Assembly: GCF_019351405.1 (NCBI RefSeq)
Contig: NZ_JAHWZX010000004.1
Location: forward strand, 124,001 to 188,000
DNA from: Stakelama flava
Lineage (GTDB): Bacteria; Pseudomonadota; Alphaproteobacteria; Sphingomonadales; Sphingomonadaceae
Reading direction: 5' to 3'
DNA length: 64,000 nucleotides
The position numbers and the translations under genes are program-made. Shown piece after piece: positions 1 through 64,000 of the stretch (position 1 is the first letter of the stretch; each line of letters starts with the position of its first letter). The notes under the pieces were generated by a model. That model saw nothing but the letters and a program-made list of their open reading frames with translations. It was not told the DNA's origin and did not search any database.

Positions 1-1
1 C

Positions 2-2146
2 ATGGGGCTTGCCGATCGGCGCGAGCTTCGCGAACGCACGTTGTCGCTGCCGCTTGAGGACGCGCGAATGACTGCGCTGCGCGACGACGCCGATGCGTTG
101 CAGGGCGAGGCCGTGGATGCGCTTGCCGCGCAGGGCGTGGCGCGCGAAACGATCGAAACGAACTGCATCGCGATGGTGCGCACGCACGGCACCGAAAGCA
201 ACTTTGCTATTCCGCTGGGTAATCTGGACGATATGCGCGCCGCCTTTGCCGCCGCGTTCCGGCAGCGCTTCGGCTATGCCGACACCGGTGCACTGGTCGT
301 CGACATGCTGCGTGCCGAGGCGGTGGCGAAAACCGGGCGGGCGGATGAACGCATCACCGCCGCCGCCGAACAGACCGCCGGTCCCGCCGCCATCACCCGA
401 ACCTTCATGGCGGGCGAATGGCGCGAAACCCCGGTTCATCGCCGCGAGGAACTGGCCGAGGGCGCGCATATCGGCGGCCCTGCACTAATCATCGATGCGG
501 TGTCGACCACGGTAATCGAGCCGGGCTGGGGCGCCGCCGTCGATGGCGACGGCGCGCTGGTCCTGAAGCGGGAGGAAGCGCGCGGCCGCGCCGAAATGGG
601 CACGCAGCGCGACCCCGTCAGGCTGGAAATATTTTCGGGCCTGTTCATGGCGATTGCCGAGGAAATGGGCGCAGCGCTTCGTCACTCGGCATCATCGGTC
701 AATATCCGCGAGCGGCTGGATTTTTCCTGCGCGCTGTTCGATGCCCAGGGCAATCTGATCGCCAACGCGCCGCACATTCCGGTGCATCTGGGATCGATGG
801 GCGAAAGCATCCGCAGCGTGCTTGCCCGGCGCGGAACGGACGGGCGCGGCATTCGCGAAGGCGATGTCTACGCGCTGAACGCACCCTATGACGGCGGTAC
901 GCACCTTCCCGATATCACGGTTATCCGTCCGGTATTCGCCGGTGGCGGCGATGTGCCCGATTATTTCGTCGCGGCACGCGGGCATCATGCCGATGTCGGC
1001 GGCATCTCGCCCGGATCGATGCCGCCGAACAGCGTGACGATCGAGGAAGAGGGCATCATCTTCGACAATGTTCTGCTGGTCGATGAAGGGCGTTTTCGTG
1101 AGGCGGAGGTGCGCGAGTTGCTAGCCTCCGGTCGCTGGCCCGCGCGCAATATCGATCAGAATATCGCCGATCTAGCCGCGCAGGTCGCGGCATGTGAGCG
1201 CGGTGCATCCGCGCTTTGCGGGATTGCAGACCAATATGGCGCGGATGTCGTCACCGCCTATATGGCGCATGTGCAGGACTATGCCGCTGAAGCGGTACAG
1301 CGCCTGATACCCCGTCTGTCGGGCGGCGAGTTCGCTTATGAAATGGACAGCGGCGCGGTAGTGAAGGCGCGCATCGACATCGATGCAGATAAAGGTGCGA
1401 TGACGGTCGATTTCACAGGCACCAGCGCGCAGCAGCCCGACAATTTCAACGCCCCGCTGGCCGTAACGCGTGCGGCCGTGCTCTACGCCATCCGCACGTT
1501 GATCGACGACCCCATTCCCCTGAACGACGGGTGCATGCGCGGCGTTTCGGTGGTGGTGCCCAACGAATCGATGCTTAATCCCGAATATCCCGCCGCGGTC
1601 GTCGCCGGGAATGTCGAGGTGAGCCAGGTTGTCACCGACACGATTTTCGGGGCGCTCGGCGCGATGGCGGGCGCGCAGGGGACGATGAACAATCTCACCT
1701 TTGGCGATGCGACGCACCAATATTACGAAACCATTGCGGGCGGATCGGGGGCGGGGCCGGATTTCGACGGTGCCGATGTCGTGCAGACGCATATGACCAA
1801 CAGCCGCCTGACCGATCCCGAAATACTGGAAACGCGATTTCCCGTTCTGGTGGAAGAATTCGCCATTCGTAGCGGATCGGGCGGGGCAGGGCGGCATCGT
1901 GGCGGTGACGGGGCGGTCCGTCGCCTGCGGTTTCGCGAACCGATGCAGCTCTCGATTCTGTCGAACCACCGCCGGGTGCCGCCGTTCGGACTGGCAGGCG
2001 GCGGCAACGGGGCATGCGGCGAAAACAGTGTCGAGCGTGCCGATGCGAGGGTCGAGCGATTGCCCGGCACCGCCGGCGTCGATATGCTGCCCGGCGATGT
2101 TTTCGTTGTGAAGACGCCGGGCGGCGGAGGGTATGGCGCGACGTGA
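2..2146 (+). CDS. Oxoprolinase/hydantoinase, C-terminal part (5' end outside window)
   Basis: Open frame enters from the left edge, so the first ATG visible is probably internal. About the first 190 residues look like the end of a HyuA-type (hydantoinase A/oxoprolinase) domain; from about residue 205 a full HyuB-type domain follows (stretches such as [20 protein letters not shown] and a glycine-rich PGGGGYG end). Fused A-B proteins of this family, about 1,200 aa, are ATP-dependent 5-oxoprolinases or related amidohydrolases that open cyclic amides such as 5-oxoproline. The exact substrate cannot be told from sequence. Its stop overlaps the GTG start of the next gene, suggesting co-translation. 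Confidence 0.85.
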
Positions 2147-3144
2147 CGCAGCTTGAACGGCAGGATGCCGAACGATTTGCCGCGCTGACGCTGGCGAACC
2201 TTACCCGGCGCTGGCCGTGGAAGCCGGGGCATGTGGCATATGGCCCGGAAGACCTGATGCCGCCCGATGCACTGCACCCCGCTTTTTACGGAAGCTATGA
2301 CTGGCATAGCTGCGTGCATGGCTGGTGGCAGGTGCTGCATTTGCTTCGCCGTGTTCCGGACCTGGAACAGGCCGGGGCCATCGCATCGCTGGCGGATCGG
2401 ACCCTTACCGCGGATGCTATCGCGGGCGAGATCGCGATGTTCGACCGGGCAGGGGCGGCGACGTTCGAGCGGCCCTATGGCTGGGCATGGCTGCTCGCGC
2501 TGCATGGCGAGGCGCGGTGTCACTCCGAACGGCGCTGGGCGGCGACGCTCGCGCCGCTGGCGGATTTGCTGGCGAAGCGCATGGCGGCGTATCTGACCCG
2601 ATTGTCGCACCCGTTGCGGCAGGGTGCGCACGGCAACAGCGCCTTCGCCATGCTGCTCGCGCATCACTGGGCGAAACGTGGAAACGAAGCGCTGGCGCAA
2701 ACGATCGAAACGCGTGCGGCCGACTGGTTCGGCGCGGATCGTGATTGTCAGGCATGGGAACCGGACGGTGATGCGTTTCTGTCGCCTGCGCTGATCGAAG
2801 CGGCGTTGATGGCGCGATTGTTACCGGTGAGCCAATTCACGGACTGGTTCGATGGCTTCCTGCCCCGCAGTGGCGATCGCGAACCGCGAACGCTGTTCGT
2901 CCCCGTCACGCCGCCGGACCGCGACGACGCGAAGATGGTGCATCTCGACGGGCTGAACCTGTCGCGGGCATGGTGCTGGCGACTGATCGGCGACACGCTG
3001 CCGCCCGGCCACGCGACGATCCACGTAGCGCGGGAGGCCGCCGCGTCCCATCTATCGCAAAGCCTGCCGCATCTCGCCGACAGCTATATGGGGTCGCACT
3101 GGCTCGCCACTTTCGCACTGCTGGCGCTGGGCGGCGAAGCGTGA
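2143..3144 (+). CDS. DUF2891 family protein
   Basis: 333 aa, function unknown. The GTG start at 2143 overlaps the stop of the oxoprolinase gene (GTGA) and is preceded by a GGAGGG stretch at about 2127; the frame upstream of it is merely the shadow of that gene. The protein is rich in Trp, His and Leu (GSYDWHSCVHGWWQ near residue 50, SHPLRQGAHGNSAFA near 160), the pattern I associate with DUF2891, whose members look like alpha-helical toroid proteins. No signal peptide or membrane segment is visible. The tight coupling suggests a role linked to the upstream amidohydrolase, but this is inference only. Confidence 0.75.
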   Translation: MTQLERQDAERFAALTLANLTRRWPWKPGHVAYGPEDLMPPDALHPAFYGSYDWHSCVHGWWQVLHLLRRVPDLEQAGAIASLADRTLTADAIAGEIAMFDRAGAATFERPYGWAWLLALHGEARCHSERRWAATLAPLADLLAKRMAAYLTRLSHPLRQGAHGNSAFAMLLAHHWAKRGNEALAQTIETRAADWFGADRDCQAWEPDGDAFLSPALIEAALMARLLPVSQFTDWFDGFLPRSGDREPRTLFVPVTPPDRDDAKMVHLDGLNLSRAWCWRLIGDTLPPGHATIHVAREAAASHLSQSLPHLADSYMGSHWLATFALLALGGEA

Positions 3145-3187
3145 CGCCATGGTGGACAGTTGGACTGCGTGCCGTAATATTTGCACG

Positions 3188-4288
3188 ATGACCCATGTCT
3201 CCCGATCGCCTCGCTGGTGTCTCGCTCCGCTGGTCGTTCTTCTCAGTTTTTTGGCGGTGCCGGCGTTCGCGCAGGACGCGCCGTCGCCCGCCGGAACGCT
3301 GACGGTCGCGACGCGTGAAGCGCCGCCCTTCGTCATGAAGGGCGATGACGGCGAATGGCATGGCCTGGCTATCGATCTGTGGCGCGACATCGCGCGTCAA
3401 CAAAATCTGCAATATCGAATCGTCGGCACCGACCTGAAAGGCATGGTCGATGGGGTCGCGGACGGCCGGTATGACCTCAGCATCGGCGCACTGACGGTGA
3501 CGCCGCAGCGAGAGCAGAAAGTCGATTTCACCCATCCGTTCCACACCACCGGTTTCGGCATCGTGGTGGGAAAGGCGCCGCCAAGCTGGCTGCTGCTGCT
3601 CAGAAACTTTTTCACATGGAGTTTTTTGCAGGCGGTGTTGGCGTTGCTGGCGCTGCTCGCGGTGATCGGCCTGCTCTTCTGGCTGGCCGAGCGGCGGCAT
3701 AATGAAGACGAATTCGGCGGCGGCACGGTGCGCGGCATCGCATCGGGCATGTGGTTTTCCGCCGTCACCATGACCACCGTCGGCTATGGCGACAAGGCGC
3801 CGCGAAGTTGGGCGGGCAAGGCACTGGCGCTGATCTGGATGTTCGGCGCGATCATCATCATTTCGACCTTTACCGGCATGATAGCCTCGTCGCTGACCGA
3901 AGGACGCCTTACCGGACGGATCAGCGGCCCCGACGACCTGTCGGGAAGTACCATCGGGTCGATCCGTGGATCGGCGGCTGAGGACTGGCTGCACGATCGC
4001 GGGCTGGGGTTTCAGGATGAAGGGTCGATAGCAGCGGGGTTGAAGGCCGTGCGCGACGGCAAGATCGACGCCTTCGTCTATGATCGGCCGTTGCTCGCCT
4101 ATCTCTTTCGCGAAGGCGATGCGGGCAAGGGGCTGCGCATGGTGCAGGGGACGTTCGGGCGGCAGGACTATGCCTTTGCCCTGCCGCAACAGAGCAGTCT
4201 GCGCGAACCGCTCAATCGCGCATTGCTGACCGAAATCGACAGCCAGCAATGGGCAGCGAAGCTGAAGCAGGTGTTGGGCAAGGAATAG
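3188..4288 (+). CDS. GluR0-like ligand-gated potassium channel (periplasmic-binding domain plus K+ pore)
   Basis: 366 aa from the ATG at 3188; an ATG 13 codons upstream is less likely because the signal peptide begins at 3188 (cleavage near residue 28, AFA/QD). Residues about 35-130 and 240-366 form the two halves of a type-2 periplasmic substrate-binding domain. Between them lie a membrane helix (about 145-168), a pore loop with the potassium selectivity filter TTVGYGD (196-202) and a second helix (about 211-236). This is the architecture of prokaryotic ionotropic glutamate receptors such as cyanobacterial GluR0. The ligand is probably an amino acid, but is not predictable. It is convergent with the NAD synthetase gene. 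Confidence 0.85.
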   Translation: MTHVSRSPRWCLAPLVVLLSFLAVPAFAQDAPSPAGTLTVATREAPPFVMKGDDGEWHGLAIDLWRDIARQQNLQYRIVGTDLKGMVDGVADGRYDLSIGALTVTPQREQKVDFTHPFHTTGFGIVVGKAPPSWLLLLRNFFTWSFLQAVLALLALLAVIGLLFWLAERRHNEDEFGGGTVRGIASGMWFSAVTMTTVGYGDKAPRSWAGKALALIWMFGAIIIISTFTGMIASSLTEGRLTGRISGPDDLSGSTIGSIRGSAAEDWLHDRGLGFQDEGSIAAGLKAVRDGKIDAFVYDRPLLAYLFREGDAGKGLRMVQGTFGRQDYAFALPQQSSLREPLNRALLTEIDSQQWAAKLKQVLGKE

Positions 4289-4320
4289 CGGCAACGCGCG
4301 CGGGACGTGGCGCGCTTCGT

Positions 4321-6372
4321 TCAGTCGGGCAGCGCCGCTTCCAGTTCCTCGATCCATAGCCGCGCGGTCCCGTCCGACGGCGCGCGCCAGTCGCCGCGCG
4401 GCGACAACGCGCCCCCGCTCGACACTTTCGGCCCATTGGGGATGGCGGAGCGTTTGAACTGGCTAGTCTGGAAAAAGCGCCATAGAAATGCGCGCAGCCA
4501 TTTGGCGATCTCTTCCAGCGAATAGTCATGGCGAAGATGATCGGGAAAGCCGATCGGCCAACGCCCTTCATCCGCATCGCGCCAGGCGTGCCACGTAAGA
4601 AACGCGACTTTTGAGGGCTTCAACCCAAAGCGCACGATGTGATGCGCGAAAAAATCGTTCAGTTCATAGGGGCCGATCTTCTCCTCGGTCTTCTGGATCG
4701 CGCCATCCTCGCCGGGGGGAACCAGTTCGGGGGAAATATCGGTGTCGAGGATCGCGGCGAGCACGCGATGCGTCGCATCGTCATATTGCCCGCTGGCGAT
4801 GCACCAGCGGATCAGATACTGGATCAGCGTCTTGGGAACGCCGGTATTGACGGCATAATGGCTCATCTGGTCGCCCACGCCATAGGTACACCAGCCAAGC
4901 GCCATTTCCGAAAGGTCGCCCGTGCCCAGCACGAAACCTTCGCGCTGATTGGCAAGGCGGAACAGGTAATCGGTGCGAAGCCCCGCCTGCACATTTTCGA
5001 ATGTTATATCGTGGACCGGTTCGCCACTGGCGAACGGATGCCCGATATCCTCCAGCATTCGCGTTGCGGGCGGGCGGATATCGATCTCCGCTCCGGTGAT
5101 GCCAAGCGAATCCATCAGCGCCCAGGCATTGTCCTTCGTCCAACCGCTGGTCGCGAAGCCGGGCATGGTGAACCCCAATATGTCCTTGCGATCGCGACCC
5201 ATGCGATCGAACGCCTTGGCCGCGACGATCAGCGCATGGGTCGAATCCAGCCCCCCCGAAACGCCGATGACGATCCGCTTCGCGCCCGATGCAACGATCC
5301 GCTTGCGCAGTCCCTCCACCTGGATGTTGAAGGCTTCATAGCAGTCCTCATCCAGCTTTTCGGGCGTGTTGGGGACGAAGGGAAAGCGCCGGACCGGGCG
5401 CTTCAGCCCGATGTCATCCATCGTCGGCGCATGGGCGAAGCCGATCCGGCGAAAGCGCGTTTCCGGGTGTCCCGCCGCGATTGCCGCGTCGTTGAACGTG
5501 CCCATGCGCATCCGTTCGAGCCGGATGCGTTCGACATCCACATCGGCGAACACGATTTCGGTCGCCAGGTCGAACCGATCGGACATGGCAAGCGGTTCGC
5601 CAAGTTCGTGGATCATGCCCTGACCATCCCATGCCAGGTCGGTGGTGCTTTCGCCCGGTCCCGCTGCCGAATAGACATAGGCCGCAACCGCTCGCGCCGA
5701 TTGCGACGCGGCGAGCATGGCGCGTTCGCGCGCCTTTCCGATGGTGATGTTCGAGGCCGACAGATTGGCGAGGATCGTCGCCCCGGCAAGCGCGCCATGG
5801 GTGGAGGGCGGAATCGCCGCCCAGTAATCTTCGCAGATTTCGGCATGAAAGAGAAAATCGGGCAGGTCCGTGGCGGCGAAGATCAGGTCGGTGCCGAACG
5901 GTGCGCTTTGTCCGGCAACGTCAATCGTCAGGCCGGTTACGCCCGCGCCGGGGGCGAACCAGCGCTTTTCGTAATATTCGCGGTAATTGGGCAAATGGCT
6001 TTTGGGAACCACACCCAGAATGCGTCCGCGCGCGATCGCGACGGCGCAGTTATACAGCCGCGAATTGCGGCGAAGCGCCACGCCGACGAGCAGCACCGGT
6101 TTCAGCGTGGCGCTCGCTTCCACCACGCGCGTCAGCGCCGCCTCGCTCGCATCGCATAGCGCGTCCTGCAAATGCAGGTCGTCGATGGCGTAGGATGAAA
6201 GGTTGAGTTCGGGAAAGACCAGCAGGTCCGCCCCCGCATCGTCGCCCTGTTTGGCCAGCGCGATCGTGGCATCGGCGTTGGCCCGCGCATCGCCTACCGT
6301 CGCGATCGGTGTGCATGCGCCGACCCGGACGAAACCATGGCGGTGAAGCGCGAAAAAAGGGTGGGTGGTCAT
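4321..6372 (-). CDS. nadE: Glutamine-dependent NAD+ synthetase
   Basis: 683 aa from the ATG at 6372 (an in-frame TTG lies one codon upstream). The N-terminal half is a nitrilase-type glutaminase with a visible Glu-Lys-Cys triad (FPELNLSSY, PKSHLPNYREYY, EICEDYW near residues 56, 127 and 185). The C-terminal half is the NAD synthetase domain with the ATP-binding SGGLDS loop near residue 370. It makes NAD+ from deamido-NAD+ using ammonia from glutamine, in the cytoplasm. Length and domain order match the large bacterial enzyme class. It is not functionally linked to the flagellar genes and appears monocistronic. Confidence 0.95.
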   Translation of the reverse strand: MTTHPFFALHRHGFVRVGACTPIATVGDARANADATIALAKQGDDAGADLLVFPELNLSSYAIDDLHLQDALCDASEAALTRVVEASATLKPVLLVGVALRRNSRLYNCAVAIARGRILGVVPKSHLPNYREYYEKRWFAPGAGVTGLTIDVAGQSAPFGTDLIFAATDLPDFLFHAEICEDYWAAIPPSTHGALAGATILANLSASNITIGKARERAMLAASQSARAVAAYVYSAAGPGESTTDLAWDGQGMIHELGEPLAMSDRFDLATEIVFADVDVERIRLERMRMGTFNDAAIAAGHPETRFRRIGFAHAPTMDDIGLKRPVRRFPFVPNTPEKLDEDCYEAFNIQVEGLRKRIVASGAKRIVIGVSGGLDSTHALIVAAKAFDRMGRDRKDILGFTMPGFATSGWTKDNAWALMDSLGITGAEIDIRPPATRMLEDIGHPFASGEPVHDITFENVQAGLRTDYLFRLANQREGFVLGTGDLSEMALGWCTYGVGDQMSHYAVNTGVPKTLIQYLIRWCIASGQYDDATHRVLAAILDTDISPELVPPGEDGAIQKTEEKIGPYELNDFFAHHIVRFGLKPSKVAFLTWHAWRDADEGRWPIGFPDHLRHDYSLEEIAKWLRAFLWRFFQTSQFKRSAIPNGPKVSSGGALSPRGDWRAPSDGTARLWIEELEAALPD

Positions 6373-6557
6373 CAAATCGCCCGTTGCGGAATCTTCAAAG
6401 GCGACCCGGATTGCGGTGATCCGGATCTTTCCGCAACCGATACCATCAAAATGACCGCGGCGCGCAACCGTTTCGGCGGTCGTGAGGGCAATGGCGCCAA
6501 CTTCACGAAAGCGGAAGGGCGCGGCCGTCCTGACTTCGGATCAACGGCGGATTGGGA

Positions 6558-7283
6558 TCAGACCTTGCCCGCGAACAGCAGCCGACCTTCGCCCAGCATC
6601 GCGAACACCTTGTCGCGATGCGGTTCGCCTACCGCGAAACAACCCTGGCTGCGGCCCAGCATGCCATGCTTTTCGATCATGTCGGCATTGGCATACCATG
6701 CGCCGTGAATGACGATCGCGCGGGCGCGGGCATTGTTGTTTGTCGGATCCAGACCATCGAGACGCTGCGACTTGCCATGCTTACCGACATAGAAGTTCGA
6801 CGTCAGGAACGCGCCCTCGCTGGTCGAATTGGAATTGGGCACATTCGAAAAGCTGTGCAGATAGCCGCTGTGTGACGGGTCCGACCCGCTGCCATGCGCG
6901 ACCAGCATTTCGTGCATCGTGCCATCTTCCAGATTGATGACCTGAAGCCGCGGCTTGGCTGAAAACGGCGTAAAATCGGCAAGTGCGATTACATCGCGCT
7001 TGGCGATCCGGTCGCCGTGCGAATCCAGTGCGGCGAGCGCGCGCTGAAACAATTCGGGCCGCACGCCCCTGGGTGCGGTCGGCGCCTTGGCGATAGCGGA
7101 CGCCGTTTGTGGTGCGGGCGGCACCGGTGCCTTGGGCATACGCGGGTTGATCGCCGGACCGGTCATCGCGGTTTTGTCGCCGATAACCTGACTGGCGCAA
7201 CTGCCCAGCACCATGGCCGAACCCAGCGTGAGACCCGACCGAAGAAAAGCGCGACGTGAGCGCGCATTATCAAATGTATTCAT
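6558..7283 (-). CDS. Murein L,D-transpeptidase catalytic-domain family lipoprotein-like protein
   Basis: 241 aa. The N-terminus carries an SRRAFL twin-arginine-like stretch followed by a hydrophobic segment and a lipobox-like GSCAS, so export and possibly lipidation are likely. The C-terminal half (about 95-241) resembles the YkuD-related transpeptidase catalytic family: HG at IVIHGAWY and the nucleophile region GRSQGCF near residue 215. Such proteins cross-link or remodel peptidoglycan. A GGGGGAC stretch lies about 9 nt before the ATG. It diverges from a second L,D-transpeptidase gene across a 208 bp gap, which suggests a shared envelope function. Confidence 0.8.
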   Translation of the reverse strand: MNTFDNARSRRAFLRSGLTLGSAMVLGSCASQVIGDKTAMTGPAINPRMPKAPVPPAPQTASAIAKAPTAPRGVRPELFQRALAALDSHGDRIAKRDVIALADFTPFSAKPRLQVINLEDGTMHEMLVAHGSGSDPSHSGYLHSFSNVPNSNSTSEGAFLTSNFYVGKHGKSQRLDGLDPTNNNARARAIVIHGAWYANADMIEKHGMLGRSQGCFAVGEPHRDKVFAMLGEGRLLFAGKV

Positions 7284-7323
7284 GGACTTCGTCCCCCGAC
7301 TCTGTCCCCCTTATTTGCAAGTC

Positions 7324-7329
7324 CTTATA
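7324..7329 (-). promoter_or_regulatory. TATAAG hexamer upstream of transpeptidase gene
   Basis: Read on the minus strand the sequence is CTGCTATAAGGA, about 40 nt before the ATG at 7283. It fits the TATAAT-like hexamers found 25-70 nt before several genes in this window. No convincing -35 box was found, so this is a weak prediction. Confidence 0.3.
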
Positions 7330-7491
7330 GCAGGATGCGGCGCGATTTCAGCGGTTCGTTCCGCAACACGGCTCGATCAAGGCACGATTCGTCCATGTGA
7401 GAGTCCCGACAGGGGACTGTCCGACGGCTTCCTTTTCATTCTGTTAACCATATACTTGGCTCGTCCACGCAAATTTTACCGGAGATTCGCC

Positions 7492-8163
7492 TTGCATCGT
7501 GCCCTGTTCGCGCTGTTGATCGCGGTCGCCGCGTCGATGACCGGGCTGTGTCCGGCACACGCGCGGGCGGCCGAAACACTGGATGCGGCCAGCCTGTCGT
7601 TGAAGAACGGGCAATCTCGCTGGGCCGATGGGGCCGATGGCTCCGGCCGGATCGAAATCGTCATTTCGCTGCCGATGCAGCGGATGTTCGTCTATCGCGA
7701 CGGTGACCTGATCGGCGCGACCAGCGTTTCGACCGGGCGCCGCAGCAAGCCCACGCCGACCGGCGATTTCACCATATTGGAAAAGCAGGAATTTCACCGC
7801 TCGAATCTCTATTCCGATGCGCCGATGCCATATATGCAGCGGCTGACATGGAGCGGGATTGCGATGCACGCCGGGTATCTGCCGGGCTATCCCGCATCGC
7901 ATGGGTGCATTCGCATGCCGCGCGCCTTTGCCCGGCGGTTGTACGATATCACCCGTACCGGTGCGCATGTGACGGTGACCGATCAGCGCATCCCCGGCGC
8001 GTTGCCCGACCGGCTTCGCCAGCCGCCGCCGGTGCTGATCGCCGAGGCGAGCGATTATGAAAGCGCGCGGTTCAACATGGTGATCCGCAACGGCGTGGCG
8101 TTCGCCGCTCCGGGCGAAACCGTGTTCGCCCGCGCCAGGCCGGTGGTCCAGCCGCTTCCGTAA
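7492..8163 (+). CDS. L,D-transpeptidase (YkuD domain)
   Basis: 223 aa from a TTG start at 7492, chosen because GGAG lies 7 nt upstream and a clean signal peptide (HRALFALLIAVAASMTG, cleaved near residue 25) begins there. The YkuD catalytic domain spans about residues 53-163, with the signature His126 and SHGCIR (Ser136, His137, Cys139). It would cross-link peptidoglycan stems through meso-diaminopimelate, or anchor proteins, in the periplasm. The C-terminal 50 residues are a short extension of unknown role. It is divergent from the related gene at 6558-7283 and ends 8 nt before the convergent flagellar block. Confidence 0.88.
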   Translation: MHRALFALLIAVAASMTGLCPAHARAAETLDAASLSLKNGQSRWADGADGSGRIEIVISLPMQRMFVYRDGDLIGATSVSTGRRSKPTPTGDFTILEKQEFHRSNLYSDAPMPYMQRLTWSGIAMHAGYLPGYPASHGCIRMPRAFARRLYDITRTGAHVTVTDQRIPGALPDRLRQPPPVLIAEASDYESARFNMVIRNGVAFAAPGETVFARARPVVQPLP

Positions 8164-8170
8164 GCCGCGC

Positions 8171-8593
8171 CTATAACCGCGTGTTGATCGCGATCGGGCT
8201 GGGCAGGTCGGTGCGCTGCATCACGCCGCCCGCACCGTAATAGGACGAACTGCTGCCCTGCCGCTTACGGTGGTCCTGTTCGATGGCAATTATCAGGTCC
8301 TCGGCCAGCGCGATTTTCCGCTCCAGTGCGGTGGCGTTCGCCTTGGCGCTGGTCGCGAGCCGCTGCGATGCGTCGGCCAGCGATTGTCGAAGGTCCGTAT
8401 CGATCGTTTCGCGCCAGCCCGGCGTTTCGCGTTCCAGTTTTGCGAGCCGTGCATCGAGCGCGCTGGCAAGGCGGATCTTGTCGCGAACGACTTCGTCGAT
8501 CTGCTGACGCGGCGCATTGTCGAGCAGCAGGTCGGTTTCCTCTTCGGTAATGCGCGCCATCGACAGTATCAGGTCAAGCAGTTCAATGGCCAT
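8171..8593 (-). CDS. FlgN-like flagellar export chaperone
   Basis: 140 aa, starting at the ATG at 8593, which overlaps the flgJ stop by 11 nt; longer upstream frame sequence is flgJ shadow. The protein is almost wholly alpha-helical and charged with heptad-like leucines (about residues 5-110), the usual look of FlgN chaperones that hold FlgK and FlgL before export. Position after flgI-flgJ supports this. Identity rests on size, helical character and context rather than on strong motifs, so a different small flagellar helper is possible. Confidence 0.6.
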   Translation of the reverse strand: MAIELLDLILSMARITEEETDLLLDNAPRQQIDEVVRDKIRLASALDARLAKLERETPGWRETIDTDLRQSLADASQRLATSAKANATALERKIALAEDLIIAIEQDHRKRQGSSSSYYGAGGVMQRTDLPSPIAINTRL

Positions 8594-8873
8594 CGGGGGT
8601 TCCTCCCTGCATCTTGATAATCTGATCGAGCACCGCCGGAGCGAGGCCCAGTCCGCCGCGATCGGCGATCGCGCTACCCATTTTCTCGGCCAGCACGCCG
8701 CGAAACATTTCCTCGCCATGCCCGCCGGAAAATTCGCCCTGTTCGACGCTTTCCAGCATGAGCTGGGTCATCTGGCCGATGAACACGGCTTCGAATTCCT
8801 TCGCCGTCTTTTCATCGCGCGGGTTGACCGCGGGGCGCGTCGAAACGGCGGGCAGGGGCGTTACGGGATCCAT
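8583..8873 (-). CDS. flgJ: Rod-binding protein, FlgJ N-terminal type
   Basis: 96 aa, containing only the rod-capping domain: AKEFEAVFIGQMTQLMLESV and GGHGEEMFRGVLAEKMG are typical of FlgJ residues 20-80. The muramidase domain found in enterobacterial FlgJ is absent, as is usual in alphaproteobacteria; a separate transglycosylase gene at 29796-30719 may supply it. Its ATG overlaps the flgI stop by one base (TAATG), so translation is coupled. It would cap the growing rod in the periplasm. Confidence 0.88.
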   Translation of the reverse strand: MDPVTPLPAVSTRPAVNPRDEKTAKEFEAVFIGQMTQLMLESVEQGEFSGGHGEEMFRGVLAEKMGSAIADRGGLGLAPAVLDQIIKMQGGTPDGH

Positions 8874-9985
8874 TATTGCACCTCGATATCGGCCTGTAGC
8901 GCACCGGCGCTCTTGATCGACTGAAGAATGGTGATGAGGTCGCGCGGGCTGACGCCAAGCGCGTTCAGGCCCGCGACCAGTGAGGAGAGCGAGGTTTCAC
9001 CGCCCAGCATCCCCAGCGAACGGCCCGATCCGTCGTCGATGCCGATCGACGTGCGCGGCACGGTGGTGGTTTGTCCGTTCGAAAACGGGCCAGGCTGCGA
9101 CACCATGGGCGTTTCGGTGACGCTGATCGTCAGGCCGCCCTGTGCGATGGCGACGGGGCTGATGCGCACATCCGCGCCCATGACGACGGTGCCCGATGCC
9201 TCGTTCACGACCACGCGTGCGGGCTGGTCCACGGTAACGGGCAGATTTTCCACCATCGCCATCAGGTCGACGACTGACCCCTGAAATCCCGCGCCCGGCC
9301 CGATTTCGACCGTACCGGGATCAAGCACCGAAGCGGTTCCCGTAAAGCGCGTATTGATCGCGGCGGCGATCATGTTCGCGGTGGTGAAGTCGGGATTTTT
9401 AAGCGCGAGTTTCAGCGTCTGCGCGGAACGCAGCGCATACGGCACCTCGCGCTCAACGATCGCGCCGCCGGCGATCCGGGCAGAGGTCGCAACGCCGCGC
9501 GAAACACTGGCCGCCGCGCCCTGCACCTTGAACCCCGAAACGGCGACGGGGCCTTGCGCCACGGCATAGACCTGCCCGTCAAGCGCGCGCAGCGAAGAGG
9601 CGATCAGCATGCCGCCCTGAAGACTGGTGGCATCGCCCAGTGCGGCGACGTTAACGTCGATGGTGGAGCCGGAGCGGGCGAAGGGTGGCATCGTGGCGGT
9701 GATCGATACGGCAGCGACATTCTGCGTTTTCAACTGCGCGCCGCGCACGTTCACGCCCATGCGCTCCAGCATCGCCTGTATCGATTCCTCGGTGAAGGGC
9801 GTGTTGCGCGTGCGATCGCCGGTGCCGGCAAGGCCGACGACCAGGCCATAGCCGACAAGCTGGTTCGAACGGACATTTTCGATATCGACAATGTCCTTGA
9901 TGCGGTGCTCGGCGGGGCGGGCAAGCGCGTTCAGCGGCATCAGCCCCATCGCTCCCATCGCCAATATTGTCAGGATCAGGCGCAT
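8873..9985 (-). CDS. flgI: Flagellar P-ring protein FlgI
   Basis: 370 aa from the ATG at 9985, where a signal peptide (RLILTILAMGAMGLMPLNALA) begins; the frame upstream runs through the intergenic region. Residues from about 25 onward match FlgI strongly (RIKDIVDIENVRSNQLVGYG, GTGDRTRNTPFTEESIQAML). The protein forms the periplasmic P ring around the rod in the peptidoglycan layer. First gene of the block flgI-flgJ-flgN-like, divergent from fliX. A TATAAG hexamer sits about 38 nt before the ATG. Confidence 0.97.
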   Translation of the reverse strand: MRLILTILAMGAMGLMPLNALARPAEHRIKDIVDIENVRSNQLVGYGLVVGLAGTGDRTRNTPFTEESIQAMLERMGVNVRGAQLKTQNVAAVSITATMPPFARSGSTIDVNVAALGDATSLQGGMLIASSLRALDGQVYAVAQGPVAVSGFKVQGAAASVSRGVATSARIAGGAIVEREVPYALRSAQTLKLALKNPDFTTANMIAAAINTRFTGTASVLDPGTVEIGPGAGFQGSVVDLMAMVENLPVTVDQPARVVVNEASGTVVMGADVRISPVAIAQGGLTISVTETPMVSQPGPFSNGQTTTVPRTSIGIDDGSGRSLGMLGGETSLSSLVAGLNALGVSPRDLITILQSIKSAGALQADIEVQ

Positions 9986-10022
9986 ATTCCCCTCTGCAAC
10001 GCTCCGATTTGTGGTCTTTTGT

Positions 10023-10028
10023 CTTATA
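10023..10028 (-). promoter_or_regulatory. TATAAG hexamer upstream of flgI
   Basis: Minus-strand reading CCTTCTATAAGAC, 38 nt before the flgI ATG. The same C/T-rich step plus TATANN occurs before fliF, flbT, fliL and other genes here. Interpreted as a -10-like element; no -35 partner is obvious. Confidence 0.4.
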
Positions 10029-10076
10029 GAAGGAAGAAGGGCCTGCCGGTTTGCGGGTGCAAAGGAAGTGATAGCG

Positions 10077-10496
10077 ATGCGCGTGGAGGGAATTTCGTTG
10101 CCGGTCCGGGCGGTGCTCAACGCACTGTCGCGCACCGACACGTCCTTTCGCTTGCCCGGAACGGCACTTGCGGGGCCGGAAGCGCCGCCGCAGACCCCCG
10201 GCCCGTCGCTTCAGGCGGCGACGTCGGTTCAGGTCCTGATCGCGGTCGCTGCGATGAACGAATCCCCGCAACAGCGCCGCAAGCAGGAGGCGAAGCGGGT
10301 GGACAAAGGGCTTGGCCTGCTGGAGCGGCTGCACGATGCAAGCCTTGGCGGCGCAAGCGAAGCTGAAGTGCTCGAAGCGCTCGAACAATGGGTGGCGGAA
10401 TTTTCGATGCCCGACAATCCGCAGCTTCAGCAGCTTGCCCGCGATGTCGAATTGCGGGTGAAGGTCGAACTGGCGCGGCACGACCGGCTGGTGTGA
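10077..10496 (+). CDS. fliX: FliX family flagellar assembly regulator
   Basis: 139 aa from the ATG at 10077, with AAGGAAG 8 nt upstream. The N-terminus (MRVEGISLPVRA) and the C-terminal helical region (GLGLLERLHDASLGG, VELRVKVELARHDRLV) match the FliX family. In Caulobacter FliX couples completion of the class II basal body to FlbD activity. Its presence with an FlbD-like gene (56789-58084) suggests the same checkpoint logic. It is divergent from flgI and converges on flhB. Confidence 0.9.
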   Translation: MRVEGISLPVRAVLNALSRTDTSFRLPGTALAGPEAPPQTPGPSLQAATSVQVLIAVAAMNESPQQRRKQEAKRVDKGLGLLERLHDASLGGASEAEVLEALEQWVAEFSMPDNPQLQQLARDVELRVKVELARHDRLV

Positions 10497-10557
10497 CCGG
10501 CGCCGCCGATAGCGGTTTCGCCTTCGCCCCAGCAGCGCTTTTCCGCAGCCTGCTTCG

Positions 10558-11634
10558 TCAGCCGCCCTGGCGTTCGCGCGCCAGCTTCATGACATAGCTG
10601 ATGATTTCGGCGACCGCCGCATAATGTTCGACCGGGATCGGCCGGTCGATTTCGGCGCTGGCATGAAGCGCGCGGGCAAGCGGGCGGTTCTCGACCAGCG
10701 GTACGCCCGCTTCGGTGGCGATGGTGCGGATTTTCAGCGCAACCTCGTCGGTGCCCTTGGCCACCACCACGGGCGCTGCCATCGCCCCGTGATCATATTG
10801 CAGCGCGACCGCGAAATGGGTCGGGTTGGTGATGACCACGCTTGCCTTTGGTACGGCGGCCATCATCCGGCGGCGCGAACGCTGCATGCCGATCTGGCGT
10901 ATTTTCGCCTTTATCTGCGGATCGCCTTCCTGATCCTTGTGCTCGTCCTTGACCTCCTGCCGTGACATGCGCAGCTTCTTGAACCAGCTGTGGCGCTGAT
11001 AAAAAACGTCGAAAATGGCGATCGCGGCGACCAGCACCACCACCGCGCGAAGCACCGCGACAATGATGTTGTGCGTCAGTCCTGCGATGCCGACGGGGTC
11101 CAGCCCCACCATCGAATTGAACCCCGGCAGGAACGGGCGCACCACGAAACCGCCCACCAGAACGACCGCGATCAGCTTGGCAAGCGTCTTGCCGAAATCG
11201 ACAAAAGCGCGTGGGCCGAACAGACGCTTTGCGCCTGAAACCGGTGACAGTTTGGACCATTTGGGCTGCAATCGCGACCAGGATATTGTAGGCGGTCCCT
11301 GAAGCAGGCCGCCCATAATGGCGAAAGCGACCATCGCGGCGAGCAGTGGCAGCACGGTGATCGCCAGCGCGCCGAACAGCGTCGCGGCGAGCGACTGTAC
11401 GCCATCGGGCGTGATGCGAAAGGTTTCGGCGCGGTCCCACAGCACGGCCATTTTCTGCGCCAGCGAATTGACCACATAAGTGCCGATAAAGGCGACCGCG
11501 ACCAGCAGTGCGGCGAACATCGCGGCGTGGCGAACCTCCTGCGCGGTGGCCGTGTCGCCCTTCTTGCGCGCATCCTCCAGCCGCTTTGGTGTCGGATCTT
11601 CTGTTTTCTGGTCCTTGTCGGGTTCCTCGGCCAT
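10558..11634 (-). CDS. flhB: Flagellar export gate protein FlhB
   Basis: 358 aa. Starts with the typical EDPTPKRLEDARKKG leader, has four membrane segments within about residues 30-215, then a cytoplasmic domain with the NPTH autocleavage site (VITNPTHFAVAL). FlhB is the substrate-specificity switch of the flagellar type III export apparatus, changing from rod/hook to filament export with FliK. Last gene of the flgC-fliE-fliQ-fliR-flhB block; 4 nt follow the fliR stop. Confidence 0.97.
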   Translation of the reverse strand: MAEEPDKDQKTEDPTPKRLEDARKKGDTATAQEVRHAAMFAALLVAVAFIGTYVVNSLAQKMAVLWDRAETFRITPDGVQSLAATLFGALAITVLPLLAAMVAFAIMGGLLQGPPTISWSRLQPKWSKLSPVSGAKRLFGPRAFVDFGKTLAKLIAVVLVGGFVVRPFLPGFNSMVGLDPVGIAGLTHNIIVAVLRAVVVLVAAIAIFDVFYQRHSWFKKLRMSRQEVKDEHKDQEGDPQIKAKIRQIGMQRSRRRMMAAVPKASVVITNPTHFAVALQYDHGAMAAPVVVAKGTDEVALKIRTIATEAGVPLVENRPLARALHASAEIDRPIPVEHYAAVAEIISYVMKLARERQGG

Positions 11635-11638
11635 CCGA

Positions 11639-12397
11639 TCAGCCCCAGCCGTTGTTCAGCCATGCCGCCTGGGCATTGGCGAACGCGATCAGCACGCTGC
11701 CCAGCACGCTCGCGGTGATGGTTATGCCCAGCAGCAGGTTCAGCGGCTGGGCGATGAAGAATACCTGAATCGCAGGCGCGATCCGCGCCGACAGGCCCAG
11801 CACCACGTTAAAGACGATCGCATAGACGACGACCGGCGCCGCGAGCGACAGGCCAAGCGTCAGCGCATCGCCCGACACGCGAATGGCAAGCTGCGCGAAA
11901 TCGGATGCGTTGGGCAGCGCGCCGACCGGAAACAGGCCATAGGATTTGATAAGCGCGCCGATCCACAGGTGATGGACGTGCATCGCCATGCACACCACGG
12001 CGGCGGCTACGGCGATGAAGCGCGACAGGATCGCCGATTGGCTCGCCTGCGCGGGATCGAACATCATCGCCATCGACAGGCCGATATTCAGGCTCATGAT
12101 CGACCCCGCGATCGTGATCGCCTGAAACATCAACCGCATGACGAGGCCGAGCGAGAGCCCGACCATCAGTTCGGCGAACAGCGCGCCGACGAAAACCGCA
12201 TCCCCCTGCCGGGCGAGGGGCATTACCTTGCCGGAAAGCAGCGCCCAGAGCGCAAGCGTCATGGCACCGGCCGCGAGCAGGCGTATCTGGTTCGGAATGC
12301 CGTCTTCCGAAAATACGGGAAGCAGCGCGATCACTGATCCGACCCGCGCGAACAGCAGGAAGAACGCGGTGACGTACAGTGGCAGATCGGCAAACAT
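11639..12397 (-). CDS. fliR: Flagellar export gate protein FliR
   Basis: 252 aa with about six hydrophobic helices spread over the entire length, beginning FADLPLYVTAFFLLFARVGS. Matches FliR, part of the FliP-FliQ-FliR export gate in the inner membrane. Lies 8 nt after fliQ and 4 nt before flhB in a minus-strand block. Confidence 0.95.
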   Translation of the reverse strand: MFADLPLYVTAFFLLFARVGSVIALLPVFSEDGIPNQIRLLAAGAMTLALWALLSGKVMPLARQGDAVFVGALFAELMVGLSLGLVMRLMFQAITIAGSIMSLNIGLSMAMMFDPAQASQSAILSRFIAVAAAVVCMAMHVHHLWIGALIKSYGLFPVGALPNASDFAQLAIRVSGDALTLGLSLAAPVVVYAIVFNVVLGLSARIAPAIQVFFIAQPLNLLLGITITASVLGSVLIAFANAQAAWLNNGWG

Positions 12398-12405
12398 TGC
12401 CGCCC

Positions 12406-12672
12406 CTATCGACCGGTGACGATGTGATCGCTGACAAGCGCCATGAACTGCCCCAGCGCGCTGCCCATCATCGGCAGCGACAGCAGAAGCACGACGCCCA
12501 TCACCAGAATCTTCGGCACGAAGGTAAGCGTTTGTTCCTGCACCTGTGTCAGCGCCTGCATCAGGCCGATGACGACACCGGTGATCAGCGCGCCGAACAA
12601 CAGCGGTCCGGCGATGGTCAGCGTCAGCACCAGTGCTGCGCGGGCGAGTTCGATGGCGGTTGCGGCGTCCAT
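12406..12672 (-). CDS. fliQ: Flagellar export gate protein FliQ
   Basis: 88 aa, the standard FliQ length, with two membrane helices (about 15-38 and 52-75) around the conserved TQVQEQTLTFVPKI loop. Component of the FliPQR export gate. Lies between fliE and fliR. Confidence 0.95.
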   Translation of the reverse strand: MDAATAIELARAALVLTLTIAGPLLFGALITGVVIGLMQALTQVQEQTLTFVPKILVMGVVLLLSLPMMGSALGQFMALVSDHIVTGR

Positions 12673-12688
12673 GGTTTTTGAACCGCGC

Positions 12689-13015
12689 TTAAATCTGCAT
12701 GCGCATGATTTCGGAATAGGCGCCGACGACCTTGTCGCGCACCGCGACGACGGTATCCAGCGCCATTTCCGCCGCGCCCATCGCCGTCACCACGTCGATA
12801 AGATCGCCCTTGCCGGCGACCTGTTTCGACGAAGCGGTTTCGGCCGCGTGCAGATTTCCCGCGGTCTGTTCAACCATGGATTGCACCATCTGGCCAAAGC
12901 CGCCCGCTTCGCCGCTCGCGCCGGTGTCGGCGACGCCGCCGGGGCGGGTTGTTACAGGCGCAAGGCCGGCCGCGCGGCCGTATGCGCCGGCCGCGTCCAA
13001 AGCTCCAATCGACAT
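12689..13015 (-). CDS. fliE: Flagellar hook-basal body protein FliE
   Basis: 108 aa. The C-terminal half, including VTAMGAAEMALDTVVAVRDK and AYSEIMRMQI, is the conserved FliE domain that joins the MS ring and export gate to the proximal rod. The first 45 residues are Gly/Ala-rich and divergent. Lies 12 nt after flgC, as in most flagellar systems, but no flgB precedes them here. Confidence 0.93.
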   Translation of the reverse strand: MSIGALDAAGAYGRAAGLAPVTTRPGGVADTGASGEAGGFGQMVQSMVEQTAGNLHAAETASSKQVAGKGDLIDVVTAMGAAEMALDTVVAVRDKVVGAYSEIMRMQI

Positions 13016-13027
13016 TAGGCTGTTTCC

Positions 13028-13435
13028 TTATTTCATCAGATCGATGGTGCGCATCGTCATGCCCTTGGCGGCTTCGATGGCGCTAAGATTGGCTTCATAG
13101 GCGCGCTGCGCGGCCTTCATATCGGCGGCTTCGACCAGCCCGTTCACATTGGGCTTCAGAACATATCCGTCGCCATCGGCGGCGGGATGGCCAGGCTGAT
13201 AGACGCGGGTGAAGTCCGACCGGTCGGTCGTCACCCGTTTCACGGCGACGCCGGTGCCGCCGGTCGCGCGGTCCAGTTCGGCCTGAAAGGTCGCGACCTT
13301 GCGCCGGTAAGGCGCGCCGCCGGGCGTATCGGAAACGGAGTCCTGGTTCGCCAGGTTTTCGGCGATCACGCGCATTCTGAGCGATTGCGCGCGCAGTCCC
13401 GTGGCCGATACCGAAACCGAAGTCTTCAGGTCCAT
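13028..13435 (-). CDS. flgC: Flagellar proximal rod protein FlgC
   Basis: 135 aa from the ATG at 13435; the frame continues upstream only as non-coding sequence. The N-terminal axial motif (SATGLRAQSLRMRVIAENLAN), PYRRKVATF and the C-terminal helix ending MTMRTIDLMK identify FlgC. It forms part of the rod. First gene of flgC-fliE-fliQ-fliR-flhB. The usual partner gene flgB is absent from this block and was not found elsewhere in the window. Confidence 0.95.
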   Translation of the reverse strand: MDLKTSVSVSATGLRAQSLRMRVIAENLANQDSVSDTPGGAPYRRKVATFQAELDRATGGTGVAVKRVTTDRSDFTRVYQPGHPAADGDGYVLKPNVNGLVEAADMKAAQRAYEANLSAIEAAKGMTMRTIDLMK

Positions 13436-13484
13436 AATAGGATCGTCCCCATCTCGGCAGGCAGGGATTGCCGCCGACACCCCC

Positions 13485-13508
13485 ATCATAGGCAAGTTTT
13501 TCCTACCC
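13485..13508. promoter_or_regulatory. flgC / short-fliN divergent control region
   Basis: The 130 bp between flgC and the short fliN gene holds two signals. ATCATA at 13485-13490 reads TATGAT on the minus strand, 50 nt before flgC. Immediately beside it GGCAAGTTTTTCCTACCCC (13491-13508) matches the element upstream of fliF on the other strand. A TATAAA at 13535-13540 lies 25 nt before the plus-strand gene. Interpretation as promoter and activator site is inference. Confidence 0.45.
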
Positions 13509-13565
13509 CGGACCGGAGGCCTGAAATTTCCTCCTATAAATTTGCGCATACAGGAGGTGCAGCCA

Positions 13566-13805
13566 ATGTCCGTATTGGAAGACATATCGGTGGACATGTC
13601 GATCGTGTTGGGTTCGACCCAGTTGCCGATCCGGCAGGTGCTAAAAATGAGCCGCGGCGCGATGATCGCGTTCGACAGCGGTCAGGACGATCCGACGCTT
13701 ATATTCGTAAACGGCACGCTGGTCGCCAAGGGCCATGTGCTGGTCGAGGGCGAGCGCATGTCGGTGGAGATCACCGAGGTCATGCCAAAGGGCGCCACGA
13801 TATGA
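13566..13805 (+). CDS. Short FliN-like C-ring protein (SpoA domain)
   Basis: 79 aa, starting at the ATG at 13566, 7 nt after a strong AGGAGG. It consists almost only of a SpoA/FliN C-terminal domain (VLGSTQLPIRQVLKMSRGAM, NGTLVAKGHVLVEGERMSVE). A second, longer fliN (58086-58490) lies by flbD. FliN forms the bottom of the C ring with FliM and helps dock FliH/FliI; which paralogue does this here is not clear. Its stop overlaps the fliO start (ATGA). Confidence 0.85.
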   Translation: MSVLEDISVDMSIVLGSTQLPIRQVLKMSRGAMIAFDSGQDDPTLIFVNGTLVAKGHVLVEGERMSVEITEVMPKGATI

Positions 13806-14137
13806 ACCTGTTCGAACTGCTGCGCATGTTCGGTGCGCTGGCGCTGGTGCTGGGCGGGCTTGCGGGCGCGCTGTGGGCGGTGCGCCGTTATGATCTGAAA
13901 TTGCCCGCGCGGATCGGCGGCGGTGACCGCATCCGGCGACTGGAGCTGGTCGAACGGCTTTCGATCGATCAGCGGCGCGCGGTGGCGCTTATCCGTCGCG
14001 ATGGGGCGGAACATCTCATCCTGCTCGCGCCCGAAGGCAATATGGTGGTCGAAACCGCCGCGAATCCCGCCGGGTACGGACGCGCATTTCCCGATTTTCT
14101 GCCGCGCTTCGAACGCGCTGACGACCCGCGGGGCTGA
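13802..14137 (+). CDS. fliO: Flagellar biosynthesis protein FliO
   Basis: 111 aa, start overlapping the stop of the short fliN gene. One membrane helix at residues 8-27 (FGALALVLGGLAGALWAVRR) is followed by a small cytoplasmic domain with LVERLSIDQRRAVALIRRDG, the FliO pattern. FliO helps assemble the FliP pore ring. Lies 5 nt before fliP. Confidence 0.88.
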   Translation: MNLFELLRMFGALALVLGGLAGALWAVRRYDLKLPARIGGGDRIRRLELVERLSIDQRRAVALIRRDGAEHLILLAPEGNMVVETAANPAGYGRAFPDFLPRFERADDPRG

Positions 14138-14142
14138 ATACC

Positions 14143-14868
14143 ATGAAACATGCAATGAAGGCGGCGCTGACCGCCGCGTGGCTGCTCGTCCCCAATGTGG
14201 CGCTGGCGCAGGATTCGCTGCTGGGCGGCGGCGGGTCGATGAGCACGCGCGCGATCGGTCTGGTCGCGATGCTGACGGTGCTCAGCCTTGCCCCGGGCAT
14301 TTTGATGACCGTTACGTCCTTTACCCGGATCGTGGTCGCGCTGTCGCTGCTGCGCACCGGGCTGGGTGCGCAGGGCGTGCCGCCGAACCCGGTGATCATC
14401 AGCCTGGCCCTCTTCCTGTCGATCTTTGTGATGGCGCCGACCTTCGAACGCGCCTGGGACGCCGGCGTTCAGCCCTATACGCAGGGGGAGATTGACGAGA
14501 GCACGGCGTTCGAACGCACTTCGGAACCGTTTCGCGAATTCATGCTGGGCCAGGTGCGCGAAGACGATCTGGCGATGTTCAACGAATTGTCGCAGGAACC
14601 CGCCAAGAGCCGGGCCGACATCTCGCTCGGCACGCTGGTTCCGGCTTTCATGATCTCCGAACTGCGCCGCGCGTTCGAAATCGGCTTCCTGCTGCTGTTG
14701 CCCTTCCTGGTCATCGATCTGGCGGTGTCGGCAGTGCTGATGGCGATGGGTATGATGATGCTGCCGCCGGTGACAATTTCGATGCCATGCAAAATCATAT
14801 TCTTCGTGCTGGTCGACGGCTGGGCGCTGGTCGCGGGCAGCCTGATCCGAAGTTTCGGAACGGGCTGA
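14143..14868 (+). CDS. fliP: Flagellar export gate protein FliP
   Basis: 241 aa with a signal peptide (cleaved near residue 23, ALA/QD) and four membrane segments. The signatures TVLSLAPGILMTVTSFTRIV and the MISELRRAFEIGFLLLLPF region are diagnostic. FliP forms the core export pore with FliQ and FliR. Unlike in many bacteria fliOP is on the opposite strand to fliQ-fliR-flhB, about 1 kb away. Confidence 0.96.
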   Translation: MKHAMKAALTAAWLLVPNVALAQDSLLGGGGSMSTRAIGLVAMLTVLSLAPGILMTVTSFTRIVVALSLLRTGLGAQGVPPNPVIISLALFLSIFVMAPTFERAWDAGVQPYTQGEIDESTAFERTSEPFREFMLGQVREDDLAMFNELSQEPAKSRADISLGTLVPAFMISELRRAFEIGFLLLLPFLVIDLAVSAVLMAMGMMMLPPVTISMPCKIIFFVLVDGWALVAGSLIRSFGTG

Positions 14869-14871
14869 CCG

Positions 14872-15513
14872 TCAGCGCAGCGCGAAGCGCGCCGGCGAAT
14901 AGTGCAGCCAGCCGGCAAGCACGGAAAAAGGAATCGGACGGGTGAAGCGAACCCCCGCCGATTCTTCCTTGCGCCAGCGTATCGTGCCCTCGACGGGATC
15001 GAGCTGCGGGATGTTCAGCGTGAACAGTCCGTCGGCGAGCGGCAATTGCAGGTTGGTAAGCCGCGCCCCACACGGGTTGATATCCATCATGTCGGCATGG
15101 ACGATGCGGCCGTGCTGACGTGCGGTCACCGGGCATTGGGTAGGGATTCGCGGCATCCGGTGATGCCATTGCACGCCGGCTTCGCTTCCGTGCAGGACCA
15201 TATCGGTATCGACCGGCGCGGTGAATTGCATCCCCGCCGCTCCCGGGCTGGTCCAGCAGATATGCCCGACCAATGCGATCTCTCCGCGAAGTTCCACGCG
15301 CACTTCGTCACCCGGACGTAGTGGCATCGGCGTTTCAAGCCGTGCACCGCCGCTGGATATATTTCGCACGCGACATAGACCGTCATCCCTGGGCGTCAGC
15401 AAATGGGCGACGAGCAAGGTGGTGACCAGCCGTTTTTCGCCATCGGCGCGGCGATCCTGCGGGTCATTCCCGGACTCCGGTTCCGGGTGCTGGGACGCAT
15501 CGACATTCGCCAT
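14872..15513 (-). CDS. PilZ-like protein, probably two tandem domains
   Basis: 213 aa, soluble. Residues about 22-115 form a PilZ-type domain with an upstream arginine cluster (DRRADGEKR) and NISSGGARLETP, matching the D/NxSxxG c-di-GMP-binding motif. A second, degenerate copy follows (about 120-210) with DINPCGARL. PilZ proteins commonly act as c-di-GMP-dependent brakes or modulators of flagellar function. It lies directly downstream of motB and a fliL-like gene, so a stator or motor target is a reasonable inference. Confidence 0.72.
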   Translation of the reverse strand: MANVDASQHPEPESGNDPQDRRADGEKRLVTTLLVAHLLTPRDDGLCRVRNISSGGARLETPMPLRPGDEVRVELRGEIALVGHICWTSPGAAGMQFTAPVDTDMVLHGSEAGVQWHHRMPRIPTQCPVTARQHGRIVHADMMDINPCGARLTNLQLPLADGLFTLNIPQLDPVEGTIRWRKEESAGVRFTRPIPFSVLAGWLHYSPARFALR

Positions 15514-15525
15514 CCTGTGCCTCCT

Positions 15526-15963
15526 TCAGTCCGGCACGGCCTGGGTCACCGCTACACGGCGAACCGTACCTGGCCCCATGCTCTCCTTCGCTGCATCCAT
15601 GACGACACGGCGAAACTTGTCGATATCGGGAATGGCGCCGTCGACCCCCGCTGCGATCGGGGTGCGATAGGTGCGCAGGTTGATCGCGTGTTGCAAAAAC
15701 GGCAACCGTTGCGTGACCCGCTCGGCATCATCCTCACCGACTTCCAGTTGAAGTTCAAACGCAGCATAGCCCGAAAGGTGCCCGTCGGCCAGCACCAGCG
15801 GCGCGACCATTCGGGGCAGGGGGACGAACACGGTTTTGACCTCCGCCTGGCTTTCGGCACCGCCTTGCGGCGCGCCGAGCAGCAGGTTGGCACCATAACC
15901 GCTTCCCGCGCCGACGCCGGCGCCCAGCAGGACAAGTATCAGAGGGAGCAGCAATTTCTTCAT
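15526..15963 (-). CDS. FliL-family protein (second copy) next to motB
   Basis: 145 aa: an N-terminal hydrophobic anchor (KKLLLPLILVLLGAGVGAG), then a periplasmic domain with FVPLPRMVAPLVLADGHLSG, matching the FliL pattern of a Val/Leu-rich strand followed by helices. FliL proteins ring the stator near the MS ring and affect torque. Another FliL sits upstream of fliM (44832-45353), and a third related secreted protein lies at 41707-42096. Placement 5 nt after motB supports a stator role. Confidence 0.65.
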   Translation of the reverse strand: MKKLLLPLILVLLGAGVGAGSGYGANLLLGAPQGGAESQAEVKTVFVPLPRMVAPLVLADGHLSGYAAFELQLEVGEDDAERVTQRLPFLQHAINLRTYRTPIAAGVDGAIPDIDKFRRVVMDAAKESMGPGTVRRVAVTQAVPD

Positions 15964-15968
15964 CGCGC

Positions 15969-16796
15969 TCAGAACCGGAAACTTGCATCGGTGGGAAGCG
16001 ACGGTGCCTCACCCTTTACGATGATGGTGATGCGACGGTTCTCCGCCCGGTCCGGCTGATCGGGATAAAGCGGCTGGCTGCCCCCCATGGCGACCGCGCC
16101 CGCGATCCGGTCCGCCGTGATGCCGCCCGCAATCAATGCCCGGCGCGCGGCAAGCGCGCGTTCGCCCGACAGCTTCCAGTTCGCTTCGCTGTCGCCGCCG
16201 ATCCCGTCGGTATGGCCTTCGACGGTAAGCCGCGCGCCCGATTTGGCCAGCTTTTCCCCGACCAGTTCGAGTCGCTTGCGCGCAAAGTCGTTAAGCTGGG
16301 CGGTCGCGGGCCGGAACATCGGCAATTTCGTGCTGTCCATCAGCGTGATGCGCAGCGCGTCGGAATCGGTTTCGACCTTGCTGGTCTTGTTGGTGCTGTC
16401 GGTTGGCTGCGCATCGAGCGCGATCCGCAATTCCTGCGCAAGCACGCGCAGCGAAGCGTCCGGGATATTGGCGCTGCCGCCGCGCGAAACGCCGGTGGTC
16501 TGCGCGTTCATCGCCGGGACGCCGGTCGGGCGGGGGGCATCGGAATCGGCATCGCGCGCATGGCCTTCGCCGCCAACGCTTTCGCCCGACGTGGTGACCG
16601 GGGTGAAATATTCGGCAAGCCCTTTCAGCTTTTCCTTATCGGGATTGCCGATCAGCCATAACAGCATGAAGAATGCCATCATCGCCGTCACGAAATCGGC
16701 ATATGCGACTTTCCACGCGCCGCCATGATGCCCCCCGCTGATCTTTTTGACCCTGCGGATGACGATCGGGCGATCGTTGGAGGCGCGGCTCGCCAT
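15969..16796 (-). CDS. motB: Flagellar stator protein MotB
   Basis: 275 aa. One membrane helix (about 27-49: WKVAYADFVTAMMAFFMLLW) carries the proton-accepting Asp34. A plug/linker region follows, then an OmpA-like peptidoglycan-binding domain (about 160-265) with LTVEGHTDGIGG and NWKLSGERALAARRAL. MotB anchors the stator to peptidoglycan and forms the ion channel with MotA. Uncoupled from motA: the entire che gene set lies between them on the same strand. Confidence 0.96.
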   Translation of the reverse strand: MASRASNDRPIVIRRVKKISGGHHGGAWKVAYADFVTAMMAFFMLLWLIGNPDKEKLKGLAEYFTPVTTSGESVGGEGHARDADSDAPRPTGVPAMNAQTTGVSRGGSANIPDASLRVLAQELRIALDAQPTDSTNKTSKVETDSDALRITLMDSTKLPMFRPATAQLNDFARKRLELVGEKLAKSGARLTVEGHTDGIGGDSEANWKLSGERALAARRALIAGGITADRIAGAVAMGGSQPLYPDQPDRAENRRITIIVKGEAPSLPTDASFRF

Positions 16797-16802
16797 TGCC
16801 TA

Positions 16803-17138
16803 TCAGCCCCGGCCCAGCGCGGCGTGCAGCCGATCGTGAACCGCGGTAAGGCGCACCGGCGCGATCGCCTCGTCCGAAGGCAGGCCATTGGCCAGCCGTT
16901 CCAGTATCGCGGCGTTCTCCTCGGCATATTGCGCGAGCAGGTCGAAAGTCTGCAGCTTGTCGACATAGCGTTCGACGAAATGTTCGTCGGTGATCAGCAA
17001 CGCCGCCAGTTCCTCGATCATCAGCCGGGCATGGCGAAGTTCGTCGGCGATCGCATTGTGCAACAGTCCGACCAACCGGTCGGTGGCTTCGCCCGTTGGC
17101 GAGGGGGGTGCCGAAGCGCTGTCTTGGGTCATCGTCAT
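16803..17138 (-). CDS. Helical protein of unknown function between cheD and motB
   Basis: 111 aa, not recognised. Predominantly alpha-helical and acidic, with no membrane segment or signal peptide. Notable stretches are ELRHARLMIEELAALLITDE (about 33-52) and YVDKLQTFDLLAQYAEENA (about 58-76). A GAGGGA lies 5 nt before the ATG. The block encodes no CheZ, CheC or CheX, so a phosphatase or CheY/CheA accessory role is conceivable, but no phosphatase motif was identified. Confidence 0.6.
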   Translation of the reverse strand: MTMTQDSASAPPSPTGEATDRLVGLLHNAIADELRHARLMIEELAALLITDEHFVERYVDKLQTFDLLAQYAEENAAILERLANGLPSDEAIAPVRLTAVHDRLHAALGRG

Positions 17139-17146
17139 GGTTTCCC

Positions 17147-17665
17147 TCAGAAAAGCTCGATCTCGCCGCCATGTTCGGGCGTCGGGTCGGGTTTGGGCGG
17201 CGGCGGGGCGTCGGAGACGCAGCGTGCGCGGATCTTCCCGTCGAACGGGCGGAACTCCACCTTACGCGCGCGCGTGCCGCCAGTGTCGACATGGCCGATG
17301 GCTATCCCTTCGGTCTCCAGAAAGCGCTTGGCGAAGGCCGCGTTCGCCGTCCCGATCCCGCCAAGCCCGGCGATGATATTTGCGCCGCCATACAGGTGCG
17401 CGCGCAGGTTCTGGCGGTTCGCCCCTGCTTTCATCGTCGCGTTGATAAGCACTTCCATCGCGTGCACACCGTACCGCTGCAAATCCAGTTCGCTCAGCGT
17501 GTGTTCGGGGCTGGGTTCGCCCAGCAGGAAGTGATTCATCCCGCCAAGCCGCGCCTCGGCATCGTGCAGGCACACCGCGATGCAGGAGCCGAGCAGCGTC
17601 GAAATGACGGTGTCGGCGTCCTTCACTACGGCATGTTCGCCCTGGATGATCGGGATCGTGCGCAA
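17147..17665 (-). CDS. cheD: Chemoreceptor glutamine deamidase CheD
   Basis: 172 aa from a TTG start at 17665 (GAGGAAG about 9 nt upstream). The family's catalytic residues are visible: Thr19, Cys28 in TLLGSCIAVCLHD, and His45 in GGMNHFLL. CheD deamidates receptor glutamines and so adjusts adaptation. A proline-rich acidic tail (about 148-172) is unusual but is not in the catalytic core. Lies between cheY and the unknown 111-aa gene in the che block. Confidence 0.93.
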   Translation of the reverse strand: MRTIPIIQGEHAVVKDADTVISTLLGSCIAVCLHDAEARLGGMNHFLLGEPSPEHTLSELDLQRYGVHAMEVLINATMKAGANRQNLRAHLYGGANIIAGLGGIGTANAAFAKRFLETEGIAIGHVDTGGTRARKVEFRPFDGKIRARCVSDAPPPPKPDPTPEHGGEIELF

Positions 17666-17678
17666 CGCTGGTGCTTCC

Positions 17679-18068
17679 TCAGGTAAGCGCGCCGAAGACG
17701 CGTTCGATCTTCTCCTTCAGCGCCGCCGGGGCGAAGGGTTTGACCAGATAGTTGTTGACGCCCAGCGCAGCCGCTTTCTGCACCACCTCCCGGTCGGAGG
17801 AACCGGTCAGCATGATGAACACGGTTTTGGCGAGAACGTCGTCCTTGCGCACCGCTTCCAGAAAGGCGAGGCCGTCCATTTCCGGCATGTTGTAGTCGGA
17901 GATGACGAGGTGGACCCGATCGGTCTTGATGGCGGGAAGTGCCTCGGTCGCCGTCGGCTTGTCCCGTACATCCTTGAAACCGAAATCCTGCAACGCGCGA
18001 CGGATCATCGCTCGCATACTGGCCTGGTCGTCCACGACCATCACCCGGATTTGAGAGGCAGCAGGCAT
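17679..18068 (-). CDS. CheY-like response regulator (copy 1)
   Basis: 129 aa, a single receiver domain with the acidic pair VVDDQ near residue 12, phosphoacceptor Asp in LVISDYNMPEMDG near residue 58, and the conserved Lys in NNYLVKPFAP. No output domain. It ends the cheR-cheB-cheY run, starting just after the cheB stop. A motor-binding CheY or a phosphate sink are both possible; the che block carries a second CheY-like gene at 22716. Confidence 0.9.
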   Translation of the reverse strand: MPAASQIRVMVVDDQASMRAMIRRALQDFGFKDVRDKPTATEALPAIKTDRVHLVISDYNMPEMDGLAFLEAVRKDDVLAKTVFIMLTGSSDREVVQKAAALGVNNYLVKPFAPAALKEKIERVFGALT

Positions 18069-19118
18069 TCAACGCTCCCGATTCTGGCCGCTGCAGGCGG
18101 ACAGGATTGATCCCGCCATACCGGACAGACTGATTTCAGATTGCACCGCGCCCAGCTCCAGCGCCGCGCGTGGCATTCCCCAGACGACGCAGCTTTCGCG
18201 CGTCTGGCCAAAGGTCGGCGCGCCCGCCTGCCGCATTTCCAGCAGCCCTTGCGCGCCATCCGCGCCCATCCCGGTCAATAGCGCACCGACCGAGGGTGCG
18301 CCGCTGCTCGCGACGGAGCGGAAAAGGGTATCGACCGAGGGACGATGTCCGCCGACCGGATCGCTTTCGATCAGTCGGACGTGCCCGCCAAGGCCACCGT
18401 GAAGCGTCATGTGATGTGTGCCTCCCGGTGCAATATAGACGGTTCCCGGCACGATCGGCTGGCCATCGCGCGCTTCGACGATATTCGGCGGGCAGGACCG
18501 GTTGAGCCGGTCGGCGAAACTGCCGGTAAAGGCCGCCGGCATGTGCTGGACGACCAGGGTCGGCGGGCAGTTTTCGGGAAAGGACGACAGGACGTGGAAC
18601 AGTGCTTCTACGCCGCCGGTCGATGCGCCGATCGCGATGATGACGTCGCGAAACTTGCCGCCATGGCCAGGTCCGTTCGCATGGCCGTGTGCAGGCGCGG
18701 GTTCACGCGCAGGGCGCGTGCTCGACCGGGCTGCATTCTTCACCGTCCGGCAAAGCAGCGCAGCGCTCGCCTCGAGTTCGGCCGGTCCGCCGGTGGGTTT
18801 GGCGATACAATCGACCGCACCCAGGCGAAGCGCCTCGATCGTGACCTCGGCCCCCGCGGCGGTGAGCGAGGAGCACATCACCACCGGCATCGGGCGCAGT
18901 CGCATGATGCGTTCGAGGAAGGACAGGCCGTCCATTCCCGGCATTTCGACATCCAGCGTGATGACGTCGGGGTTCAACTCCTTGATCATCGTCCGCGCGC
19001 TATGCGGTTCGGGCGCCATGCCGACGACCTCGATTTCCGGGTCGGACTTGAAAATATGGGCGAGCGTCGCGCGGATCGCCGCGCTGTCGTCCACGATAAG
19101 GGTGCGGACCGGCTGCAT
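18069..19118 (-). CDS. cheB: Chemotaxis methylesterase/deamidase CheB
   Basis: 349 aa from the ATG at 19118, which overlaps the cheR stop. An N-terminal receiver (LIVDDSAAIRA, phosphoacceptor in VITLDVEMPGMDG) is joined by an Ala/His/Gly-rich linker to the CheB catalytic domain, with Ser in IAIGASTGGVEAL, His in VVQHMPAAFTG and Asp in GMGADGAQG. It removes methyl groups from chemoreceptor glutamates and provides feedback when phosphorylated by CheA. Confidence 0.96.
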   Translation of the reverse strand: MQPVRTLIVDDSAAIRATLAHIFKSDPEIEVVGMAPEPHSARTMIKELNPDVITLDVEMPGMDGLSFLERIMRLRPMPVVMCSSLTAAGAEVTIEALRLGAVDCIAKPTGGPAELEASAALLCRTVKNAARSSTRPAREPAPAHGHANGPGHGGKFRDVIIAIGASTGGVEALFHVLSSFPENCPPTLVVQHMPAAFTGSFADRLNRSCPPNIVEARDGQPIVPGTVYIAPGGTHHMTLHGGLGGHVRLIESDPVGGHRPSVDTLFRSVASSGAPSVGALLTGMGADGAQGLLEMRQAGAPTFGQTRESCVVWGMPRAALELGAVQSEISLSGMAGSILSACSGQNRER

Positions 19119-19990
19119 CAGTGCGCTCCCGCCAGGCGATAGATCGTGTTGCCGCACGGCGTCATCTTTTCCGCCGCCGGGCCGATCAGCCGCTCCGAAT
19201 GACCGATATACAGGAACCCGTCGGGCTTCAGCATGTCGACCAGCTTCGCTTCCAGTTCCGCTTTGGCATCGTCGTCGAAATAGATCATGACGTTGCGGCA
19301 GAAGATCGCGTCATAGCGCATCCGCATCGGCCATTGATGGAACAGGTTCAGCACTCTGGCGGTGACGAGCGCCCGAACGGCCGGCGCCATGCGATAGCCG
19401 CCGTCCTCCTGCTGCATCCACAGGTTGCGATAGGCGTCGGGAACCGGCGCGACGGTGGATTCGGAATACAGCGCTTCACGCGTTGCGTTCACCACCGGTT
19501 CCGAAAGGTCGGTGGCGAGAAGCTTCACATCGCGCCCGTTCATCCATTGGGCGTGCGAACGATCGGTGCCCAGCAGGCACATCGCGATGGTGTAGACCTC
19601 TTCCCCGCTGGAACAGGCCGACGACCAGATCCGAACCGGCGTGCGGCTGGTATCGGCCTTCAGGCGCGGCAGCAATTCTTCGCGCAAATGGTCGAAATGA
19701 TGATCCTCGCGAAAGAAATGGGTGTGGTTGGTTGTCAGCGCGGTGACCATTTCACGCCGTTCGTCCGCATCCGCCTCGACCATATCCAGATACGCCTTGA
19801 ACCCGGCCAGGCCATGTTTGCGCAGCCGACGGCTGAGGCGCGAATGGACAAGTGTCTTCTTGACCTCGGTCAGGTGGATCCGGGCGTCGGACTGCATGAT
19901 CCGTGCGACCCGAGCGAAATCGGCGTCGCCAAGCGCGGGTGCGCCGTCGGAGAGCGCGGTGCCATTGGAATCGGGGGCGAGACTCGCCAT
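19118..19990 (-). CDS. cheR: Chemoreceptor methyltransferase CheR
   Basis: 290 aa. The N-terminal helical domain (about 22-90) precedes a SAM-binding methyltransferase domain with RIWSSACSSGEEVYTIAM and FCRNVMIYFD. CheR methylates receptor glutamates using S-adenosylmethionine. The chemoreceptor at 37492-39441 ends in an acidic, aromatic tail that may recruit it. Located 3 nt after cheW and overlapping cheB. Confidence 0.96.
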   Translation of the reverse strand: MASLAPDSNGTALSDGAPALGDADFARVARIMQSDARIHLTEVKKTLVHSRLSRRLRKHGLAGFKAYLDMVEADADERREMVTALTTNHTHFFREDHHFDHLREELLPRLKADTSRTPVRIWSSACSSGEEVYTIAMCLLGTDRSHAQWMNGRDVKLLATDLSEPVVNATREALYSESTVAPVPDAYRNLWMQQEDGGYRMAPAVRALVTARVLNLFHQWPMRMRYDAIFCRNVMIYFDDDAKAELEAKLVDMLKPDGFLYIGHSERLIGPAAEKMTPCGNTIYRLAGAH

Positions 19991-19993
19991 GGC

Positions 19994-20518
19994 TCAGGCG
20001 GCCAGATCAAGGTGGCGGGTGATCGCCAGCGCGTCGAGATCGAGCAGCAGGACCATCGAATGGGTGTCCTCGCCGCCATCGGTCGCGCGCTGGGGCACCT
20101 GAACCAGACCGGAAATCACATTCGCTTCCTGAATTTCAACATCGGGCGCGGGCTGGATCGCATTTTGCTGAATGACGACGATGTCATTCACCTCGTCGAT
20201 AAGGAACCCTGCCTGCTTTCCCGAAATCGCGACGACCAGCACGCATGAGCGCGGATGGATGACGCTGGGTTCCCAGCCCAGCCGTTCGGCCAGACCGACA
20301 ATGGGGATCACCGTGCCGCGCAGGTTGCTGACGCCCAGAATATAGCTGGGCACGCTGGGCAACGGGGTGGGCGCGGCCCATTCGCGGATTTCGATCAGGG
20401 AGCGCATATCGATGCCGAACACCTGATCGCCCAGCGCGAAGGTGACGATCTTCATTTCGCCGGCAGTGTCCATGTCCGAAGGCGTTTTGTTTTCGGAAGC
20501 AAGGGTCAGGTCGTTCAT
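19994..20518 (-). CDS. cheW: Chemotaxis coupling protein CheW
   Basis: 174 aa. CheW domain from about residue 22 (IVTFALGDQVFGIDMRSLIE) with the conserved NLRGTVIPIVGLAERLG and GFLIDEVNDIV. The first 20 residues are a polar extension. It links chemoreceptors to CheA. The ATG overlaps the cheA stop (ATGA), indicating translational coupling. Confidence 0.95.
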   Translation of the reverse strand: MNDLTLASENKTPSDMDTAGEMKIVTFALGDQVFGIDMRSLIEIREWAAPTPLPSVPSYILGVSNLRGTVIPIVGLAERLGWEPSVIHPRSCVLVVAISGKQAGFLIDEVNDIVVIQQNAIQPAPDVEIQEANVISGLVQVPQRATDGGEDTHSMVLLLDLDALAITRHLDLAA

Positions 20519-22719
20519 GCCGCAATTCCTCTCATCTGGGCACGGGTTTGATGAAGCGAGGGCGCCGTCAGGGCATCCACGTCGAGAATGAGTGCGATGG
20601 AGCCGTCGCCCAGGATGGTCGCGCCGCCCAGACCGCGGATCGGGTAGAGATTTTCTTCCAGGCTCTTGATCACCACCTCGCGGCGGTCGTCGATCGTGTC
20701 GACCAGCAGACCGACCTGCCCCTCGGCATCGTTTTCGACGACGACGATCAGGCTGTCCTCGATCGGCCGCCGTTCACCGCGTTCCAGTCCGAACATACGG
20801 GGCAGGCGACGGACCGGGATGTACTGGCCGCGCACCTCGATCACCTCGCTGTCGGGCGTGGTCGAACGGACCTGATCGGGTTCGGGTTGGAGCGTTTCGA
20901 CCACCGTGGCGAGCGGCAGGACGAAGCGCTGCCCGCCCAGCCGGACGACCATCCCGTCGAGAATGGCGAGCGTCAGCGGCAGGACCAGGGTGAACGTCGT
21001 ACCCTTGCCGGGGACCGAACTGATATCGACGCGGCCGCCCAGCGCTTCCACGTTCGAACGAACAACGTCCATGCCGACACCGCGGCCGGATATGTTCGAT
21101 ATTGTTTCGGCGGTCGAAAAGCCGGGCGCGCAGATAAGCTGGTCGATCTCTTCGTCGGTCAGGTTCGCATCCGGGGCGATCAGGCCGCGTTCGACCGCCT
21201 TGCCGCGAACGCGGACGCGATCGATGCCGCGGCCGTCATCAGCGACCGTCACGATGATTCGCGCGCCTTTCTGTTCGGCCGAAAGGGTGACGGTGCCCGC
21301 TTCGGGCTTTCCGACGCGAACGCGTTCCTCAGGCGTTTCCAGCCCGTGATCGACGGCGTTACGGATCAGATGAGTCAACGGGTCGCCGATCTTTTCGATG
21401 ACGCCCTTGTCGACTTCGGTCGTTTCGCCGAAGGTTTCGAGGTCGATGATCTTGCCGGTTTCGGCGTGCAGATCGCGCAGCATCCGGGGGACGCGGCTGA
21501 ATGCCTGGCGGATCGGCTGCGCGCGCAGGCTCATCACATTGTCCTGTATCTCGCGGGTCAGCCGGGCGAGTTCGGGCAGTTCGACGCGTTCCTGGTCCTC
21601 CGAATCGAGCCGGTCGGATAGGATCGAGTTGCGGATGACCAGTTCGCCGACCAGATTCAGCAGCATGTCCAGCTTCGTCAGGTCGACGCGGATCGTCTGC
21701 GATCCGTGATCGGGCGCGCGCGCATCCGATACCGGACGGGCCTTCGGTTTGGCAGGAGCCGGCTCGGCCGCTGCCAGGGCGGGGGCCGGTGTCGGCTCCG
21801 CAGGAACGGGCGCCTGCGGCTCCGGCGCTTCCTGCGCGCTATCGCTGACCGGATCAGCGGTGGGTTCTTCGGGGGGGGGCTCGCGCTCGATGACGATCAG
21901 CGAATCGGGCGGTACAAAGTCGAAGGCATCGTGAATACGCGCTTCGTCGCACCATTCGGGAAGTTCGAGCGTCCAGCTGACATAGCCATTTTCGGGATCG
22001 AGTTCACGAAGCGGGGGGAGGGCGCTGGCGTCATAGCCAGTGACCCGGCCGCCAAGCTCTTCCAGTTCGCGGATGACCAGCATCGGCTCTGCGCCGTTCG
22101 CCATGGCATCGTTCGAGGGACCGAAACGGACGTGCCAGCCGGGGGCTGCGTCTTTCTCCGCAGCGGCCGCCGGTTTCACGTCGAGATCGGGCAGATCGAT
22201 CGGTGCGCCGTCAAGCGCGTCGAAATCGTCGATCGCCACCGCCACGGGTTCGAACCCGAACGGATCGTCATCCTCAACGGCGACCGGCTCCGGTTCGGCT
22301 ACGGGCGCCGGCGCAGGCGTTGGCGCAGATGCTCCGCCAGCGTTCAGGATGGCATCGAGCGCGGCAAGCGATCCGCTGTCGTCGGGCGTGGCGATCGTGC
22401 CCTGCGCAGCGGCGACATGATCGGACAGGACGTCGAGCGCGGTGAGCATCACCGCCACCGTTTCGGGCGGGGCCGCGATTCGTTCGGCGCGCACTTCGTC
22501 GAGCAGGTTTTCGAAGCGATGGGCAAAGGCGGTCAGCGCGCTATGACCGAACGCTCCGGCGCCGCCCTTGATCGAATGGACGGCGCGAAAGACCGCAGCG
22601 ATCGTTTCGGAAGACGTGTCGCCATCCTGCATCGCCGACAGGCCCCTTTCGGCCGCCGTCAGCCCTTCGGCGCATTCTTCAAAGAAGATCGCCTGAATTT
22701 CGTCGAGTTCGTCGCTCAT
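20515..22719 (-). CDS. cheA: Chemotaxis histidine kinase CheA
   Basis: 734 aa from the ATG at 22719, which overlaps the preceding cheY stop (ATGA); another ATG lies two codons upstream. The order is: HPt domain with phosphoacceptor His in RAVHSIKGGAGAFGH (near 47), an acidic Ala/Pro/Glu-rich linker with a middle domain (about 200-290), dimerisation (GELVIRNSIL), ATPase with LIRNAVDHGLETPEER, ADDGRGID and SGRGVGMDVV, and a C-terminal CheW-like regulatory domain. It phosphorylates CheY and CheB in response to receptors. Confidence 0.96.
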   Translation of the reverse strand: MSDELDEIQAIFFEECAEGLTAAERGLSAMQDGDTSSETIAAVFRAVHSIKGGAGAFGHSALTAFAHRFENLLDEVRAERIAAPPETVAVMLTALDVLSDHVAAAQGTIATPDDSGSLAALDAILNAGGASAPTPAPAPVAEPEPVAVEDDDPFGFEPVAVAIDDFDALDGAPIDLPDLDVKPAAAAEKDAAPGWHVRFGPSNDAMANGAEPMLVIRELEELGGRVTGYDASALPPLRELDPENGYVSWTLELPEWCDEARIHDAFDFVPPDSLIVIEREPPPEEPTADPVSDSAQEAPEPQAPVPAEPTPAPALAAAEPAPAKPKARPVSDARAPDHGSQTIRVDLTKLDMLLNLVGELVIRNSILSDRLDSEDQERVELPELARLTREIQDNVMSLRAQPIRQAFSRVPRMLRDLHAETGKIIDLETFGETTEVDKGVIEKIGDPLTHLIRNAVDHGLETPEERVRVGKPEAGTVTLSAEQKGARIIVTVADDGRGIDRVRVRGKAVERGLIAPDANLTDEEIDQLICAPGFSTAETISNISGRGVGMDVVRSNVEALGGRVDISSVPGKGTTFTLVLPLTLAILDGMVVRLGGQRFVLPLATVVETLQPEPDQVRSTTPDSEVIEVRGQYIPVRRLPRMFGLERGERRPIEDSLIVVVENDAEGQVGLLVDTIDDRREVVIKSLEENLYPIRGLGGATILGDGSIALILDVDALTAPSLHQTRAQMRGIAA

Positions 22720-23081
22720 GGGCATACACGGCGCACGGCCGCCCCCAATTTGGTCGGTTCAAAGGGTTTGGTGATCCATCCGGTCGCGCCGGCGGAACGG
22801 GCGCGCGATTTCTTTTCGTCCGAAAATTCGGTCGATAGCACCAGAATGGGGGTGCCGCGGAAATCGGTGATGCCGCGCACCGCCTCTATCAGTTCAAATC
22901 CGTCCATCTCCGGCATGTTGATGTCGGTGATGAGCAGGTCGGGACGCACTTCATGCATCCGCTCAAGCCCGTGCTTGCCGTCATTGGCGCTTTCGATGCG
23001 ATACCCCTGCGCGGTGAGGGTGGCCTTGAGCAGCATCCGCATGCTCGCGGAATCATCGACGGTCAGGATCAGCTTGCTCAC
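22716..23081 (-). CDS. CheY-like response regulator (copy 2)
   Basis: 121 aa, single receiver domain: LTVDDSASMRM, phosphoacceptor Asp in LLITDINMPEMDG and Lys in GWITKPFEPTK. The GTG start at 23081 overlaps the STAS gene stop (GTGA). It sits immediately upstream of cheA, the position common for CheY of type Fla chemosystems. Probably the motor-binding CheY, but roles of the two copies cannot be separated here. Confidence 0.9.
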   Translation of the reverse strand: MSKLILTVDDSASMRMLLKATLTAQGYRIESANDGKHGLERMHEVRPDLLITDINMPEMDGFELIEAVRGITDFRGTPILVLSTEFSDEKKSRARSAGATGWITKPFEPTKLGAAVRRVCP

Positions 23082-23410
23082 GATTTTATTTCCTCTTCGG
23101 TAGCAAGGCCCAGCGGGCCGGCAAGACCCAGCGCCTCGATCCTGGTTCTGAAGGCAGGGCTGGCATTGATGATGGTGAACGGATGCCCGTTGGCGTCGGC
23201 TTCGGCGCGTCCGGCCAGCAACAGCTGAACCATCGCCTGGCCGACGCTTTCGACCTCGCCCGCGTCGACGATCACCTCTCCACCCAGATCGGTGGCGAGG
23301 ACGAGGCGGACCTTCAGTTCCTCTCCGTTCACGGTGGAGCCGTTGACGGGCAGCACGATCGTATCGATCGCGTCGGCTGAACCGTCAGGCAGGTTGGGCA
23401 GCAAGGTCAC
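23078..23410 (-). CDS. STAS-domain protein between motA and cheY
   Basis: 110 aa from a GTG at 23410, supported by GAGGAGG about 7 nt upstream; the longer frame overlaps motA and is unlikely to be translated. Residues about 20-100 show a STAS-like pattern (IVLPVNGSTVNGEELKVRLV, VIVDAGEVESVGQAMVQLLL), like small anti-anti-sigma-type or Che-associated STAS proteins. The usual phosphorylatable Ser/Thr cannot be assigned with confidence (VES is at the expected site). It overlaps the motA end by 26 nt. Confidence 0.72.
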   Translation of the reverse strand: MTLLPNLPDGSADAIDTIVLPVNGSTVNGEELKVRLVLATDLGGEVIVDAGEVESVGQAMVQLLLAGRAEADANGHPFTIINASPAFRTRIEALGLAGPLGLATEEEIKS

Positions 23411-24269
23411 TCTTGGCCTCCTCGAGCGCGTTTTCCAGTTCCTGGAATGTTGGGGCGTAATCGGTCGGCGCCGCGCGCCGGGCGATCTCGACCGCGACCT
23501 GGGTCGGCATGCCCTGGGCATGTGCGACGATCGCGGTTTTGATGATGAAGAAAGGTTTCACGTCGTCGGCGATCACCTGCTGCAGCTTTTGCGCCAGGGG
23601 GCCGACGAAACAGTAGGACAGCAGCACACCCAGAAAGGTGCCGACTAGCGCGCCGCCGATCATCGCGCCCAGAATTTCCACAGGCTGGTCGATCGATCCC
23701 ATCGTCTTGATGACGCCCAACACGGCGGCGACGATGCCGAGCGCCGGCAGCCCGTCCGCCATTTGCTGCAATGCGTGCTGCGGGTGCATTTCATGCGCGA
23801 TGTGCGCTTCGATATCGTTTTCCATCGCTTCGGCGATCTGGTGCGGATCTTCGAAGCTGAGCGTCATCATGCGCAGATAGTCGCACACGAACGCGACAAG
23901 GTGATGGTTGGCCAGAATGCGCGGATACCGGGCGAAGATTTCGCTTTCCTCCGGCGCGTCGAGATGCGGCTCCAGCGTTACCGCGCCGCCCTTTTTGAAC
24001 GTGGCCAGCAACGCGAACATCAGCGTCAGCAAATCCTGATAGTCGCTGTGTTTCCAGCGGCTGCCCTTGAACGAACGCATCACGCCGCGCCCGGCGGCTT
24101 TCACCACCGACATCGGGTTCGACACCAGAAAAGCGCCGATCGCCGCTCCGCCGATCGCCATCATTTCGTGCGGAAGCGCGTGCAGCACGACCTCCATCTT
24201 GCCGCCGGCCCAGATGAAGCTGCCGAACACGCAGGCAAGAATAATGATGAAGCCTACGCCATTTAGCAT
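23385..24269 (-). CDS. motA: Flagellar stator protein MotA
   Basis: 294 aa with four membrane helices: two near the N-terminus (FIIILACVFGSFIWAG and an Ala/Gly-rich second helix) and two at about 178-232 (GLPALGIVAAVLGVIKTMG, carrying the conserved proline, and IGGALVGTFLGVLLSYCFVG). A cytoplasmic loop with RYPRILANHHLVAFVCDYLR matches the torque-generating region. It forms the proton channel with MotB. First gene of the long motA-che-motB block; TATAAT at 24319 lies 50 nt before its ATG. Confidence 0.96.
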   Translation of the reverse strand: MLNGVGFIIILACVFGSFIWAGGKMEVVLHALPHEMMAIGGAAIGAFLVSNPMSVVKAAGRGVMRSFKGSRWKHSDYQDLLTLMFALLATFKKGGAVTLEPHLDAPEESEIFARYPRILANHHLVAFVCDYLRMMTLSFEDPHQIAEAMENDIEAHIAHEMHPQHALQQMADGLPALGIVAAVLGVIKTMGSIDQPVEILGAMIGGALVGTFLGVLLSYCFVGPLAQKLQQVIADDVKPFFIIKTAIVAHAQGMPTQVAVEIARRAAPTDYAPTFQELENALEEAKSDLAAQPA

Positions 24270-24318
24270 GATGTCGAACGGTCCCCTGGTGCTACGCCGT
24301 CAAGCGTCGATAGCTGGG

Positions 24319-24324
24319 ATTATA
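24319..24324 (-). promoter_or_regulatory. TATAAT hexamer upstream of motA-che block
   Basis: Minus-strand reading CCGTCCTATAATCCC, 50 nt before the motA ATG, in the 196 bp gap shared with flaF. It is the closest match to a consensus -10 among the recurrent hexamers. On the plus strand TAGAAT (24431-24436) is similarly placed 29 nt before flaF. No -35 consensus at 17 bp was recognised for either. Confidence 0.45.
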
Positions 24325-24465
24325 GGACGGGGCGGCAATGCCCGGACGCGGGCGTCATGCTTTTGGTGCGCCCGCGAATTAACTGTTGTGATCGCTGTGT
24401 GTCCGCGGCGACCGGCGGGGGCGAGCGTCCTCTAGAATAGGGGCTGAGGCCAACGAGGAAGGTTC

Positions 24466-24825
24466 ATGTCGCTCAACGCCTATCAACGCACCCGCACTTT
24501 GGCCGAAACCCCGCGCGCAACCGAGCGTCGCCTGATTGGTCAGATTACCGGCGAATTGTTCAGCGCACACGAAGCGGGGCTGACCGGTGCGCGGCTGATG
24601 CCTGCGCTGCATCGCAATCGTGAAATGTGGAACACCTTCGCCGCGCTTTGCGGTGGGCCGGGCAATACCTTGCCGGACGAAGTGCGCGCGTCGATCGTTT
24701 CGATCGGCTTGTGGGTCGACCGCTATACCAGCAAGGTCGTTTCGGGCGAGGAATCGATCGAACCGCTGATCGACGTCAACCGTTCGATTCTGGAAGGCCT
24801 GTCGGAAGAAGTGCTCGCGGCCTGA
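24466..24825 (+). CDS. flaF: FlaF flagellin synthesis regulator
   Basis: 119 aa, ATG preceded by GAGGAAGG. Matches FlaF: LNAYQRT at the N-terminus, ATERRLIGQITGELFSA and SIVSIGLWVDRYTSKV. In Caulobacter FlaF is required for flagellin production or export and works against the translational repressor FlbT, which is encoded at 32488-32880. Monocistronic; divergent from motA and convergent with the FixJ-like gene. Confidence 0.93.
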   Translation: MSLNAYQRTRTLAETPRATERRLIGQITGELFSAHEAGLTGARLMPALHRNREMWNTFAALCGGPGNTLPDEVRASIVSIGLWVDRYTSKVVSGEESIEPLIDVNRSILEGLSEEVLAA

Positions 24826-24849
24826 CGGTTCGCGGGCTGGCCCGTCCGT

Positions 24850-25467
24850 TCAGGGGACGGGCACCATTCCCGCGGCGAAGGCAACGCGCAGCGCTTCCGA
24901 AAGACTGCCAACGCCCAGCTTTTCCATCATGTTCGCGCGATAGATTTCAACTGTGCGCGGCGACAGGTCGAGATCGTGGGCGATCACCTTGTTCGCGCGG
25001 CCTTCGATCAGGCCCATCAACACGTCGCGCTCGCGCGGGCTGAGCCGATCGATCCGGTCGGTCGCGGCCTTCAGCCGTTCCTGCTGCCCTGTATCGCTTT
25101 CGAACCGTTTGAACGCTGCTTCGACGACGCGCAGCAGGTGATAGGGATCATAGGGCTTTTCCAGAAAATCGACTGCGCCGGCCTTCATCGCCTGAACCGC
25201 GACCGAGACATCGCCCTGGCCGGTCAGGATCACTGCCGCGAAACGGGAACGCTGTTCGCCGAGCAGGCGGAGCACGTCCAGCCCGTTGCTGCCGGGCATA
25301 TGATAGTCGAGCAACAGGACGCCGCCATCCTCCGGCTCGATACTTTCCAGAAAATCGTCGCCCGATCGAAAGACGCGAATCTGATGTTCGGGTCTTTCCG
25401 ACAGCAGCCCCTGCAGCGAACCGCGTACCGGATCGTCGTCGTCAACGATGTAGACGCTACGCATCAT
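24850..25467 (-). CDS. FixJ-family two-component response regulator
   Basis: 205 aa. The receiver domain (1-120) has VDDDDPVRG, phosphoacceptor Asp54 (LLLDYHMPGSNG) and Lys in DFLEKPYDP. A LuxR-type helix-turn-helix follows (about 140-200: LSPRERDVLMGLIEGRANKV, LSPRTVEIYRANMMEKLGV). This is the FixJ/NarL class of DNA-binding regulators. It overlaps the 3' end of the cognate kinase gene by four bases. Its targets are unknown; the setting in a flagellar island makes motility control possible. Confidence 0.9.
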   Translation of the reverse strand: MMRSVYIVDDDDPVRGSLQGLLSERPEHQIRVFRSGDDFLESIEPEDGGVLLLDYHMPGSNGLDVLRLLGEQRSRFAAVILTGQGDVSVAVQAMKAGAVDFLEKPYDPYHLLRVVEAAFKRFESDTGQQERLKAATDRIDRLSPRERDVLMGLIEGRANKVIAHDLDLSPRTVEIYRANMMEKLGVGSLSEALRVAFAAGMVPVP

Positions 25468-28103
25468 GCCGACACCTCCTCTTTTTCCACACGGGGCAAT
25501 GTGAAACGAAACCGTGCCCCCCCTTCCGGTTTGTTTTCGGCGCTCAACGTGCCGCCATGCGCTTCTACGATGCGGCGACAGATTGAAAGGCCGATCCCCA
25601 TGCCGCTTTCGCCCTTGGTTGTCTTGAACGGCATATAGATTTCGTTGAGCACTTCCTGCGCGATCCCCGGCCCGCTATCACTTACGCTCAGTTCCAGCAT
25701 TTCGTTGTCGAGCGAACGCGAACCAATTGTGATGACGCGATGTTCGCGCGGCACGCCCGCGACCGCGTCCATGCTGTTGCGCAGCAGATTGACCAATACC
25801 TGCTGCACCTGAATGCGATCGCCCAGCATATACAATGCGCTGTCGGATAAATCATATTCGATATCAATACCCAAGCGGTCATAGCCGGTAAGGACCAGCG
25901 TCGTCGCCTCCTCGATCACCGAATGGACCAGTTCGACGCGGCTGTCGGTCTCACGCTTCGACGCGAAGTCGCGCATGCGCCGGATGATCTGGCCCGCACG
26001 CAGCGATTGCTGCCGGGCGGCGCCCAGCTGTGCGCGAAGCCTGCTGCGCTTCAACTGGTCGTCGTCGAGCATCATTTCGGCGGTGGCCATGTAATTGGCG
26101 ATCGCAGAGAGCGGCTGATTGATTTCGTGCGCCAGACCGGCGGCGAGCTCGCCCATCGCGTTCAGCCGACCGACATGCGTCAGTTCGCTGCGAAGATTGT
26201 CGAGCCGCTCTTCGTTCTTCAGCCGGTCGGAAATGTCCTGAACGAAGGCGGTGAAAACGCGCGTGTCGCTGTAGCGCGCTTCGCCGACCCGCACCTCCAC
26301 CGGTATCTGGTGGCCATCGGCATGAACGGCGGTCATCATCCGCTGCGCGCCGATCATTCGCCGCTCTCCGCTTTCCAAAAAGCGCGCAAGGCCGTCCTGA
26401 TAGCTGCCCAGATGAATGTCCGCGATCAACACCGACACGTTCTTGCCCACCGCCACCGCCGCCGAATAGCCGAACAGCTGCTCCGCCGCCTTGCTGAAGG
26501 TCAGGATGACGCCATGTTCGTCGATCACGATCATCGCGCTGGGAACCGTATCGAGGATCGAGCGCAGTTGCGCTTCGCGCGCCGCCAGCTGCGCTTCGCG
26601 ATCGACGCGCGCGGTAACGTCGATATTGACGCCGATCGTTCGCTCCAGACGGCCGTTTTCATCGTAGAAACAGCGCGCCGACCCTTCGACGGCGCGAACC
26701 TCTCCCGACGGCAGGCTCAGCCGGTAGAAGAAGGAAAAACGTTCCGCCTTGGCCCAGATCGTTGCTTCGATGCGCTTGTCGAGCTCCTCCAGATCGGCCG
26801 GGAAGCAGAGCGCGCGCCAGCTTGCATATTCGGTCATGGTTCCGGCCGGAACGCCAAGCTGGGTTTCTGTGTCGTTGATCCAGCGCAGCCTGTCGTGTTT
26901 GGCGGTCCATTCGAAGATAGCGATGGCGTGCGCTTCCGCCGCCAGCGTAAGTCGCGCGTCACTGTCGCGCAGCGCCACTTCGGTCGCCACGCGCTGGCTG
27001 ATATCGGTCATCGAAAGAACCGTGACCTGCTGTTCCGTATGGTCTTCCGTGACCAGCCGGCGTTCGAGGATGTGAAGCTTCGCACCGTCGCGATGTTGTT
27101 CGATCAATTCATTTTCAATCGCGCTATCGCTCGAGTGCATACGCTCCTGATCGTCGATCCCCTGTGATTGCAGCAGCGCCGATTTGACCTTTCCCAGCGC
27201 CTCTTTCGCCGACCAGCCGTACAGCATCTCGCACCCGCGCGACCAATGGACGATGCGACCATCGCCGTCGACCAGGGCGATCGGCGTCAGATCGGCGACC
27301 CGCGCAAACGCCCGCGCGGTGGAACGTTCGTCGGCGAGAAGGCGGAATATCCAAAGCATCAGAATGCCCAGAACCGCCGTCTGGGTGACCATGGTGACGA
27401 TCAGAATCCAGCGAGCCGGTTCCAGCATGAAAATGATGAGGTCGAGAAGCCCGACAAAGCACGGCACGGCAAGTAGCAGCGGCACCGCCCGGCCCGCGCC
27501 GAGCCGCCGCCCGCGATTTTCCTGATAATCGATCGCGCGTCGCGATGCGAGCATCAGCAGGCCGATCGTCATCAGGACGAGCGCGACGGCATTGCCCGGC
27601 GGCACGATCATGACAAAATCTGGAAAGGGGAGCAGGCGCTGCTCGATCGATTTGACCGCAGCAACGGTTACCGGACCGGAGGCAACGGTCGCGCATAGCG
27701 TGGCAAGGCCCATGACCAGCGGGGTCCGGCCGGACGCGAGCCATATGCCAAGGGTGAGCGGCCCGATCATCAGCGCGAAAAGCAACCGGTATATGCTGGT
27801 GGTGTCGAAGGATAAGGCGACCGCCAGATTGGTCGCGGCGACTGCGCAGGCAAAGCCGCAAAGCACGGCGATACTCCACACCGGCCATTTGCGATCCACC
27901 CCCAGCAAGGCGACGCCAAGCGCCCATACAGAGGCGCAACGCAGCGGAACATCCCAGACGTGCAATGCACCGAAGGAACTGAGGGTCGCGTCGGGTGAAA
28001 AGGTTGCAAAAAGCTGCACGGTCGCCGCAGCGATAGCCGCCAGGGCCAGATACGATACCGGCCGAACAGTGTGATTCGTCGTCCAGGTCAGGCGCGCTTC
28101 CAT
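25464..28103 (-). CDS. FixL-like membrane sensor histidine kinase with PAS domains
   Basis: 879 aa. About eight hydrophobic helices fill residues 15-260, an integral membrane sensory region. Three PAS-type domains follow (near 272, 385 and 510; the third contains VPSAMIVIDEHGVILTFSKA), then HisKA with phosphoacceptor His in GLAHEINQPLSAIANYM and an HATPase domain with DSGPGIA and GESGMGIGLSICRRIVEAHGG. The third PAS most resembles FixL, but Tyr appears to replace the haem-ligating His by eye alignment, so oxygen sensing should not be assumed. Pairs with the downstream FixJ-like regulator. Confidence 0.88.
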   Translation of the reverse strand: MEARLTWTTNHTVRPVSYLALAAIAAATVQLFATFSPDATLSSFGALHVWDVPLRCASVWALGVALLGVDRKWPVWSIAVLCGFACAVAATNLAVALSFDTTSIYRLLFALMIGPLTLGIWLASGRTPLVMGLATLCATVASGPVTVAAVKSIEQRLLPFPDFVMIVPPGNAVALVLMTIGLLMLASRRAIDYQENRGRRLGAGRAVPLLLAVPCFVGLLDLIIFMLEPARWILIVTMVTQTAVLGILMLWIFRLLADERSTARAFARVADLTPIALVDGDGRIVHWSRGCEMLYGWSAKEALGKVKSALLQSQGIDDQERMHSSDSAIENELIEQHRDGAKLHILERRLVTEDHTEQQVTVLSMTDISQRVATEVALRDSDARLTLAAEAHAIAIFEWTAKHDRLRWINDTETQLGVPAGTMTEYASWRALCFPADLEELDKRIEATIWAKAERFSFFYRLSLPSGEVRAVEGSARCFYDENGRLERTIGVNIDVTARVDREAQLAAREAQLRSILDTVPSAMIVIDEHGVILTFSKAAEQLFGYSAAVAVGKNVSVLIADIHLGSYQDGLARFLESGERRMIGAQRMMTAVHADGHQIPVEVRVGEARYSDTRVFTAFVQDISDRLKNEERLDNLRSELTHVGRLNAMGELAAGLAHEINQPLSAIANYMATAEMMLDDDQLKRSRLRAQLGAARQQSLRAGQIIRRMRDFASKRETDSRVELVHSVIEEATTLVLTGYDRLGIDIEYDLSDSALYMLGDRIQVQQVLVNLLRNSMDAVAGVPREHRVITIGSRSLDNEMLELSVSDSGPGIAQEVLNEIYMPFKTTKGESGMGIGLSICRRIVEAHGGTLSAENKPEGGARFRFTLPRVEKEEVSA

Positions 28104-28409
28104 TCGGGTCGTGCTTCGTTCTACCGTGCAATTTACGCGATTAACGCATAACTGCCAGAAAAAACTAATCCATCCTAGATAATTAGACGGGTTAGGTTAA
28201 TCTGATTGTAAATAGCGGGCGGCGTGGGCGTCTCTTCCGGCCGACGAAAGAACTGGAAAGGAAAGCGCGGCCTGGTTCGTGCTGTCGAGGCAGGGAACCG
28301 GTTATCCTGCGGACCTGCTCATAGTGTCAGGGAATGCCCGATCAACAACAAAAACTGCCCGCTTCGGCAGGGGGCCGAAGCGGGCAGTCTTCCCGAACGG
28401 GAAAAGTGG
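28104..28409. other. 306 bp gap between kinase start and sigma-like gene end
   Basis: Contains the upstream region of the FixL-like gene (AT-rich around 28140-28215) and the terminator of the sigma-like gene. No coding frame with a convincing start and composition was seen. Confidence 0.6.
28343..28388 (-). terminator. Rho-independent terminator of sigma-like gene
   Basis: A 15-bp inverted repeat (ACTGCCCGCTTCGGC, 28354-28368; its complement at 28374-28388) with a 5-nt loop. On the minus strand it is followed by a T-rich tract (TTTTTGTTGTTG), 22 nt after the stop of the sigma-like gene. Confidence 0.88.
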
Positions 28410-29420
28410 TTAGTTCAACCGCGAGCGGGCGGCGGGGAAGGCGTCGGCCATGGGGAGGGCGACGCGCGCGCCTTCCATGTCGGTGGCCTCCACCACCATG
28501 ACGCGGGTTCCCTGTGAATTGACGGCATCGGGCAGCAGAGACTGACGCGTTTCGATCCGGTCGGTGTCGCGGCGACGCGGTTGCGGCTTGCGACGTTCGA
28601 ACATGCCGCCGAAGCGTTCGTCGGTTTCGGCAATCTTGGCGATGGTCTTGGCCGCACGCTTGGCGACCTGGCGAAGCCGTTCGCGTTCCTGCGGATCGTC
28701 GGTCATGTCCGACAGATCGTCGTTCAGCCGATGCGCAACGATTTCGCGCTGGCTGGCCAGTCGCTCTTCCAGTTCGGCCAGCTCGTCGGCATCGATGCCG
28801 CCCTTGGCGCGGAACCGGGGCAGCGAGGAGTCGTCGTTCTGGCGCGAACGCTGGTTACGGGCGCGGCGGCGAAGCTGGTCAAGGCCCACCTCACGCAGAT
28901 GTTCGACATAGGCGTCGAGCAGCGCTTCGCGGGTATTGTCGGCGAGATGCTCTGCCGCCGCCGCTTCGGTGCGTTCCAGCGCATCCTCATCCTCTACCAT
29001 GCTTTCCAGCGAGGTGGTTTCGCCATCGTCGCCGGTTGCGGTGGCGTGCAGCGAAACGGTGGTGGCATCGACCTTCTTCGCCGACGGGCGCTGATCGGTC
29101 ATGACGCGGAAGCGAAGGCTCTGCAATTCGCCGCGAAGCTGCCAGTTGACGAAGGTCGTGAACTGCGCCTTCGAAGGGTCATAGGCCTGGATCGCGCGGT
29201 GCACGCCGATGGCGCAGCACTGTTCGGCATCGTCCCAATGCGCGATCAGGCCGTACTGGCGAATGAAGTGACGGATGCGCGGGGCAACGAGGTCAAGAAC
29301 CCTGGCGAAGGCGCGATCGGAAGCGACACGCTGGCGATTGGTCTGCTTTTCGCCGTCCTTCGGCAGATTGGCGATGACTTCGGCGACGGCAACTTCGAGG
29401 GCGGCGGTGATCTTCGACAT
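28410..29420 (-). CDS. Atypical sigma-70-family protein with region 2 but no evident region 4
   Basis: 336 aa from the ATG at 29420, which has AGGGGA 6 nt upstream; a further ATG at 29438 lacks a ribosome binding site. Residues about 45-130 match sigma region 2 (QCCAIGVHRAIQAYDPSKAQ, FTTFVNWQLRGELQSLRFRV), followed by a region-3-like VSLHATATGDDGETTSLESM. The remaining 170 residues are charged, Arg-rich and helical, with no recognisable region 4 helix-turn-helix. It could be the sigma factor for late flagellar genes in this lineage or a sigma mimic. It has its own terminator and an inverted repeat upstream. Confidence 0.75.
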   Translation of the reverse strand: MSKITAALEVAVAEVIANLPKDGEKQTNRQRVASDRAFARVLDLVAPRIRHFIRQYGLIAHWDDAEQCCAIGVHRAIQAYDPSKAQFTTFVNWQLRGELQSLRFRVMTDQRPSAKKVDATTVSLHATATGDDGETTSLESMVEDEDALERTEAAAAEHLADNTREALLDAYVEHLREVGLDQLRRRARNQRSRQNDDSSLPRFRAKGGIDADELAELEERLASQREIVAHRLNDDLSDMTDDPQERERLRQVAKRAAKTIAKIAETDERFGGMFERRKPQPRRRDTDRIETRQSLLPDAVNSQGTRVMVVEATDMEGARVALPMADAFPAARSRLN

Positions 29421-29795
29421 TGAACTTTCCCCTGACATGATCCGGCGGAATGCGTTGCAGTCCGTCGGTAGGAGAAAGAATGGCGTCCCGGAATTAAGGG
29501 ATATGAACTACCGCCCTATGGGGAATCACGCAGGACCATAGGTATTTATACAATGACCCGGTCGGCCAACCCGCAGTTTTTCGTGGATTTCGCCGATGGC
29601 GGCGAAATGCCTGCCTTAAAGAAATTAACGTCCCGACGTTCGGATTTCGCTGATTTCGACGTCGCATCGGACGCGGTCATTCAAAAATCCGAATCACCGC
29701 GCGTCACAAAAGAAACACAGGCGATGGATCATTATAGTAGATTACCGGAAGTCGGGGCGCGGGCCGGGAAAATTCAGCAAATTGGTTGCCGAATA
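29421..29795. other. 375 bp gap upstream of sigma-like gene
   Basis: Holds the control region of the sigma-like gene (see the inverted repeat at 29515-29542) and about 250 nt up to the transglycosylase stop in which I see no gene. A plus-strand open frame from 29553 runs on into the transglycosylase gene as an antisense shadow and is not called. Confidence 0.55.
29515..29542. promoter_or_regulatory. CCTATGG-N14-CCATAGG inverted repeat upstream of sigma-like gene
   Basis: Perfect 7-bp arms (29515-29521 and 29536-29542) with centres 21 bp apart, about two helical turns, roughly 95-120 nt before the ATG at 29420. The shape suits a dimeric regulator site. No binding protein can be named. Confidence 0.5.
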
Positions 29796-30719
29796 TCAGG
29801 CGTAACGCTGCGGCTGGACCGAATTCGCGACATAGCCGCGCAGCCAGGCGCGATGCGCGACGCTGGCATCGCCCGCCGCGGCGATCGCCTGACGCGCCTT
29901 GCTGCTGCCGATCTGCGCGGCGAGCAGCGTGGCCGCGCGTTCGTCCGAAAGCCCGGTGGTGAGGAAGCGGATCGCGTCGCCGGGGCCAAGGTGGTGCGCG
30001 ATGTATGCCGTGCGCGCCACGCTGGTCGCATCCGAACCAACCGTCACGCCCTTGCGTTCAAGCAGGTCCAGATTGCGGCTGGCGTAGTCGGCGATCGTCT
30101 GAATCGACGCGTCAGGATCATAGCGCAGGCGCAGCAGGTCCGATCGCGCGGCGGAGCGGATATTTCCGCTCGCATCGAGCCAGCCCCTGGCGGCGGCGGT
30201 CTTGTTCAGCCATGTGCCCGGCTGGCGCGCCATATCCTGCCAGGTGCCGCTGAGGAACTGGCCCAGTCCCGCCGCACTTGATCGCGGATTGCGCGAATAG
30301 GTGTTCCAGCGGCCGGACGAATCCTTTGCCGCTTCCGCATCGACGATCGCAGCGAGCGCGGTTTCGGGAACGCCGGTGCGCTGCGCCGCTGCCTCCAGCG
30401 TGCCGGCACGATCGGCATTGGCGCCCAGATTGAGCGACCCCGTTTGCGCGACGGCGGCAACCGGCTGAGTCATCACTGCGGCGCGCGGTTGCGGCCGGAC
30501 GTCAGAGCCCGGCCGGTTCGCCGACACCAGCGCCACCATGCTCGCGAAATCCATGCCGCCGGCGGCGGGGCGGGGCGAATCATATTGGGATGAAAAATCG
30601 TCGCCATGGCCCAGTGCAGCCTGCCACAGGCGCTGCTGGACATCGGCCATCGCGGTGCGGTGGATAAGTTCGGCGCGCTTTGCCGGGGACAGCCGGTTGG
30701 CGTCTAGCGATTCGATCAT
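29796..30719 (-). CDS. Lytic transglycosylase-like protein of flagellar locus
   Basis: 307 aa from the ATG at 30719, overlapping the fliJ stop (ATGA). The middle part resembles soluble lytic transglycosylases: a candidate catalytic Glu in AIVDAEAAKDSSG and the conserved SSAAGLGQFLSGTWQDM. The N-terminal 100 residues are low-complexity and lack a Sec signal peptide, so export through the flagellar apparatus is possible. It may open peptidoglycan for the rod, a task that the single-domain FlgJ here cannot do. Final gene of the flbT-fliI-fliJ block. Confidence 0.75.
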   Translation of the reverse strand: MIESLDANRLSPAKRAELIHRTAMADVQQRLWQAALGHGDDFSSQYDSPRPAAGGMDFASMVALVSANRPGSDVRPQPRAAVMTQPVAAVAQTGSLNLGANADRAGTLEAAAQRTGVPETALAAIVDAEAAKDSSGRWNTYSRNPRSSAAGLGQFLSGTWQDMARQPGTWLNKTAAARGWLDASGNIRSAARSDLLRLRYDPDASIQTIADYASRNLDLLERKGVTVGSDATSVARTAYIAHHLGPGDAIRFLTTGLSDERAATLLAAQIGSSKARQAIAAAGDASVAHRAWLRGYVANSVQPQRYA

Positions 30720-31156
30720 GACAGGCGCTTTCTGTCTCGTGCATGGCGCATCGACCGGACGAACCGGGCGGCGACCACATCGTCGACAAGTTGCTGTTCC
30801 GCCCGGTCGCGGGCGCGCTCCGCCTCTTCGCGATACCGGTCGGCGGCGTTGCCGACAGCACGGATCGAGGCATATTGTTCGGCAGCCTTGTCGCGCAGTT
30901 CGGCGAGTTCGGCCTCCGCCGCGCACCGCTGTTCGTTCAGCATCGCGCGTTCGTTGCGCGCGCGCGCCAGATACGCGTCGGCGAACAGCATATGGTCGAG
31001 CGTCGCCAGCTTCTGTTCGTGCACGATCTGCCCTTCAAGCGCTTCGTGCAGCGACTGCATCTCATCCAGGCGCTGCGTCGCCGCGCCGATCACACGTTTC
31101 AGCGCGTCCATTTCATGTTCCAGCGCGCGCAGCGCGGCGTCATAGGGCGTCTTCAT
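30716..31156 (-). CDS. fliJ: Flagellar export protein FliJ
   Basis: 146 aa from the ATG at 31156 (17-nt overlap with fliI). Almost entirely a two-stranded coiled coil rich in Ala, Arg and Glu (for example EHEMDALKRVIGAATQRLDE), the FliJ hallmark. FliJ is the central stalk of the FliI ATPase hexamer and recycles chaperones. Assignment relies on size, coiled coil and position directly after fliI. Confidence 0.85.
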   Translation of the reverse strand: MKTPYDAALRALEHEMDALKRVIGAATQRLDEMQSLHEALEGQIVHEQKLATLDHMLFADAYLARARNERAMLNEQRCAAEAELAELRDKAAEQYASIRAVGNAADRYREEAERARDRAEQQLVDDVVAARFVRSMRHARDRKRLS

Positions 31157-32477
31157 CGCCGCCCTCCACCAGTTGCGCCATCGTTGCAAACGCCTGTTTC
31201 ATATCGCCGCGATCGCCCTTGCCCTGGGTCAGCAGCGTTTCGATGCGCGGGGCGATCGCCACGGCATTGTCGACATCGGGGTTCGATCCCGCCTTGTACG
31301 CGCCCAGCCGGACGATGTCCTCCATATCGGCATAGGTCGAAAGCACACGCCGAGCGGCAAGCCGGGTGTCGTTCTGCTCCGTTTCCAGGCAGTGGGGCAG
31401 GGTGCGCGATACCGATTTCAACAGGTCGATCGCCGGGTAGCGGCCGCGCTCGGCGATCCGGCGGGTGATGACGACATGCCCGTCCAATATGCCGCGAACC
31501 GCATCGGCGACGGGTTCATTGTGATCGTCGCCATCGACCAGCACGGTAAACAGTCCGGTGATCGATCCCTGACCGGGCAACCCCGGCCCCGCCCGTTCGA
31601 GCAGGCGCGGCAGTTCGGCAAACACGGTTGGGGTATAGCCCTTGGTCGCGGGCGGCTCTCCGCTCGCCAGCCCGATTTCGCGTTGGGCCATGGCGAAACG
31701 GGTAACCGAATCCATCAGGCACAGGACATTCAGCCCGCGATCGCGGAAATGTTCGGCGATTGCCATGGTCGTCCATGCCGCCTGACGCCGCATCAGCGCC
31801 GGTTCGTCGGAGGTTGCGACCACAACGACGCTGCGCGCCAGTCCTTCGGGGCCAAGATCGTCCTCGACAAATTCCTGCACTTCGCGTCCGCGCTCACCGA
31901 TCAGGCCGATTACCGCGACGTCGCATTCGGTCCAGCGCGCCAGCATTGACAGAAGCACGGACTTGCCGACCCCTGATCCGGCGAACAGGCCAAGCCGCTG
32001 GCCGCGGCACAGCGGTACGAACAGGTCGAGCGAGCGAACCCCGGTTTCGATCCGGCGGCCGACGCGCGCGCGCGCGGCGGCGGCGGGTGGCGATGCCTTG
32101 ATCGGTTGCGGCTCCGGACCGCGCGGAAGCGGCGGCTTGCCGTCTATCGGCCTACCAAGCCCGTCGACCATCCGCCCCAGCCAGCCATCGCACGGACGCA
32201 CGGCGAAGCTGCTCGCTTCCAGCCAGGCGGCGGTTCCGACCATCAGGCCCTGCGGGTCGCTGAAGGGAAGGCATTGCGCCAGTCCCGATTCAAAGCCGGT
32301 GACTTCGGCGGCAAGCACGCCCGATCCGGTTTCGATCGACATGCGCGATCCGATCTGCGCCGCGCCGCCAAGTCCCTCCACTTCGATCAGTGCGCCGCGC
32401 ACTGACACGACCCTGCCATGGCGCAGGTCGAGCGGCAGCGAACCGATGGCGCGTGCGGCGGAGGCAAGCGTTTGCAT
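31140..32477 (-). CDS. fliI: Flagellum-specific ATPase FliI
   Basis: 445 aa from the ATG at 32477, just after the flbT stop; the frame extends 16 codons further into flbT and that start lacks a ribosome binding site. F1-ATPase-like: Walker A GLFAGSGVGKSVLLS, catalytic GLIGERGREVQEFVE, Walker B LNVLCLMDSVTRFAMAQRE. It energises export of flagellar subunits with FliH and FliJ at the cytoplasmic face of the export gate. Confidence 0.95.
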   Translation of the reverse strand: MQTLASAARAIGSLPLDLRHGRVVSVRGALIEVEGLGGAAQIGSRMSIETGSGVLAAEVTGFESGLAQCLPFSDPQGLMVGTAAWLEASSFAVRPCDGWLGRMVDGLGRPIDGKPPLPRGPEPQPIKASPPAAAARARVGRRIETGVRSLDLFVPLCRGQRLGLFAGSGVGKSVLLSMLARWTECDVAVIGLIGERGREVQEFVEDDLGPEGLARSVVVVATSDEPALMRRQAAWTTMAIAEHFRDRGLNVLCLMDSVTRFAMAQREIGLASGEPPATKGYTPTVFAELPRLLERAGPGLPGQGSITGLFTVLVDGDDHNEPVADAVRGILDGHVVITRRIAERGRYPAIDLLKSVSRTLPHCLETEQNDTRLAARRVLSTYADMEDIVRLGAYKAGSNPDVDNAVAIAPRIETLLTQGKGDRGDMKQAFATMAQLVEGGDEDAL

Positions 32478-32487
32478 GCGGCGATGC

Positions 32488-32880
32488 TCAGGCGGCGACG
32501 GTGTTGCTGTTGGCGGCCTGTTCATGCGCGATCAGCGCGCGGCACTGGGCCAGACCCTTGTAATAATCGCCGACCGCCACATGATTGGCGAACGCGACGC
32601 ATGCCGCCTTCGCCGCGATGTCGTCGAGCGTGGGCATCAGCAGGCGAAGCGCATCGATGATCGAATCGCGATGTTTTTCGCTATCCTCGCCGATATACGC
32701 CATCATGCACGCGAAATAGAGCTGCTTGGCCGGGGTGTCGGCCTCTTCGGGCGTCATGATTTCGCGACCGCGCAGCAGCGCCGCCTGGTTCTCGACGATC
32801 AGGTCGGTACGGCCCGAAGCGCGCAGCAAAGCGCCGTTGATGATAAGCGCTTCACCGTCGCGCAGGGAAATACGAAGCAT
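32488..32880 (-). CDS. flbT: Flagellin translational repressor FlbT
   Basis: 130 aa from the ATG at 32880; upstream frame is intergenic. Starts LRISLRDGEALIINGALLRA and contains QLYFACMMAYIG, both typical of FlbT. In Caulobacter FlbT binds the flagellin mRNA leader and limits translation until the hook is complete. Here it leads an operon with fliI and fliJ and is divergent from the hook gene, while its antagonist flaF is at 24466. Confidence 0.93.
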   Translation of the reverse strand: MLRISLRDGEALIINGALLRASGRTDLIVENQAALLRGREIMTPEEADTPAKQLYFACMMAYIGEDSEKHRDSIIDALRLLMPTLDDIAAKAACVAFANHVAVGDYYKGLAQCRALIAHEQAANSNTVAA

Positions 32881-32914
32881 TGCAGCCTCCAGACAAATCA
32901 GATGCGTTTGCCCT

Positions 32915-32980
32915 GTTATAGAAGCCTGCTGCCCGCCCCCGACGCGCAGGGCGGAAAAAATTGCCGGGTATATTTTTTGC
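32915..32980. promoter_or_regulatory. flbT / flgE divergent control region
   Basis: GTTATA at 32915-32920 reads TATAAC on the minus strand, 35 nt before flbT. The sequence 32951-32968 is, on the minus strand, CCCGGCAATTTTTTCCGC, like the element before fliF. Overlapping it, GG at 32967-32968 and GC at 32979-32980 are separated by exactly 10 bases with TTTTTTGC, the spacing of a sigma-54 -24/-12 promoter facing flgE. The -24 half is weak. Confidence 0.45.
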
Positions 32981-33014
32981 GTATCGCTTCGGACCGGTCG
33001 CCCCGCGCGCCTCC

Positions 33015-33020
33015 TATCAT
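33015..33020 (+). promoter_or_regulatory. TATCAT hexamer upstream of flgE
   Basis: CTCCTATCATGGG, 46 nt before the flgE TTG; one of the recurrent TATNAT hexamers of this island. An alternative to the sigma-54-like promoter at 32967-32980. Confidence 0.35.
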
Positions 33021-33065
33021 GGGAAACGACGCGCCATTGTGGGCGCAGATGACGGGAGATCCCTC

Positions 33066-34370
33066 TTGAGCCTTTATTCGGCCCTGTACGCCGGTGTGTC
33101 CGGTCTGAGCGCGGAATCATTCGCAATGGCCGCGGTTGCGGACAACATCACCAACATCAACACCGTCGGGTACAAGGGGACGGACACCCAGTTCCGCACC
33201 CTGGTGACCGACAGCGGATTGAAGAGCAGCTATTCGGCGGGCGGCGTCGCTGCATCGCCCCAGGCGCTGATTTCGAAACAGGGCCTGCTACAGGCTTCGT
33301 CCAACTCAACCGATCTGGGGATCGAGGGCGCGGGCTTCTTCGTCACCCGCACCGGTCCGGACGCCAATGCCGATGTCGCCTTTACCCGGGCGGGATCGTT
33401 CAAGCCCGATGAATCGGGTTATCTGCGCAACGCATCCGGCCTGTATCTGATGGGCTGGCGGCTCGACGCGGAGGGCGGTTTCACCAATACCGGCAATATC
33501 AACGGCCTCGAAGCGGTGCGCGTGAGCGACCTGACCGGATCGGCGGCCGCCACGTCCAGCATCGACATTCGCGCCAACCTGCAATCGTCGGCCGAAGCAC
33601 TCGCCACTCCGTATAATGCCGGGGACATGGCGACCGGCGCGGTCGAACCGACCTTCAGCCGCTCGTTCGATGTGTATGACGCCCAGGGCGGCACCCATCG
33701 CGTCACCATGTCGTTCGTGAAAACGGGCGCGAATCAGTGGCAGGGCGAAGTCTATGCCGATCCGTCGGAAGTCACCGCGGCGAACGGCCTGCTCGCCAGC
33801 GGCGAAATCCGCTTCAATTCGGACGGCAGCCCGATCATCGACGACACGCAATATACCTCGGCGATGTTTGATCCGCTGGCGATCAACTGGACCAACGGTG
33901 CCGGTGCGCAGACGATCAACATGGGCCTCGGCACCAATGGCGGCCTTAGCGGCCTTAGCCAGTTCGGTTCGGAATCGGCGCTGATTACGTCGGATGTCGA
34001 CGGCGGAATGCTGGGCACGATTTCTTCGGTGCAGGTTTCCGACGACGGCGTGGTGAGCGCGGTGTTCGACAATGGCGTCACGCGCGACGTGTTCCAGCTG
34101 CCTATTGCCACCTTCGCCAATCCCGACGGCCTGACCCGCATGTCCGGCAACGCCTACATGGTTTCGGATCAGTCGGGCGCCTATGCGATCAACCGGCCCG
34201 GCGCGCTGGGTTCGGGCGTCGTGCGCGCGGGAACGCTGGAAGCCTCCACGGTCGATCTGGCCGAGGAATTCAGCAACATGATCCGCTTCCAGCGGGCGTA
34301 TAGCGCATCGTCGAAGATCATCACCACGGTCGACGACATGCTTCAGGAAGTCAGCAACCTGAAGCGCTGA
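33066..34370 (+). CDS. flgE: Flagellar hook protein FlgE
   Basis: 434 aa from a TTG start at 33066 with GGGAGA about 6 nt upstream. The N-terminus (SLYSALYAGVSGLSAESFAM, DNITNINTVGYKG) and C-terminus (FSNMIRFQRAYSASSKIITT) carry the axial-protein signatures; the Gly/Ser/Asp-rich middle forms the hook surface. It polymerises into the universal joint between rod and filament. First gene of flgE-flgK-flgL on the plus strand. Confidence 0.96.
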   Translation: MSLYSALYAGVSGLSAESFAMAAVADNITNINTVGYKGTDTQFRTLVTDSGLKSSYSAGGVAASPQALISKQGLLQASSNSTDLGIEGAGFFVTRTGPDANADVAFTRAGSFKPDESGYLRNASGLYLMGWRLDAEGGFTNTGNINGLEAVRVSDLTGSAAATSSIDIRANLQSSAEALATPYNAGDMATGAVEPTFSRSFDVYDAQGGTHRVTMSFVKTGANQWQGEVYADPSEVTAANGLLASGEIRFNSDGSPIIDDTQYTSAMFDPLAINWTNGAGAQTINMGLGTNGGLSGLSQFGSESALITSDVDGGMLGTISSVQVSDDGVVSAVFDNGVTRDVFQLPIATFANPDGLTRMSGNAYMVSDQSGAYAINRPGALGSGVVRAGTLEASTVDLAEEFSNMIRFQRAYSASSKIITTVDDMLQEVSNLKR

Positions 34371-34401
34371 TGCGTTTCGGTTAGGATAGGGGACGCCGTC
34401 A

Positions 34402-36501
34402 GTGTCGCTGAATGACATTTTGGGATCGGCACTGTCGGGACTGGGCGCAGCGCAGTCCGGGCTGCGGACGGTTTCCACCAACATCGCCAATGTCGGCACC
34501 CCCGGTTACGCCCGCGAACGCGTGACGCAGGCGGCCGGGGTTACCGCCGGACGGGTAAGCGGCGTCGTCGTGAGCCAGCCCGAGCGGGTCGCCGACCGTT
34601 TTCTGGAAGCAGCCGCCTATATGCGCGCGACCGAGGTGGGACTGACCGAGGCGCGGTCGGACTATCTCGACCGTGCGCAGGCGCTGCTCGGCGCGCCGGG
34701 TTCGGAATCGAGCCTTCCGGCCCGGCTCGACGCGATCTCGTCCGCCGCGATCGCAATGACCGGCTCGCTTGGCGCGAGCCAGAATGCGGCCGATTTCGTC
34801 GCCAAGACAAGCGATTCGATTGCATCGATGCAGCAGCTCGACAGCGATATCGAAAGCCTCACGAGCGATGCCGATCAGGAAGTGGGCAGCACGGTAGAGC
34901 GGATCAATACGCTGCTTTCGCGCATCTACGACTTGAACTCCACCGTTTCGCGCCTTGACGGGCTGGGCAAGACGTCCGCCGGTTCGGTCGATCAGCGCAA
35001 TGCCGCCGTCGAGGAATTGAGCAGCCTGATGGCGGTCAATGTCCGCCTGCAACCCAATGGCCGGGTCAATATCGACACTGCCGGCGGCGCGCCGCTGATC
35101 GACAGTCGTCTGCGGCTGCTGTCCTACCCCAATGGCGGGGCGGGAAGCGCGCAGCCGGGCCATCCGGGGATCGAGATACGCTTTGCCGATTCCGCCGGTG
35201 GCCTTGGCGTCGCTACCGGCGATCGGATCGAATCCTCGGCGACCGGCGGCAAGCTTGGCGGGCTGCTCGACCTGAGGGACCGAACGCTGCCCGCGCTTCG
35301 CGAACAGATGGGCAGCCTGTTTACGGGCCTTGCCCGCACGCTGAACGAAGCGTCGAACGCTGCCAGCGCGGTTCCCGCGCCGTCGCAACTGGTCGGGGCG
35401 AATACACCATTCGCGTCGAGCGATCGGCTGGGCTTTACCGGCAGCACCGTCTTCGCGGTCACTGCCGCCGACGGGACCGTGACCGCGAAAACCACGGTGG
35501 ATTTCGACTCGCTCGGCACGGGCGCTACGATCGCCGATGCCGTTGCCGCCATCAATGCAGGGCTGGGCGGCGCGGGCACCGCGACATTCGCCAACGGAAC
35601 GCTTTCGATTTCCGCGAATGGAACGGGGCAGGGCATTGCGGTCGCCGACGACCCGGATAATCCCGCGCAGCGGGCAGGGGTCGGCTTCTCGCAATTCTTC
35701 GGGCTTAACGACCTTATTCGCAGCGATGACGGCATTTTGGCGCCGACCGGCTTAACCGCCGCCGACCCGCATGGCTTTTCCGATGGTCAGACCGTCGGCA
35801 TCGAATTGCGCGACGGAAGCGGGCGAATTCTAGCGCAAACGACGCTGACCCCGACAGGCGGCGGCACGATGGGCGATCTGCTCGACGATCTGAACAGCGG
35901 TCCGATGGGACAATATGGCAGTTTCCGGATCGACGATGCAGGCCGGTTCCGGTTCGAAGCCAATGCCGCGTTTGCCGGATCGACTATTTCGGTTCCGGTC
36001 GATTCGACCGACCGCCTGGGCACCGGCGCATCTTTTTCGATGATTTCGGGGTTGAGCGGTCTTTCCTCCGGCCTCCGCTCGGGCGAAGTGCGGACCGACA
36101 TCCGCAACGACACCAGCCGCTTGCCGCTCGCTTTTCTGGACACAAGCGCCGCCGTCGGCGCGAGCGCGCTCGGTTCGGCCGACACGCGCGGGGCGCAGGG
36201 CTATGCCGATGCGTTGTCGAATTCGGTCGATCTGGGCAAGGACGGCGTTCTGTCGCTGGAACGCTTTTCAAACCAGCTGCTCGGCAAGGCGGGAACCGAG
36301 GCGTCGCAAGCGCAGGACCGGCTGGCCGATGCCACTGCAAGGCGTGACGATGCCGTCAACCGCCGCGATAGCTATTCGGGCGTCAATATCGACGAGGAAT
36401 TGTCGCAGATGGTCGTCCTGCAGAACAGCTATTCCGCCGCTGCCCGGGTAATGACCACCGCCAGCGAAATGTATCAGACGCTTATCGCGATGATGGGCTG
36501 A
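34402..36501 (+). CDS. flgK: Hook-associated protein 1 FlgK
   Basis: 699 aa from a GTG at 34402 (AGGATAGGGGA about 8 nt upstream). Conserved N-terminus SLNDILGSALSGLGAAQSGL and NIANVGTPGYARERV, C-terminus LQNSYSAAARVMTTASEMYQ. Longer than the usual 450-550 aa because of an enlarged, variable surface-exposed centre. It joins hook to filament. Followed by flgL after 11 nt. Confidence 0.94.
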   Translation: MSLNDILGSALSGLGAAQSGLRTVSTNIANVGTPGYARERVTQAAGVTAGRVSGVVVSQPERVADRFLEAAAYMRATEVGLTEARSDYLDRAQALLGAPGSESSLPARLDAISSAAIAMTGSLGASQNAADFVAKTSDSIASMQQLDSDIESLTSDADQEVGSTVERINTLLSRIYDLNSTVSRLDGLGKTSAGSVDQRNAAVEELSSLMAVNVRLQPNGRVNIDTAGGAPLIDSRLRLLSYPNGGAGSAQPGHPGIEIRFADSAGGLGVATGDRIESSATGGKLGGLLDLRDRTLPALREQMGSLFTGLARTLNEASNAASAVPAPSQLVGANTPFASSDRLGFTGSTVFAVTAADGTVTAKTTVDFDSLGTGATIADAVAAINAGLGGAGTATFANGTLSISANGTGQGIAVADDPDNPAQRAGVGFSQFFGLNDLIRSDDGILAPTGLTAADPHGFSDGQTVGIELRDGSGRILAQTTLTPTGGGTMGDLLDDLNSGPMGQYGSFRIDDAGRFRFEANAAFAGSTISVPVDSTDRLGTGASFSMISGLSGLSSGLRSGEVRTDIRNDTSRLPLAFLDTSAAVGASALGSADTRGAQGYADALSNSVDLGKDGVLSLERFSNQLLGKAGTEASQAQDRLADATARRDDAVNRRDSYSGVNIDEELSQMVVLQNSYSAAARVMTTASEMYQTLIAMMG

Positions 36502-36512
36502 AAGGACCGGTA

Positions 36513-37415
36513 ATGCGCGTCGCCACCATACCGTTGCAGAAAACCACGATGGACGCCATCCGGCGCAGCCAGGAGGCGCTGGCCGACACCCAAGCGCAGC
36601 TTTCCACGGGCAAAAAGGCACCCGACCTCGCGTCGCTCGGCACCGAAGCGGTTCGCACGCTTTCCGCACATTCGATGCTGGCGCGGCAGGAATCGCAAGG
36701 GCAGGTCGCGCAGCGGCTTGGCACCACCCTGTCGCTGTACGATGCGAATATCAGTTCAATCGAAGAACAGGGCATGGACCTGAGCCAGCGCTTGCTGACC
36801 GCGATCGGCACGCGCGAAGGCGCGGGTCTGGGCGAAGCGATAGAGTCGGCATTCGCGCAGGTGCGAAGCGCGCTGAATGGCGAAGAAGCGGGAATCCCGC
36901 TCTTCGGTGGCGGTAGCGACAGCGCGCCGTTCAAACCGCAAAAGCTCGAAGACCTTGTCGGCCTCGATCTGTCAGACGCCTTTACCAACGGTAATGCGCG
37001 CGCAACCGCGCGGGTCGGCGACCGGCTGGACATGGAATATGGCGTGCTCGCCAGCGATCTTGGCACCGGCATGATGAAGGCGTTTGCGACGCTGGCCGCT
37101 GCCGGGCCGTTCGGCGACACGATCACCGAGGAACAGTCGGCGGCGCTCGCCGAGGCGCATACCCAGCTTGAATCCGCGCTCACCAATGTGCGCGCGATCA
37201 ACGCGGACAATGGCCGCCGCCAGGCCCAGGCCGAAACGCTGGTGACCCGATCGGACGAACGCGCACTGGTACTGCAGGACGTGATTAGCAGGAACGAGGA
37301 TGCCGATCTGGGGCAGGTGGCAATCGACCTTGCCCAGCAGCAGACCGTTCTGAAGGCAAGCTATTCGGTGTTCAGCCAGCTCAACAGCCTCACGCTGCTC
37401 GATTATCTGCGCTGA
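36513..37415 (+). CDS. flgL: Hook-associated protein 3 FlgL
   Basis: 300 aa. Flagellin-like ends: VATIPLQKTTMDAIRRSQEA and ADTQAQLSTGKK at the N-terminus, VAIDLAQQQTVLKASYSVFS at the C-terminus. Second junction protein between hook and filament, secreted through the flagellar export gate. Ends 76 nt before the chemoreceptor gene. Confidence 0.93.
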   Translation: MRVATIPLQKTTMDAIRRSQEALADTQAQLSTGKKAPDLASLGTEAVRTLSAHSMLARQESQGQVAQRLGTTLSLYDANISSIEEQGMDLSQRLLTAIGTREGAGLGEAIESAFAQVRSALNGEEAGIPLFGGGSDSAPFKPQKLEDLVGLDLSDAFTNGNARATARVGDRLDMEYGVLASDLGTGMMKAFATLAAAGPFGDTITEEQSAALAEAHTQLESALTNVRAINADNGRRQAQAETLVTRSDERALVLQDVISRNEDADLGQVAIDLAQQQTVLKASYSVFSQLNSLTLLDYLR

Positions 37416-37491
37416 TCGTCTGATTTCCGGCGCGACCGCCGGACTGTCGATACCCGCGGCCCTGATCTGATTTGAAAGAAAGAATCCTCTG

Positions 37492-39441
37492 ATGAAGCGA
37501 TTCAACGACCTTCGCATTGCCGCGAAAATCGCGATATTGATGATCATGCTGGGCGGCGTGACGCTGTTCGCCGTTTTCAATGGCGTCAGCAAATTGCGAA
37601 GCGTCGACGCCGGGTACAACAGGCTTGTCGCGGTCACCCTGCCCGACAACACCGAACTTGCGCGTTCGCGTCAGGTCGTTACCGAAATGATGTATGCCGG
37701 CTATCAAATCGTGACGCATGCCGGCGACGACGTCGCGGCGCGAAACGCCGCCGAACGCGAGCAACGCGCCTATGACGAGGCGCGACGTCGGCTCGGCGAT
37801 ATGAAGATAGCGGAGCCGGATGCGGCCGCGGCGATTGATCCGGTATTGGGCAAGATCGAAACGCTCCATGGACTTATCCGGCAGAGCGCGGAACATGCGA
37901 TGCGCGGAGACGCAGCCTATGCCCGCCGCGAACTGGCGAAGGCGGATGCGAGCGCGGATGAGATTCTGGGCGACCTGCGCGTTTACACCAACCAGCGCGT
38001 CGAAGCGGGCGAGACGCAGTCGCGCGGGCTTTCCAGCGCTGCGGCGAGCACCGTTTACAGCCTGCTGATCGTCGGTATTCTGGGCACCGTCGTCGCGGTC
38101 GGGGCGGGCGTGTTTGTTGCCGCAAGGACAATTACCGGTCCGCTGAAGCGGCTGAGCACGACCATGCGCGAACTGTCGGGCGGAAACCACGACGTTACCG
38201 TGGGCGACACCAATCGCACTGATGAGGTCGGCGCGATGGCCAAGGCGGTTCTAGTCTTTCGCGACGCCGCGCAGGAACAGGCGCGATTGCAGGCAACAAA
38301 GCGCGCTGCCGACGAAGAGCAGCAGGCGGTGATCGAACGCGTGTCCGAACATCTGCATATCCTGGCGGGCGGCGACCTGTCGCGTCCGATCACGCAGAAG
38401 TTTCCGGAAAATTACGCCGCGCTGAAAAGCAACTACAACGCCGCGCTGGAATCGCTGCGTACCCTGATCGCCGAGGTGCTGGAAAGCGCGCGAACGATCG
38501 GCACGGGATCGCAGGAAATCCAGTCGGCTTCGGAGGATCTCGCCCGTCGGACCGAAAGCAACGCCGCATCGCTGGAGGAAACCACGGCCGCCGTAGCGCA
38601 GATTACCGACCGGCTTCAGGCGGGAGCCAAGGCCGGCGCCGGCACTGTTCGGCGCGCGGACCAGGCGATCGCCACCGTGGGCAGCGGACGCGAAACCGCC
38701 GAGGAGGCGGTTCAGTCGATGAGCCGGGTATCGGAAAGCGCCAAGGGCATCGACAGCGTGATCGAAGGGCTGGACAAAATCGCGTTCCAGACTCGCGTCC
38801 TTGCGATGAACGCTGCGGTCGAAGCGGGCCGGGCGGGAGAGGCGGGGCGCGGCTTCGCGGTCGTCGCCGATCTGGTGGGCCAGCTCGCCATGCGTTCGGA
38901 GGAGGAGGCCAAGCGGGCGCGCGAACAGCTTACCACCACGCAGACGGATGTGGAAATGGCGGTGACCGCCGTGCACAAGGTCGATGCGGCGTTGGTCGCG
39001 ATTTCCGACGATGTCGGGTCGGTTCACGAAGCGCTGGGCGCGATGGCCGACGACAATACCGCTCAGGCGTCCGCCATTCAGCAGATTTCCGCCGCGATCG
39101 GATCGCTTGACGAAAGCACGCAGCAAAATGCCGCGATGGTTGAGGAAGCCTCCGCCGCCGCGCGCAACCTGAATTCCGAAGTCCGGATGATGTCGGGCAG
39201 GGCCGGGGCGTTCACATTGGGCGACACGCATGGAACACCGCAGCGCGGTCATGCACGCTCCGCCGCCGCCCTTCCGGCCGGACCGGCGGTCAATCGCCCC
39301 GCAGCGCCCGCCGCAAAGCGCGATGGCGCGAAACCGGTCAACGGCAAGGCGGTGTACCAGTCGCCGGTAAAGCCGCTTCCGGCAGAAGCGGTAAAGGCGC
39401 TCGTCGTTCGAAATAATGAGGATGACTGGGACGAATTCTGA
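37492..39441 (+). CDS. Methyl-accepting chemotaxis protein
   Basis: 649 aa. Membrane helix 1 at about 10-28, a roughly 160-residue mainly helical periplasmic sensor (MCP 4-helix-bundle type by eye), helix 2 at about 185-210, HAMP to about 265 and a cytoplasmic signalling domain with the hairpin tip DKIAFQTRVLAMNAAVEAGR. The C-terminus NNEDDWDEF resembles the aromatic/acidic pentapeptide used to tether CheR and CheB. Ligand unknown. It is the only chemoreceptor in the window and follows the hook genes, followed by a terminator. Confidence 0.95.
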   Translation: MKRFNDLRIAAKIAILMIMLGGVTLFAVFNGVSKLRSVDAGYNRLVAVTLPDNTELARSRQVVTEMMYAGYQIVTHAGDDVAARNAAEREQRAYDEARRRLGDMKIAEPDAAAAIDPVLGKIETLHGLIRQSAEHAMRGDAAYARRELAKADASADEILGDLRVYTNQRVEAGETQSRGLSSAAASTVYSLLIVGILGTVVAVGAGVFVAARTITGPLKRLSTTMRELSGGNHDVTVGDTNRTDEVGAMAKAVLVFRDAAQEQARLQATKRAADEEQQAVIERVSEHLHILAGGDLSRPITQKFPENYAALKSNYNAALESLRTLIAEVLESARTIGTGSQEIQSASEDLARRTESNAASLEETTAAVAQITDRLQAGAKAGAGTVRRADQAIATVGSGRETAEEAVQSMSRVSESAKGIDSVIEGLDKIAFQTRVLAMNAAVEAGRAGEAGRGFAVVADLVGQLAMRSEEEAKRAREQLTTTQTDVEMAVTAVHKVDAALVAISDDVGSVHEALGAMADDNTAQASAIQQISAAIGSLDESTQQNAAMVEEASAAARNLNSEVRMMSGRAGAFTLGDTHGTPQRGHARSAAALPAGPAVNRPAAPAAKRDGAKPVNGKAVYQSPVKPLPAEAVKALVVRNNEDDWDEF

Positions 39442-39463
39442 GCGACGCTCCTCGCGCTCGGAC

Positions 39464-39500
39464 GGCTCGGCTGCTTCCCCTGGCGGCCGGGCCTTTTTTG
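39464..39500 (+). terminator. Terminator after chemoreceptor gene
   Basis: GGCTCGGC (39464-39471) pairs with GCCGGGCC (39486-39493) around a 14-nt loop and is followed by six T's, 22 nt after the stop codon. Confidence 0.7.
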
Positions 39501-39621
39501 TCTGTAGCAAGGCTGCCCGGCGCTTGAACGCCATAGATATTATCGCGAGAGGGTGTCGCGTGCGTTCTCCGAAGGGGGGAGGGCGGCGTCCCGGACACTG
39601 GCAGCCCCCATGCAGCAGCGT

Positions 39622-41412
39622 TTATCCGTCGAGCAGCGGCCCGAACGATCCGACGGTGGGCGCGCCGGGCATTGCGGCCAGCGCCGCCTCGATCGCTCCG
39701 GGTTGCACCTGATCGGGTTGATCGGTGAGGAGCGCGAGCGCACGGCCGGCCGGCCGGTCGGCAAGCGCTTTGCCATAGCGTTCGCGCAGCGCGGAAAGCC
39801 CTGCTTCATCGCCCTGCATGGCAAGCGCGACCGCCTGACGAAGGACCGTTGTTTCGGCCATGGCGTCGATGCCGGCCGGGCCGGGAAGCGCGGCGGCATT
39901 CACTTTCGCGAAACGCTGCCAGTCGCGCCGATGCCACAGCATTTCCGCCTTTAGCGGGGCCGAGTCCGGGACAAGGTCGAGCATCGTCATCGCTTCGGCA
40001 TTCTTGCCAAGCCGGAACAGCGCGATAGCGCTCATCCGCCGTCGATCGGTCAGCATGGTTTGGGGATAGGCAGGCTCGTCGCTTGCCTCCATTACCGCAA
40101 GCGCGGCATCGGGACGACCGGCGAGCAGTTCGAGTTCGGCGATGCGAACCGAAAGCGGGCCCTTGGCGATATCGGTCGCGCGATTGTCCATCTGATAGCG
40201 CAGTAATTCGGCCGCGCGCTGGAACAGCCGCGCATCGGCAAGCCGGTCGGCAAGGCGCGCCGCAACCGCGTCGCCCGCCCCACCGGTGGGGGAAAGGTCG
40301 CGATATTCCCAATAAATTCCCGCCGCCTGCGACAAGGGAAGCCGTTGATCATCAAGCAGCAGGTCGGAGAGCATGGCCTGAAGCCGTTCCAGCACCGGCC
40401 GCGTCTGTTTGCCCAGATCGAAATGACGGAAAAGGCTGGCGCCCGCTTCAAGCGCGGCGCGCTCGTCGCCCATCTCTTCGGCAACGTCCCAGCGCAGCTT
40501 CAGCGCCTTTCGCTCGGTGACATCGCCGCGCCAGCGATAGAGAATGGTATCGAGCTGCTTCGCGGCAGCGCCGGGGGACAGCGATTTTTCGGCAAGTTCC
40601 GCCTCAATGATTGCCAGTTGCGCCGCCGGTTTTTCGCGAACATCACCGGCGAGCCCCGCCCGGCGGAGCCTGAGTAGCCCCTCATCAATCTTGCCCTGCG
40701 CGATCAGCGCCTTGCCACGTAACAGATTTGCTGTCGCATCGCTGTCTTCGAAACGCGCGAGCAACGACAATGCCTGCGATGGCTCACCGATGCCGAGTGC
40801 GGTTTGCGCGCCCGCTACGACGAAGGGACGTTGCTCGCGTGCCGGCATCGCATCCATCGCGGGCGCGGCGCAGCGAAATTCGTGCGCTGCCGCCTGCCAG
40901 TCCTCTGCCTGTACCTGAAGTCGCATGCGCCAGGCGCAGGCGCGGCCGAAATCATCGAGCCCAGGCCCGGAAAGCGCGGCCAGCGCTTCCTTTGTCCGGT
41001 TGAGGCTGCCAAGTGCCATGCCATAGGCAAGCCGCCATGCCGGAACGAGTTCAAGGTCGAATTCGTCGGCCTGCATCACCGAAAGCGCGCCAAAGGCTTC
41101 GGCTGTACGCCCGTGTTTCAACAGCGTGCGGGCGACGTTCCACCGCGCTTCCTGGCGGGCGCCGGGGGCAGAGCGTGCAAGCGCCGTCCAGGCAGCATCG
41201 ATCGAGGGAATATCGCGATCGGCCTGGCCGATCGGCATCTGCGCGAGACGCGCGGCGAAACGACCCAGATCATCCCGCTCGCCCGACCCTTCGCCATCGT
41301 CCGCGCCATCGGCCGCTGCGGGCGACATGATCGATGCGGGATGGTCCGGCGCGGGGGCATTGGCGGTCGAAGCGAGCAGCGCCGCTATGATCAGGGGGCG
41401 GCCGGGCTTCAT
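39622..41412 (-). CDS. Periplasmic or membrane-anchored TPR-like repeat protein
   Basis: 596 aa from the ATG at 41412, which overlaps the stop of the upstream small membrane gene (ATGA). A short signal-like stretch (LIIAALLASTANAPA) is followed by helix-pair repeats throughout with TPR-like composition (WNVARTLLKHGRTAEAFGAL, LLRGKALIAQGKIDEGLLRL). No enzymatic motif. Such proteins act as scaffolds. Its location between the hook block and the motor-switch block suggests a flagellar assembly or motor role, but no family could be named. Confidence 0.65.
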   Translation of the reverse strand: MKPGRPLIIAALLASTANAPAPDHPASIMSPAAADGADDGEGSGERDDLGRFAARLAQMPIGQADRDIPSIDAAWTALARSAPGARQEARWNVARTLLKHGRTAEAFGALSVMQADEFDLELVPAWRLAYGMALGSLNRTKEALAALSGPGLDDFGRACAWRMRLQVQAEDWQAAAHEFRCAAPAMDAMPAREQRPFVVAGAQTALGIGEPSQALSLLARFEDSDATANLLRGKALIAQGKIDEGLLRLRRAGLAGDVREKPAAQLAIIEAELAEKSLSPGAAAKQLDTILYRWRGDVTERKALKLRWDVAEEMGDERAALEAGASLFRHFDLGKQTRPVLERLQAMLSDLLLDDQRLPLSQAAGIYWEYRDLSPTGGAGDAVAARLADRLADARLFQRAAELLRYQMDNRATDIAKGPLSVRIAELELLAGRPDAALAVMEASDEPAYPQTMLTDRRRMSAIALFRLGKNAEAMTMLDLVPDSAPLKAEMLWHRRDWQRFAKVNAAALPGPAGIDAMAETTVLRQAVALAMQGDEAGLSALRERYGKALADRPAGRALALLTDQPDQVQPGAIEAALAAMPGAPTVGSFGPLLDG

Positions 41413-41618
41413 CGCAGCAGCCATGCCTGAAGCGCGCCGCCAAGCGCGGCGGCGGCCAGAAACAAAAGGATCAGCGCAAGCGGACGCGGCTTGCGCGCTA
41501 CCGATATCGCTTCGGGGGCGGCATCTATCACCGCCGTTTCGGGATTCGCCTCGACCGGTACGGCGGCGGGGCGGGAACCGACGACGCGAACGCGCGCGGG
41601 TTTCTGATCGTAACTCAT
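41409..41618 (-). CDS. Small tail-anchored membrane protein
   Basis: 69 aa from the ATG at 41618. Basic N-terminus (YDQKPARVRVV), acidic/neutral centre and a single C-terminal membrane helix (LALILLFLAAAALGGALQAW), so N-in tail-anchored topology is likely. Not recognised. Translationally coupled to the TPR-like gene, so the two may form one envelope complex. TATAAT-like sequence at 41649-41654 lies about 31 nt upstream. Confidence 0.6.
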   Translation of the reverse strand: MSYDQKPARVRVVGSRPAAVPVEANPETAVIDAAPEAISVARKPRPLALILLFLAAAALGGALQAWLLR

Positions 41619-41646
41619 GCTTTCATCCGGCGGCTGAACTTTCCTT

Positions 41647-41655
41647 CTATTATAG
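41647..41655. promoter_or_regulatory. CTATTATAG palindrome between divergent genes
   Basis: Lies within TTCTATTATAGAA, readable as TATAAT on the minus strand (31 nt before the 69-aa gene) and as TATTAT on the plus strand (about 50 nt before the GTG at 41707). Could be a bidirectional -10 element. Confidence 0.4.
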
Positions 41656-41706
41656 AAACCGGAACCCCTGCCCGGTTCGCCGCGCAGCGATAGGAGTCTT
41701 TCGGTC

Positions 41707-42096
41707 GTGTCTCGCCTTTTACGTCTTCTGCCCGCAGCGCCGCTTCTATTCCTCGCGCCGCCGCTATGGGCTGCGGAAGGGGAAGCGGCGGGGGCTGGCG
41801 TCACGCAACTCGACCCGTTTCACGTTCCCATTGTCGATGGGAGCCGGATCGTCGGCCGGCTGGACCTGCTGGTGGCGGTCGAACCCGATGCGCAGGGGCA
41901 CGGCCCGATCGTGCAGCCGGTTGTCCGCGCCGCGCTGTTTTCGGCAATGATCGAATTTGCGCGGCTTCACGCTTCCACGCGACTGCCAATAGATGTCGGT
42001 GCGTTGTCCGGCGCACTGGATAACGCGGTGCAGCAGGCGCATGGCGGCGCGGGCAAGGTGTTGTTGCTGGAAGTCCGCACCTATCCCGACCAGTAA
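41707..42096 (+). CDS. Small secreted protein resembling a FliL periplasmic domain
   Basis: 129 aa from a GTG at 41707 with TAGGAG 10 nt upstream. Signal peptide cleaved near residue 22 (LWA/AE). The mature part follows the same layout as the FliL-like protein at 15526: a F-VP(I/L) strand, a second strand (RLDLLVAVEPD), then VRAALFSAMIEFARLHA and a final strand (KVLLLEVRTYP). No close family recognised, and the FliL relation is by eye only. It lacks a retained anchor, so it would be free in the periplasm. Confidence 0.55.
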   Translation: MSRLLRLLPAAPLLFLAPPLWAAEGEAAGAGVTQLDPFHVPIVDGSRIVGRLDLLVAVEPDAQGHGPIVQPVVRAALFSAMIEFARLHASTRLPIDVGALSGALDNAVQQAHGGAGKVLLLEVRTYPDQ

Positions 42097-42130
42097 GGAT
42101 AACCGATCGACATGATTGCCCGGCCCCCCA

Positions 42131-42769
42131 TCATGGGGCGGCGTCGGGTTCGATCGAGCGAAGCACATGGTCAAGCGCGGTGACCAGATCGTCATCGCCC
42201 TCCCGCATCGCTTTGCGGATCATCTCCATCAGCGGACCGACGGCATATTTCTCTGTGCGATGGCGATGGTGGGATTGCTGGATTTCGCGTGTGATGTAAT
42301 CCGCTTCGGTTTCGAGCTGTGCCAGGACTTCCGCATCGAAATCGTCGCGTGGTTCGGTGTCCGCGACGAAGACCGTACCGATGGCGCCGCCCAGAATGCC
42401 GCCGAGCGGCACGCCCGCATAGGCGCGTATCCGCATCGGGCCGATCACTGCCGGGTGATCCTTGAATTCGGGATCTTTCAGAAGATTGGGCAGCGTCACC
42501 TTGCTGTTGCGTTTGACGACCGCGGCGCACAGCGATTCCGAAAGCGGCAGGCTTTCCGCATCGATCCGATGGCAGATCGGCAGCCAGCAGGTTTCGTCGT
42601 TCATGACTGTTATGCCGCTGACGCGCGTGCGCGTGCGCTCGGCAAGTTTTGCGATGCGCTCCTGAAGCACGGCGTCGCCGCGCAGCAACAACATTCCGGA
42701 TGCCAGGATTGCGGCCTGACGCAGCGTTGCCGAGCGTTGCTCGTCATTCGAGGGTGAGGAAGACCCCAA
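42131..42769 (-). CDS. GAF-domain protein
   Basis: 212 aa from a TTG at 42769 with GGGGGA about 7-8 nt upstream. A GAF domain fills about residues 25-165 (AERTRTRVSGITVMNDETCW, MRIRAYAGVPLGGILGGAIG), like cytoplasmic small-molecule sensing domains. The C-terminal 45 residues are charged and helical, with no output domain. Signal and partner unknown. It lies downstream of a terminator on the fliL-fliM strand, so it has its own promoter or depends on read-through. Confidence 0.75.
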   Translation of the reverse strand: MGSSSPSNDEQRSATLRQAAILASGMLLLRGDAVLQERIAKLAERTRTRVSGITVMNDETCWLPICHRIDAESLPLSESLCAAVVKRNSKVTLPNLLKDPEFKDHPAVIGPMRIRAYAGVPLGGILGGAIGTVFVADTEPRDDFDAEVLAQLETEADYITREIQQSHHRHRTEKYAVGPLMEMIRKAMREGDDDLVTALDHVLRSIEPDAAP

Positions 42770-42780
42770 TCATTGTCCCC

Positions 42781-42830
42781 CGCAAAAGGCATGGAAACGG
42801 TGCTGCAGCACAGGGCATGCCTTTTTTGCG
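42781..42830 (-). terminator. Terminator after motE-like gene
   Basis: CGCAAAAGGCATG on the left arm pairs with CATGCCTTTTTTGCG on the right arm (two extra T's) about 45 nt after the stop at 42876, with an internal GCTGCAGC palindrome in the loop. Closes the fliL-fliM-DUF6468-motE block; the A/T tails on both sides would also allow use from the other strand. Confidence 0.65.
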
Positions 42831-42875
42831 GATCGGAGTCACTAGCGTAGATTTACGTAAACGGAACTTGGCTGT

Positions 42876-43412
42876 TTATTTGGCTGCGCTCTTGCGGGTC
42901 GCTGAACGAACAGGTTCGCCGCGCGCCAGCGCCATCGAAAGCGCGGCCGCTCCCTGCGGCGACATCGAAGCCATGATCAGCCCCGCGTTTCGTTCGCGCA
43001 TATTCTGGGCGATGCGAAGCTGAACATCGGGGTCGAGCTTTTCGAGCACCAGCGCAGCGCGTGCAGGCTTCATCGCCTGATAGATGCGGGCAAGTTCCTC
43101 GAACCGCTCCTTTGCGGGATCTTCGACCGATTCGCCCTTTTTCGAAGCCGAACGCGTTCCCGCAGCATTGGCATCGCCAAGCTGGCGCTGCATCCGCGTC
43201 TGCGCGGCCTTCAGCGCCTGTTCGCGAAGATCAAGCGAACGCTGGCGCTGCTCCTCGCGGCTTTGCTGCGCCTTCATATCGGCCCTGATCTCGTTGCCGA
43301 GCCGGGTGTCCTGTTGCGCGGGATCGTTACTGCCGGCAAGCGCGGCGGCGCCGTTTGCCACAACGGCAAGCGCGCTGGCCGCCGCGGTCAGGGGGAGCAG
43401 GGGCAGGCGCAT
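42876..43412 (-). CDS. MotE-like periplasmic protein
   Basis: 178 aa from the ATG at 43412 (TGATG overlap with the upstream gene; a GTG lies one codon earlier). Signal peptide ([18 protein letters not shown]), then a coiled coil rich in Gln/Arg/Glu (about 45-75), then an MgtE-N-like domain ([40 protein letters not shown]). MotE is known in rhizobia as a chaperone for the stator-associated protein MotC and is widespread in alphaproteobacterial flagellar loci. Here it ends the fliL-fliM operon. Confidence 0.82.
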
Positions 43413-43825
43413 CACGCGGCTTCCTTCTCGGCGGCCTTTTCGGCCGGTGTTTTCGACTGGCGCTGCGCCTTCGCGCCGCGCGCGCCCCGCGCGTTCTTGG
43501 CGCTTGCCTGCGGCGGCGTTTCCTCACGCGAACGCGCAAGGCGTTCGGCGCTGGCATCGGCCAGTTCGGTCATCATGCGCAGTTCCTCGGCAATCGCTTC
43601 GGCGCGCATGAGGGCGTCGCTCGAATCCGAACAGCGTTTCAGCGTGCCTTTCAGTTCGGACATCACGATCCGTGCCTGCATCGTCGCCTGGTCAAGCGCG
43701 CTCACCACTTGCGACAGGTCGCCGCGCTTCACCGCGTTCAGGCTGCGGATCATTCGCACGCTTTGGACGGTCACTGCGCCGCACAGCAGGATGGTCACGA
43801 TATTGGCGATCAGGGTGAAGGTCAT
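43412..43825 (-). CDS. DUF6468-type flagellar-locus membrane protein
   Basis: 137 aa from the ATG at 43825, overlapping the fliM stop (ATGA). One N-terminal membrane helix ([20 protein letters not shown]), then a helical stretch ([34 protein letters not shown]) and an Ala/Lys-rich disordered tail. Position between fliM and motE and the small helical shape match the alphaproteobacterial DUF6468 family. Function unknown; family name given from memory of this gene order. Confidence 0.65.
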
Positions 43826-44835
43826 TGTCGCACTCCCTTTGCGATGTCGGATACCAGTCGCACAGCGACGTTGTTCGATCGCTGGCCGATCTGGGCGCGG
43901 CCCAGCGTTACGCCGCCGCATTGCAGTTCAAGCGGTTCGTCGGGGCCGTGGAACAGCGAAATCGTCTGCCCCACGTCGAAATCACGCACCTGGGCCAGCG
44001 GCAGCATCCGTTCGCCCAGCACGACATCCACGGTGACGTCGGTCTGACGGATTTCGGCCGCCATATGCGCTTCCCAGATATTGTCGCGGCCCAGCTTCTC
44101 GCCCATGAACCGCTGGCCCAGAAGGTGGCGGACGGGTTCGATGGTGGCATAAGGCAGCAGGATGCTGAACCGGCCGCCGCGTTCGTCCATGTCGACGCGG
44201 AACGTGGCGACGGCGCAGATATTGGTCGATCCGGCGATCGTCGCGAAGCGCGGGCTGGTTTCGATGCGCTCCAGCGACATGGTGTTCGGTGTGATCGGCG
44301 CCATCGAACTCGACATGTCGGACAGCGCATGGCGAAGCATCCGGCCGACAAGATCGGTTTCGATGGTGGTGAAGCCGCGCCCGTCGATCATCATCGAATC
44401 GCCGCCGCGTCGACCGCCCAGCAGCGCGTCGACCACCGAATAGATCAGGCCGGAATCAACGGTGATAAGGCCGTAATTTTCCCATTCTTCAACCCGAAAC
44501 ACGCCAATCATCGCGGGCAGCATCACCCGGCCCATGAAATCGCCGAAGCGCACCGAGGACACCTCTTCCAGGCTGACATCGATCGCGTCGGAGGTGAGGT
44601 TGCGCATCGAGGTGGCGAAGATGCGCACCATGCGATCGAACACCACTTCCAGCATCGGCAGCCGTTCATGGCTGACGACGTCGGATTCGATGAGCGCACG
44701 CAAACCCTGTTTCGGTTCGACCGGCCCGCCCACATCGCCGAACAGCGCGTCGATGCCCGCCTGGTCGAGCGGCGTATCGGGATTGAAATCGCCGGCGGGC
44801 GGATCGGGCAGGAAATCTTCGAAATCGTCGCTCAT
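43822..44835 (-). CDS. fliM: Flagellar motor switch protein FliM
   Basis: 337 aa. The N-terminal CheY-binding segment carries DQAGIDALFGD (about 24-34; matches the LSQDEIDALL pattern loosely). The middle domain (about 60-240) includes LLGGRRGGDS, and a C-terminal SpoA domain follows (MLPLAQVRDFDVGQTISL). FliM links FliG and FliN in the C ring and receives phosphorylated CheY. Overlaps fliL and the DUF6468-type gene on either side, both ATGA. Confidence 0.95.
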   Translation of the reverse strand: MSDDFEDFLPDPPAGDFNPDTPLDQAGIDALFGDVGGPVEPKQGLRALIESDVVSHERLPMLEVVFDRMVRIFATSMRNLTSDAIDVSLEEVSSVRFGDFMGRVMLPAMIGVFRVEEWENYGLITVDSGLIYSVVDALLGGRRGGDSMMIDGRGFTTIETDLVGRMLRHALSDMSSSMAPITPNTMSLERIETSPRFATIAGSTNICAVATFRVDMDERGGRFSILLPYATIEPVRHLLGQRFMGEKLGRDNIWEAHMAAEIRQTDVTVDVVLGERMLPLAQVRDFDVGQTISLFHGPDEPLELQCGGVTLGRAQIGQRSNNVAVRLVSDIAKGVRQ

Positions 44836-45353
44836 TGCTGGATCATGTCCTGGATGAGAATGTCTTTCACCTGGCCATGGCCAAGCACATCATCGGCGCG
44901 CAGCAGCAGTTCCTCCTTGACGCGGAAGACGGCGGCCGAACCATTCAGGTCTTCGGGACGTAGCTCGCGCAGGAAGGGCTGATAGCTGTCGAGCAGAAGC
45001 GGCAGCTTCGCCTCGATCGCATCCGCGTTCCCCGCAGGACCGGGGACCAGCATGAAATGCACCTTCAGGAAATGCGCGCTGCCGTCGGTGCTGCGCAGGT
45101 TCACCATCATCGCCGGCACATCGACAAAGGTTTCGGTGCCTTCACCGCCACCGTGATCGCCCGCTTCCGCGCCATGGCCGCTGTCGGACGCTTCGGCCGG
45201 GTCGCCGCCCAGAAAGGCATAGGCACCGCCGCCGACGCCGCCCACCAATGCCAGCGCGCCGGCCGCGATGATGAACAGCTTTTTCTTTCCCTTTTTGGGA
45301 GCGGCCGTTTCCTCGGCCGCGTCGGCGGAAATGTCCGCTTTGTCCTCGCTCAT
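44832..45353 (-). CDS. fliL: Flagellar basal body protein FliL
   Basis: 173 aa. Acidic/basic cytoplasmic N-terminus (KKGKKK), one membrane helix (about 26-48), a His/Gly-rich linker and a periplasmic FliL domain (FVDVPAMMVNLRSTDGSAHF, VKDILIQDMIQQ at the C-terminus). The canonical FliL of this island, directly upstream of fliM. It supports stator function near the MS ring. First gene of its block. Confidence 0.92.
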   Translation of the reverse strand: MSEDKADISADAAEETAAPKKGKKKLFIIAAGALALVGGVGGGAYAFLGGDPAEASDSGHGAEAGDHGGGEGTETFVDVPAMMVNLRSTDGSAHFLKVHFMLVPGPAGNADAIEAKLPLLLDSYQPFLRELRPEDLNGSAAVFRVKEELLLRADDVLGHGQVKDILIQDMIQQ

Positions 45354-45400
45354 CGCCCTGTTTCCTTTTGCGCGGGTCCGCGACCGGACCGGCAGTTTGG

Positions 45401-45438
45401 TCCTATTATAGGAGAGCGAGCAGGCAATTTTTGCCTAG
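45401..45438. promoter_or_regulatory. fliL / flgF divergent control region
   Basis: TCCTATTATAGGA (45401-45413) reads TATAAT on the minus strand, 52 nt before fliL. Next to it GGCAATTTTTGCCTA (45423-45437) is a near-palindromic GGCAA/TTGCC element of the kind found before fliF and flgC. flgF starts at 45478. Both elements lie in the 124 bp shared gap. Confidence 0.45.
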
Positions 45439-45477
45439 TCGAAAAAAACTGAACAGATTTTTCAAGGACGCTTCGTC

Positions 45478-46218
45478 TTGGACATTACATCCTATGTATT
45501 GCTGAGCCATGAGCAGGCGCTGCGCCGCCGGATGGACGTCGTGTCGAACAACATGGCGAACCTTTCGACCGCCGGATTCAAGCGTGAAGACCCGCTGTTC
45601 CGCGAATATGTCGAACGCACCGGCAATGCCGACGCGCCGACGCGCACCACATCGATGGTGCTCGATTACGGAACGGTCCACGATACCAGCGCGGGCAGTT
45701 TTCAGGTGACCGACAACCCGCTCGACATCATGATCGACGGTCCGGGCTATCTCAGCGTGGAAACGCCGGAAGGCGGCGTCGCATATACGCGCGCGGGCTA
45801 TCTGAAAGTGGCGGAGGACGGCACGCTGACCAATGCGGCCGGAATGCGCCTGCTGGGCGAGGGTGGTCGGCCTATCACCGTGCCGGTGGAGGATGCGGGC
45901 CGGCTCAGCATCGCCGATGACGGCACGATCAAGGGGCCGAACGGTGAGCTCGGCCGGGTCGCGGTCACGATGTTCGATAACGAAGCCAGCGTTGATCCGC
46001 GCGGTGACGGCATGTTCACCGGGCAGGGCGGACGCGAACTTACCGCTGCGGAAACGCGGCTGCGCAGCGGCGGGATCGAAGGGTCGAATGTCCAGCCGAT
46101 CGTCGAAACCACGAACATGGTCGCGATCCTGCGCGCCTATCAAACCAGCATGCGGATGGCGGAATCGATGAACGACATCCGCAAATCCGCCATCGACAAG
46201 CTCGGCCGCTTCGGCTGA
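45478..46218 (+). CDS. flgF: Flagellar proximal rod protein FlgF
   Basis: 246 aa from a TTG start at 45478 with AAGGA about 9 nt upstream. Axial motif RMDVVSNNMANLSTAGFKRE at the N-terminus and MVAILRAYQTSMRMAESMND at the C-terminus. FlgF is a rod component. First of flgF-flgG-flgA-flgH. Confidence 0.94.
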   Translation: MDITSYVLLSHEQALRRRMDVVSNNMANLSTAGFKREDPLFREYVERTGNADAPTRTTSMVLDYGTVHDTSAGSFQVTDNPLDIMIDGPGYLSVETPEGGVAYTRAGYLKVAEDGTLTNAAGMRLLGEGGRPITVPVEDAGRLSIADDGTIKGPNGELGRVAVTMFDNEASVDPRGDGMFTGQGGRELTAAETRLRSGGIEGSNVQPIVETTNMVAILRAYQTSMRMAESMNDIRKSAIDKLGRFG

Positions 46219-46234
46219 TCGAAGGAGAAACCAA

Positions 46235-47017
46235 ATGCGTGCTCTTTTTACCGCCGGCACCGGGATGCTTGCCCAGCAAACCAATGTCGATGTGATTTCG
46301 AACAATATCGCGAACATGAACACCACCGCGTTCAAGCGGCAGCGGGCAGAATTTCAGGACCTGCTGTATCAGCAGGTATCGCGCCCCGGTTCCGCTTCGG
46401 GGCCGGACAGCCGGGTGCCGAGCGGTATTCAGATTGGTACGGGCGTGCGCACGGGCGGCGTCTATCGCATTGGCGAACAGGGCTCGCTCAGCCAGACCGA
46501 CAACCGCTACGACCTTGCGATCGAGGGGCGCGGCTTCTTCGCGATCACGCTCCCTTCGGGCGAAACCGGCTATACCCGTGACGGTTCGTTCCAGATTTCG
46601 GATCAAGGCGAATTGGTAACCCAGGACGGATTCCCGGTGCAGCCGGGCATCAATATCCCGGAAGAAGCGATCGACGTCGTCGTTTCGAAAACGGGTGAGG
46701 TGCAGGTGAAGATTTCGGGTCAGCCCGAACTTCAGAATGTCGGCCAGCTTCAGCTTGCGACGTTCATCAACGAAGCCGGGCTGGAGGCGCAGGGCGGCAA
46801 TCTGTTCCTGGAAACCGCGGCATCGGGTCAGCCGACCTTCGCAGCGCCGGGCGATCCATCGTTCGGCACGGTGCAGCAGGGGTTCATTGAAAGCTCCAAC
46901 GTCAATCCGGTATCGGAAATCACCGCGCTGATCACCGCGCAGCGCGCCTATGAAATGAACAGCCGCGTCGTGAAGACGGTCGACGAAATGCTGTCCACGA
47001 CGAGCCAGATGCGATGA
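46235..47017 (+). CDS. flgG: Flagellar distal rod protein FlgG
   Basis: 260 aa, the usual FlgG length. VISNNIANMNTTAFKRQRAE, FQDLLYQQV and ITALITAQRAYEMNSRVVKT are highly characteristic. Builds the distal rod that crosses the P and L rings. Its stop overlaps the flgA start (ATGA). Confidence 0.97.
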   Translation: MRALFTAGTGMLAQQTNVDVISNNIANMNTTAFKRQRAEFQDLLYQQVSRPGSASGPDSRVPSGIQIGTGVRTGGVYRIGEQGSLSQTDNRYDLAIEGRGFFAITLPSGETGYTRDGSFQISDQGELVTQDGFPVQPGINIPEEAIDVVVSKTGEVQVKISGQPELQNVGQLQLATFINEAGLEAQGGNLFLETAASGQPTFAAPGDPSFGTVQQGFIESSNVNPVSEITALITAQRAYEMNSRVVKTVDEMLSTTSQMR

Positions 47018-47463
47018 TCCGCGCGGCCGTCATGGCATTGGCGCTGTTCGCGCCGTTCGCGACGCCCGCGATTGCCGCCCCCGAAACGGCGGAGGTTGCG
47101 GTGCTGGCCAATCCGGTGATGCGCGGCGACCTACTGAACGCCGGCGACTTCGTGGTCGAGGAACGCCCCGTGTCGGCTTCGCGCGGCGCGCTCGACATTC
47201 AATCGGCGTCGGGAATGGAGGCGAAGCGCTCGCTTGGCCCCGGCTCGATCGTCCGCGTTACCGATATCGTCACGCCGCGTCTGGTGCACCGGGGCGAACC
47301 GGTGCTGATCGTCGTGAAACGGGCCGGGCTGGTGATTACCGGTCGCGGCCGCGCGCTGGGCAGCGCCGGTGCGGGCGAGGCGGTTCGCGTGGTCGCCGAT
47401 GCCACCAACCGCACACTTGACGGCACCGTGGGACCGGATGGTTCGGTTCTGGTCGGCGGATAA
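47014..47463 (+). CDS. flgA: P-ring assembly chaperone FlgA
   Basis: 149 aa, signal peptide cleaved near residue 21 (AIA/AP), then an SAF-type domain (VMRGDLLNAGDFVVEERPV, VRVVADATNRTLDGTVGPDG). Shorter than enterobacterial FlgA because the N-terminal domain is missing, as often in alphaproteobacteria. It helps FlgI polymerise around the rod. Confidence 0.9.
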   Translation: MIRAAVMALALFAPFATPAIAAPETAEVAVLANPVMRGDLLNAGDFVVEERPVSASRGALDIQSASGMEAKRSLGPGSIVRVTDIVTPRLVHRGEPVLIVVKRAGLVITGRGRALGSAGAGEAVRVVADATNRTLDGTVGPDGSVLVGG

Positions 47464-47477
47464 GGGGAAGACAGAAT

Positions 47478-48230
47478 ATGCGTAAGCTGTTTTGCGCCGT
47501 GGCGATCGCCGCGATGCTGCCTGGCTGTGCCTCGATGGACCAGCTGGGGCGGATGGGCAGGGCGCCCAAGCTGACCCCGGCAGAGCCGGTTACGATGCCG
47601 GCCACCGAACCTTCGCTTGGTATGCCCAGCCTTGGCACCGTGCAGGCGCTGACCCCTGGCGCACCGCCGCCCGCAGGCACGAGCAGCGCATCGCTGTTCC
47701 GACCGGGGGCGGGGAGCTTTCTGGGCGATCAGCGGGCAAGCCGTACCGGCGACATCCTGACGATCCGCATCCAGATTCAGGACAAGGCGGAAGTGGGCAA
47801 TACGACCACGCGTCAGCGCGCGGGATCGGAAAATGCCAGCGTCGCTTCGCTGCTGGGCCTGGAAAAACTGCTTCCCAACAGTATCGACCCCAGCAACCTT
47901 GCCTCGACCAGTTCGAATTCCAAATCGAGCGGCGGCGGTAATATCAGCCGATCGGAAACGATCAACATGACGATGTCGGCCATCGTCACGGGTGTGTTCC
48001 CGAACGGCAACCTCGCTATTCGCGGGCGGCAGGAAGTGCGGGTGAACTACGAACTGCGCGAACTGGTCGTGACGGGAATCGTGCGACCGCAGGATATCGC
48101 GCGCGACAATTCGATCCTGCATTCGCAGATTGCGGAGGCGCGCATCAGCTATGGCGGACGCGGCCAGCTTTCCGAAGCGCAGCAGGCGCGATGGGGGCAG
48201 CAGATCTACGACGCACTCTTCCCGTTCTGA
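47478..48230 (+). CDS. flgH: Flagellar L-ring lipoprotein FlgH
   Basis: 250 aa. Lipoprotein signal with lipobox LPGCAS (Cys17). Body matches FlgH: SLFRPGAGSFLGDQRASRTG, DILTIRIQIQDKAEV, and the C-terminal GRGQLSEAQQARWGQQIYDA. Forms the outer-membrane L ring. Ends the flgF block and is followed by a terminator. Confidence 0.96.
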   Translation: MRKLFCAVAIAAMLPGCASMDQLGRMGRAPKLTPAEPVTMPATEPSLGMPSLGTVQALTPGAPPPAGTSSASLFRPGAGSFLGDQRASRTGDILTIRIQIQDKAEVGNTTTRQRAGSENASVASLLGLEKLLPNSIDPSNLASTSSNSKSSGGGNISRSETINMTMSAIVTGVFPNGNLAIRGRQEVRVNYELRELVVTGIVRPQDIARDNSILHSQIAEARISYGGRGQLSEAQQARWGQQIYDALFPF

Positions 48231-48253
48231 TCGAACCAAAAGCAGAAAAACCA

Positions 48254-48282
48254 GGGTCGGCCGCTGTGCCGGCCCTTTTTTT
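48254..48282 (+). terminator. Terminator after flgH
   Basis: GGGTCGGC (48254-48261), 6-nt loop, GCCGGCCC (48268-48275), then seven T's; 24 nt after the flgH stop. Confidence 0.88.
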
Positions 48283-48323
48283 ATTAACCTGCCGGAAACC
48301 ATCAAAATTACAGCGGCGACGAC

Positions 48324-48388
48324 CGGCGGACCGCGATCCTTTCCAAAATGGACCATGACCTCATTCTCGCGGGTCGTCGGCGGACCGC
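48324..48388 (+). repeat. Direct repeat CGGCGGACCGC upstream of flagellin
   Basis: Two identical 11-bp copies (48324-48334 and 48378-48388), 54 bp apart, 109 and 55 nt before the flagellin ATG; the second sits in a GGCGGACCGCC imperfect palindrome. Possible activator or mRNA-leader element. No GG-N10-GC sigma-54 pattern was found in this leader. Confidence 0.45.
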
Positions 48389-48442
48389 CGTTCCGGTCCA
48401 TGGCTGCAGAAGCGGCCATTCATTTCCAGAAGGAATATTATC

Positions 48443-49261
48443 ATGGGCTTTTCCGTGAACACCAATGTCGGCGCGATGGCCGCTCTTCAGAGCCTCAACG
48501 CGACCAACAAAGGCCTGGCCACCACCCAGAGCCGCATCAACACCGGTCTTAACGTCGCTTCGACCAAGGACGATTCGGCTGCCTTCACCATCGCTCAGAC
48601 GCTTCGCGGCGACCTGGGTGGTCTGTCGGCCGTCAATTCGTCGCTCAGCCGCGCCAAGAGCACGGTTGACGTTGCGACCGCCGGTGCCGAGCAGGTCTCC
48701 GACCTCGTCAATCAGATGAAGGCGAAGGCCGTTGAAGCTTCGGACGCGGGTCTGGACGATGACAGCCGCACTGCGCTGGGCAAGGACTTCGATGCGCTCA
48801 AGGAGCAGATCAATACGATCATCGATTCGTCCGAGTTCAACGGCACGAACCTGCTGAAGGCTTCGGGTGGTTCCGTTTCCGCGCTGCAGTCGACCGATAC
48901 GTCGGCGGGCACGCTGGACGTTGCCAACCAGGACCTGACTGCAGTCGTGACCGCGATCGGTTCGACCTTCACCGACGCCGCCACGGCGAAGACGATGGTC
49001 GACACGCTCGATACGCAGGCGGATGCGATCAACACCAAGCTCAGCACGCTGGGCGCGGCTGGTCGCAAGATCGAAGGTCAGCAGACCTTCGTGAGCAAGC
49101 TGTCTGACGTTATCGACAGCGGTATCGGCAACCTTGTCGATGCCGATCTGGCGAAGGAATCGGCGAAGCTTCAGGCGCTTCAGGTCAAGCAGCAGCTTGG
49201 CGTGCAGGCCCTGTCGATCGCCAACCAGGCGCCGCAGACGATCACGTCGCTGTTCCGTTAA
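48443..49261 (+). CDS. Flagellin
   Basis: 272 aa, close to the size of Caulobacter flagellins. N-terminal D0/D1 (FSVNTNVGAMAALQSLNATN, RINTGLNVASTKDDSAAFTI) and C-terminal D0 (VQALSIANQAPQTITSLFR) are conserved with a short central domain, so the filament would lack large outer domains. AGAAGGAA lies 8 nt before the ATG. Codon choice looks tighter than in neighbours (frequent cag, ctg, acc, gac), as expected for a highly expressed gene. Only flagellin gene in the window; own terminator follows. FlbT and FlaF are likely regulators. Confidence 0.95.
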   Translation: MGFSVNTNVGAMAALQSLNATNKGLATTQSRINTGLNVASTKDDSAAFTIAQTLRGDLGGLSAVNSSLSRAKSTVDVATAGAEQVSDLVNQMKAKAVEASDAGLDDDSRTALGKDFDALKEQINTIIDSSEFNGTNLLKASGGSVSALQSTDTSAGTLDVANQDLTAVVTAIGSTFTDAATAKTMVDTLDTQADAINTKLSTLGAAGRKIEGQQTFVSKLSDVIDSGIGNLVDADLAKESAKLQALQVKQQLGVQALSIANQAPQTITSLFR

Positions 49262-49302
49262 GAGCAATAGCGATTGCGGCAGCTGCAGCCGCAATTGGCG
49301 GG

Positions 49303-49335
49303 AGGCCGGGGTGGAGCAATCCATCCCGGCCTTTT
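49303..49335 (+). terminator. Terminator after flagellin
   Basis: AGGCCGGGGTGGA (49303-49315), loop GCAA, TCCATCCCGGCCT (49320-49332) with one wobble pair, then T's. A strong 13-bp stem fitting an abundant mRNA. Confidence 0.88.
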
Positions 49336-49465
49336 GCATTGTCGCAAGGCGTTCCCGACGGCCGGAACGAACACGCAAAAACAACGCATTCGGCAGCCAT
49401 ACTTTTTTAACGCTGAAGTCGTCGGCAGCAGCCCGACCAGTCCCTCGCGCCGCTATAAAACAGTT

Positions 49466-49879
49466 ATGCACCTGCCTTATTTCGTCCGAATTCGCGAGCT
49501 TGTGGACGCTAGCGGCGTTCGCCTGCGGCTCGGCGTGGAAAACGGCCCCGCCGGGCTTCAGATTGCGCTTGAGCGATCCGATCTTGCCGCGGTTCCGCTC
49601 GCCACGCTCGATATCTACGGCGCGGAACTGCTGTGCGGATTCATCATGGCGGCCAGGCTGGCCGGCAGCGACGATCTGGCCGAGGAGCAGGCATGGGGTG
49701 CCAACGCGGCGACCTTTGCGCTTCTGGGATCGGCGCGGCGGATAGAGATTGTCCAGAATGGCTCGGCCGGGCCGGTTTCGATCCCCGCCACCCTGTGGGA
49801 CCGCTTGTTCGCAGAACTGTGTATTGTCGCCGCACATGGCCGCGCCGTCGCGGAGCCCGGCCGGGCAACGCTGCACTGA
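49466..49879 (+). CDS. Unknown protein downstream of flagellin
   Basis: 137 aa from the ATG at 49466 (CTATAAAACAG just upstream, no strong ribosome binding site). Not recognised. Soluble, mixed alpha/beta: LVDASGVRLRLGVENGPAGL, ALERSDLAAVPLATLDIYGA, LWDRLFAELCIVAAHGRAVA. Has no signal peptide or membrane segment. Lies between the flagellin terminator and another unknown gene, so it may be a lineage-specific flagellin or motility accessory, but that is only location-based. Confidence 0.55.
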   Translation: MHLPYFVRIRELVDASGVRLRLGVENGPAGLQIALERSDLAAVPLATLDIYGAELLCGFIMAARLAGSDDLAEEQAWGANAATFALLGSARRIEIVQNGSAGPVSIPATLWDRLFAELCIVAAHGRAVAEPGRATLH

Positions 49880-49977
49880 TGCGCAAGCAACACATGTTTC
49901 GCGATATTTCGTTTCGCCGCCCGCATGGGCATTGATGAGGTCGCGGACCCATTCGTCCGCACATAAGGGGAAACCCG

Positions 49978-50301
49978 ATGAATCCTGCTGAAGCCAAGGC
50001 AATCAACGAACCCGACCGCCGGGTCTGGATCTATGGGCCGGAACCTGAATATCGCGTCCATTTCAGCATGACGCTGAGCGATGCGCGCGCATTGTGGCGC
50101 GCCGCGCGCGAACAGCTGCTGCAGGCGCCGGGCGGCTCGCAAGCGCTGGTCGAGGAAACGATCGGGAGCGAAGTCACCCCTGCAGTATCGGATTGCATCG
50201 CGTTGCTATGCGCGCCACGCGGTGTCGCCGGCTGTTCGGTCAACGATTTCTGGGTGGACAGCATGCCTGGCCTGCCCGAACCCATTCCCGGCTGGCAATA
50301 A
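49978..50301 (+). CDS. Small unknown protein
   Basis: 107 aa; AAGGGGA about 7 nt before the ATG. Not recognised. Acidic, with Trp/Pro-rich ends (DRRVWIYGPEPEYRVHFSMT, PGLPEPIPGWQ) and a central helix (ARALWRAAREQLLQAPGGSQ). No membrane segment. Followed by a small hairpin terminator. Confidence 0.55.
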   Translation: MNPAEAKAINEPDRRVWIYGPEPEYRVHFSMTLSDARALWRAAREQLLQAPGGSQALVEETIGSEVTPAVSDCIALLCAPRGVAGCSVNDFWVDSMPGLPEPIPGWQ

Positions 50302-50320
50302 CCGGGAAGCCCGGTCTTTT
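50301..50320 (+). terminator. Weak terminator after the 107-aa gene
   Basis: ACCGGG (50301-50306), three-base loop, CCCGGT (50310-50315), then CTTTT. A second hairpin (GACCCCGCG / CGCGGGGTC) lies about 20 nt further, without a clear T tract. Confidence 0.5.
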
Positions 50321-50364
50321 CCGAAATTCGATTACCAGGACCCCGCGCTTGTCGCGGGGTCGCT

Positions 50365-52311
50365 TTATGTGGTCAGCGCAGGTTTGGCGAGCATGCCGGG
50401 AACCGCTGCTCCCAGCGAACCGGGCAGCGAATATTTCAGCTCTTCGAGCGGGACCGGTTTGCCGAGCAGATATCCTTGCGCATAGCGATATCCGATCCGC
50501 GACGTTTCGACCAGCTGCTCCTCGGTTTCGATGCCCTCCATCGTGCATTCAAGCCCCAGCGACTGGCCCAGATTGCGGATTGCGCTGACGATCTGCCGGC
50601 CGGCGGGCGAAACCATCCGCGCTGCGAAACTGCGATCCACCTTCACGATGTCGAGCGGCAGGTCCTGTAACGTGTGCAAGCTGGAATAGCCGGTGCCGAA
50701 ATCGTCCAGCGCGACGCGCATTCCCAGCGTGCGCAACCGTCCCAGTACTTCTCGCGCGCCATCGAAATCGCGGACAAGCGATGTTTCCGTAACCTCGAAG
50801 ATAAATCGGTCGGGCGGCACCCGCGTCGACAGCACCATCGCGATCAGTTCGCGCATCGTCGTGCCCGATGCGATGTCGTCGGCAGACAGGTTGAACGAAA
50901 GGCTGATAGTAGGCGGCAGCGCCGTTATGGCGGCCAGCGCCTTTTCGAAAAGGTGCAGTGTGACCTGACCCATCTTGCCCGATCGTTCGGCGGTCAGGAT
51001 CAGCATTTCGGCGGGCACCAGCCCCAGCGTCGGCGAATTCCAGCGGGCCAGCGCCTCGACGCTGCGAACGGTCATGGTGCGCGTGTCGTAAATGGGCTGG
51101 AAATGCACCGACAGTTCGCGGTCGAGATCGGCCGATTGCAGCGTGCTTTCGATCCGCTGCGCATCGCGAACACGGTCTTCATGCGCGCTGGTGAACACGG
51201 CGCATTCGCCCCGACGATTGGTCTTAACGTGGTGCAGCGCGTAATCGGACCGCGCGAACAACGTTTCGGCGTTCGTTCCGGCGTCGGGATAAAAGGCGAT
51301 GCCGGCGGAACATCCGATCCGCAGTTCCAGATCGTCAAGATCGATCGGTTGGCGGACCAGCGCGCACAATTGTTCGACAATGCGCTGGCCCTCCGCCTGA
51401 GACCCCTGGAAAAGCAGGCCGAATTCGTCGCCGCCCAGCCGCGCGACGAACAGGCGTTTGCCGGCGCGTTCGTTCAGGCGACGCGCGGTTTCCACCAGAA
51501 CCCGGTCGCCGGTGGCATGGCCATAACTGTCATTGACCAGTTTGAACCGGTCGAGATCGAGCAGGGCGATGCAGAAGGGCGGGGCGGAACCGTTTCCGGC
51601 CTCCAGCATCTTGCGGATTTGCGCGAACAGCGACCGGCGGTTGGGCATGCCGGTCAGCGGATCGGTATGCGCAAGACGCAGATTTTCGTCGATCAGCCGC
51701 ACCGCTTCGCCGCGTTCCAGCGCAAGTGCCTGTTGCGATTTGAGCAGCCGGGTGAAGGTGCGGTGCGAATCGAACAACATTCGCAGAACCAGTCCGGCTA
51801 CTAGGGCAATGCTAAGTGCGACGGCGATGCGTACCGCGCTGCCGCTCCACAGATTATATGCGATCAGCGGCGCCAAAACCCCGGCTGTCATGTAAATCGC
51901 CACGCGCGGAGTGTGGATGAGACTCACCAGCGCGCCAAGCAGCGACAGGCCGGTAAACAGCATGATATAGCCGTAATATATGTCGCCGCTGAACGCGCCG
52001 AGCGCGAGTGCCCAGACAGTGAATACGCCACCGACCATAGCGGAAAGCCATGTGACGATCCGCAGACGCCTGGTCGATGTCTGCTCGTCCTCCGGCGGTT
52101 GCCGCGATGCGATCCACCAGTACGCCACGCGACTCAGTGCACCGCCGACCAGCAGGATCGGCAATATGGTGGTCAGCAGAACAGGCGCTACCGCATAATG
52201 GATGGCGGCAAGTGACGTGGTGTTCGCGGCGAGCAGCAGGTAATTCCACGGCAGCTGTCGGCGCAGATAATATAATTGATATTGGACCAGCGAGTATTTG
52301 CCGCTCAGCAT
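50365..52311 (-). CDS. Membrane GGDEF-EAL protein (c-di-GMP turnover)
   Basis: 648 aa from the ATG at 52311 (GAGGGCG nearby); a TTG 12 codons upstream is possible. About six membrane helices (to about residue 190) precede a GGDEF domain (intact LGGDEFGLLF) and an EAL domain. EAL residues look complete: VEALARWNSP, FNLSADDI, FEVTETS, DDFGTGYSSL, VKVDRSF. The usual RxxD inhibitory site before GGDEF is not present. It could therefore make, degrade or sense c-di-GMP; phosphodiesterase activity is the safer guess. PilZ protein at 14872 is a possible downstream effector. Confidence 0.88.
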   Translation of the reverse strand: MLSGKYSLVQYQLYYLRRQLPWNYLLLAANTTSLAAIHYAVAPVLLTTILPILLVGGALSRVAYWWIASRQPPEDEQTSTRRLRIVTWLSAMVGGVFTVWALALGAFSGDIYYGYIMLFTGLSLLGALVSLIHTPRVAIYMTAGVLAPLIAYNLWSGSAVRIAVALSIALVAGLVLRMLFDSHRTFTRLLKSQQALALERGEAVRLIDENLRLAHTDPLTGMPNRRSLFAQIRKMLEAGNGSAPPFCIALLDLDRFKLVNDSYGHATGDRVLVETARRLNERAGKRLFVARLGGDEFGLLFQGSQAEGQRIVEQLCALVRQPIDLDDLELRIGCSAGIAFYPDAGTNAETLFARSDYALHHVKTNRRGECAVFTSAHEDRVRDAQRIESTLQSADLDRELSVHFQPIYDTRTMTVRSVEALARWNSPTLGLVPAEMLILTAERSGKMGQVTLHLFEKALAAITALPPTISLSFNLSADDIASGTTMRELIAMVLSTRVPPDRFIFEVTETSLVRDFDGAREVLGRLRTLGMRVALDDFGTGYSSLHTLQDLPLDIVKVDRSFAARMVSPAGRQIVSAIRNLGQSLGLECTMEGIETEEQLVETSRIGYRYAQGYLLGKPVPLEELKYSLPGSLGAAVPGMLAKPALTT

Positions 52312-52415
52312 GTCGCCCTCGTCATTCGAGGGGAGCGGGCAGAACAAATCGTCACGGGGTGGACCGGAACCGGGGGTAAACAGGGGGCACAGACCATCGG
52401 TTCCGATCCTTCCCC

Positions 52416-52421
52416 ATCATA
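52416..52421 (-). promoter_or_regulatory. TATGAT hexamer upstream of GGDEF-EAL gene
   Basis: Minus-strand reading TCGCCTATGATGGGG, almost identical to TTGCCTATGATGGGG before flgC. It lies about 105 nt before the ATG at 52311 and just after the flgD stop. Confidence 0.4.
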
Positions 52422-52456
52422 GGCGAGTCGCGCCCGTTTCGGTCGCGCCCCGCACG

Positions 52457-53110
52457 TCAATCCACATTCGTCGTGCCTACGAGCGTATTGAACGAATAAA
52501 CCGCACCGTTGCCCCGCAATATCACGCCGTCATCCTCCATTGTCGCTTCATCAATCTGGGCATTTGCCCGGACCGTCACGGGAAGCGCATTGCCCGACGT
52601 GTCGCTGGCCGCGATGGAAAGCGTATACACGCCTTCCGGTGCGGTCGCGCCGTTGGTCATTTCTCCATCCCATGCAATGCTACCGTCGGCATTGTCCAGA
52701 GTCCATTCCGCCACCGGGACACCCGCTGCGTTGGAAACCGTGGCGGTCATCGCGGCGGGAGCGCCCTCGGTCGTATAGCTCCACTGCGCCGGGCTGTTTT
52801 CGGCAAGACCCGCGGCATTGCTGTCGAAACTTGCCGTTTTACCGACCAGCGAGGATGCGGAAATCAGGTCCTGCCCTGACAACCGGTCAAGGATCGCGCT
52901 GAGCGTCGTGTTCTGCTGAATCGCCTGTTCGACCTGCGAGAACTGGACGAGTTGTTGCGTATATTCCGATGTATCCATCGGATCGAGCGGGTCCTGATTC
53001 TGCATCTGGGTGGTGAGCAGTTGCAGAAACATCGTCTTGTCTGAGGTGAGCTTGTCGAGCGAAGACGAGGTTCCGGTCGTGCTGCTGGTCGCGCTGATTG
53101 CTGTGGTCAT
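52457..53110 (-). CDS. flgD: Hook cap protein FlgD
   Basis: 217 aa. N-terminal TMFLQLLTTQMQNQDPLDPM and DTSEYTQQLVQFSQVEQA are diagnostic for FlgD; the C-terminal half is the FlgD beta-sandwich region (WDGEMTNGATAPEGVYTLSI). Caps the hook during FlgE polymerisation. Follows fliK by 10 nt in the fliF-flhA-fliK run. Confidence 0.95.
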   Translation of the reverse strand: MTTAISATSSTTGTSSSLDKLTSDKTMFLQLLTTQMQNQDPLDPMDTSEYTQQLVQFSQVEQAIQQNTTLSAILDRLSGQDLISASSLVGKTASFDSNAAGLAENSPAQWSYTTEGAPAAMTATVSNAAGVPVAEWTLDNADGSIAWDGEMTNGATAPEGVYTLSIAASDTSGNALPVTVRANAQIDEATMEDDGVILRGNGAVYSFNTLVGTTNVD

Positions 53111-53120
53111 GCGTATGTCC

Positions 53121-54689
53121 TCATGCGAGCAGGTTTATGCGTCCGGCGGCGATGCCGAGCGGTTGCGCCTGTGCGGGAAGGGGGTCGGTAAGGGCGTCGC
53201 TTGCTGCGGCGTCATGTTGAAAGGGCAGGCGGCGTCCGTTGCCGCCGCCCTGCTGGCCGTTCCAGGCGGCGTTTTGCTGACCGCCCGACGTGCCGCCGCC
53301 TTCGAAGCGGAACCCTTGCGTTTCGGCGCGAACGCCCGCGTCGTTCAGGGTACGGACCAGCGTATCCGCATCGCGCCGGATCAGGTCCAGCGTGTGGTGA
53401 TGATCGGCAGTTACGCGCGCGGTCATCATGCCTTTGTCATCGACCGCCAGACGCACCTCGATCCGGCCGAGATCGCCGGGGTCAAGGCGAAGCGTTACGA
53501 CCTGATCGCCCTTGTGATCAGCGTGGCGCGCAAGTGCGATACCCATGTCATGGCCCGGCGCGGAAGCACGCACGATCCCATCCGAAGGCTGCCCGGGCGG
53601 CTGCGCCGATTGCGCGGAGGCCGACTTCGCGTCCATGCCCCGCATCGGATCGGCATTGGGTTGAGCACGCGCGGCGTCGAGGGCGGCGGAAAAGTCCTTT
53701 GGCGCGGCGATATCGCGCTGCGGCGCGGATGCGCCCTCGTGCGAGGATGCTTTGGTTTTCCCTGGCTTGGAATCCGGCGCGGCGCTGTCGCCGTTCTGAG
53801 ATTTCAGGCGTGTTTCGCCATCGGCTTTCGCCATGGCGATTTCTCCCTCGCCCCGCGCGGGGACGATGCCGTCGATGCCCGACGCCGCTGTCGCAGCCCC
53901 TTGAGGCTTGTCCTGCTTACTGGTCTTCGCCTGCGCAGAGGGCTGTGGAACCGGCGCGGCCACCGGAACGGCTAGCTGCGCCGCTGCGACGTGCACAGCG
54001 GTGGATGCCTGCGACTGGTCATCTGAAGAAGGCGCTGAATCGTCTGCCGGATCAGCGTCCCCTGCATCTTCTGCCGATTGCGCGACGGTCACTATACCAG
54101 CTGGCGTTTCGGTCTGGATGTTCGCGGAGGGGGCTGAAGCCTTTGCCATGACTGTCTTGCCATCCGGATCGACATCCGCTTGATCGCCAGAGTTTCTCGG
54201 CCCGGTCAGCGTCGATGGCGCCGCCTTGCCCGGCATCGGCGCGTCGATTTGCGCGACGGGAAGCTTCGATCCGTCAGTAGCGGGCGTTTCACCTGTGGAA
54301 GCGGCCTCTGGTGAGGCAATCTTGCCGGACAGGTCGGGCGAGCGCAGCGCAGGCGCGATCGGAACTGGCGGCGCACTCACTGCCGAAGCCGGCAATTCGC
54401 CTTCGGCCTGGGTCCCGGCCGCTCTCTTGGCTGGGACCGGTTCAGACGATGCGGCGTCGCTGCCTGTTTCGCCAATCGCGAGTTGCAGAGGGGGCAGGGC
54501 GGTATCGCCTGTTGCCAGCATCGCGCCCTTGGTCGGCGGGGTGAGCGCGGTTCCGCCCAGAAGATCGGCAAAACCGCCGGTATCGCCGCCCGAAGCGGGG
54601 CTGGCGGTCCGGCCAGGGGCGGACGGCGTGGATACGCCGACGAGCGAGAGAGGCTGCATAGAGACCATCATAGACGTTGCCTGCTCCAT
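53121..54689 (-). CDS. fliK: Hook-length control protein FliK
   Basis: 522 aa. The first 360 residues are Ala/Pro/Ser/Asp-rich and probably disordered (the ruler part). A conserved FliK C-terminal domain follows (VTLRLDPGDLGRIEVRLAVD, then TLVRTLNDAGVRAETQGF), with a Gly/Gln-rich tail. It measures hook length and triggers FlhB switching. Lies 13 nt after the flhA stop and before flgD. Confidence 0.93.
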   Translation of the reverse strand: MEQATSMMVSMQPLSLVGVSTPSAPGRTASPASGGDTGGFADLLGGTALTPPTKGAMLATGDTALPPLQLAIGETGSDAASSEPVPAKRAAGTQAEGELPASAVSAPPVPIAPALRSPDLSGKIASPEAASTGETPATDGSKLPVAQIDAPMPGKAAPSTLTGPRNSGDQADVDPDGKTVMAKASAPSANIQTETPAGIVTVAQSAEDAGDADPADDSAPSSDDQSQASTAVHVAAAQLAVPVAAPVPQPSAQAKTSKQDKPQGAATAASGIDGIVPARGEGEIAMAKADGETRLKSQNGDSAAPDSKPGKTKASSHEGASAPQRDIAAPKDFSAALDAARAQPNADPMRGMDAKSASAQSAQPPGQPSDGIVRASAPGHDMGIALARHADHKGDQVVTLRLDPGDLGRIEVRLAVDDKGMMTARVTADHHHTLDLIRRDADTLVRTLNDAGVRAETQGFRFEGGGTSGGQQNAAWNGQQGGGNGRRLPFQHDAAASDALTDPLPAQAQPLGIAAGRINLLA

Positions 54690-54702
54690 CCGGTCGCGCG
54701 TC

Positions 54703-56784
54703 TCATCCTATCGATCCGAGCGCGCGGACGCGGGCACGGGCGTGAATTTCGTTTTGCGACAATACGACCGTCGCGGGCCGGACGCGCTCGATCACCGAGC
54801 GGACGAACGGCCGGATCGTGGGATTGGTCAGCAGACACGGGATTTCACCGTCGCCCGCCAGCCGGTCATAGGTATCGCGCACCGCCGCGATAAAGCCCTG
54901 AAGCGCGGATGGCGCCATGGCGAGTTGCCGTTCGTCGCCCTGACCGACGATGCTTTCGGCAAAAGCGGTGTCCCATTCGGGCGAGAGGGTGACGATGGGG
55001 ATCGATCCCTCGCGCGCCTGCTGCGCCGAAATCTGGCGGGCGAGCCGGGCACGGACATGTTCGGTGATCTGGGTCAGGTTCTGCGTGATCGGGGACGCTT
55101 CGGCAATCCCTTCCAGGATCGTCGGAATGTCGCGGATCGATACTCCTTCGGCGAGCAGGTTTTGCAGGATGCGCTGAACGCCGGAGATCGAGATGCGCGA
55201 CGGGATGATGTCTGCGACCAGCTTCGACGAGTCGGTGTGCACCTCGTTCAACAGCTTCTGCACCTCGGTATAGCTAAGCATGTCGGCGATATTTTCCTTC
55301 ACCAGCTCGGTAAGGTGCGTGGTGATGATCGTACCGGCATCGACAACGGTCAGGCCGCGAAAGCCCGCTTCCTCGCGCAATTCGCGGTCGATCCACAGCG
55401 CGGGCAGGTTGAACACCGGTTCGCGCGTGTCTTCGCCGGGTATGCCTACTGGTCCGCCGCCGGGATTGATGACCATCAGCCGGTCGAGGCGGATTTCGCC
55501 GCGCGCAGCCTCCGTCTCCTTGATCGAGATGATATATTCGTTGGCCTTCAGCGCCATGTTGTCGAGAATTCGTACCGAGGGCAGGACGAAGCCGTATTCG
55601 GTCGCCATTTGCCTCCGGAGCGCGCGAACCTGATCGTCCAGGCGCGGCTCGCGGCTCGAATCGTTGATGATAGGCAGCAGGCCATAGCCGATTTCGATCC
55701 GCACCGCGTCGATGGCGAGGGTGCGCGAAATCGGTTCTTCCGCGCTCGCTGCCGCTTCCGCCTCGGCGGTTTCGGCGGCGCGCGCCTCACGCTGGGTTTT
55801 CTCGGCGTTGACGCGCGAAATCTTCCACGCGGCATAGCCCGACGCGCCAGCAAAGGCGGCGAAGGGGATGAAGGGCAGGCCAGGCATCAGCGCCAGCGCG
55901 CCCATCAGCACCGCGACCATGCCGAACGCCTTGGGGAAACGGAAAAGCTGTTCGCCGAGTGCGGTTCCCGCCTTGCCGGCAACCGCACCCTTGGAAACGA
56001 GCAGGCCAGCCGCGGTCGAAACGATCAGCGCAGGGATCTGGCTTACCAGGCCATCGCCGACGGTTAGCAGCGTATAGCTTTGAAATGCCTGGCCAAAGGG
56101 GACCCCGTGAATGGCGACGCCCATGATCAGCCCGACTATGACGTTGATCGCGGTGATGAGCAGTCCGGCGATCGCATCGCCCTTCACGAATTTGGACGCA
56201 CCGTCCATCGCGCCGTAAAAGCCGCTTTCGGCCTCCACTTCCTGACGACGAGCGCGCGCCTGTTCCTCGTTGATCATGCCCGCCGACAGATCGGCGTCGA
56301 TCGCCATCTGCTTGCCCGGCATCGAATCGAGGCTGAAGCGCGCCGCGACTTCGGCGATACGCCCCGCGCCCTTGGTGATGACGACGAAGTTGATGACCAC
56401 CAGAATCGCGAAGATGGTGAGGCCGATGACGGTTTCGCCACCGATCAAGAACTCGCCGAACGCACCGATGACGCCGCCCGCCGCTTCCGGCCCTTCATGG
56501 CCATGTCCCAGGATCAGCCGGGTCGAAGCGAGGTTGAGGCCGAGCCGGAGCATCGTGGCGACCAGCAGGATGGTCGGAAAGGCGGAAAGCTGAAGCGGTT
56601 TTTCGATGAACAGCGCCGTCATCAGGATCATCACCGAAAAGGTGATCGAGAGCGCAAGGCCAAGGTCCAGCATCCATGCCGGCATCGGCAGGATCAGCAT
56701 CGCGATGATGCCGACCACGCCGATCGCGAGCGCCATGTCGCGATTGTCGCCGATGCGGCCGAGGATTTGGGTCAGCTTTTCCAT
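54703..56784 (-). CDS. flhA: Flagellar export gate protein FlhA
   Basis: 693 aa. About eight membrane helices in the first 310 residues with the FHIPEP-type signature region (VINFVVITKGAGRIAEVAAR, FSLDSMPGKQMAIDADLSAG), and a large cytoplasmic domain (about 340-693) that docks export chaperones. Major export gate component, using the proton motive force. Lies 4 nt after flbD. Confidence 0.97.
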   Translation of the reverse strand: MEKLTQILGRIGDNRDMALAIGVVGIIAMLILPMPAWMLDLGLALSITFSVMILMTALFIEKPLQLSAFPTILLVATMLRLGLNLASTRLILGHGHEGPEAAGGVIGAFGEFLIGGETVIGLTIFAILVVINFVVITKGAGRIAEVAARFSLDSMPGKQMAIDADLSAGMINEEQARARRQEVEAESGFYGAMDGASKFVKGDAIAGLLITAINVIVGLIMGVAIHGVPFGQAFQSYTLLTVGDGLVSQIPALIVSTAAGLLVSKGAVAGKAGTALGEQLFRFPKAFGMVAVLMGALALMPGLPFIPFAAFAGASGYAAWKISRVNAEKTQREARAAETAEAEAAASAEEPISRTLAIDAVRIEIGYGLLPIINDSSREPRLDDQVRALRRQMATEYGFVLPSVRILDNMALKANEYIISIKETEAARGEIRLDRLMVINPGGGPVGIPGEDTREPVFNLPALWIDRELREEAGFRGLTVVDAGTIITTHLTELVKENIADMLSYTEVQKLLNEVHTDSSKLVADIIPSRISISGVQRILQNLLAEGVSIRDIPTILEGIAEASPITQNLTQITEHVRARLARQISAQQAREGSIPIVTLSPEWDTAFAESIVGQGDERQLAMAPSALQGFIAAVRDTYDRLAGDGEIPCLLTNPTIRPFVRSVIERVRPATVVLSQNEIHARARVRALGSIG

Positions 56785-56788
56785 GAAA

Positions 56789-58084
56789 TCATGCCGCCGG
56801 AATGGTGGAGATGCCGGCTTCGACGAACGCCTTCAGCTTGTTGCGCATCGTGCGAACCGAAATGCCCAGAATTTGCGAAGCGGAGGTGCGGTTGCCGTTG
56901 CACCGCTCCAGCGTCTGCAGGATCAACGCGCGTTCGACTTCTTCCACTGTCCTGCCGACCAGCGCTTCCACCGTGGCTTCGGGCGCGTCGGCTACCGCCG
57001 AACGGATGCGCGATCCGTCGGCGAGCACGATGGCGTCGCCATCGACCTGCCCGGTATCGGCAAGCAGCACTGCGCGATGCATCGCCTCCTGAAGCTCTGC
57101 GACATTGCCTGGCCAGTCATAGCTTTGGATCAGCGACAGCGCTTCCGGTGAAAGGCGCGGCACTGGCCGGCCCTCCATCGCGGCGAAGCGGGCCAGAAAA
57201 TTCCCGGCGAGCAGCGACATGTCGTTTCCGCGATCGCGCAGCGGCGGAATGGTGATGCTGGCAAGCGCAAACCGCGCGAGAAGATCGGCGCGAAAACGAC
57301 CCGCCTCCACCAATGCGCCAAGTTCGCGCGAATTGCTGGCGATCAGGCGCGGCGCCCCCGCTTCGTCGATCGCATCGAGCACCCGATGCTGCAACGCGCC
57401 GGGCAGATGGTCGATATCGCGCAAGAACAGCGTGCCCCCGCGCGCGGTGGTGAACGCCCCCCGACGCGTTGCTCTCGCACCGGGAAACTCCCCTTCGTCA
57501 TGGCCGAACAGTTCGGAAGACAGGATGTCGGGCGCTACCCCATTGCATTCGATGGTATGGAAACAATTGCCGCCGCTCGCGGCATGAACGGCATGCGCCA
57601 CGCTCTGCTTGCCGGTGCCGCGTTCGCCCGAAATCAGGATCGGCGCGTGCGAGGGTCCCATCGCTCGGGCAAAGGAAAGCGCCCTTGCGAACGCCTGATC
57701 CTCGCCGGTCAGCGTCTGTTCGGGAAGCGCGGCGATCTGTCGGATCGCGGCGGCAATCAGTTCGCGATCCGGGGGCAGGGGGATATAATCAGCCGCGCCC
57801 GCCCGGATCGCGGCGACCGCGCGTTCGGCAGGGGCGTCGATGCCGCAGGCCAGCACCGGAACCGCGAAGCGCTCCTCGGTTAGATCGGCCAGAAAGGCCG
57901 GTACATCGGTTTCAACGTCGATCATCACCATTCCCGATCCACGTTCACGCAAGATTTTCAGCGCTTCGCCCGGCGTATCGGCGAGTTCGACCTGAGCGCC
58001 TGCGTCGCGTGCGATCTGGGCCGCTTCGCGAAAAGGTCCGCCGGCCGGCCCGACCAGCAGCATCCTGACGATAGTGCAATCCAT
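56789..58084 (-). CDS. flbD: FlbD-like sigma-54-activator-type regulator with degenerate ATPase motifs
   Basis: 431 aa, domain order receiver-like (1-118), AAA+ (about 127-345), Fis-type HTH (about 385-425: RCNGNRTSASQILGISVRTM). The receiver lacks the N-terminal acidic pair and the late Lys, although Asp56 is kept, as in FlbD-like proteins. Walker A is GERGTGKQ (153-160). The GAFTGA loop reads GEFPGA (198-203), and Walker B reads GGTLFLRDID (216-225), with Arg222 at the usual Asp. WPGNVAEL and FRADLLARF are normal. Location among fliF-fliN-flhA and the presence of fliX support the FlbD assignment; sigma-54 activation is doubtful. Confidence 0.85.
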   Translation of the reverse strand: MDCTIVRMLLVGPAGGPFREAAQIARDAGAQVELADTPGEALKILRERGSGMVMIDVETDVPAFLADLTEERFAVPVLACGIDAPAERAVAAIRAGAADYIPLPPDRELIAAAIRQIAALPEQTLTGEDQAFARALSFARAMGPSHAPILISGERGTGKQSVAHAVHAASGGNCFHTIECNGVAPDILSSELFGHDEGEFPGARATRRGAFTTARGGTLFLRDIDHLPGALQHRVLDAIDEAGAPRLIASNSRELGALVEAGRFRADLLARFALASITIPPLRDRGNDMSLLAGNFLARFAAMEGRPVPRLSPEALSLIQSYDWPGNVAELQEAMHRAVLLADTGQVDGDAIVLADGSRIRSAVADAPEATVEALVGRTVEEVERALILQTLERCNGNRTSASQILGISVRTMRNKLKAFVEAGISTIPAA

Positions 58085-58085
58085 A

Positions 58086-58490
58086 TCAGCGATCCGGCCG
58101 AACGATTTCGGTCAACGTTACGCCGAGCGCCTGATCGATCATGACGACTTCGCCGCGCGCGACCAGCCGGTTGTTGACGAAGACGTCGACCGGTTCGCCG
58201 ACCCGCCGGTCGAGTTCGACCACCATGCCGGAGCGCAGGTGAAGCAGATTGCCGACCGGCATTTTCGCGCGGCCGAGCACCGCCTGCACCTTCACCGGAA
58301 CGTCATGCACGGCGGCAAGCGCGGTTGGCGCGTCGGTAGCGGTGTTCGAGGACGGTTCGCCGAACTCCTCGAACGCCGGAATGTCGCTCGCGACCATCGC
58401 CATGGGATCTTCGGCCTGGGTTTCGGTATCGGGTTCGGGATTGGCGTCGGTTGCCATGTCCATGGGACTCTCCATCATGCGTTCATCCAT
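58086..58490 (-). CDS. fliN: Flagellar motor switch protein FliN
   Basis: 134 aa, ATG overlapping the fliF stop by 16 nt. An acidic N-terminal extension (about 1-58) precedes a SpoA domain (VPVKVQAVLGRAKMPVGNLL, VNNRLVARGEVVMIDQALGV). This is the fliN of the fliF-fliN-flbD order known from Caulobacter. The other, shorter FliN-like gene lies at 13566. Forms the C-ring base with FliM. Confidence 0.92.
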   Translation of the reverse strand: MDERMMESPMDMATDANPEPDTETQAEDPMAMVASDIPAFEEFGEPSSNTATDAPTALAAVHDVPVKVQAVLGRAKMPVGNLLHLRSGMVVELDRRVGEPVDVFVNNRLVARGEVVMIDQALGVTLTEIVRPDR

Positions 58491-60091
58491 TGCCGAAGTA
58501 CGGCCGTCGCTTCGGGCGGGTTGTTGGAAACCAGATCGCCGATCCGCTTGATCGCCGACGCCTTGACCCGACCGTCAATCTGGGCAAGCGCGACATCGTG
58601 GTCGAGCATCGGAACGTCGGCCGACTGGCGCGCCTCAAGCTGTTCCAGCGCTTCGGGGTCGCCCTCCGCCGCCTGATCGGCAAGCTTCAGCATCTCGGCC
58701 TGTTCTTCTTCGGAAAGCAGGGCGGTATTTTCCTGCGGCTTTGCTTCATCCTGCGCTCCGAAGCGCGGTTTGATCATGCGAAGCGCGATCAGCCCCACCG
58801 CGGCGACGATCAGCAGTTTGACAAGTCCGGTAACCTGATCGCTGTTGAGCAGGTCCCACCATGCGTCTTTGCTGTCGGCCAGATCGTCGGGCGCGGTGAA
58901 CGGCATGCTTTCGATCACCACGCTGTCGCCGCGTTCGGGGTCCATGCCGACCGCGTTTTCGACCAGGCGGGTAAGCCGCTGGATGCGCGCTTCGGGCATG
59001 CCCTTTTCGCCGCCATCAACCATCACCGCGACGCTGAGCCGCGTGACCTGTCCGGGGTTGCGATCTACCACGCTGCGGGTCATCGAATTGGCGAAGGTGG
59101 TGTCTTCCGACGTTTCCTTGCGCGCTGACTGGCTCGTATCACCAGGAGCTGCCGGCTGGCCCTGCGCTTCGGGAAGTTCGTTGCCGACGCTGACCGTATC
59201 CGATGCCTGTTGTTCGTTGTTCTGATCGTCGCTTTCAACCGTCACCTGCCGCGCGATCACCTGAAGATCGGGGTCATAGGCGCTTTTTTCCTCACGCGTG
59301 CGGTCGCGGTCGATCTGTGCGGCGACTTCGGCGCGCACCTTGCCCTGACCGACAATCGGTTCGAGCAGGGCGACGACCTGATCGCGCAGCTTGTGTTCGA
59401 CCTGAAGCTGGCGTTCGTCGGCGTCGCTGCTGCCGCCCGCACCCGAATCGCCTGCCCGGGCGAGCAGGGCGCCGCTTTGATCGACGATCGAAACCGATTC
59501 CGGCGACAGTTCGGGCACGGCGGAGGCAACGAGGTAGCGGATCGCCTTCACCGTTTCGGCGGGCAGGCGGCCGCGCGTCTTCACGGTGACCGATGCCGTG
59601 GCGGGGCGGGCTTCGGCCGCGAACATGGCGCGTTCGGGCATGACCAGATGGACACGCGCGCCCGAAACCTGATCCAGACTCTGAATCGATTTGGTCAGTT
59701 CGCCTTCGATCGCGCGGGTTTCATTGAGCTTCGCCCGGCTGGACGAAACGCCGAAGGGCTGTTCTTCGTCAAGCACCTCATAGCCGATCTTGCCGCCCAG
59801 CCGTTCGCCGGCCATCGCCATGCGAAGTTCGGCCAGCTTGTCTTCGGGCGCCATGATCGCGGTGCCGTCGGCGGTGATCTCGAACGGTGTGTTCTGCGCT
59901 TTCAGCTTCTCGCTGATCGATGCAGCCGCCGAGGGATCAAGATCGGTGTAGAGAAATCCCATGGTGGTGTTCTCGCCGCGCAGTGCGACGAAGGCGAGCG
60001 CAAGCAGCAACGCTGCGGCCACGCCCCCCATGATCATCAGCCGCTTGGGCCCCAGCTGGGCGACAAGATTGCGTAGCTGCTCCAAGATCAC
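58475..60091 (-). CDS. fliF: Flagellar MS-ring protein FliF
   Basis: 538 aa from a GTG at 60091; a TTG two codons later is better spaced from a GGGGA and may be the real start. Two membrane helices (about 17-37 and 438-458) flank a periplasmic region with ring-building motifs (GYEVLDEEQPFGVSSSRAKL, ARVHLVMPERAMF), and the C-terminal FliG-binding tail is present. FliF starts basal body assembly. Leads fliF-fliN-flbD-flhA-fliK-flgD; a 132 bp gap separates it from fliH. Confidence 0.95.
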   Translation of the reverse strand: MILEQLRNLVAQLGPKRLMIMGGVAAALLLALAFVALRGENTTMGFLYTDLDPSAAASISEKLKAQNTPFEITADGTAIMAPEDKLAELRMAMAGERLGGKIGYEVLDEEQPFGVSSSRAKLNETRAIEGELTKSIQSLDQVSGARVHLVMPERAMFAAEARPATASVTVKTRGRLPAETVKAIRYLVASAVPELSPESVSIVDQSGALLARAGDSGAGGSSDADERQLQVEHKLRDQVVALLEPIVGQGKVRAEVAAQIDRDRTREEKSAYDPDLQVIARQVTVESDDQNNEQQASDTVSVGNELPEAQGQPAAPGDTSQSARKETSEDTTFANSMTRSVVDRNPGQVTRLSVAVMVDGGEKGMPEARIQRLTRLVENAVGMDPERGDSVVIESMPFTAPDDLADSKDAWWDLLNSDQVTGLVKLLIVAAVGLIALRMIKPRFGAQDEAKPQENTALLSEEEQAEMLKLADQAAEGDPEALEQLEARQSADVPMLDHDVALAQIDGRVKASAIKRIGDLVSNNPPEATAVLRQWMNA

Positions 60092-60138
60092 GATCCCCGT
60101 TTCGATTGCGGGAGCGCGCTCGGCGTCCCTTTGATCGA

Positions 60139-60191
60139 ACTATAGAAGGGTGCCGGAGGGGCAGGTTTTGCCGGGTAGGAAAAATTTGCCG
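60139..60191 (-). promoter_or_regulatory. fliF control region with CGGCAA-type elements
   Basis: On the minus strand: CGGCAAATTTTTCCTACCCG (60191-60172), overlapped by CCCGGCAAAACCTGCCC (60174-60158), then CTTCTATAGTTC with TATAGT at 60144-60139, 48 nt before the GTG. The CGGCAA pattern resembles what I recall of the ftr sites bound by FlbD in Caulobacter. That match is from memory. Confidence 0.5.
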
Positions 60192-60223
60192 CCCCGTTCG
60201 ATATGCGGGGCGGCGCAGAAAAA

Positions 60224-60892
60224 TCAGTCTTCGCGACGCGCGGCCAACAGGCCTTCCAGCTCTTCGCGAACGGCGGCTTCGCGCGCTGCGCGATCGACCA
60301 GCAGGCCGCCCTCGTCCCATTCGATACGCGCGTCGCCCGGTGCCAGATCGGGATCGGGCGCGACATGCAGGTTCAGCCGGCGGCGATCCGCCGCCTGACG
60401 CTTCGTAATGCGTTCGGTGATGTCGCTTTCCAGGTCGGGATGCACGCGGATCAGCAATTCGGTGCCGCGTGCGACCTGCGCCAGCGCCCGGCCGATCGCA
60501 TCGTCGATCGCATTGGCGGGATGTTCGGCAAGCGCGCGCCCGGCGATGTGCCCGGCGGCGGCAAGCGCCAGTTCGGCCGCATCGCGCGTGAGTTCGCTGC
60601 ACGTCGTGTCCAGCGAACCGCCGATGCTTTCAAGGTCCGCCTGAATCGCGTCGACCGCAGACAACAGCGCCGCCTCGCGCTCGTTGCGCGCCTGGGTCAG
60701 CCCGGCTTCGAACCCGTCCACACGGGCACGGGCCAGTTCGGCATGATGGTCCTCGCGCAGTTGTTCCAGTTCGGTTCGAAGCGTTTCGATTTCGATCGCC
60801 ATCGAATCCGATATGCCCGCCTCGCGCGCGGCAGGCATGTCCACGAAGACGCGATCGAAGGCGAAGGGGCGGGTCTGAAAGGACATATCCAC
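60224..60892 (-). CDS. fliH: Flagellar export ATPase regulator FliH
   Basis: 222 aa from a GTG at 60892 with AAGGAG 9 nt upstream; the ATG two codons later is too distant from it. N-terminal Phe-rich start (SFQTRPFAFDRVFVDM), then coiled coil (about 30-75) and a FliH/V-ATPase-stator-like C-terminal domain (about 100-222). Binds and controls FliI. Follows fliG by 13 nt. Confidence 0.88.
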   Translation of the reverse strand: MDMSFQTRPFAFDRVFVDMPAAREAGISDSMAIEIETLRTELEQLREDHHAELARARVDGFEAGLTQARNEREAALLSAVDAIQADLESIGGSLDTTCSELTRDAAELALAAAGHIAGRALAEHPANAIDDAIGRALAQVARGTELLIRVHPDLESDITERITKRQAADRRRLNLHVAPDPDLAPGDARIEWDEGGLLVDRAAREAAVREELEGLLAARRED

Positions 60893-60905
60893 GAAAGCGC
60901 GCTCC

Positions 60906-61937
60906 TTACATGATCATCGTATCGTCGCTCTTCGGATCGACGAGAACGATCTCGCCGGTATCCGCGAGCATTTTGGCAAGGCGCACCAGTTCGCCCTGCG
61001 CCTCTTCGCAATCGCGTGCGCGCACCGGTCCCATGCCCGCCATGTCCTCGCGCAGCAGCTTCGCCGAACGTTCGGTCATGGTGGAGAAGAACAGCGTCTT
61101 GATCTCCTCGGGCGCGCCCTTCAGCGCCAGCGCCATCTGACGCTTGTCGGCCTGGCGAGCGATGACGCCTATGGCGATCGGCATCAGATTGGCCAGATCC
61201 TCGAAGGTGAACATCAGTTCGCGGATGCGTTCGGCCGAATCGGGCGCTTTCTTGTCCAGCGCGTCGAGCATGGTTTCTTCGGTCGACCGGTCCATGGCGT
61301 TGAAAATCTCAGCCATGGTTTCGTGCGGATCGCGGCGCTGCGCGCGCGCGAAGTTTGCCATGAATTCGGTTTTCAGCGTCGCTTCGACCTGGGTCAGAAC
61401 TTCCTTCTGAACCGTATCCATGCGCAGCATCCGCTGCACCACGTCGACCGATATTTCGCGCGGTAACACGCCCAGCACGCGGGCGGCGTGATCCGATTTC
61501 AGCTTTGACAGGATCACCGCGATCGTCTGCGGATATTCGTTTTTCAGATATCCTGCCAGAACGCCTTCGCTGACATTGGAAAGCTTGTCCCACATGGTGC
61601 GACCGGACGGGCCACGGATATCCTCCATGATCTCCTTCACCTTGTCCGCGGGCATGATCCCGGCAAGCAGGCGTTCGGTTGATTCAAACGATCCGTGACA
61701 GGTTTCCATTGCGGCGATGTCGCTCGAAAACTGTACGAGCAGATGCTCGACCACGGGGGCGGGAACGCGGCCCAGCAGCGCCATCGAACTGGACAGCTCC
61801 TTCATCTCCTCGACCGAAAGTTGGTCCCAGATCGGGCCGCCATATTTCTGGCCCAGCACCAGCATCAGCGCAGCGGCGCGCTGACGCGGGTTGAAGCGTT
61901 TGAGTTCGGGCGGCTCGGCGAGCTGAGTCATGACCAT
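60906..61937 (-). CDS. fliG: Flagellar motor switch protein FliG
   Basis: 343 aa. Three-domain FliG: N-terminal (AAALMLVLGQKYGGPIWDQL), middle (KNEYPQTIAVILSKLKSDHA) and C-terminal (RIRELMFTFEDLANLMPIA, TERSAKLLREDMAGMGPV). FliG sits on FliF and provides the charged torque helix facing MotA. Starts fliG-fliH and is divergent from the large beta-propeller gene. Placement before fliH with fliF downstream is a rearranged order. Confidence 0.95.
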   Translation of the reverse strand: MVMTQLAEPPELKRFNPRQRAAALMLVLGQKYGGPIWDQLSVEEMKELSSSMALLGRVPAPVVEHLLVQFSSDIAAMETCHGSFESTERLLAGIMPADKVKEIMEDIRGPSGRTMWDKLSNVSEGVLAGYLKNEYPQTIAVILSKLKSDHAARVLGVLPREISVDVVQRMLRMDTVQKEVLTQVEATLKTEFMANFARAQRRDPHETMAEIFNAMDRSTEETMLDALDKKAPDSAERIRELMFTFEDLANLMPIAIGVIARQADKRQMALALKGAPEEIKTLFFSTMTERSAKLLREDMAGMGPVRARDCEEAQGELVRLAKMLADTGEIVLVDPKSDDTMIM

Positions 61938-62050
61938 AATCGTATTTTTCCCCTGACTACGGGTTTTTCCCGGCGTGGTGCGTCGGAACCCGTGCGTGCC
62001 CGTCTATTATGGAGGCACGATCGGATGGCCGGTCGCGTGGAGGTGGAATG
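61938..62050. promoter_or_regulatory. fliG / beta-propeller gene divergent region
   Basis: 113 bp. Two copies of TTTTTCCC (in 61944-61954 and 61963-61973) recall the TTTTTCC part of the fliF/flgC element. CTATTATGG at 62004-62012 reads TATTAT towards the plus gene (about 40 nt) or CATAAT towards fliG (about 70 nt). Confidence 0.35.
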
Positions 62051-64000
62051 ATGGATATTGCCTCGGGGCTTGCAGGATTGAGTTTGCTGGGCGGGGACGC
62101 GAGCCTTTTCTCGTCCTATGCCGCAAGCACCGCGAGCACCATCGAGACGCGGGCTGTGCGCGAAGCGAAGGCGCAGTTCACGCTTCCCGAAACGACGCCG
62201 CCATGGAAGCTGGCGACCGCAACCACGTCCGCCGCGGCGCAGCTTTCGGCCATTCAGCGCATGCGCACGCTGATCGACAAGCCGGAAACGGGAACGCGTA
62301 CGCTGCCCGACGACGTCCAGACATCGTTTACCACCTGGAAAGCGCTCGACCGGCTGCGCCTGCTTGCCGAAGCCGCGGTGAAGCCCGGTGCGGGCGCCGC
62401 AACGCGCGAGGCGCTGAACAAGACCTTCACCCAGGGGTTGAGCGACCTTCAAAGCTACCTCTCCACCGCGCCCAGTGACAAGCTTACCTTGGCTTTCGAC
62501 AAGCCGGTGCGCCGTGCGCAAACCACCGCGGTCGAACCGGGCCTTACCAGCTACTCCACCAGCATTACCGGCAAGGCGGTCACCGAGAATCGCGATGATG
62601 TGATGAGCGGGCTGACGGGCACGGAGCGTTTCCGCATCCAGCTTGCACAGGGCAGCCGAAGCGACAGCGTCACCGTCGATCTGAGCAATCTGAACGGACC
62701 ACCGACGCTCGACAGCGTCGCGACGCTCATCAATCAGGCGATTTCGGCAATTCCCTATCGCGACGCCAATGGCGATGTCGTGTTGCAGGATGACGGCAGC
62801 GCCGAACCGAAATGGAAGGTTTCGTTCGAACCGCGCAAGACCGAGGATGGCTGGGCGCTGGAGGCGAACCGCCAATCCTATGAAAGCATTTCGATCGATC
62901 AGATCGATGCTCCTGATGCCGTTCTGGTCGCGACGGGGATAACCGGGCTGGAAACCGCAACCGCTGCGCGGGTCATGCGAATCGACGATCCGACAGGCGA
63001 GATGAGCCGCAAGACGCTGGCTACCATCGCCGCGCATGATCGGCTGGACCCCGATCTGGCAGTGAAGACGACCGCGGACGCCGTGGCGACCGATGCCGAC
63101 GGCTTCGGATATGTCCTTGGCACCGCCGCCGGCGATCTGGGCTCGCAGCGCGCGGCGGGCGAACAGGATCTGTACCTGACCAAGATGGACAGCCTGGGCA
63201 ACGTCGTCTGGCAGCACAGCCTGGGCGCGGCCGAAAGCGCAAGCGGTGCGGCGCTGTCGATCGCCGCCAATGGCGATGTCGTGCTGGCCGGTAATGTGAG
63301 CGGCAAGTTCGACGGCGCGGACAGCGACGGCGATATGCTGGTCGCGCGGTTCGATACGGACGGAAACGAAAAATTCTCGACGCTCGTCCGCGCGGTCGGG
63401 ACCGACACCGCGACCAGCGTGCTCGCCGCGCCCGACGGCTCGATCTATGTCGGCGGACAATCCTCGCCCAATGGCGGCGACGCGTTTATCGCGAAGCTGG
63501 ATTCGGAAGGGCGCCTGCGCGAACGCCATGCCTATGACGCGGGGGGAAGCGAAACCATCGCATCGCTTGCCATGGGCAGTGACGGCAAGTTGCTGGCGCT
63601 GACGCGGGAAGGGGCGCAATCCTCGCTGCGTTTCCTCGATACCGCCGATCTTTCGGCTGAGGTGTCGCGCATCGACCTTGGTACGTCCGACGCACGCGCG
63701 ATCGCGGTCGATGCATCGGGCAATATTGCGATCGGGGGAACGACGCTTGCCGCACTTCCGGGAACGCAGGTCAACAGCACGGTGTCTTCGCGCGACGGTT
63801 TCGTCGCCCGGATGGCGGCGGACGGTAGCGGACTTGCTGTCACCTATCTGGCGAGCGACGCCAGCGATCAGGTCGACAGCCTCGTCTTTTCAGGCGACAC
63901 CCTGTATGTCGGCGGGCGGACCAACGGCGTGCTGGGCGATGCGAAAGGCGGGGCGGTCGACGGCTTCGTCGCGCGGCTGGATGCTACCACCGGCGCGATC
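62051..64000 (+). CDS. Large flagellar-locus protein: hook-IN-like segment plus beta-propeller repeats (3' end outside window)
   Basis: 650 codons visible, no stop before the window end. ATG at 62051 chosen over the ATG one codon earlier because GGAGGT ends 6 nt before it. No Sec signal peptide and no cysteine in 650 residues, both typical of proteins exported by the flagellar apparatus. Residues 60-160 are helical. FRIQLAQGSRSDSVTVDLSN (194-213) and SVATLINQAISAI resemble the IN motif of FlgK/FliD hook proteins. From about residue 340 repeats of about 55 residues (DADGFGYVLGT, AANGDVVLAGN, APDGSIYVGGQ, DASGNIAIGGT) form an SBBP-like beta-propeller. Family unknown; divergent from fliG. Confidence 0.75.
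   Translation, partial: MDIASGLAGLSLLGGDASLFSSYAASTASTIETRAVREAKAQFTLPETTPPWKLATATTSAAAQLSAIQRMRTLIDKPETGTRTLPDDVQTSFTTWKALDRLRLLAEAAVKPGAGAATREALNKTFTQGLSDLQSYLSTAPSDKLTLAFDKPVRRAQTTAVEPGLTSYSTSITGKAVTENRDDVMSGLTGTERFRIQLAQGSRSDSVTVDLSNLNGPPTLDSVATLINQAISAIPYRDANGDVVLQDDGSAEPKWKVSFEPRKTEDGWALEANRQSYESISIDQIDAPDAVLVATGITGLETATAARVMRIDDPTGEMSRKTLATIAAHDRLDPDLAVKTTADAVATDADGFGYVLGTAAGDLGSQRAAGEQDLYLTKMDSLGNVVWQHSLGAAESASGAALSIAANGDVVLAGNVSGKFDGADSDGDMLVARFDTDGNEKFSTLVRAVGTDTATSVLAAPDGSIYVGGQSSPNGGDAFIAKLDSEGRLRERHAYDAGGSETIASLAMGSDGKLLALTREGAQSSLRFLDTADLSAEVSRIDLGTSDARAIAVDASGNIAIGGTTLAALPGTQVNSTVSSRDGFVARMAADGSGLAVTYLASDASDQVDSLVFSGDTLYVGGRTNGVLGDAKGGAVDGFVARLDATTGAI

Follow-up and report, generated by a model that had tools for sequence, protein, structure and literature searches.

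A gene so far labelled a possible regulator looks like an exported flagellar part with a propeller head, and it may be the missing filament cap. The gene runs off the end of the window, the 64,000-nucleotide stretch of Stakelama flava DNA analyzed here, and very likely belongs to a family that already has a name, FlaEY, called FlaQ in Sphingomonas S2M10; this assignment rests on the gene cluster, the name, gene annotations and a control with model NF047494. We consider it likely that the protein is axial, exported and flagellar, and we see about an even chance that it is the axial protein of an alphaproteobacterial-type flagellum that replaces FliD, most probably as the distal cap. To our knowledge, what caps the filaments of swimming Alphaproteobacteria without FliD is an open question. 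Having a named candidate whose architecture is predicted makes that question directly testable and, if the reading is true, an annotated 'regulator' becomes a structural part of the flagellum.

The gene and its flagellar surroundings

The preliminary description of this stretch had pointed to a long cysteine-free frame, divergent from fliG and lacking a Sec signal, and all three observations held. From the ATG at 62051 the frame stays open to the window end, and the remainder, taken from the same contig, adds 741 bp, giving a translated product of 896 residues with no cysteine. A GGAGG lies ahead of this ATG (62039-62043); starting instead from the in-frame ATG at 62009 would lengthen the protein by 14 residues, and the nearest orthologues (L033-L035) begin at the equivalent of 62051. 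The gene and its main neighbors are as follows.

62051..64000, + strand: gene of the flaEY family, of whose 896 codons the first 650 fall in the window (stop at 64741, past the window end)
60906..61937, - strand: fliG, divergent neighbor (FliG_C match at C29:184942-185262)
32961..34370, + strand: flgE (hook), same flagellar cluster, by family search
34402..36501, + strand: flgK, by family search
36513..37415, + strand: flgL-like gene (Flagellin_C scores 23.0 bits, exactly its cut-off; N-terminus and position judged by eye)
48443..49261, + strand: flagellin, the genome's only Flagellin_N match at E <= 0.001, by domain search
62004..62015, + strand: promoter-region element CTATTATGGAGG, between fliG and flaEY

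Cysteine is absent from 44 of 47 aligned orthologues, with three cysteines in total among 44,309 residues. By a crude hydropathy rule the window protein has no Sec signal from either start, nor do 43 of the 47 orthologues, and Sec-dependent export, which would have spoken against a flagellar route, therefore gains no support from that rule. Serine, threonine, asparagine and glutamine together make up 25% of the protein and histidine 0.3%, like the axial proteins of the window, whereas its cytoplasmic flagellar proteins have 14-17% and 1.2-1.9%. This composition and a probably disordered N-terminus (residues 1-29, of low model confidence) are both compatible with a flagellar type III substrate, neither being a test of export.

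The window's flagellar set also includes FlgD, FliK, FliM and the export ATPase. A FlgB-type gene starts 2 bp after flaEY; its best NCBIfam model gives E 6e-32 without reaching the model's cut-off. Beyond it lie anti-sigma and sigma genes in convergent orientation. Other names used here, such as FliF, FliH, FliN, FlbD, FliL, FlgF, FlgG and CheA, are presumptive, being read from the sequence without a family call. Three side observations concern this region: the order fliG-fliH-fliF-fliN-flbD-flhA at 54703-61937, with fliF behind fliG and fliH, recurs in most of the loci L032-L060; a GGDEF-EAL protein gene (50365-52347) sits between flgD and the flagellin gene; and two adjacent Ferritin_2-domain genes lie past the sigma/anti-sigma pair (L001 7366-9363).

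Divergent fliG and downstream flgB flank the gene in all 29 loci L032-L060, which come from sphingomonads and one metagenome-assembled genome (MAG) titled Proteobacteria. The sphingomonad loci thus have the flagellar-cluster location of FlaEY, which is also reported for Sphingomonas sp. WG (PMC8921679, in the passages on that cluster). The family extends well beyond sphingomonads, and the other 28 of the 57 named loci come from Kordiimonas, Emcibacter, Rhodothalassium and others; their flanking sequence, at most 6 kb long and in some cases truncated by the contig, contained none of ten reference genes at E 1e-4. Genes read by eye as yggT- and folD-like lie upstream in several of the loci inspected.

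The promoter-region element resembles an exact element, CTATTATAGGAG, at 45403-45414, in a divergent region whose bordering genes were identified by eye as fliL and flgF. With the consensus CTAT-N1-3-AT(A/G)GGA, in which the spacer varies in length, and up to two mismatches allowed, the window holds 10 matches against 1.5 expected, and 24 of the 29 named loci compared, a set that includes L036-L060, have the element ahead of flaEY. The shared element may serve as a flagellar promoter or as a site for a regulator.

Predicted architecture of the product

We modeled the full-length orthologue from Stakelama pacifica (identity 70% over the best segment; 47 sequences; pLDDT 85.6, pTM 0.75) and, separately, residues 1-299 of the window protein itself (pLDDT 78.5, pTM 0.50). 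In the predicted order, helices open the chain and a FliD/FlgK-like domain comes next, then the seven-bladed propeller and a second domain of this IN type, before helices close the C-terminus. In the orthologue, a low-confidence start precedes helices at 63-72, 89-112 and 118-141, a bba-bbb domain at 195-286, the propeller at about 289-678, another bba-bbb domain at 710-772 and helices at 823-845 and 869-887. Helices are thus predicted at both ends of the protein across the two models; the end helices of FliD are paired (D0/D1). On the window protein, the predicted parts map as follows.

62231..62467, + strand: N-terminal helical region, residues ~61-139 (both models)
62552..62914, + strand: first IN-like domain, residues ~168-288, including 194-233 (1-299 model, Foldseek, VIA-align 2)
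62909..64000, + strand, end past the window: seven-bladed beta-propeller, residues ~287-676 (NCBIfam, fold comparison of the orthologue model)

The SBBP-like repeats of the preliminary description are part of a predicted full seven-bladed propeller. The NCBIfam SBBP-propeller model reached E 1.6e-24 and 86 bits, far under its 400-bit cut-off; CylK was matched by sequence in the PDB (E 2e-21), and the modeled propeller aligned with CylK at Z 44.5 and with a designed seven-bladed propeller at Z 32.7. Pfam SBBP was reached in 18 of 20 aligned family members, and its threshold was not reached in the window genome. When the whole orthologue model was searched, the best 50 matches listed all aligned through the propeller (289-692), which makes the absence of flagellar proteins among them uninformative. 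The propeller is shared with CylK and with LipL53-type SBBP proteins. A CylK-like enzyme was rejected, as His391 of CylK (mutated in entry 7fh8) aligns with threonine in the window protein, giving no sign of an enzyme; so was a lipoprotein, on the low propeller-model score and the lack of any cysteine for a lipobox, which with the missing Sec signal (crude rule) sets the protein apart from the LipL53 type.

The preliminary description had placed a hook IN-like segment at residues 194-233. The domain recognizable as IN by sequence in relatives is instead C-terminal (residues ~702-786) and lies outside the window, and two IN-type domains flank the propeller. We built a C-terminal profile (L032 residues 690-897, 40 relatives) and searched it against 177,635 PDB sequences, revealing FliD sequences first (9gsx, E 9e-7; 6sih, E 2.2e-4), with others starting at 0.01; these two whole-sequence values each rest on two stretches, the best single stretch giving 3.8e-4 and 6.7e-3. 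Seven of the 40 members carry a Flagellin_IN match at E <= 0.05, the strongest at 1.9e-5, and Pfam called no IN domain in the window protein. Aligned by hhalign with a set of 20 FliD proteins, the C-terminal profile gave E 2.3e-4 (probability 44), and the whole-family profile a probability of 13. The IN (beta-grasp) head domain of FliD is thus found with the family profile and not with the window protein alone. A family profile run over 240 class genomes gave three out-of-family matches confined to the second IN domain, and NCBIfam and Pfam named them FliD, FlgE and FlgK. By sequence, this is therefore a domain of flagellar axial proteins generally rather than of FliD alone, and it does not single out a cap. 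According to the part of PMC1949818 that treats it, the beta-grasp domain is present in FliD, FlgL and FlgK and has relatives in Mu-like phage tails.

For the first domain, the likeness to IN is one of fold, and it is weak. The three top PDB matches of the 1-299 model in Foldseek were FlgK (E 0.006), FliD (0.015) and a 630-residue chain, probably FliD, of a Campylobacter junction-cap complex (0.11), none below 0.001. In VIA-align 2 the part superposed on FliD was residues 167-293 at most; this was seen with 12 entries that have FliD or cap in the title, at Z 5.9-6.6 and rmsd 2.7-3.7, all under a Z of 8 and weak by the tool's own guidance. The rows confined to this region were FliD or cap entries and one filament-assembly complex; longer rows spanning it included FlgK, flagellins and two unrelated proteins (9goa, 1k90), and unrelated helical bundles scored the same Z as FliD, but over residues 58-145. 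By sequence the segment was unrecognizable as IN: Pfam gave no IN match for 194-233, the profile of the region scored poorly against FliD (probability 2.3) and without support against the second IN region (2.1), and an N-terminal profile found nothing below E 0.4 among PDB sequences. The proposed segment thus survives as a modeled fold, which it probably shares with the C-terminal IN domain, and the fold prediction, suggested earlier as a check, came out weakly favorable.

The family resembles FliD in its IN domain (by sequence and probably by fold), its predicted end helices, its beta-rich head and its alternation with FliD across genomes (below), and the window protein, like all 20 FliD proteins taken, has no cysteine. 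It differs from FliD in lacking FliD_N and FliD_C matches, in carrying two IN-type domains around a propeller and in length (896 residues versus 449-537 for the 20 FliD as picked). FlgK and FlgE share the IN domain, but their Flg_bb_rod and Flg_bbr_C end domains are absent from the window protein by Pfam.

Distribution and alternation with FliD

Neither FliD_N nor FliD_C has a Pfam match anywhere in the Stakelama flava genome, which extends the earlier observation that no fliD was recognized in the window. We next counted both families in an order sample of 196 genomes, of which 135 bear FliG and 61 do not. FlaEY was matched in 81 genomes before three (G097, G022 and G028; short or propeller-only) were dropped from the counts. 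The FliG-bearing genomes comprised 71 with FlaEY only, 60 with FliD only, none with both and four with neither, in line with the proposed co-occurrence with fliG and absence of fliD. Three of those four (G028, G075 and G106) are 67-85% complete. The fourth, G175, from the same family as the window genome, has FliG and FlhA and no match to FliD_N or FlaEY.

The class sample (240 genomes, 140 with FliG, sharing G000, G005 and G012 with the order sample) was counted with 14 of 35 matches, propeller-only or IN-only, dropped and G221 and G432 kept as partial members, giving 18 FlaEY only, 45 FliD only, none with both and 77 with neither. Independence would predict 5.8 genomes with both (Fisher p 7e-4, uncorrected for kinship). 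The 77 with neither indicate that some flagella may do without either protein. FlaEY occurred in 14 families and FliD in 39, the single shared one being the window genome's own.

Within that family, the FliD genomes examined carry a different flagellum. Across 20 of their regions (13-16.5 kb), FliG is 22-32% identical to the window FliG and no FlhA or FlgB relative was found; a tree built on 38 FliG rows places 12 such genomes in a separate clade, and the window FliG nests among alphaproteobacterial ones (100/100). Much of the mutual exclusivity is therefore lineage, and a swap of FliD for FlaEY within one flagellum of this family was rejected. From other families, the FliD genomes G231 and G245 have alphaproteobacterial-type FliG and no FlaEY, so that alternation also occurs inside that FliG lineage, on two rows only.

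Alignments comprised the window gene with 19 of 29 relatives L003-L031 (A1), 47 of the 57 loci L032-L088 after near-copies, wrong starts, X and partial genes were left out (A2), and subsets of 44, 40 and 31 rows (A5, A6 and A7); 23 of 80 loci (L089-L111) match mainly the propeller and were excluded. A second, more distant FlaEY paralogue with frames of ~1020-1080 residues occurs in G021, G048, G060, G086, G089 and others of genus g49, and in a Hyphomonadaceae MAG (L087 3352-7704) the gene forms part of a ~1450-residue open frame, far longer than the others.

A candidate cap and its alternatives

A filament cap is the best single reading, which we hold at close to even odds, because the family alternates with FliD, its head has IN-type domains and its cluster contains hook, junction and filament proteins and no FliD. 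A cysteine-free chain with a probably disordered N-terminus would leave unfolded through the flagellar type III gate and refold at the tip, where the predicted terminal helices would, like those of FliD and FlgK, contact the hook or filament end. The outer head, two IN-type domains and a seven-bladed propeller predicted with good confidence, would as an oligomer enclose a chamber for the folding and insertion of flagellin, by analogy with FliD. We propose more tentatively, at somewhat less than even odds, that FlaEY is a distinct type of cap, with two IN domains around its propeller, that serves many FliD-less alphaproteobacterial flagella (sphingomonads, Kordiimonas, Emcibacter, Rhodothalassium and probably Caulobacter) and has been mistaken for a regulator. 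Swimming Rhizobiaceae (PMC6913195) and Rhodothalassium (PMC11762602) are described as lacking FliD in the relevant parts of those papers, and Rhodothalassium salexigens carries the candidate gene (L076).

The protein could instead be a further hook-filament junction protein or adaptor, which we regard as unlikely. FlgK and FlgE also have the IN domain, and FlgK is the first Foldseek match of the N-terminal part; against this, FlgK and a FlgL-like protein are already encoded in the genome, both of the PDB sequences that the C-terminal profile matches below 0.01 are FliD, with no others under that value, and it is FliD with which the family alternates.

The preliminary description had also offered a sheath-like adhesin. 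Its flagellum-linked axial-type protein, with IN domains and a propeller in a FliD-less flagellum, stands, but nothing in the analysis supports an adhesin or sheath role. That the protein decorates the surface of the hook or filament is suggested by its large propeller, related to surface lipoproteins, and is improbable: outside family f1, the family is carried by 68 of 71 FliG-bearing order genomes, which fits a core part better, and in sphingomonads the gene sits between fliG and flgB.

Slightly less probable still is the role suggested in the FlaEY literature, that of a regulator in the cytoplasm acting on the expression of flagellin and chemotaxis genes. The passages of PMC8921679 that concern the gene describe FlaEY of Sphingomonas sp. 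WG as a possible regulatory protein, with no mention there of an IN domain, export or a cap, and cite Caulobacter flaE and flaY as modulating flagellin expression and an S2M10 mutant in the homologue flaQ with fliC up and flgI down. Pfam and NCBIfam gave the window protein no DNA-binding or signaling domain, and it has IN-type domains, no cysteine and a composition like exported axial proteins. Altered expression would also be expected of assembly mutants, and under the cap reading such effects of flaEY and flaQ mutations would be secondary to failed filament assembly. Our search of open-license literature found no link of FlaEY to a cap or axial role, although the older Caulobacter flaE/flaY and S2M10 papers fall outside its scope, so this absence is no proof of novelty. 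The NF047494 SBBP-propeller model, which matches the window protein, also matches Caulobacter vibrioides, but Thermotoga and Methanosarcina too.

Finally, it is very improbable that this propeller protein has no dedicated flagellar role and is linked to flagella by phylogeny. Presence in non-flagellated relatives had been named as evidence against a flagellar role: four drafts of one genus (G045, G051, G084 and G101; 92-96% complete) retain flaEY with FliG, FlhA and Flagellin_N unmatched, whereas the same sample has 71 FliG-bearing carriers. The copies in G051 and G101 contain two and three internal stops and the other two none, and some genomes of this genus have a second, more distant copy. 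The gene is present in seven of the 61 order genomes without FliG and absent from 54; G009 and G021, with no FliG match, still have FlhA and flagellin, and G104 (69% complete, no FliG match) has both FlaEY and FliD, its FliD adjoining a flagellin on another contig. The partial class members G221 and G432 also lack FliG, FlhA and flagellin matches. Outside sphingomonads the gene lies away from the flagellar genes tested, but the IN-type domains and the fliG and flgB flanks in all 29 loci and on a megaplasmid weigh against a non-flagellar role. This Sphingobium sp. V4 plasmid (L175, NZ_CP081002.1, 433560-452193), 1.25 Mb long and typed as conjugative, carries flaEY with fliG to flhA and flgB, and transfer on such a plasmid may be how the FlaEY-type flagellum came to its patchy distribution among sphingomonads.
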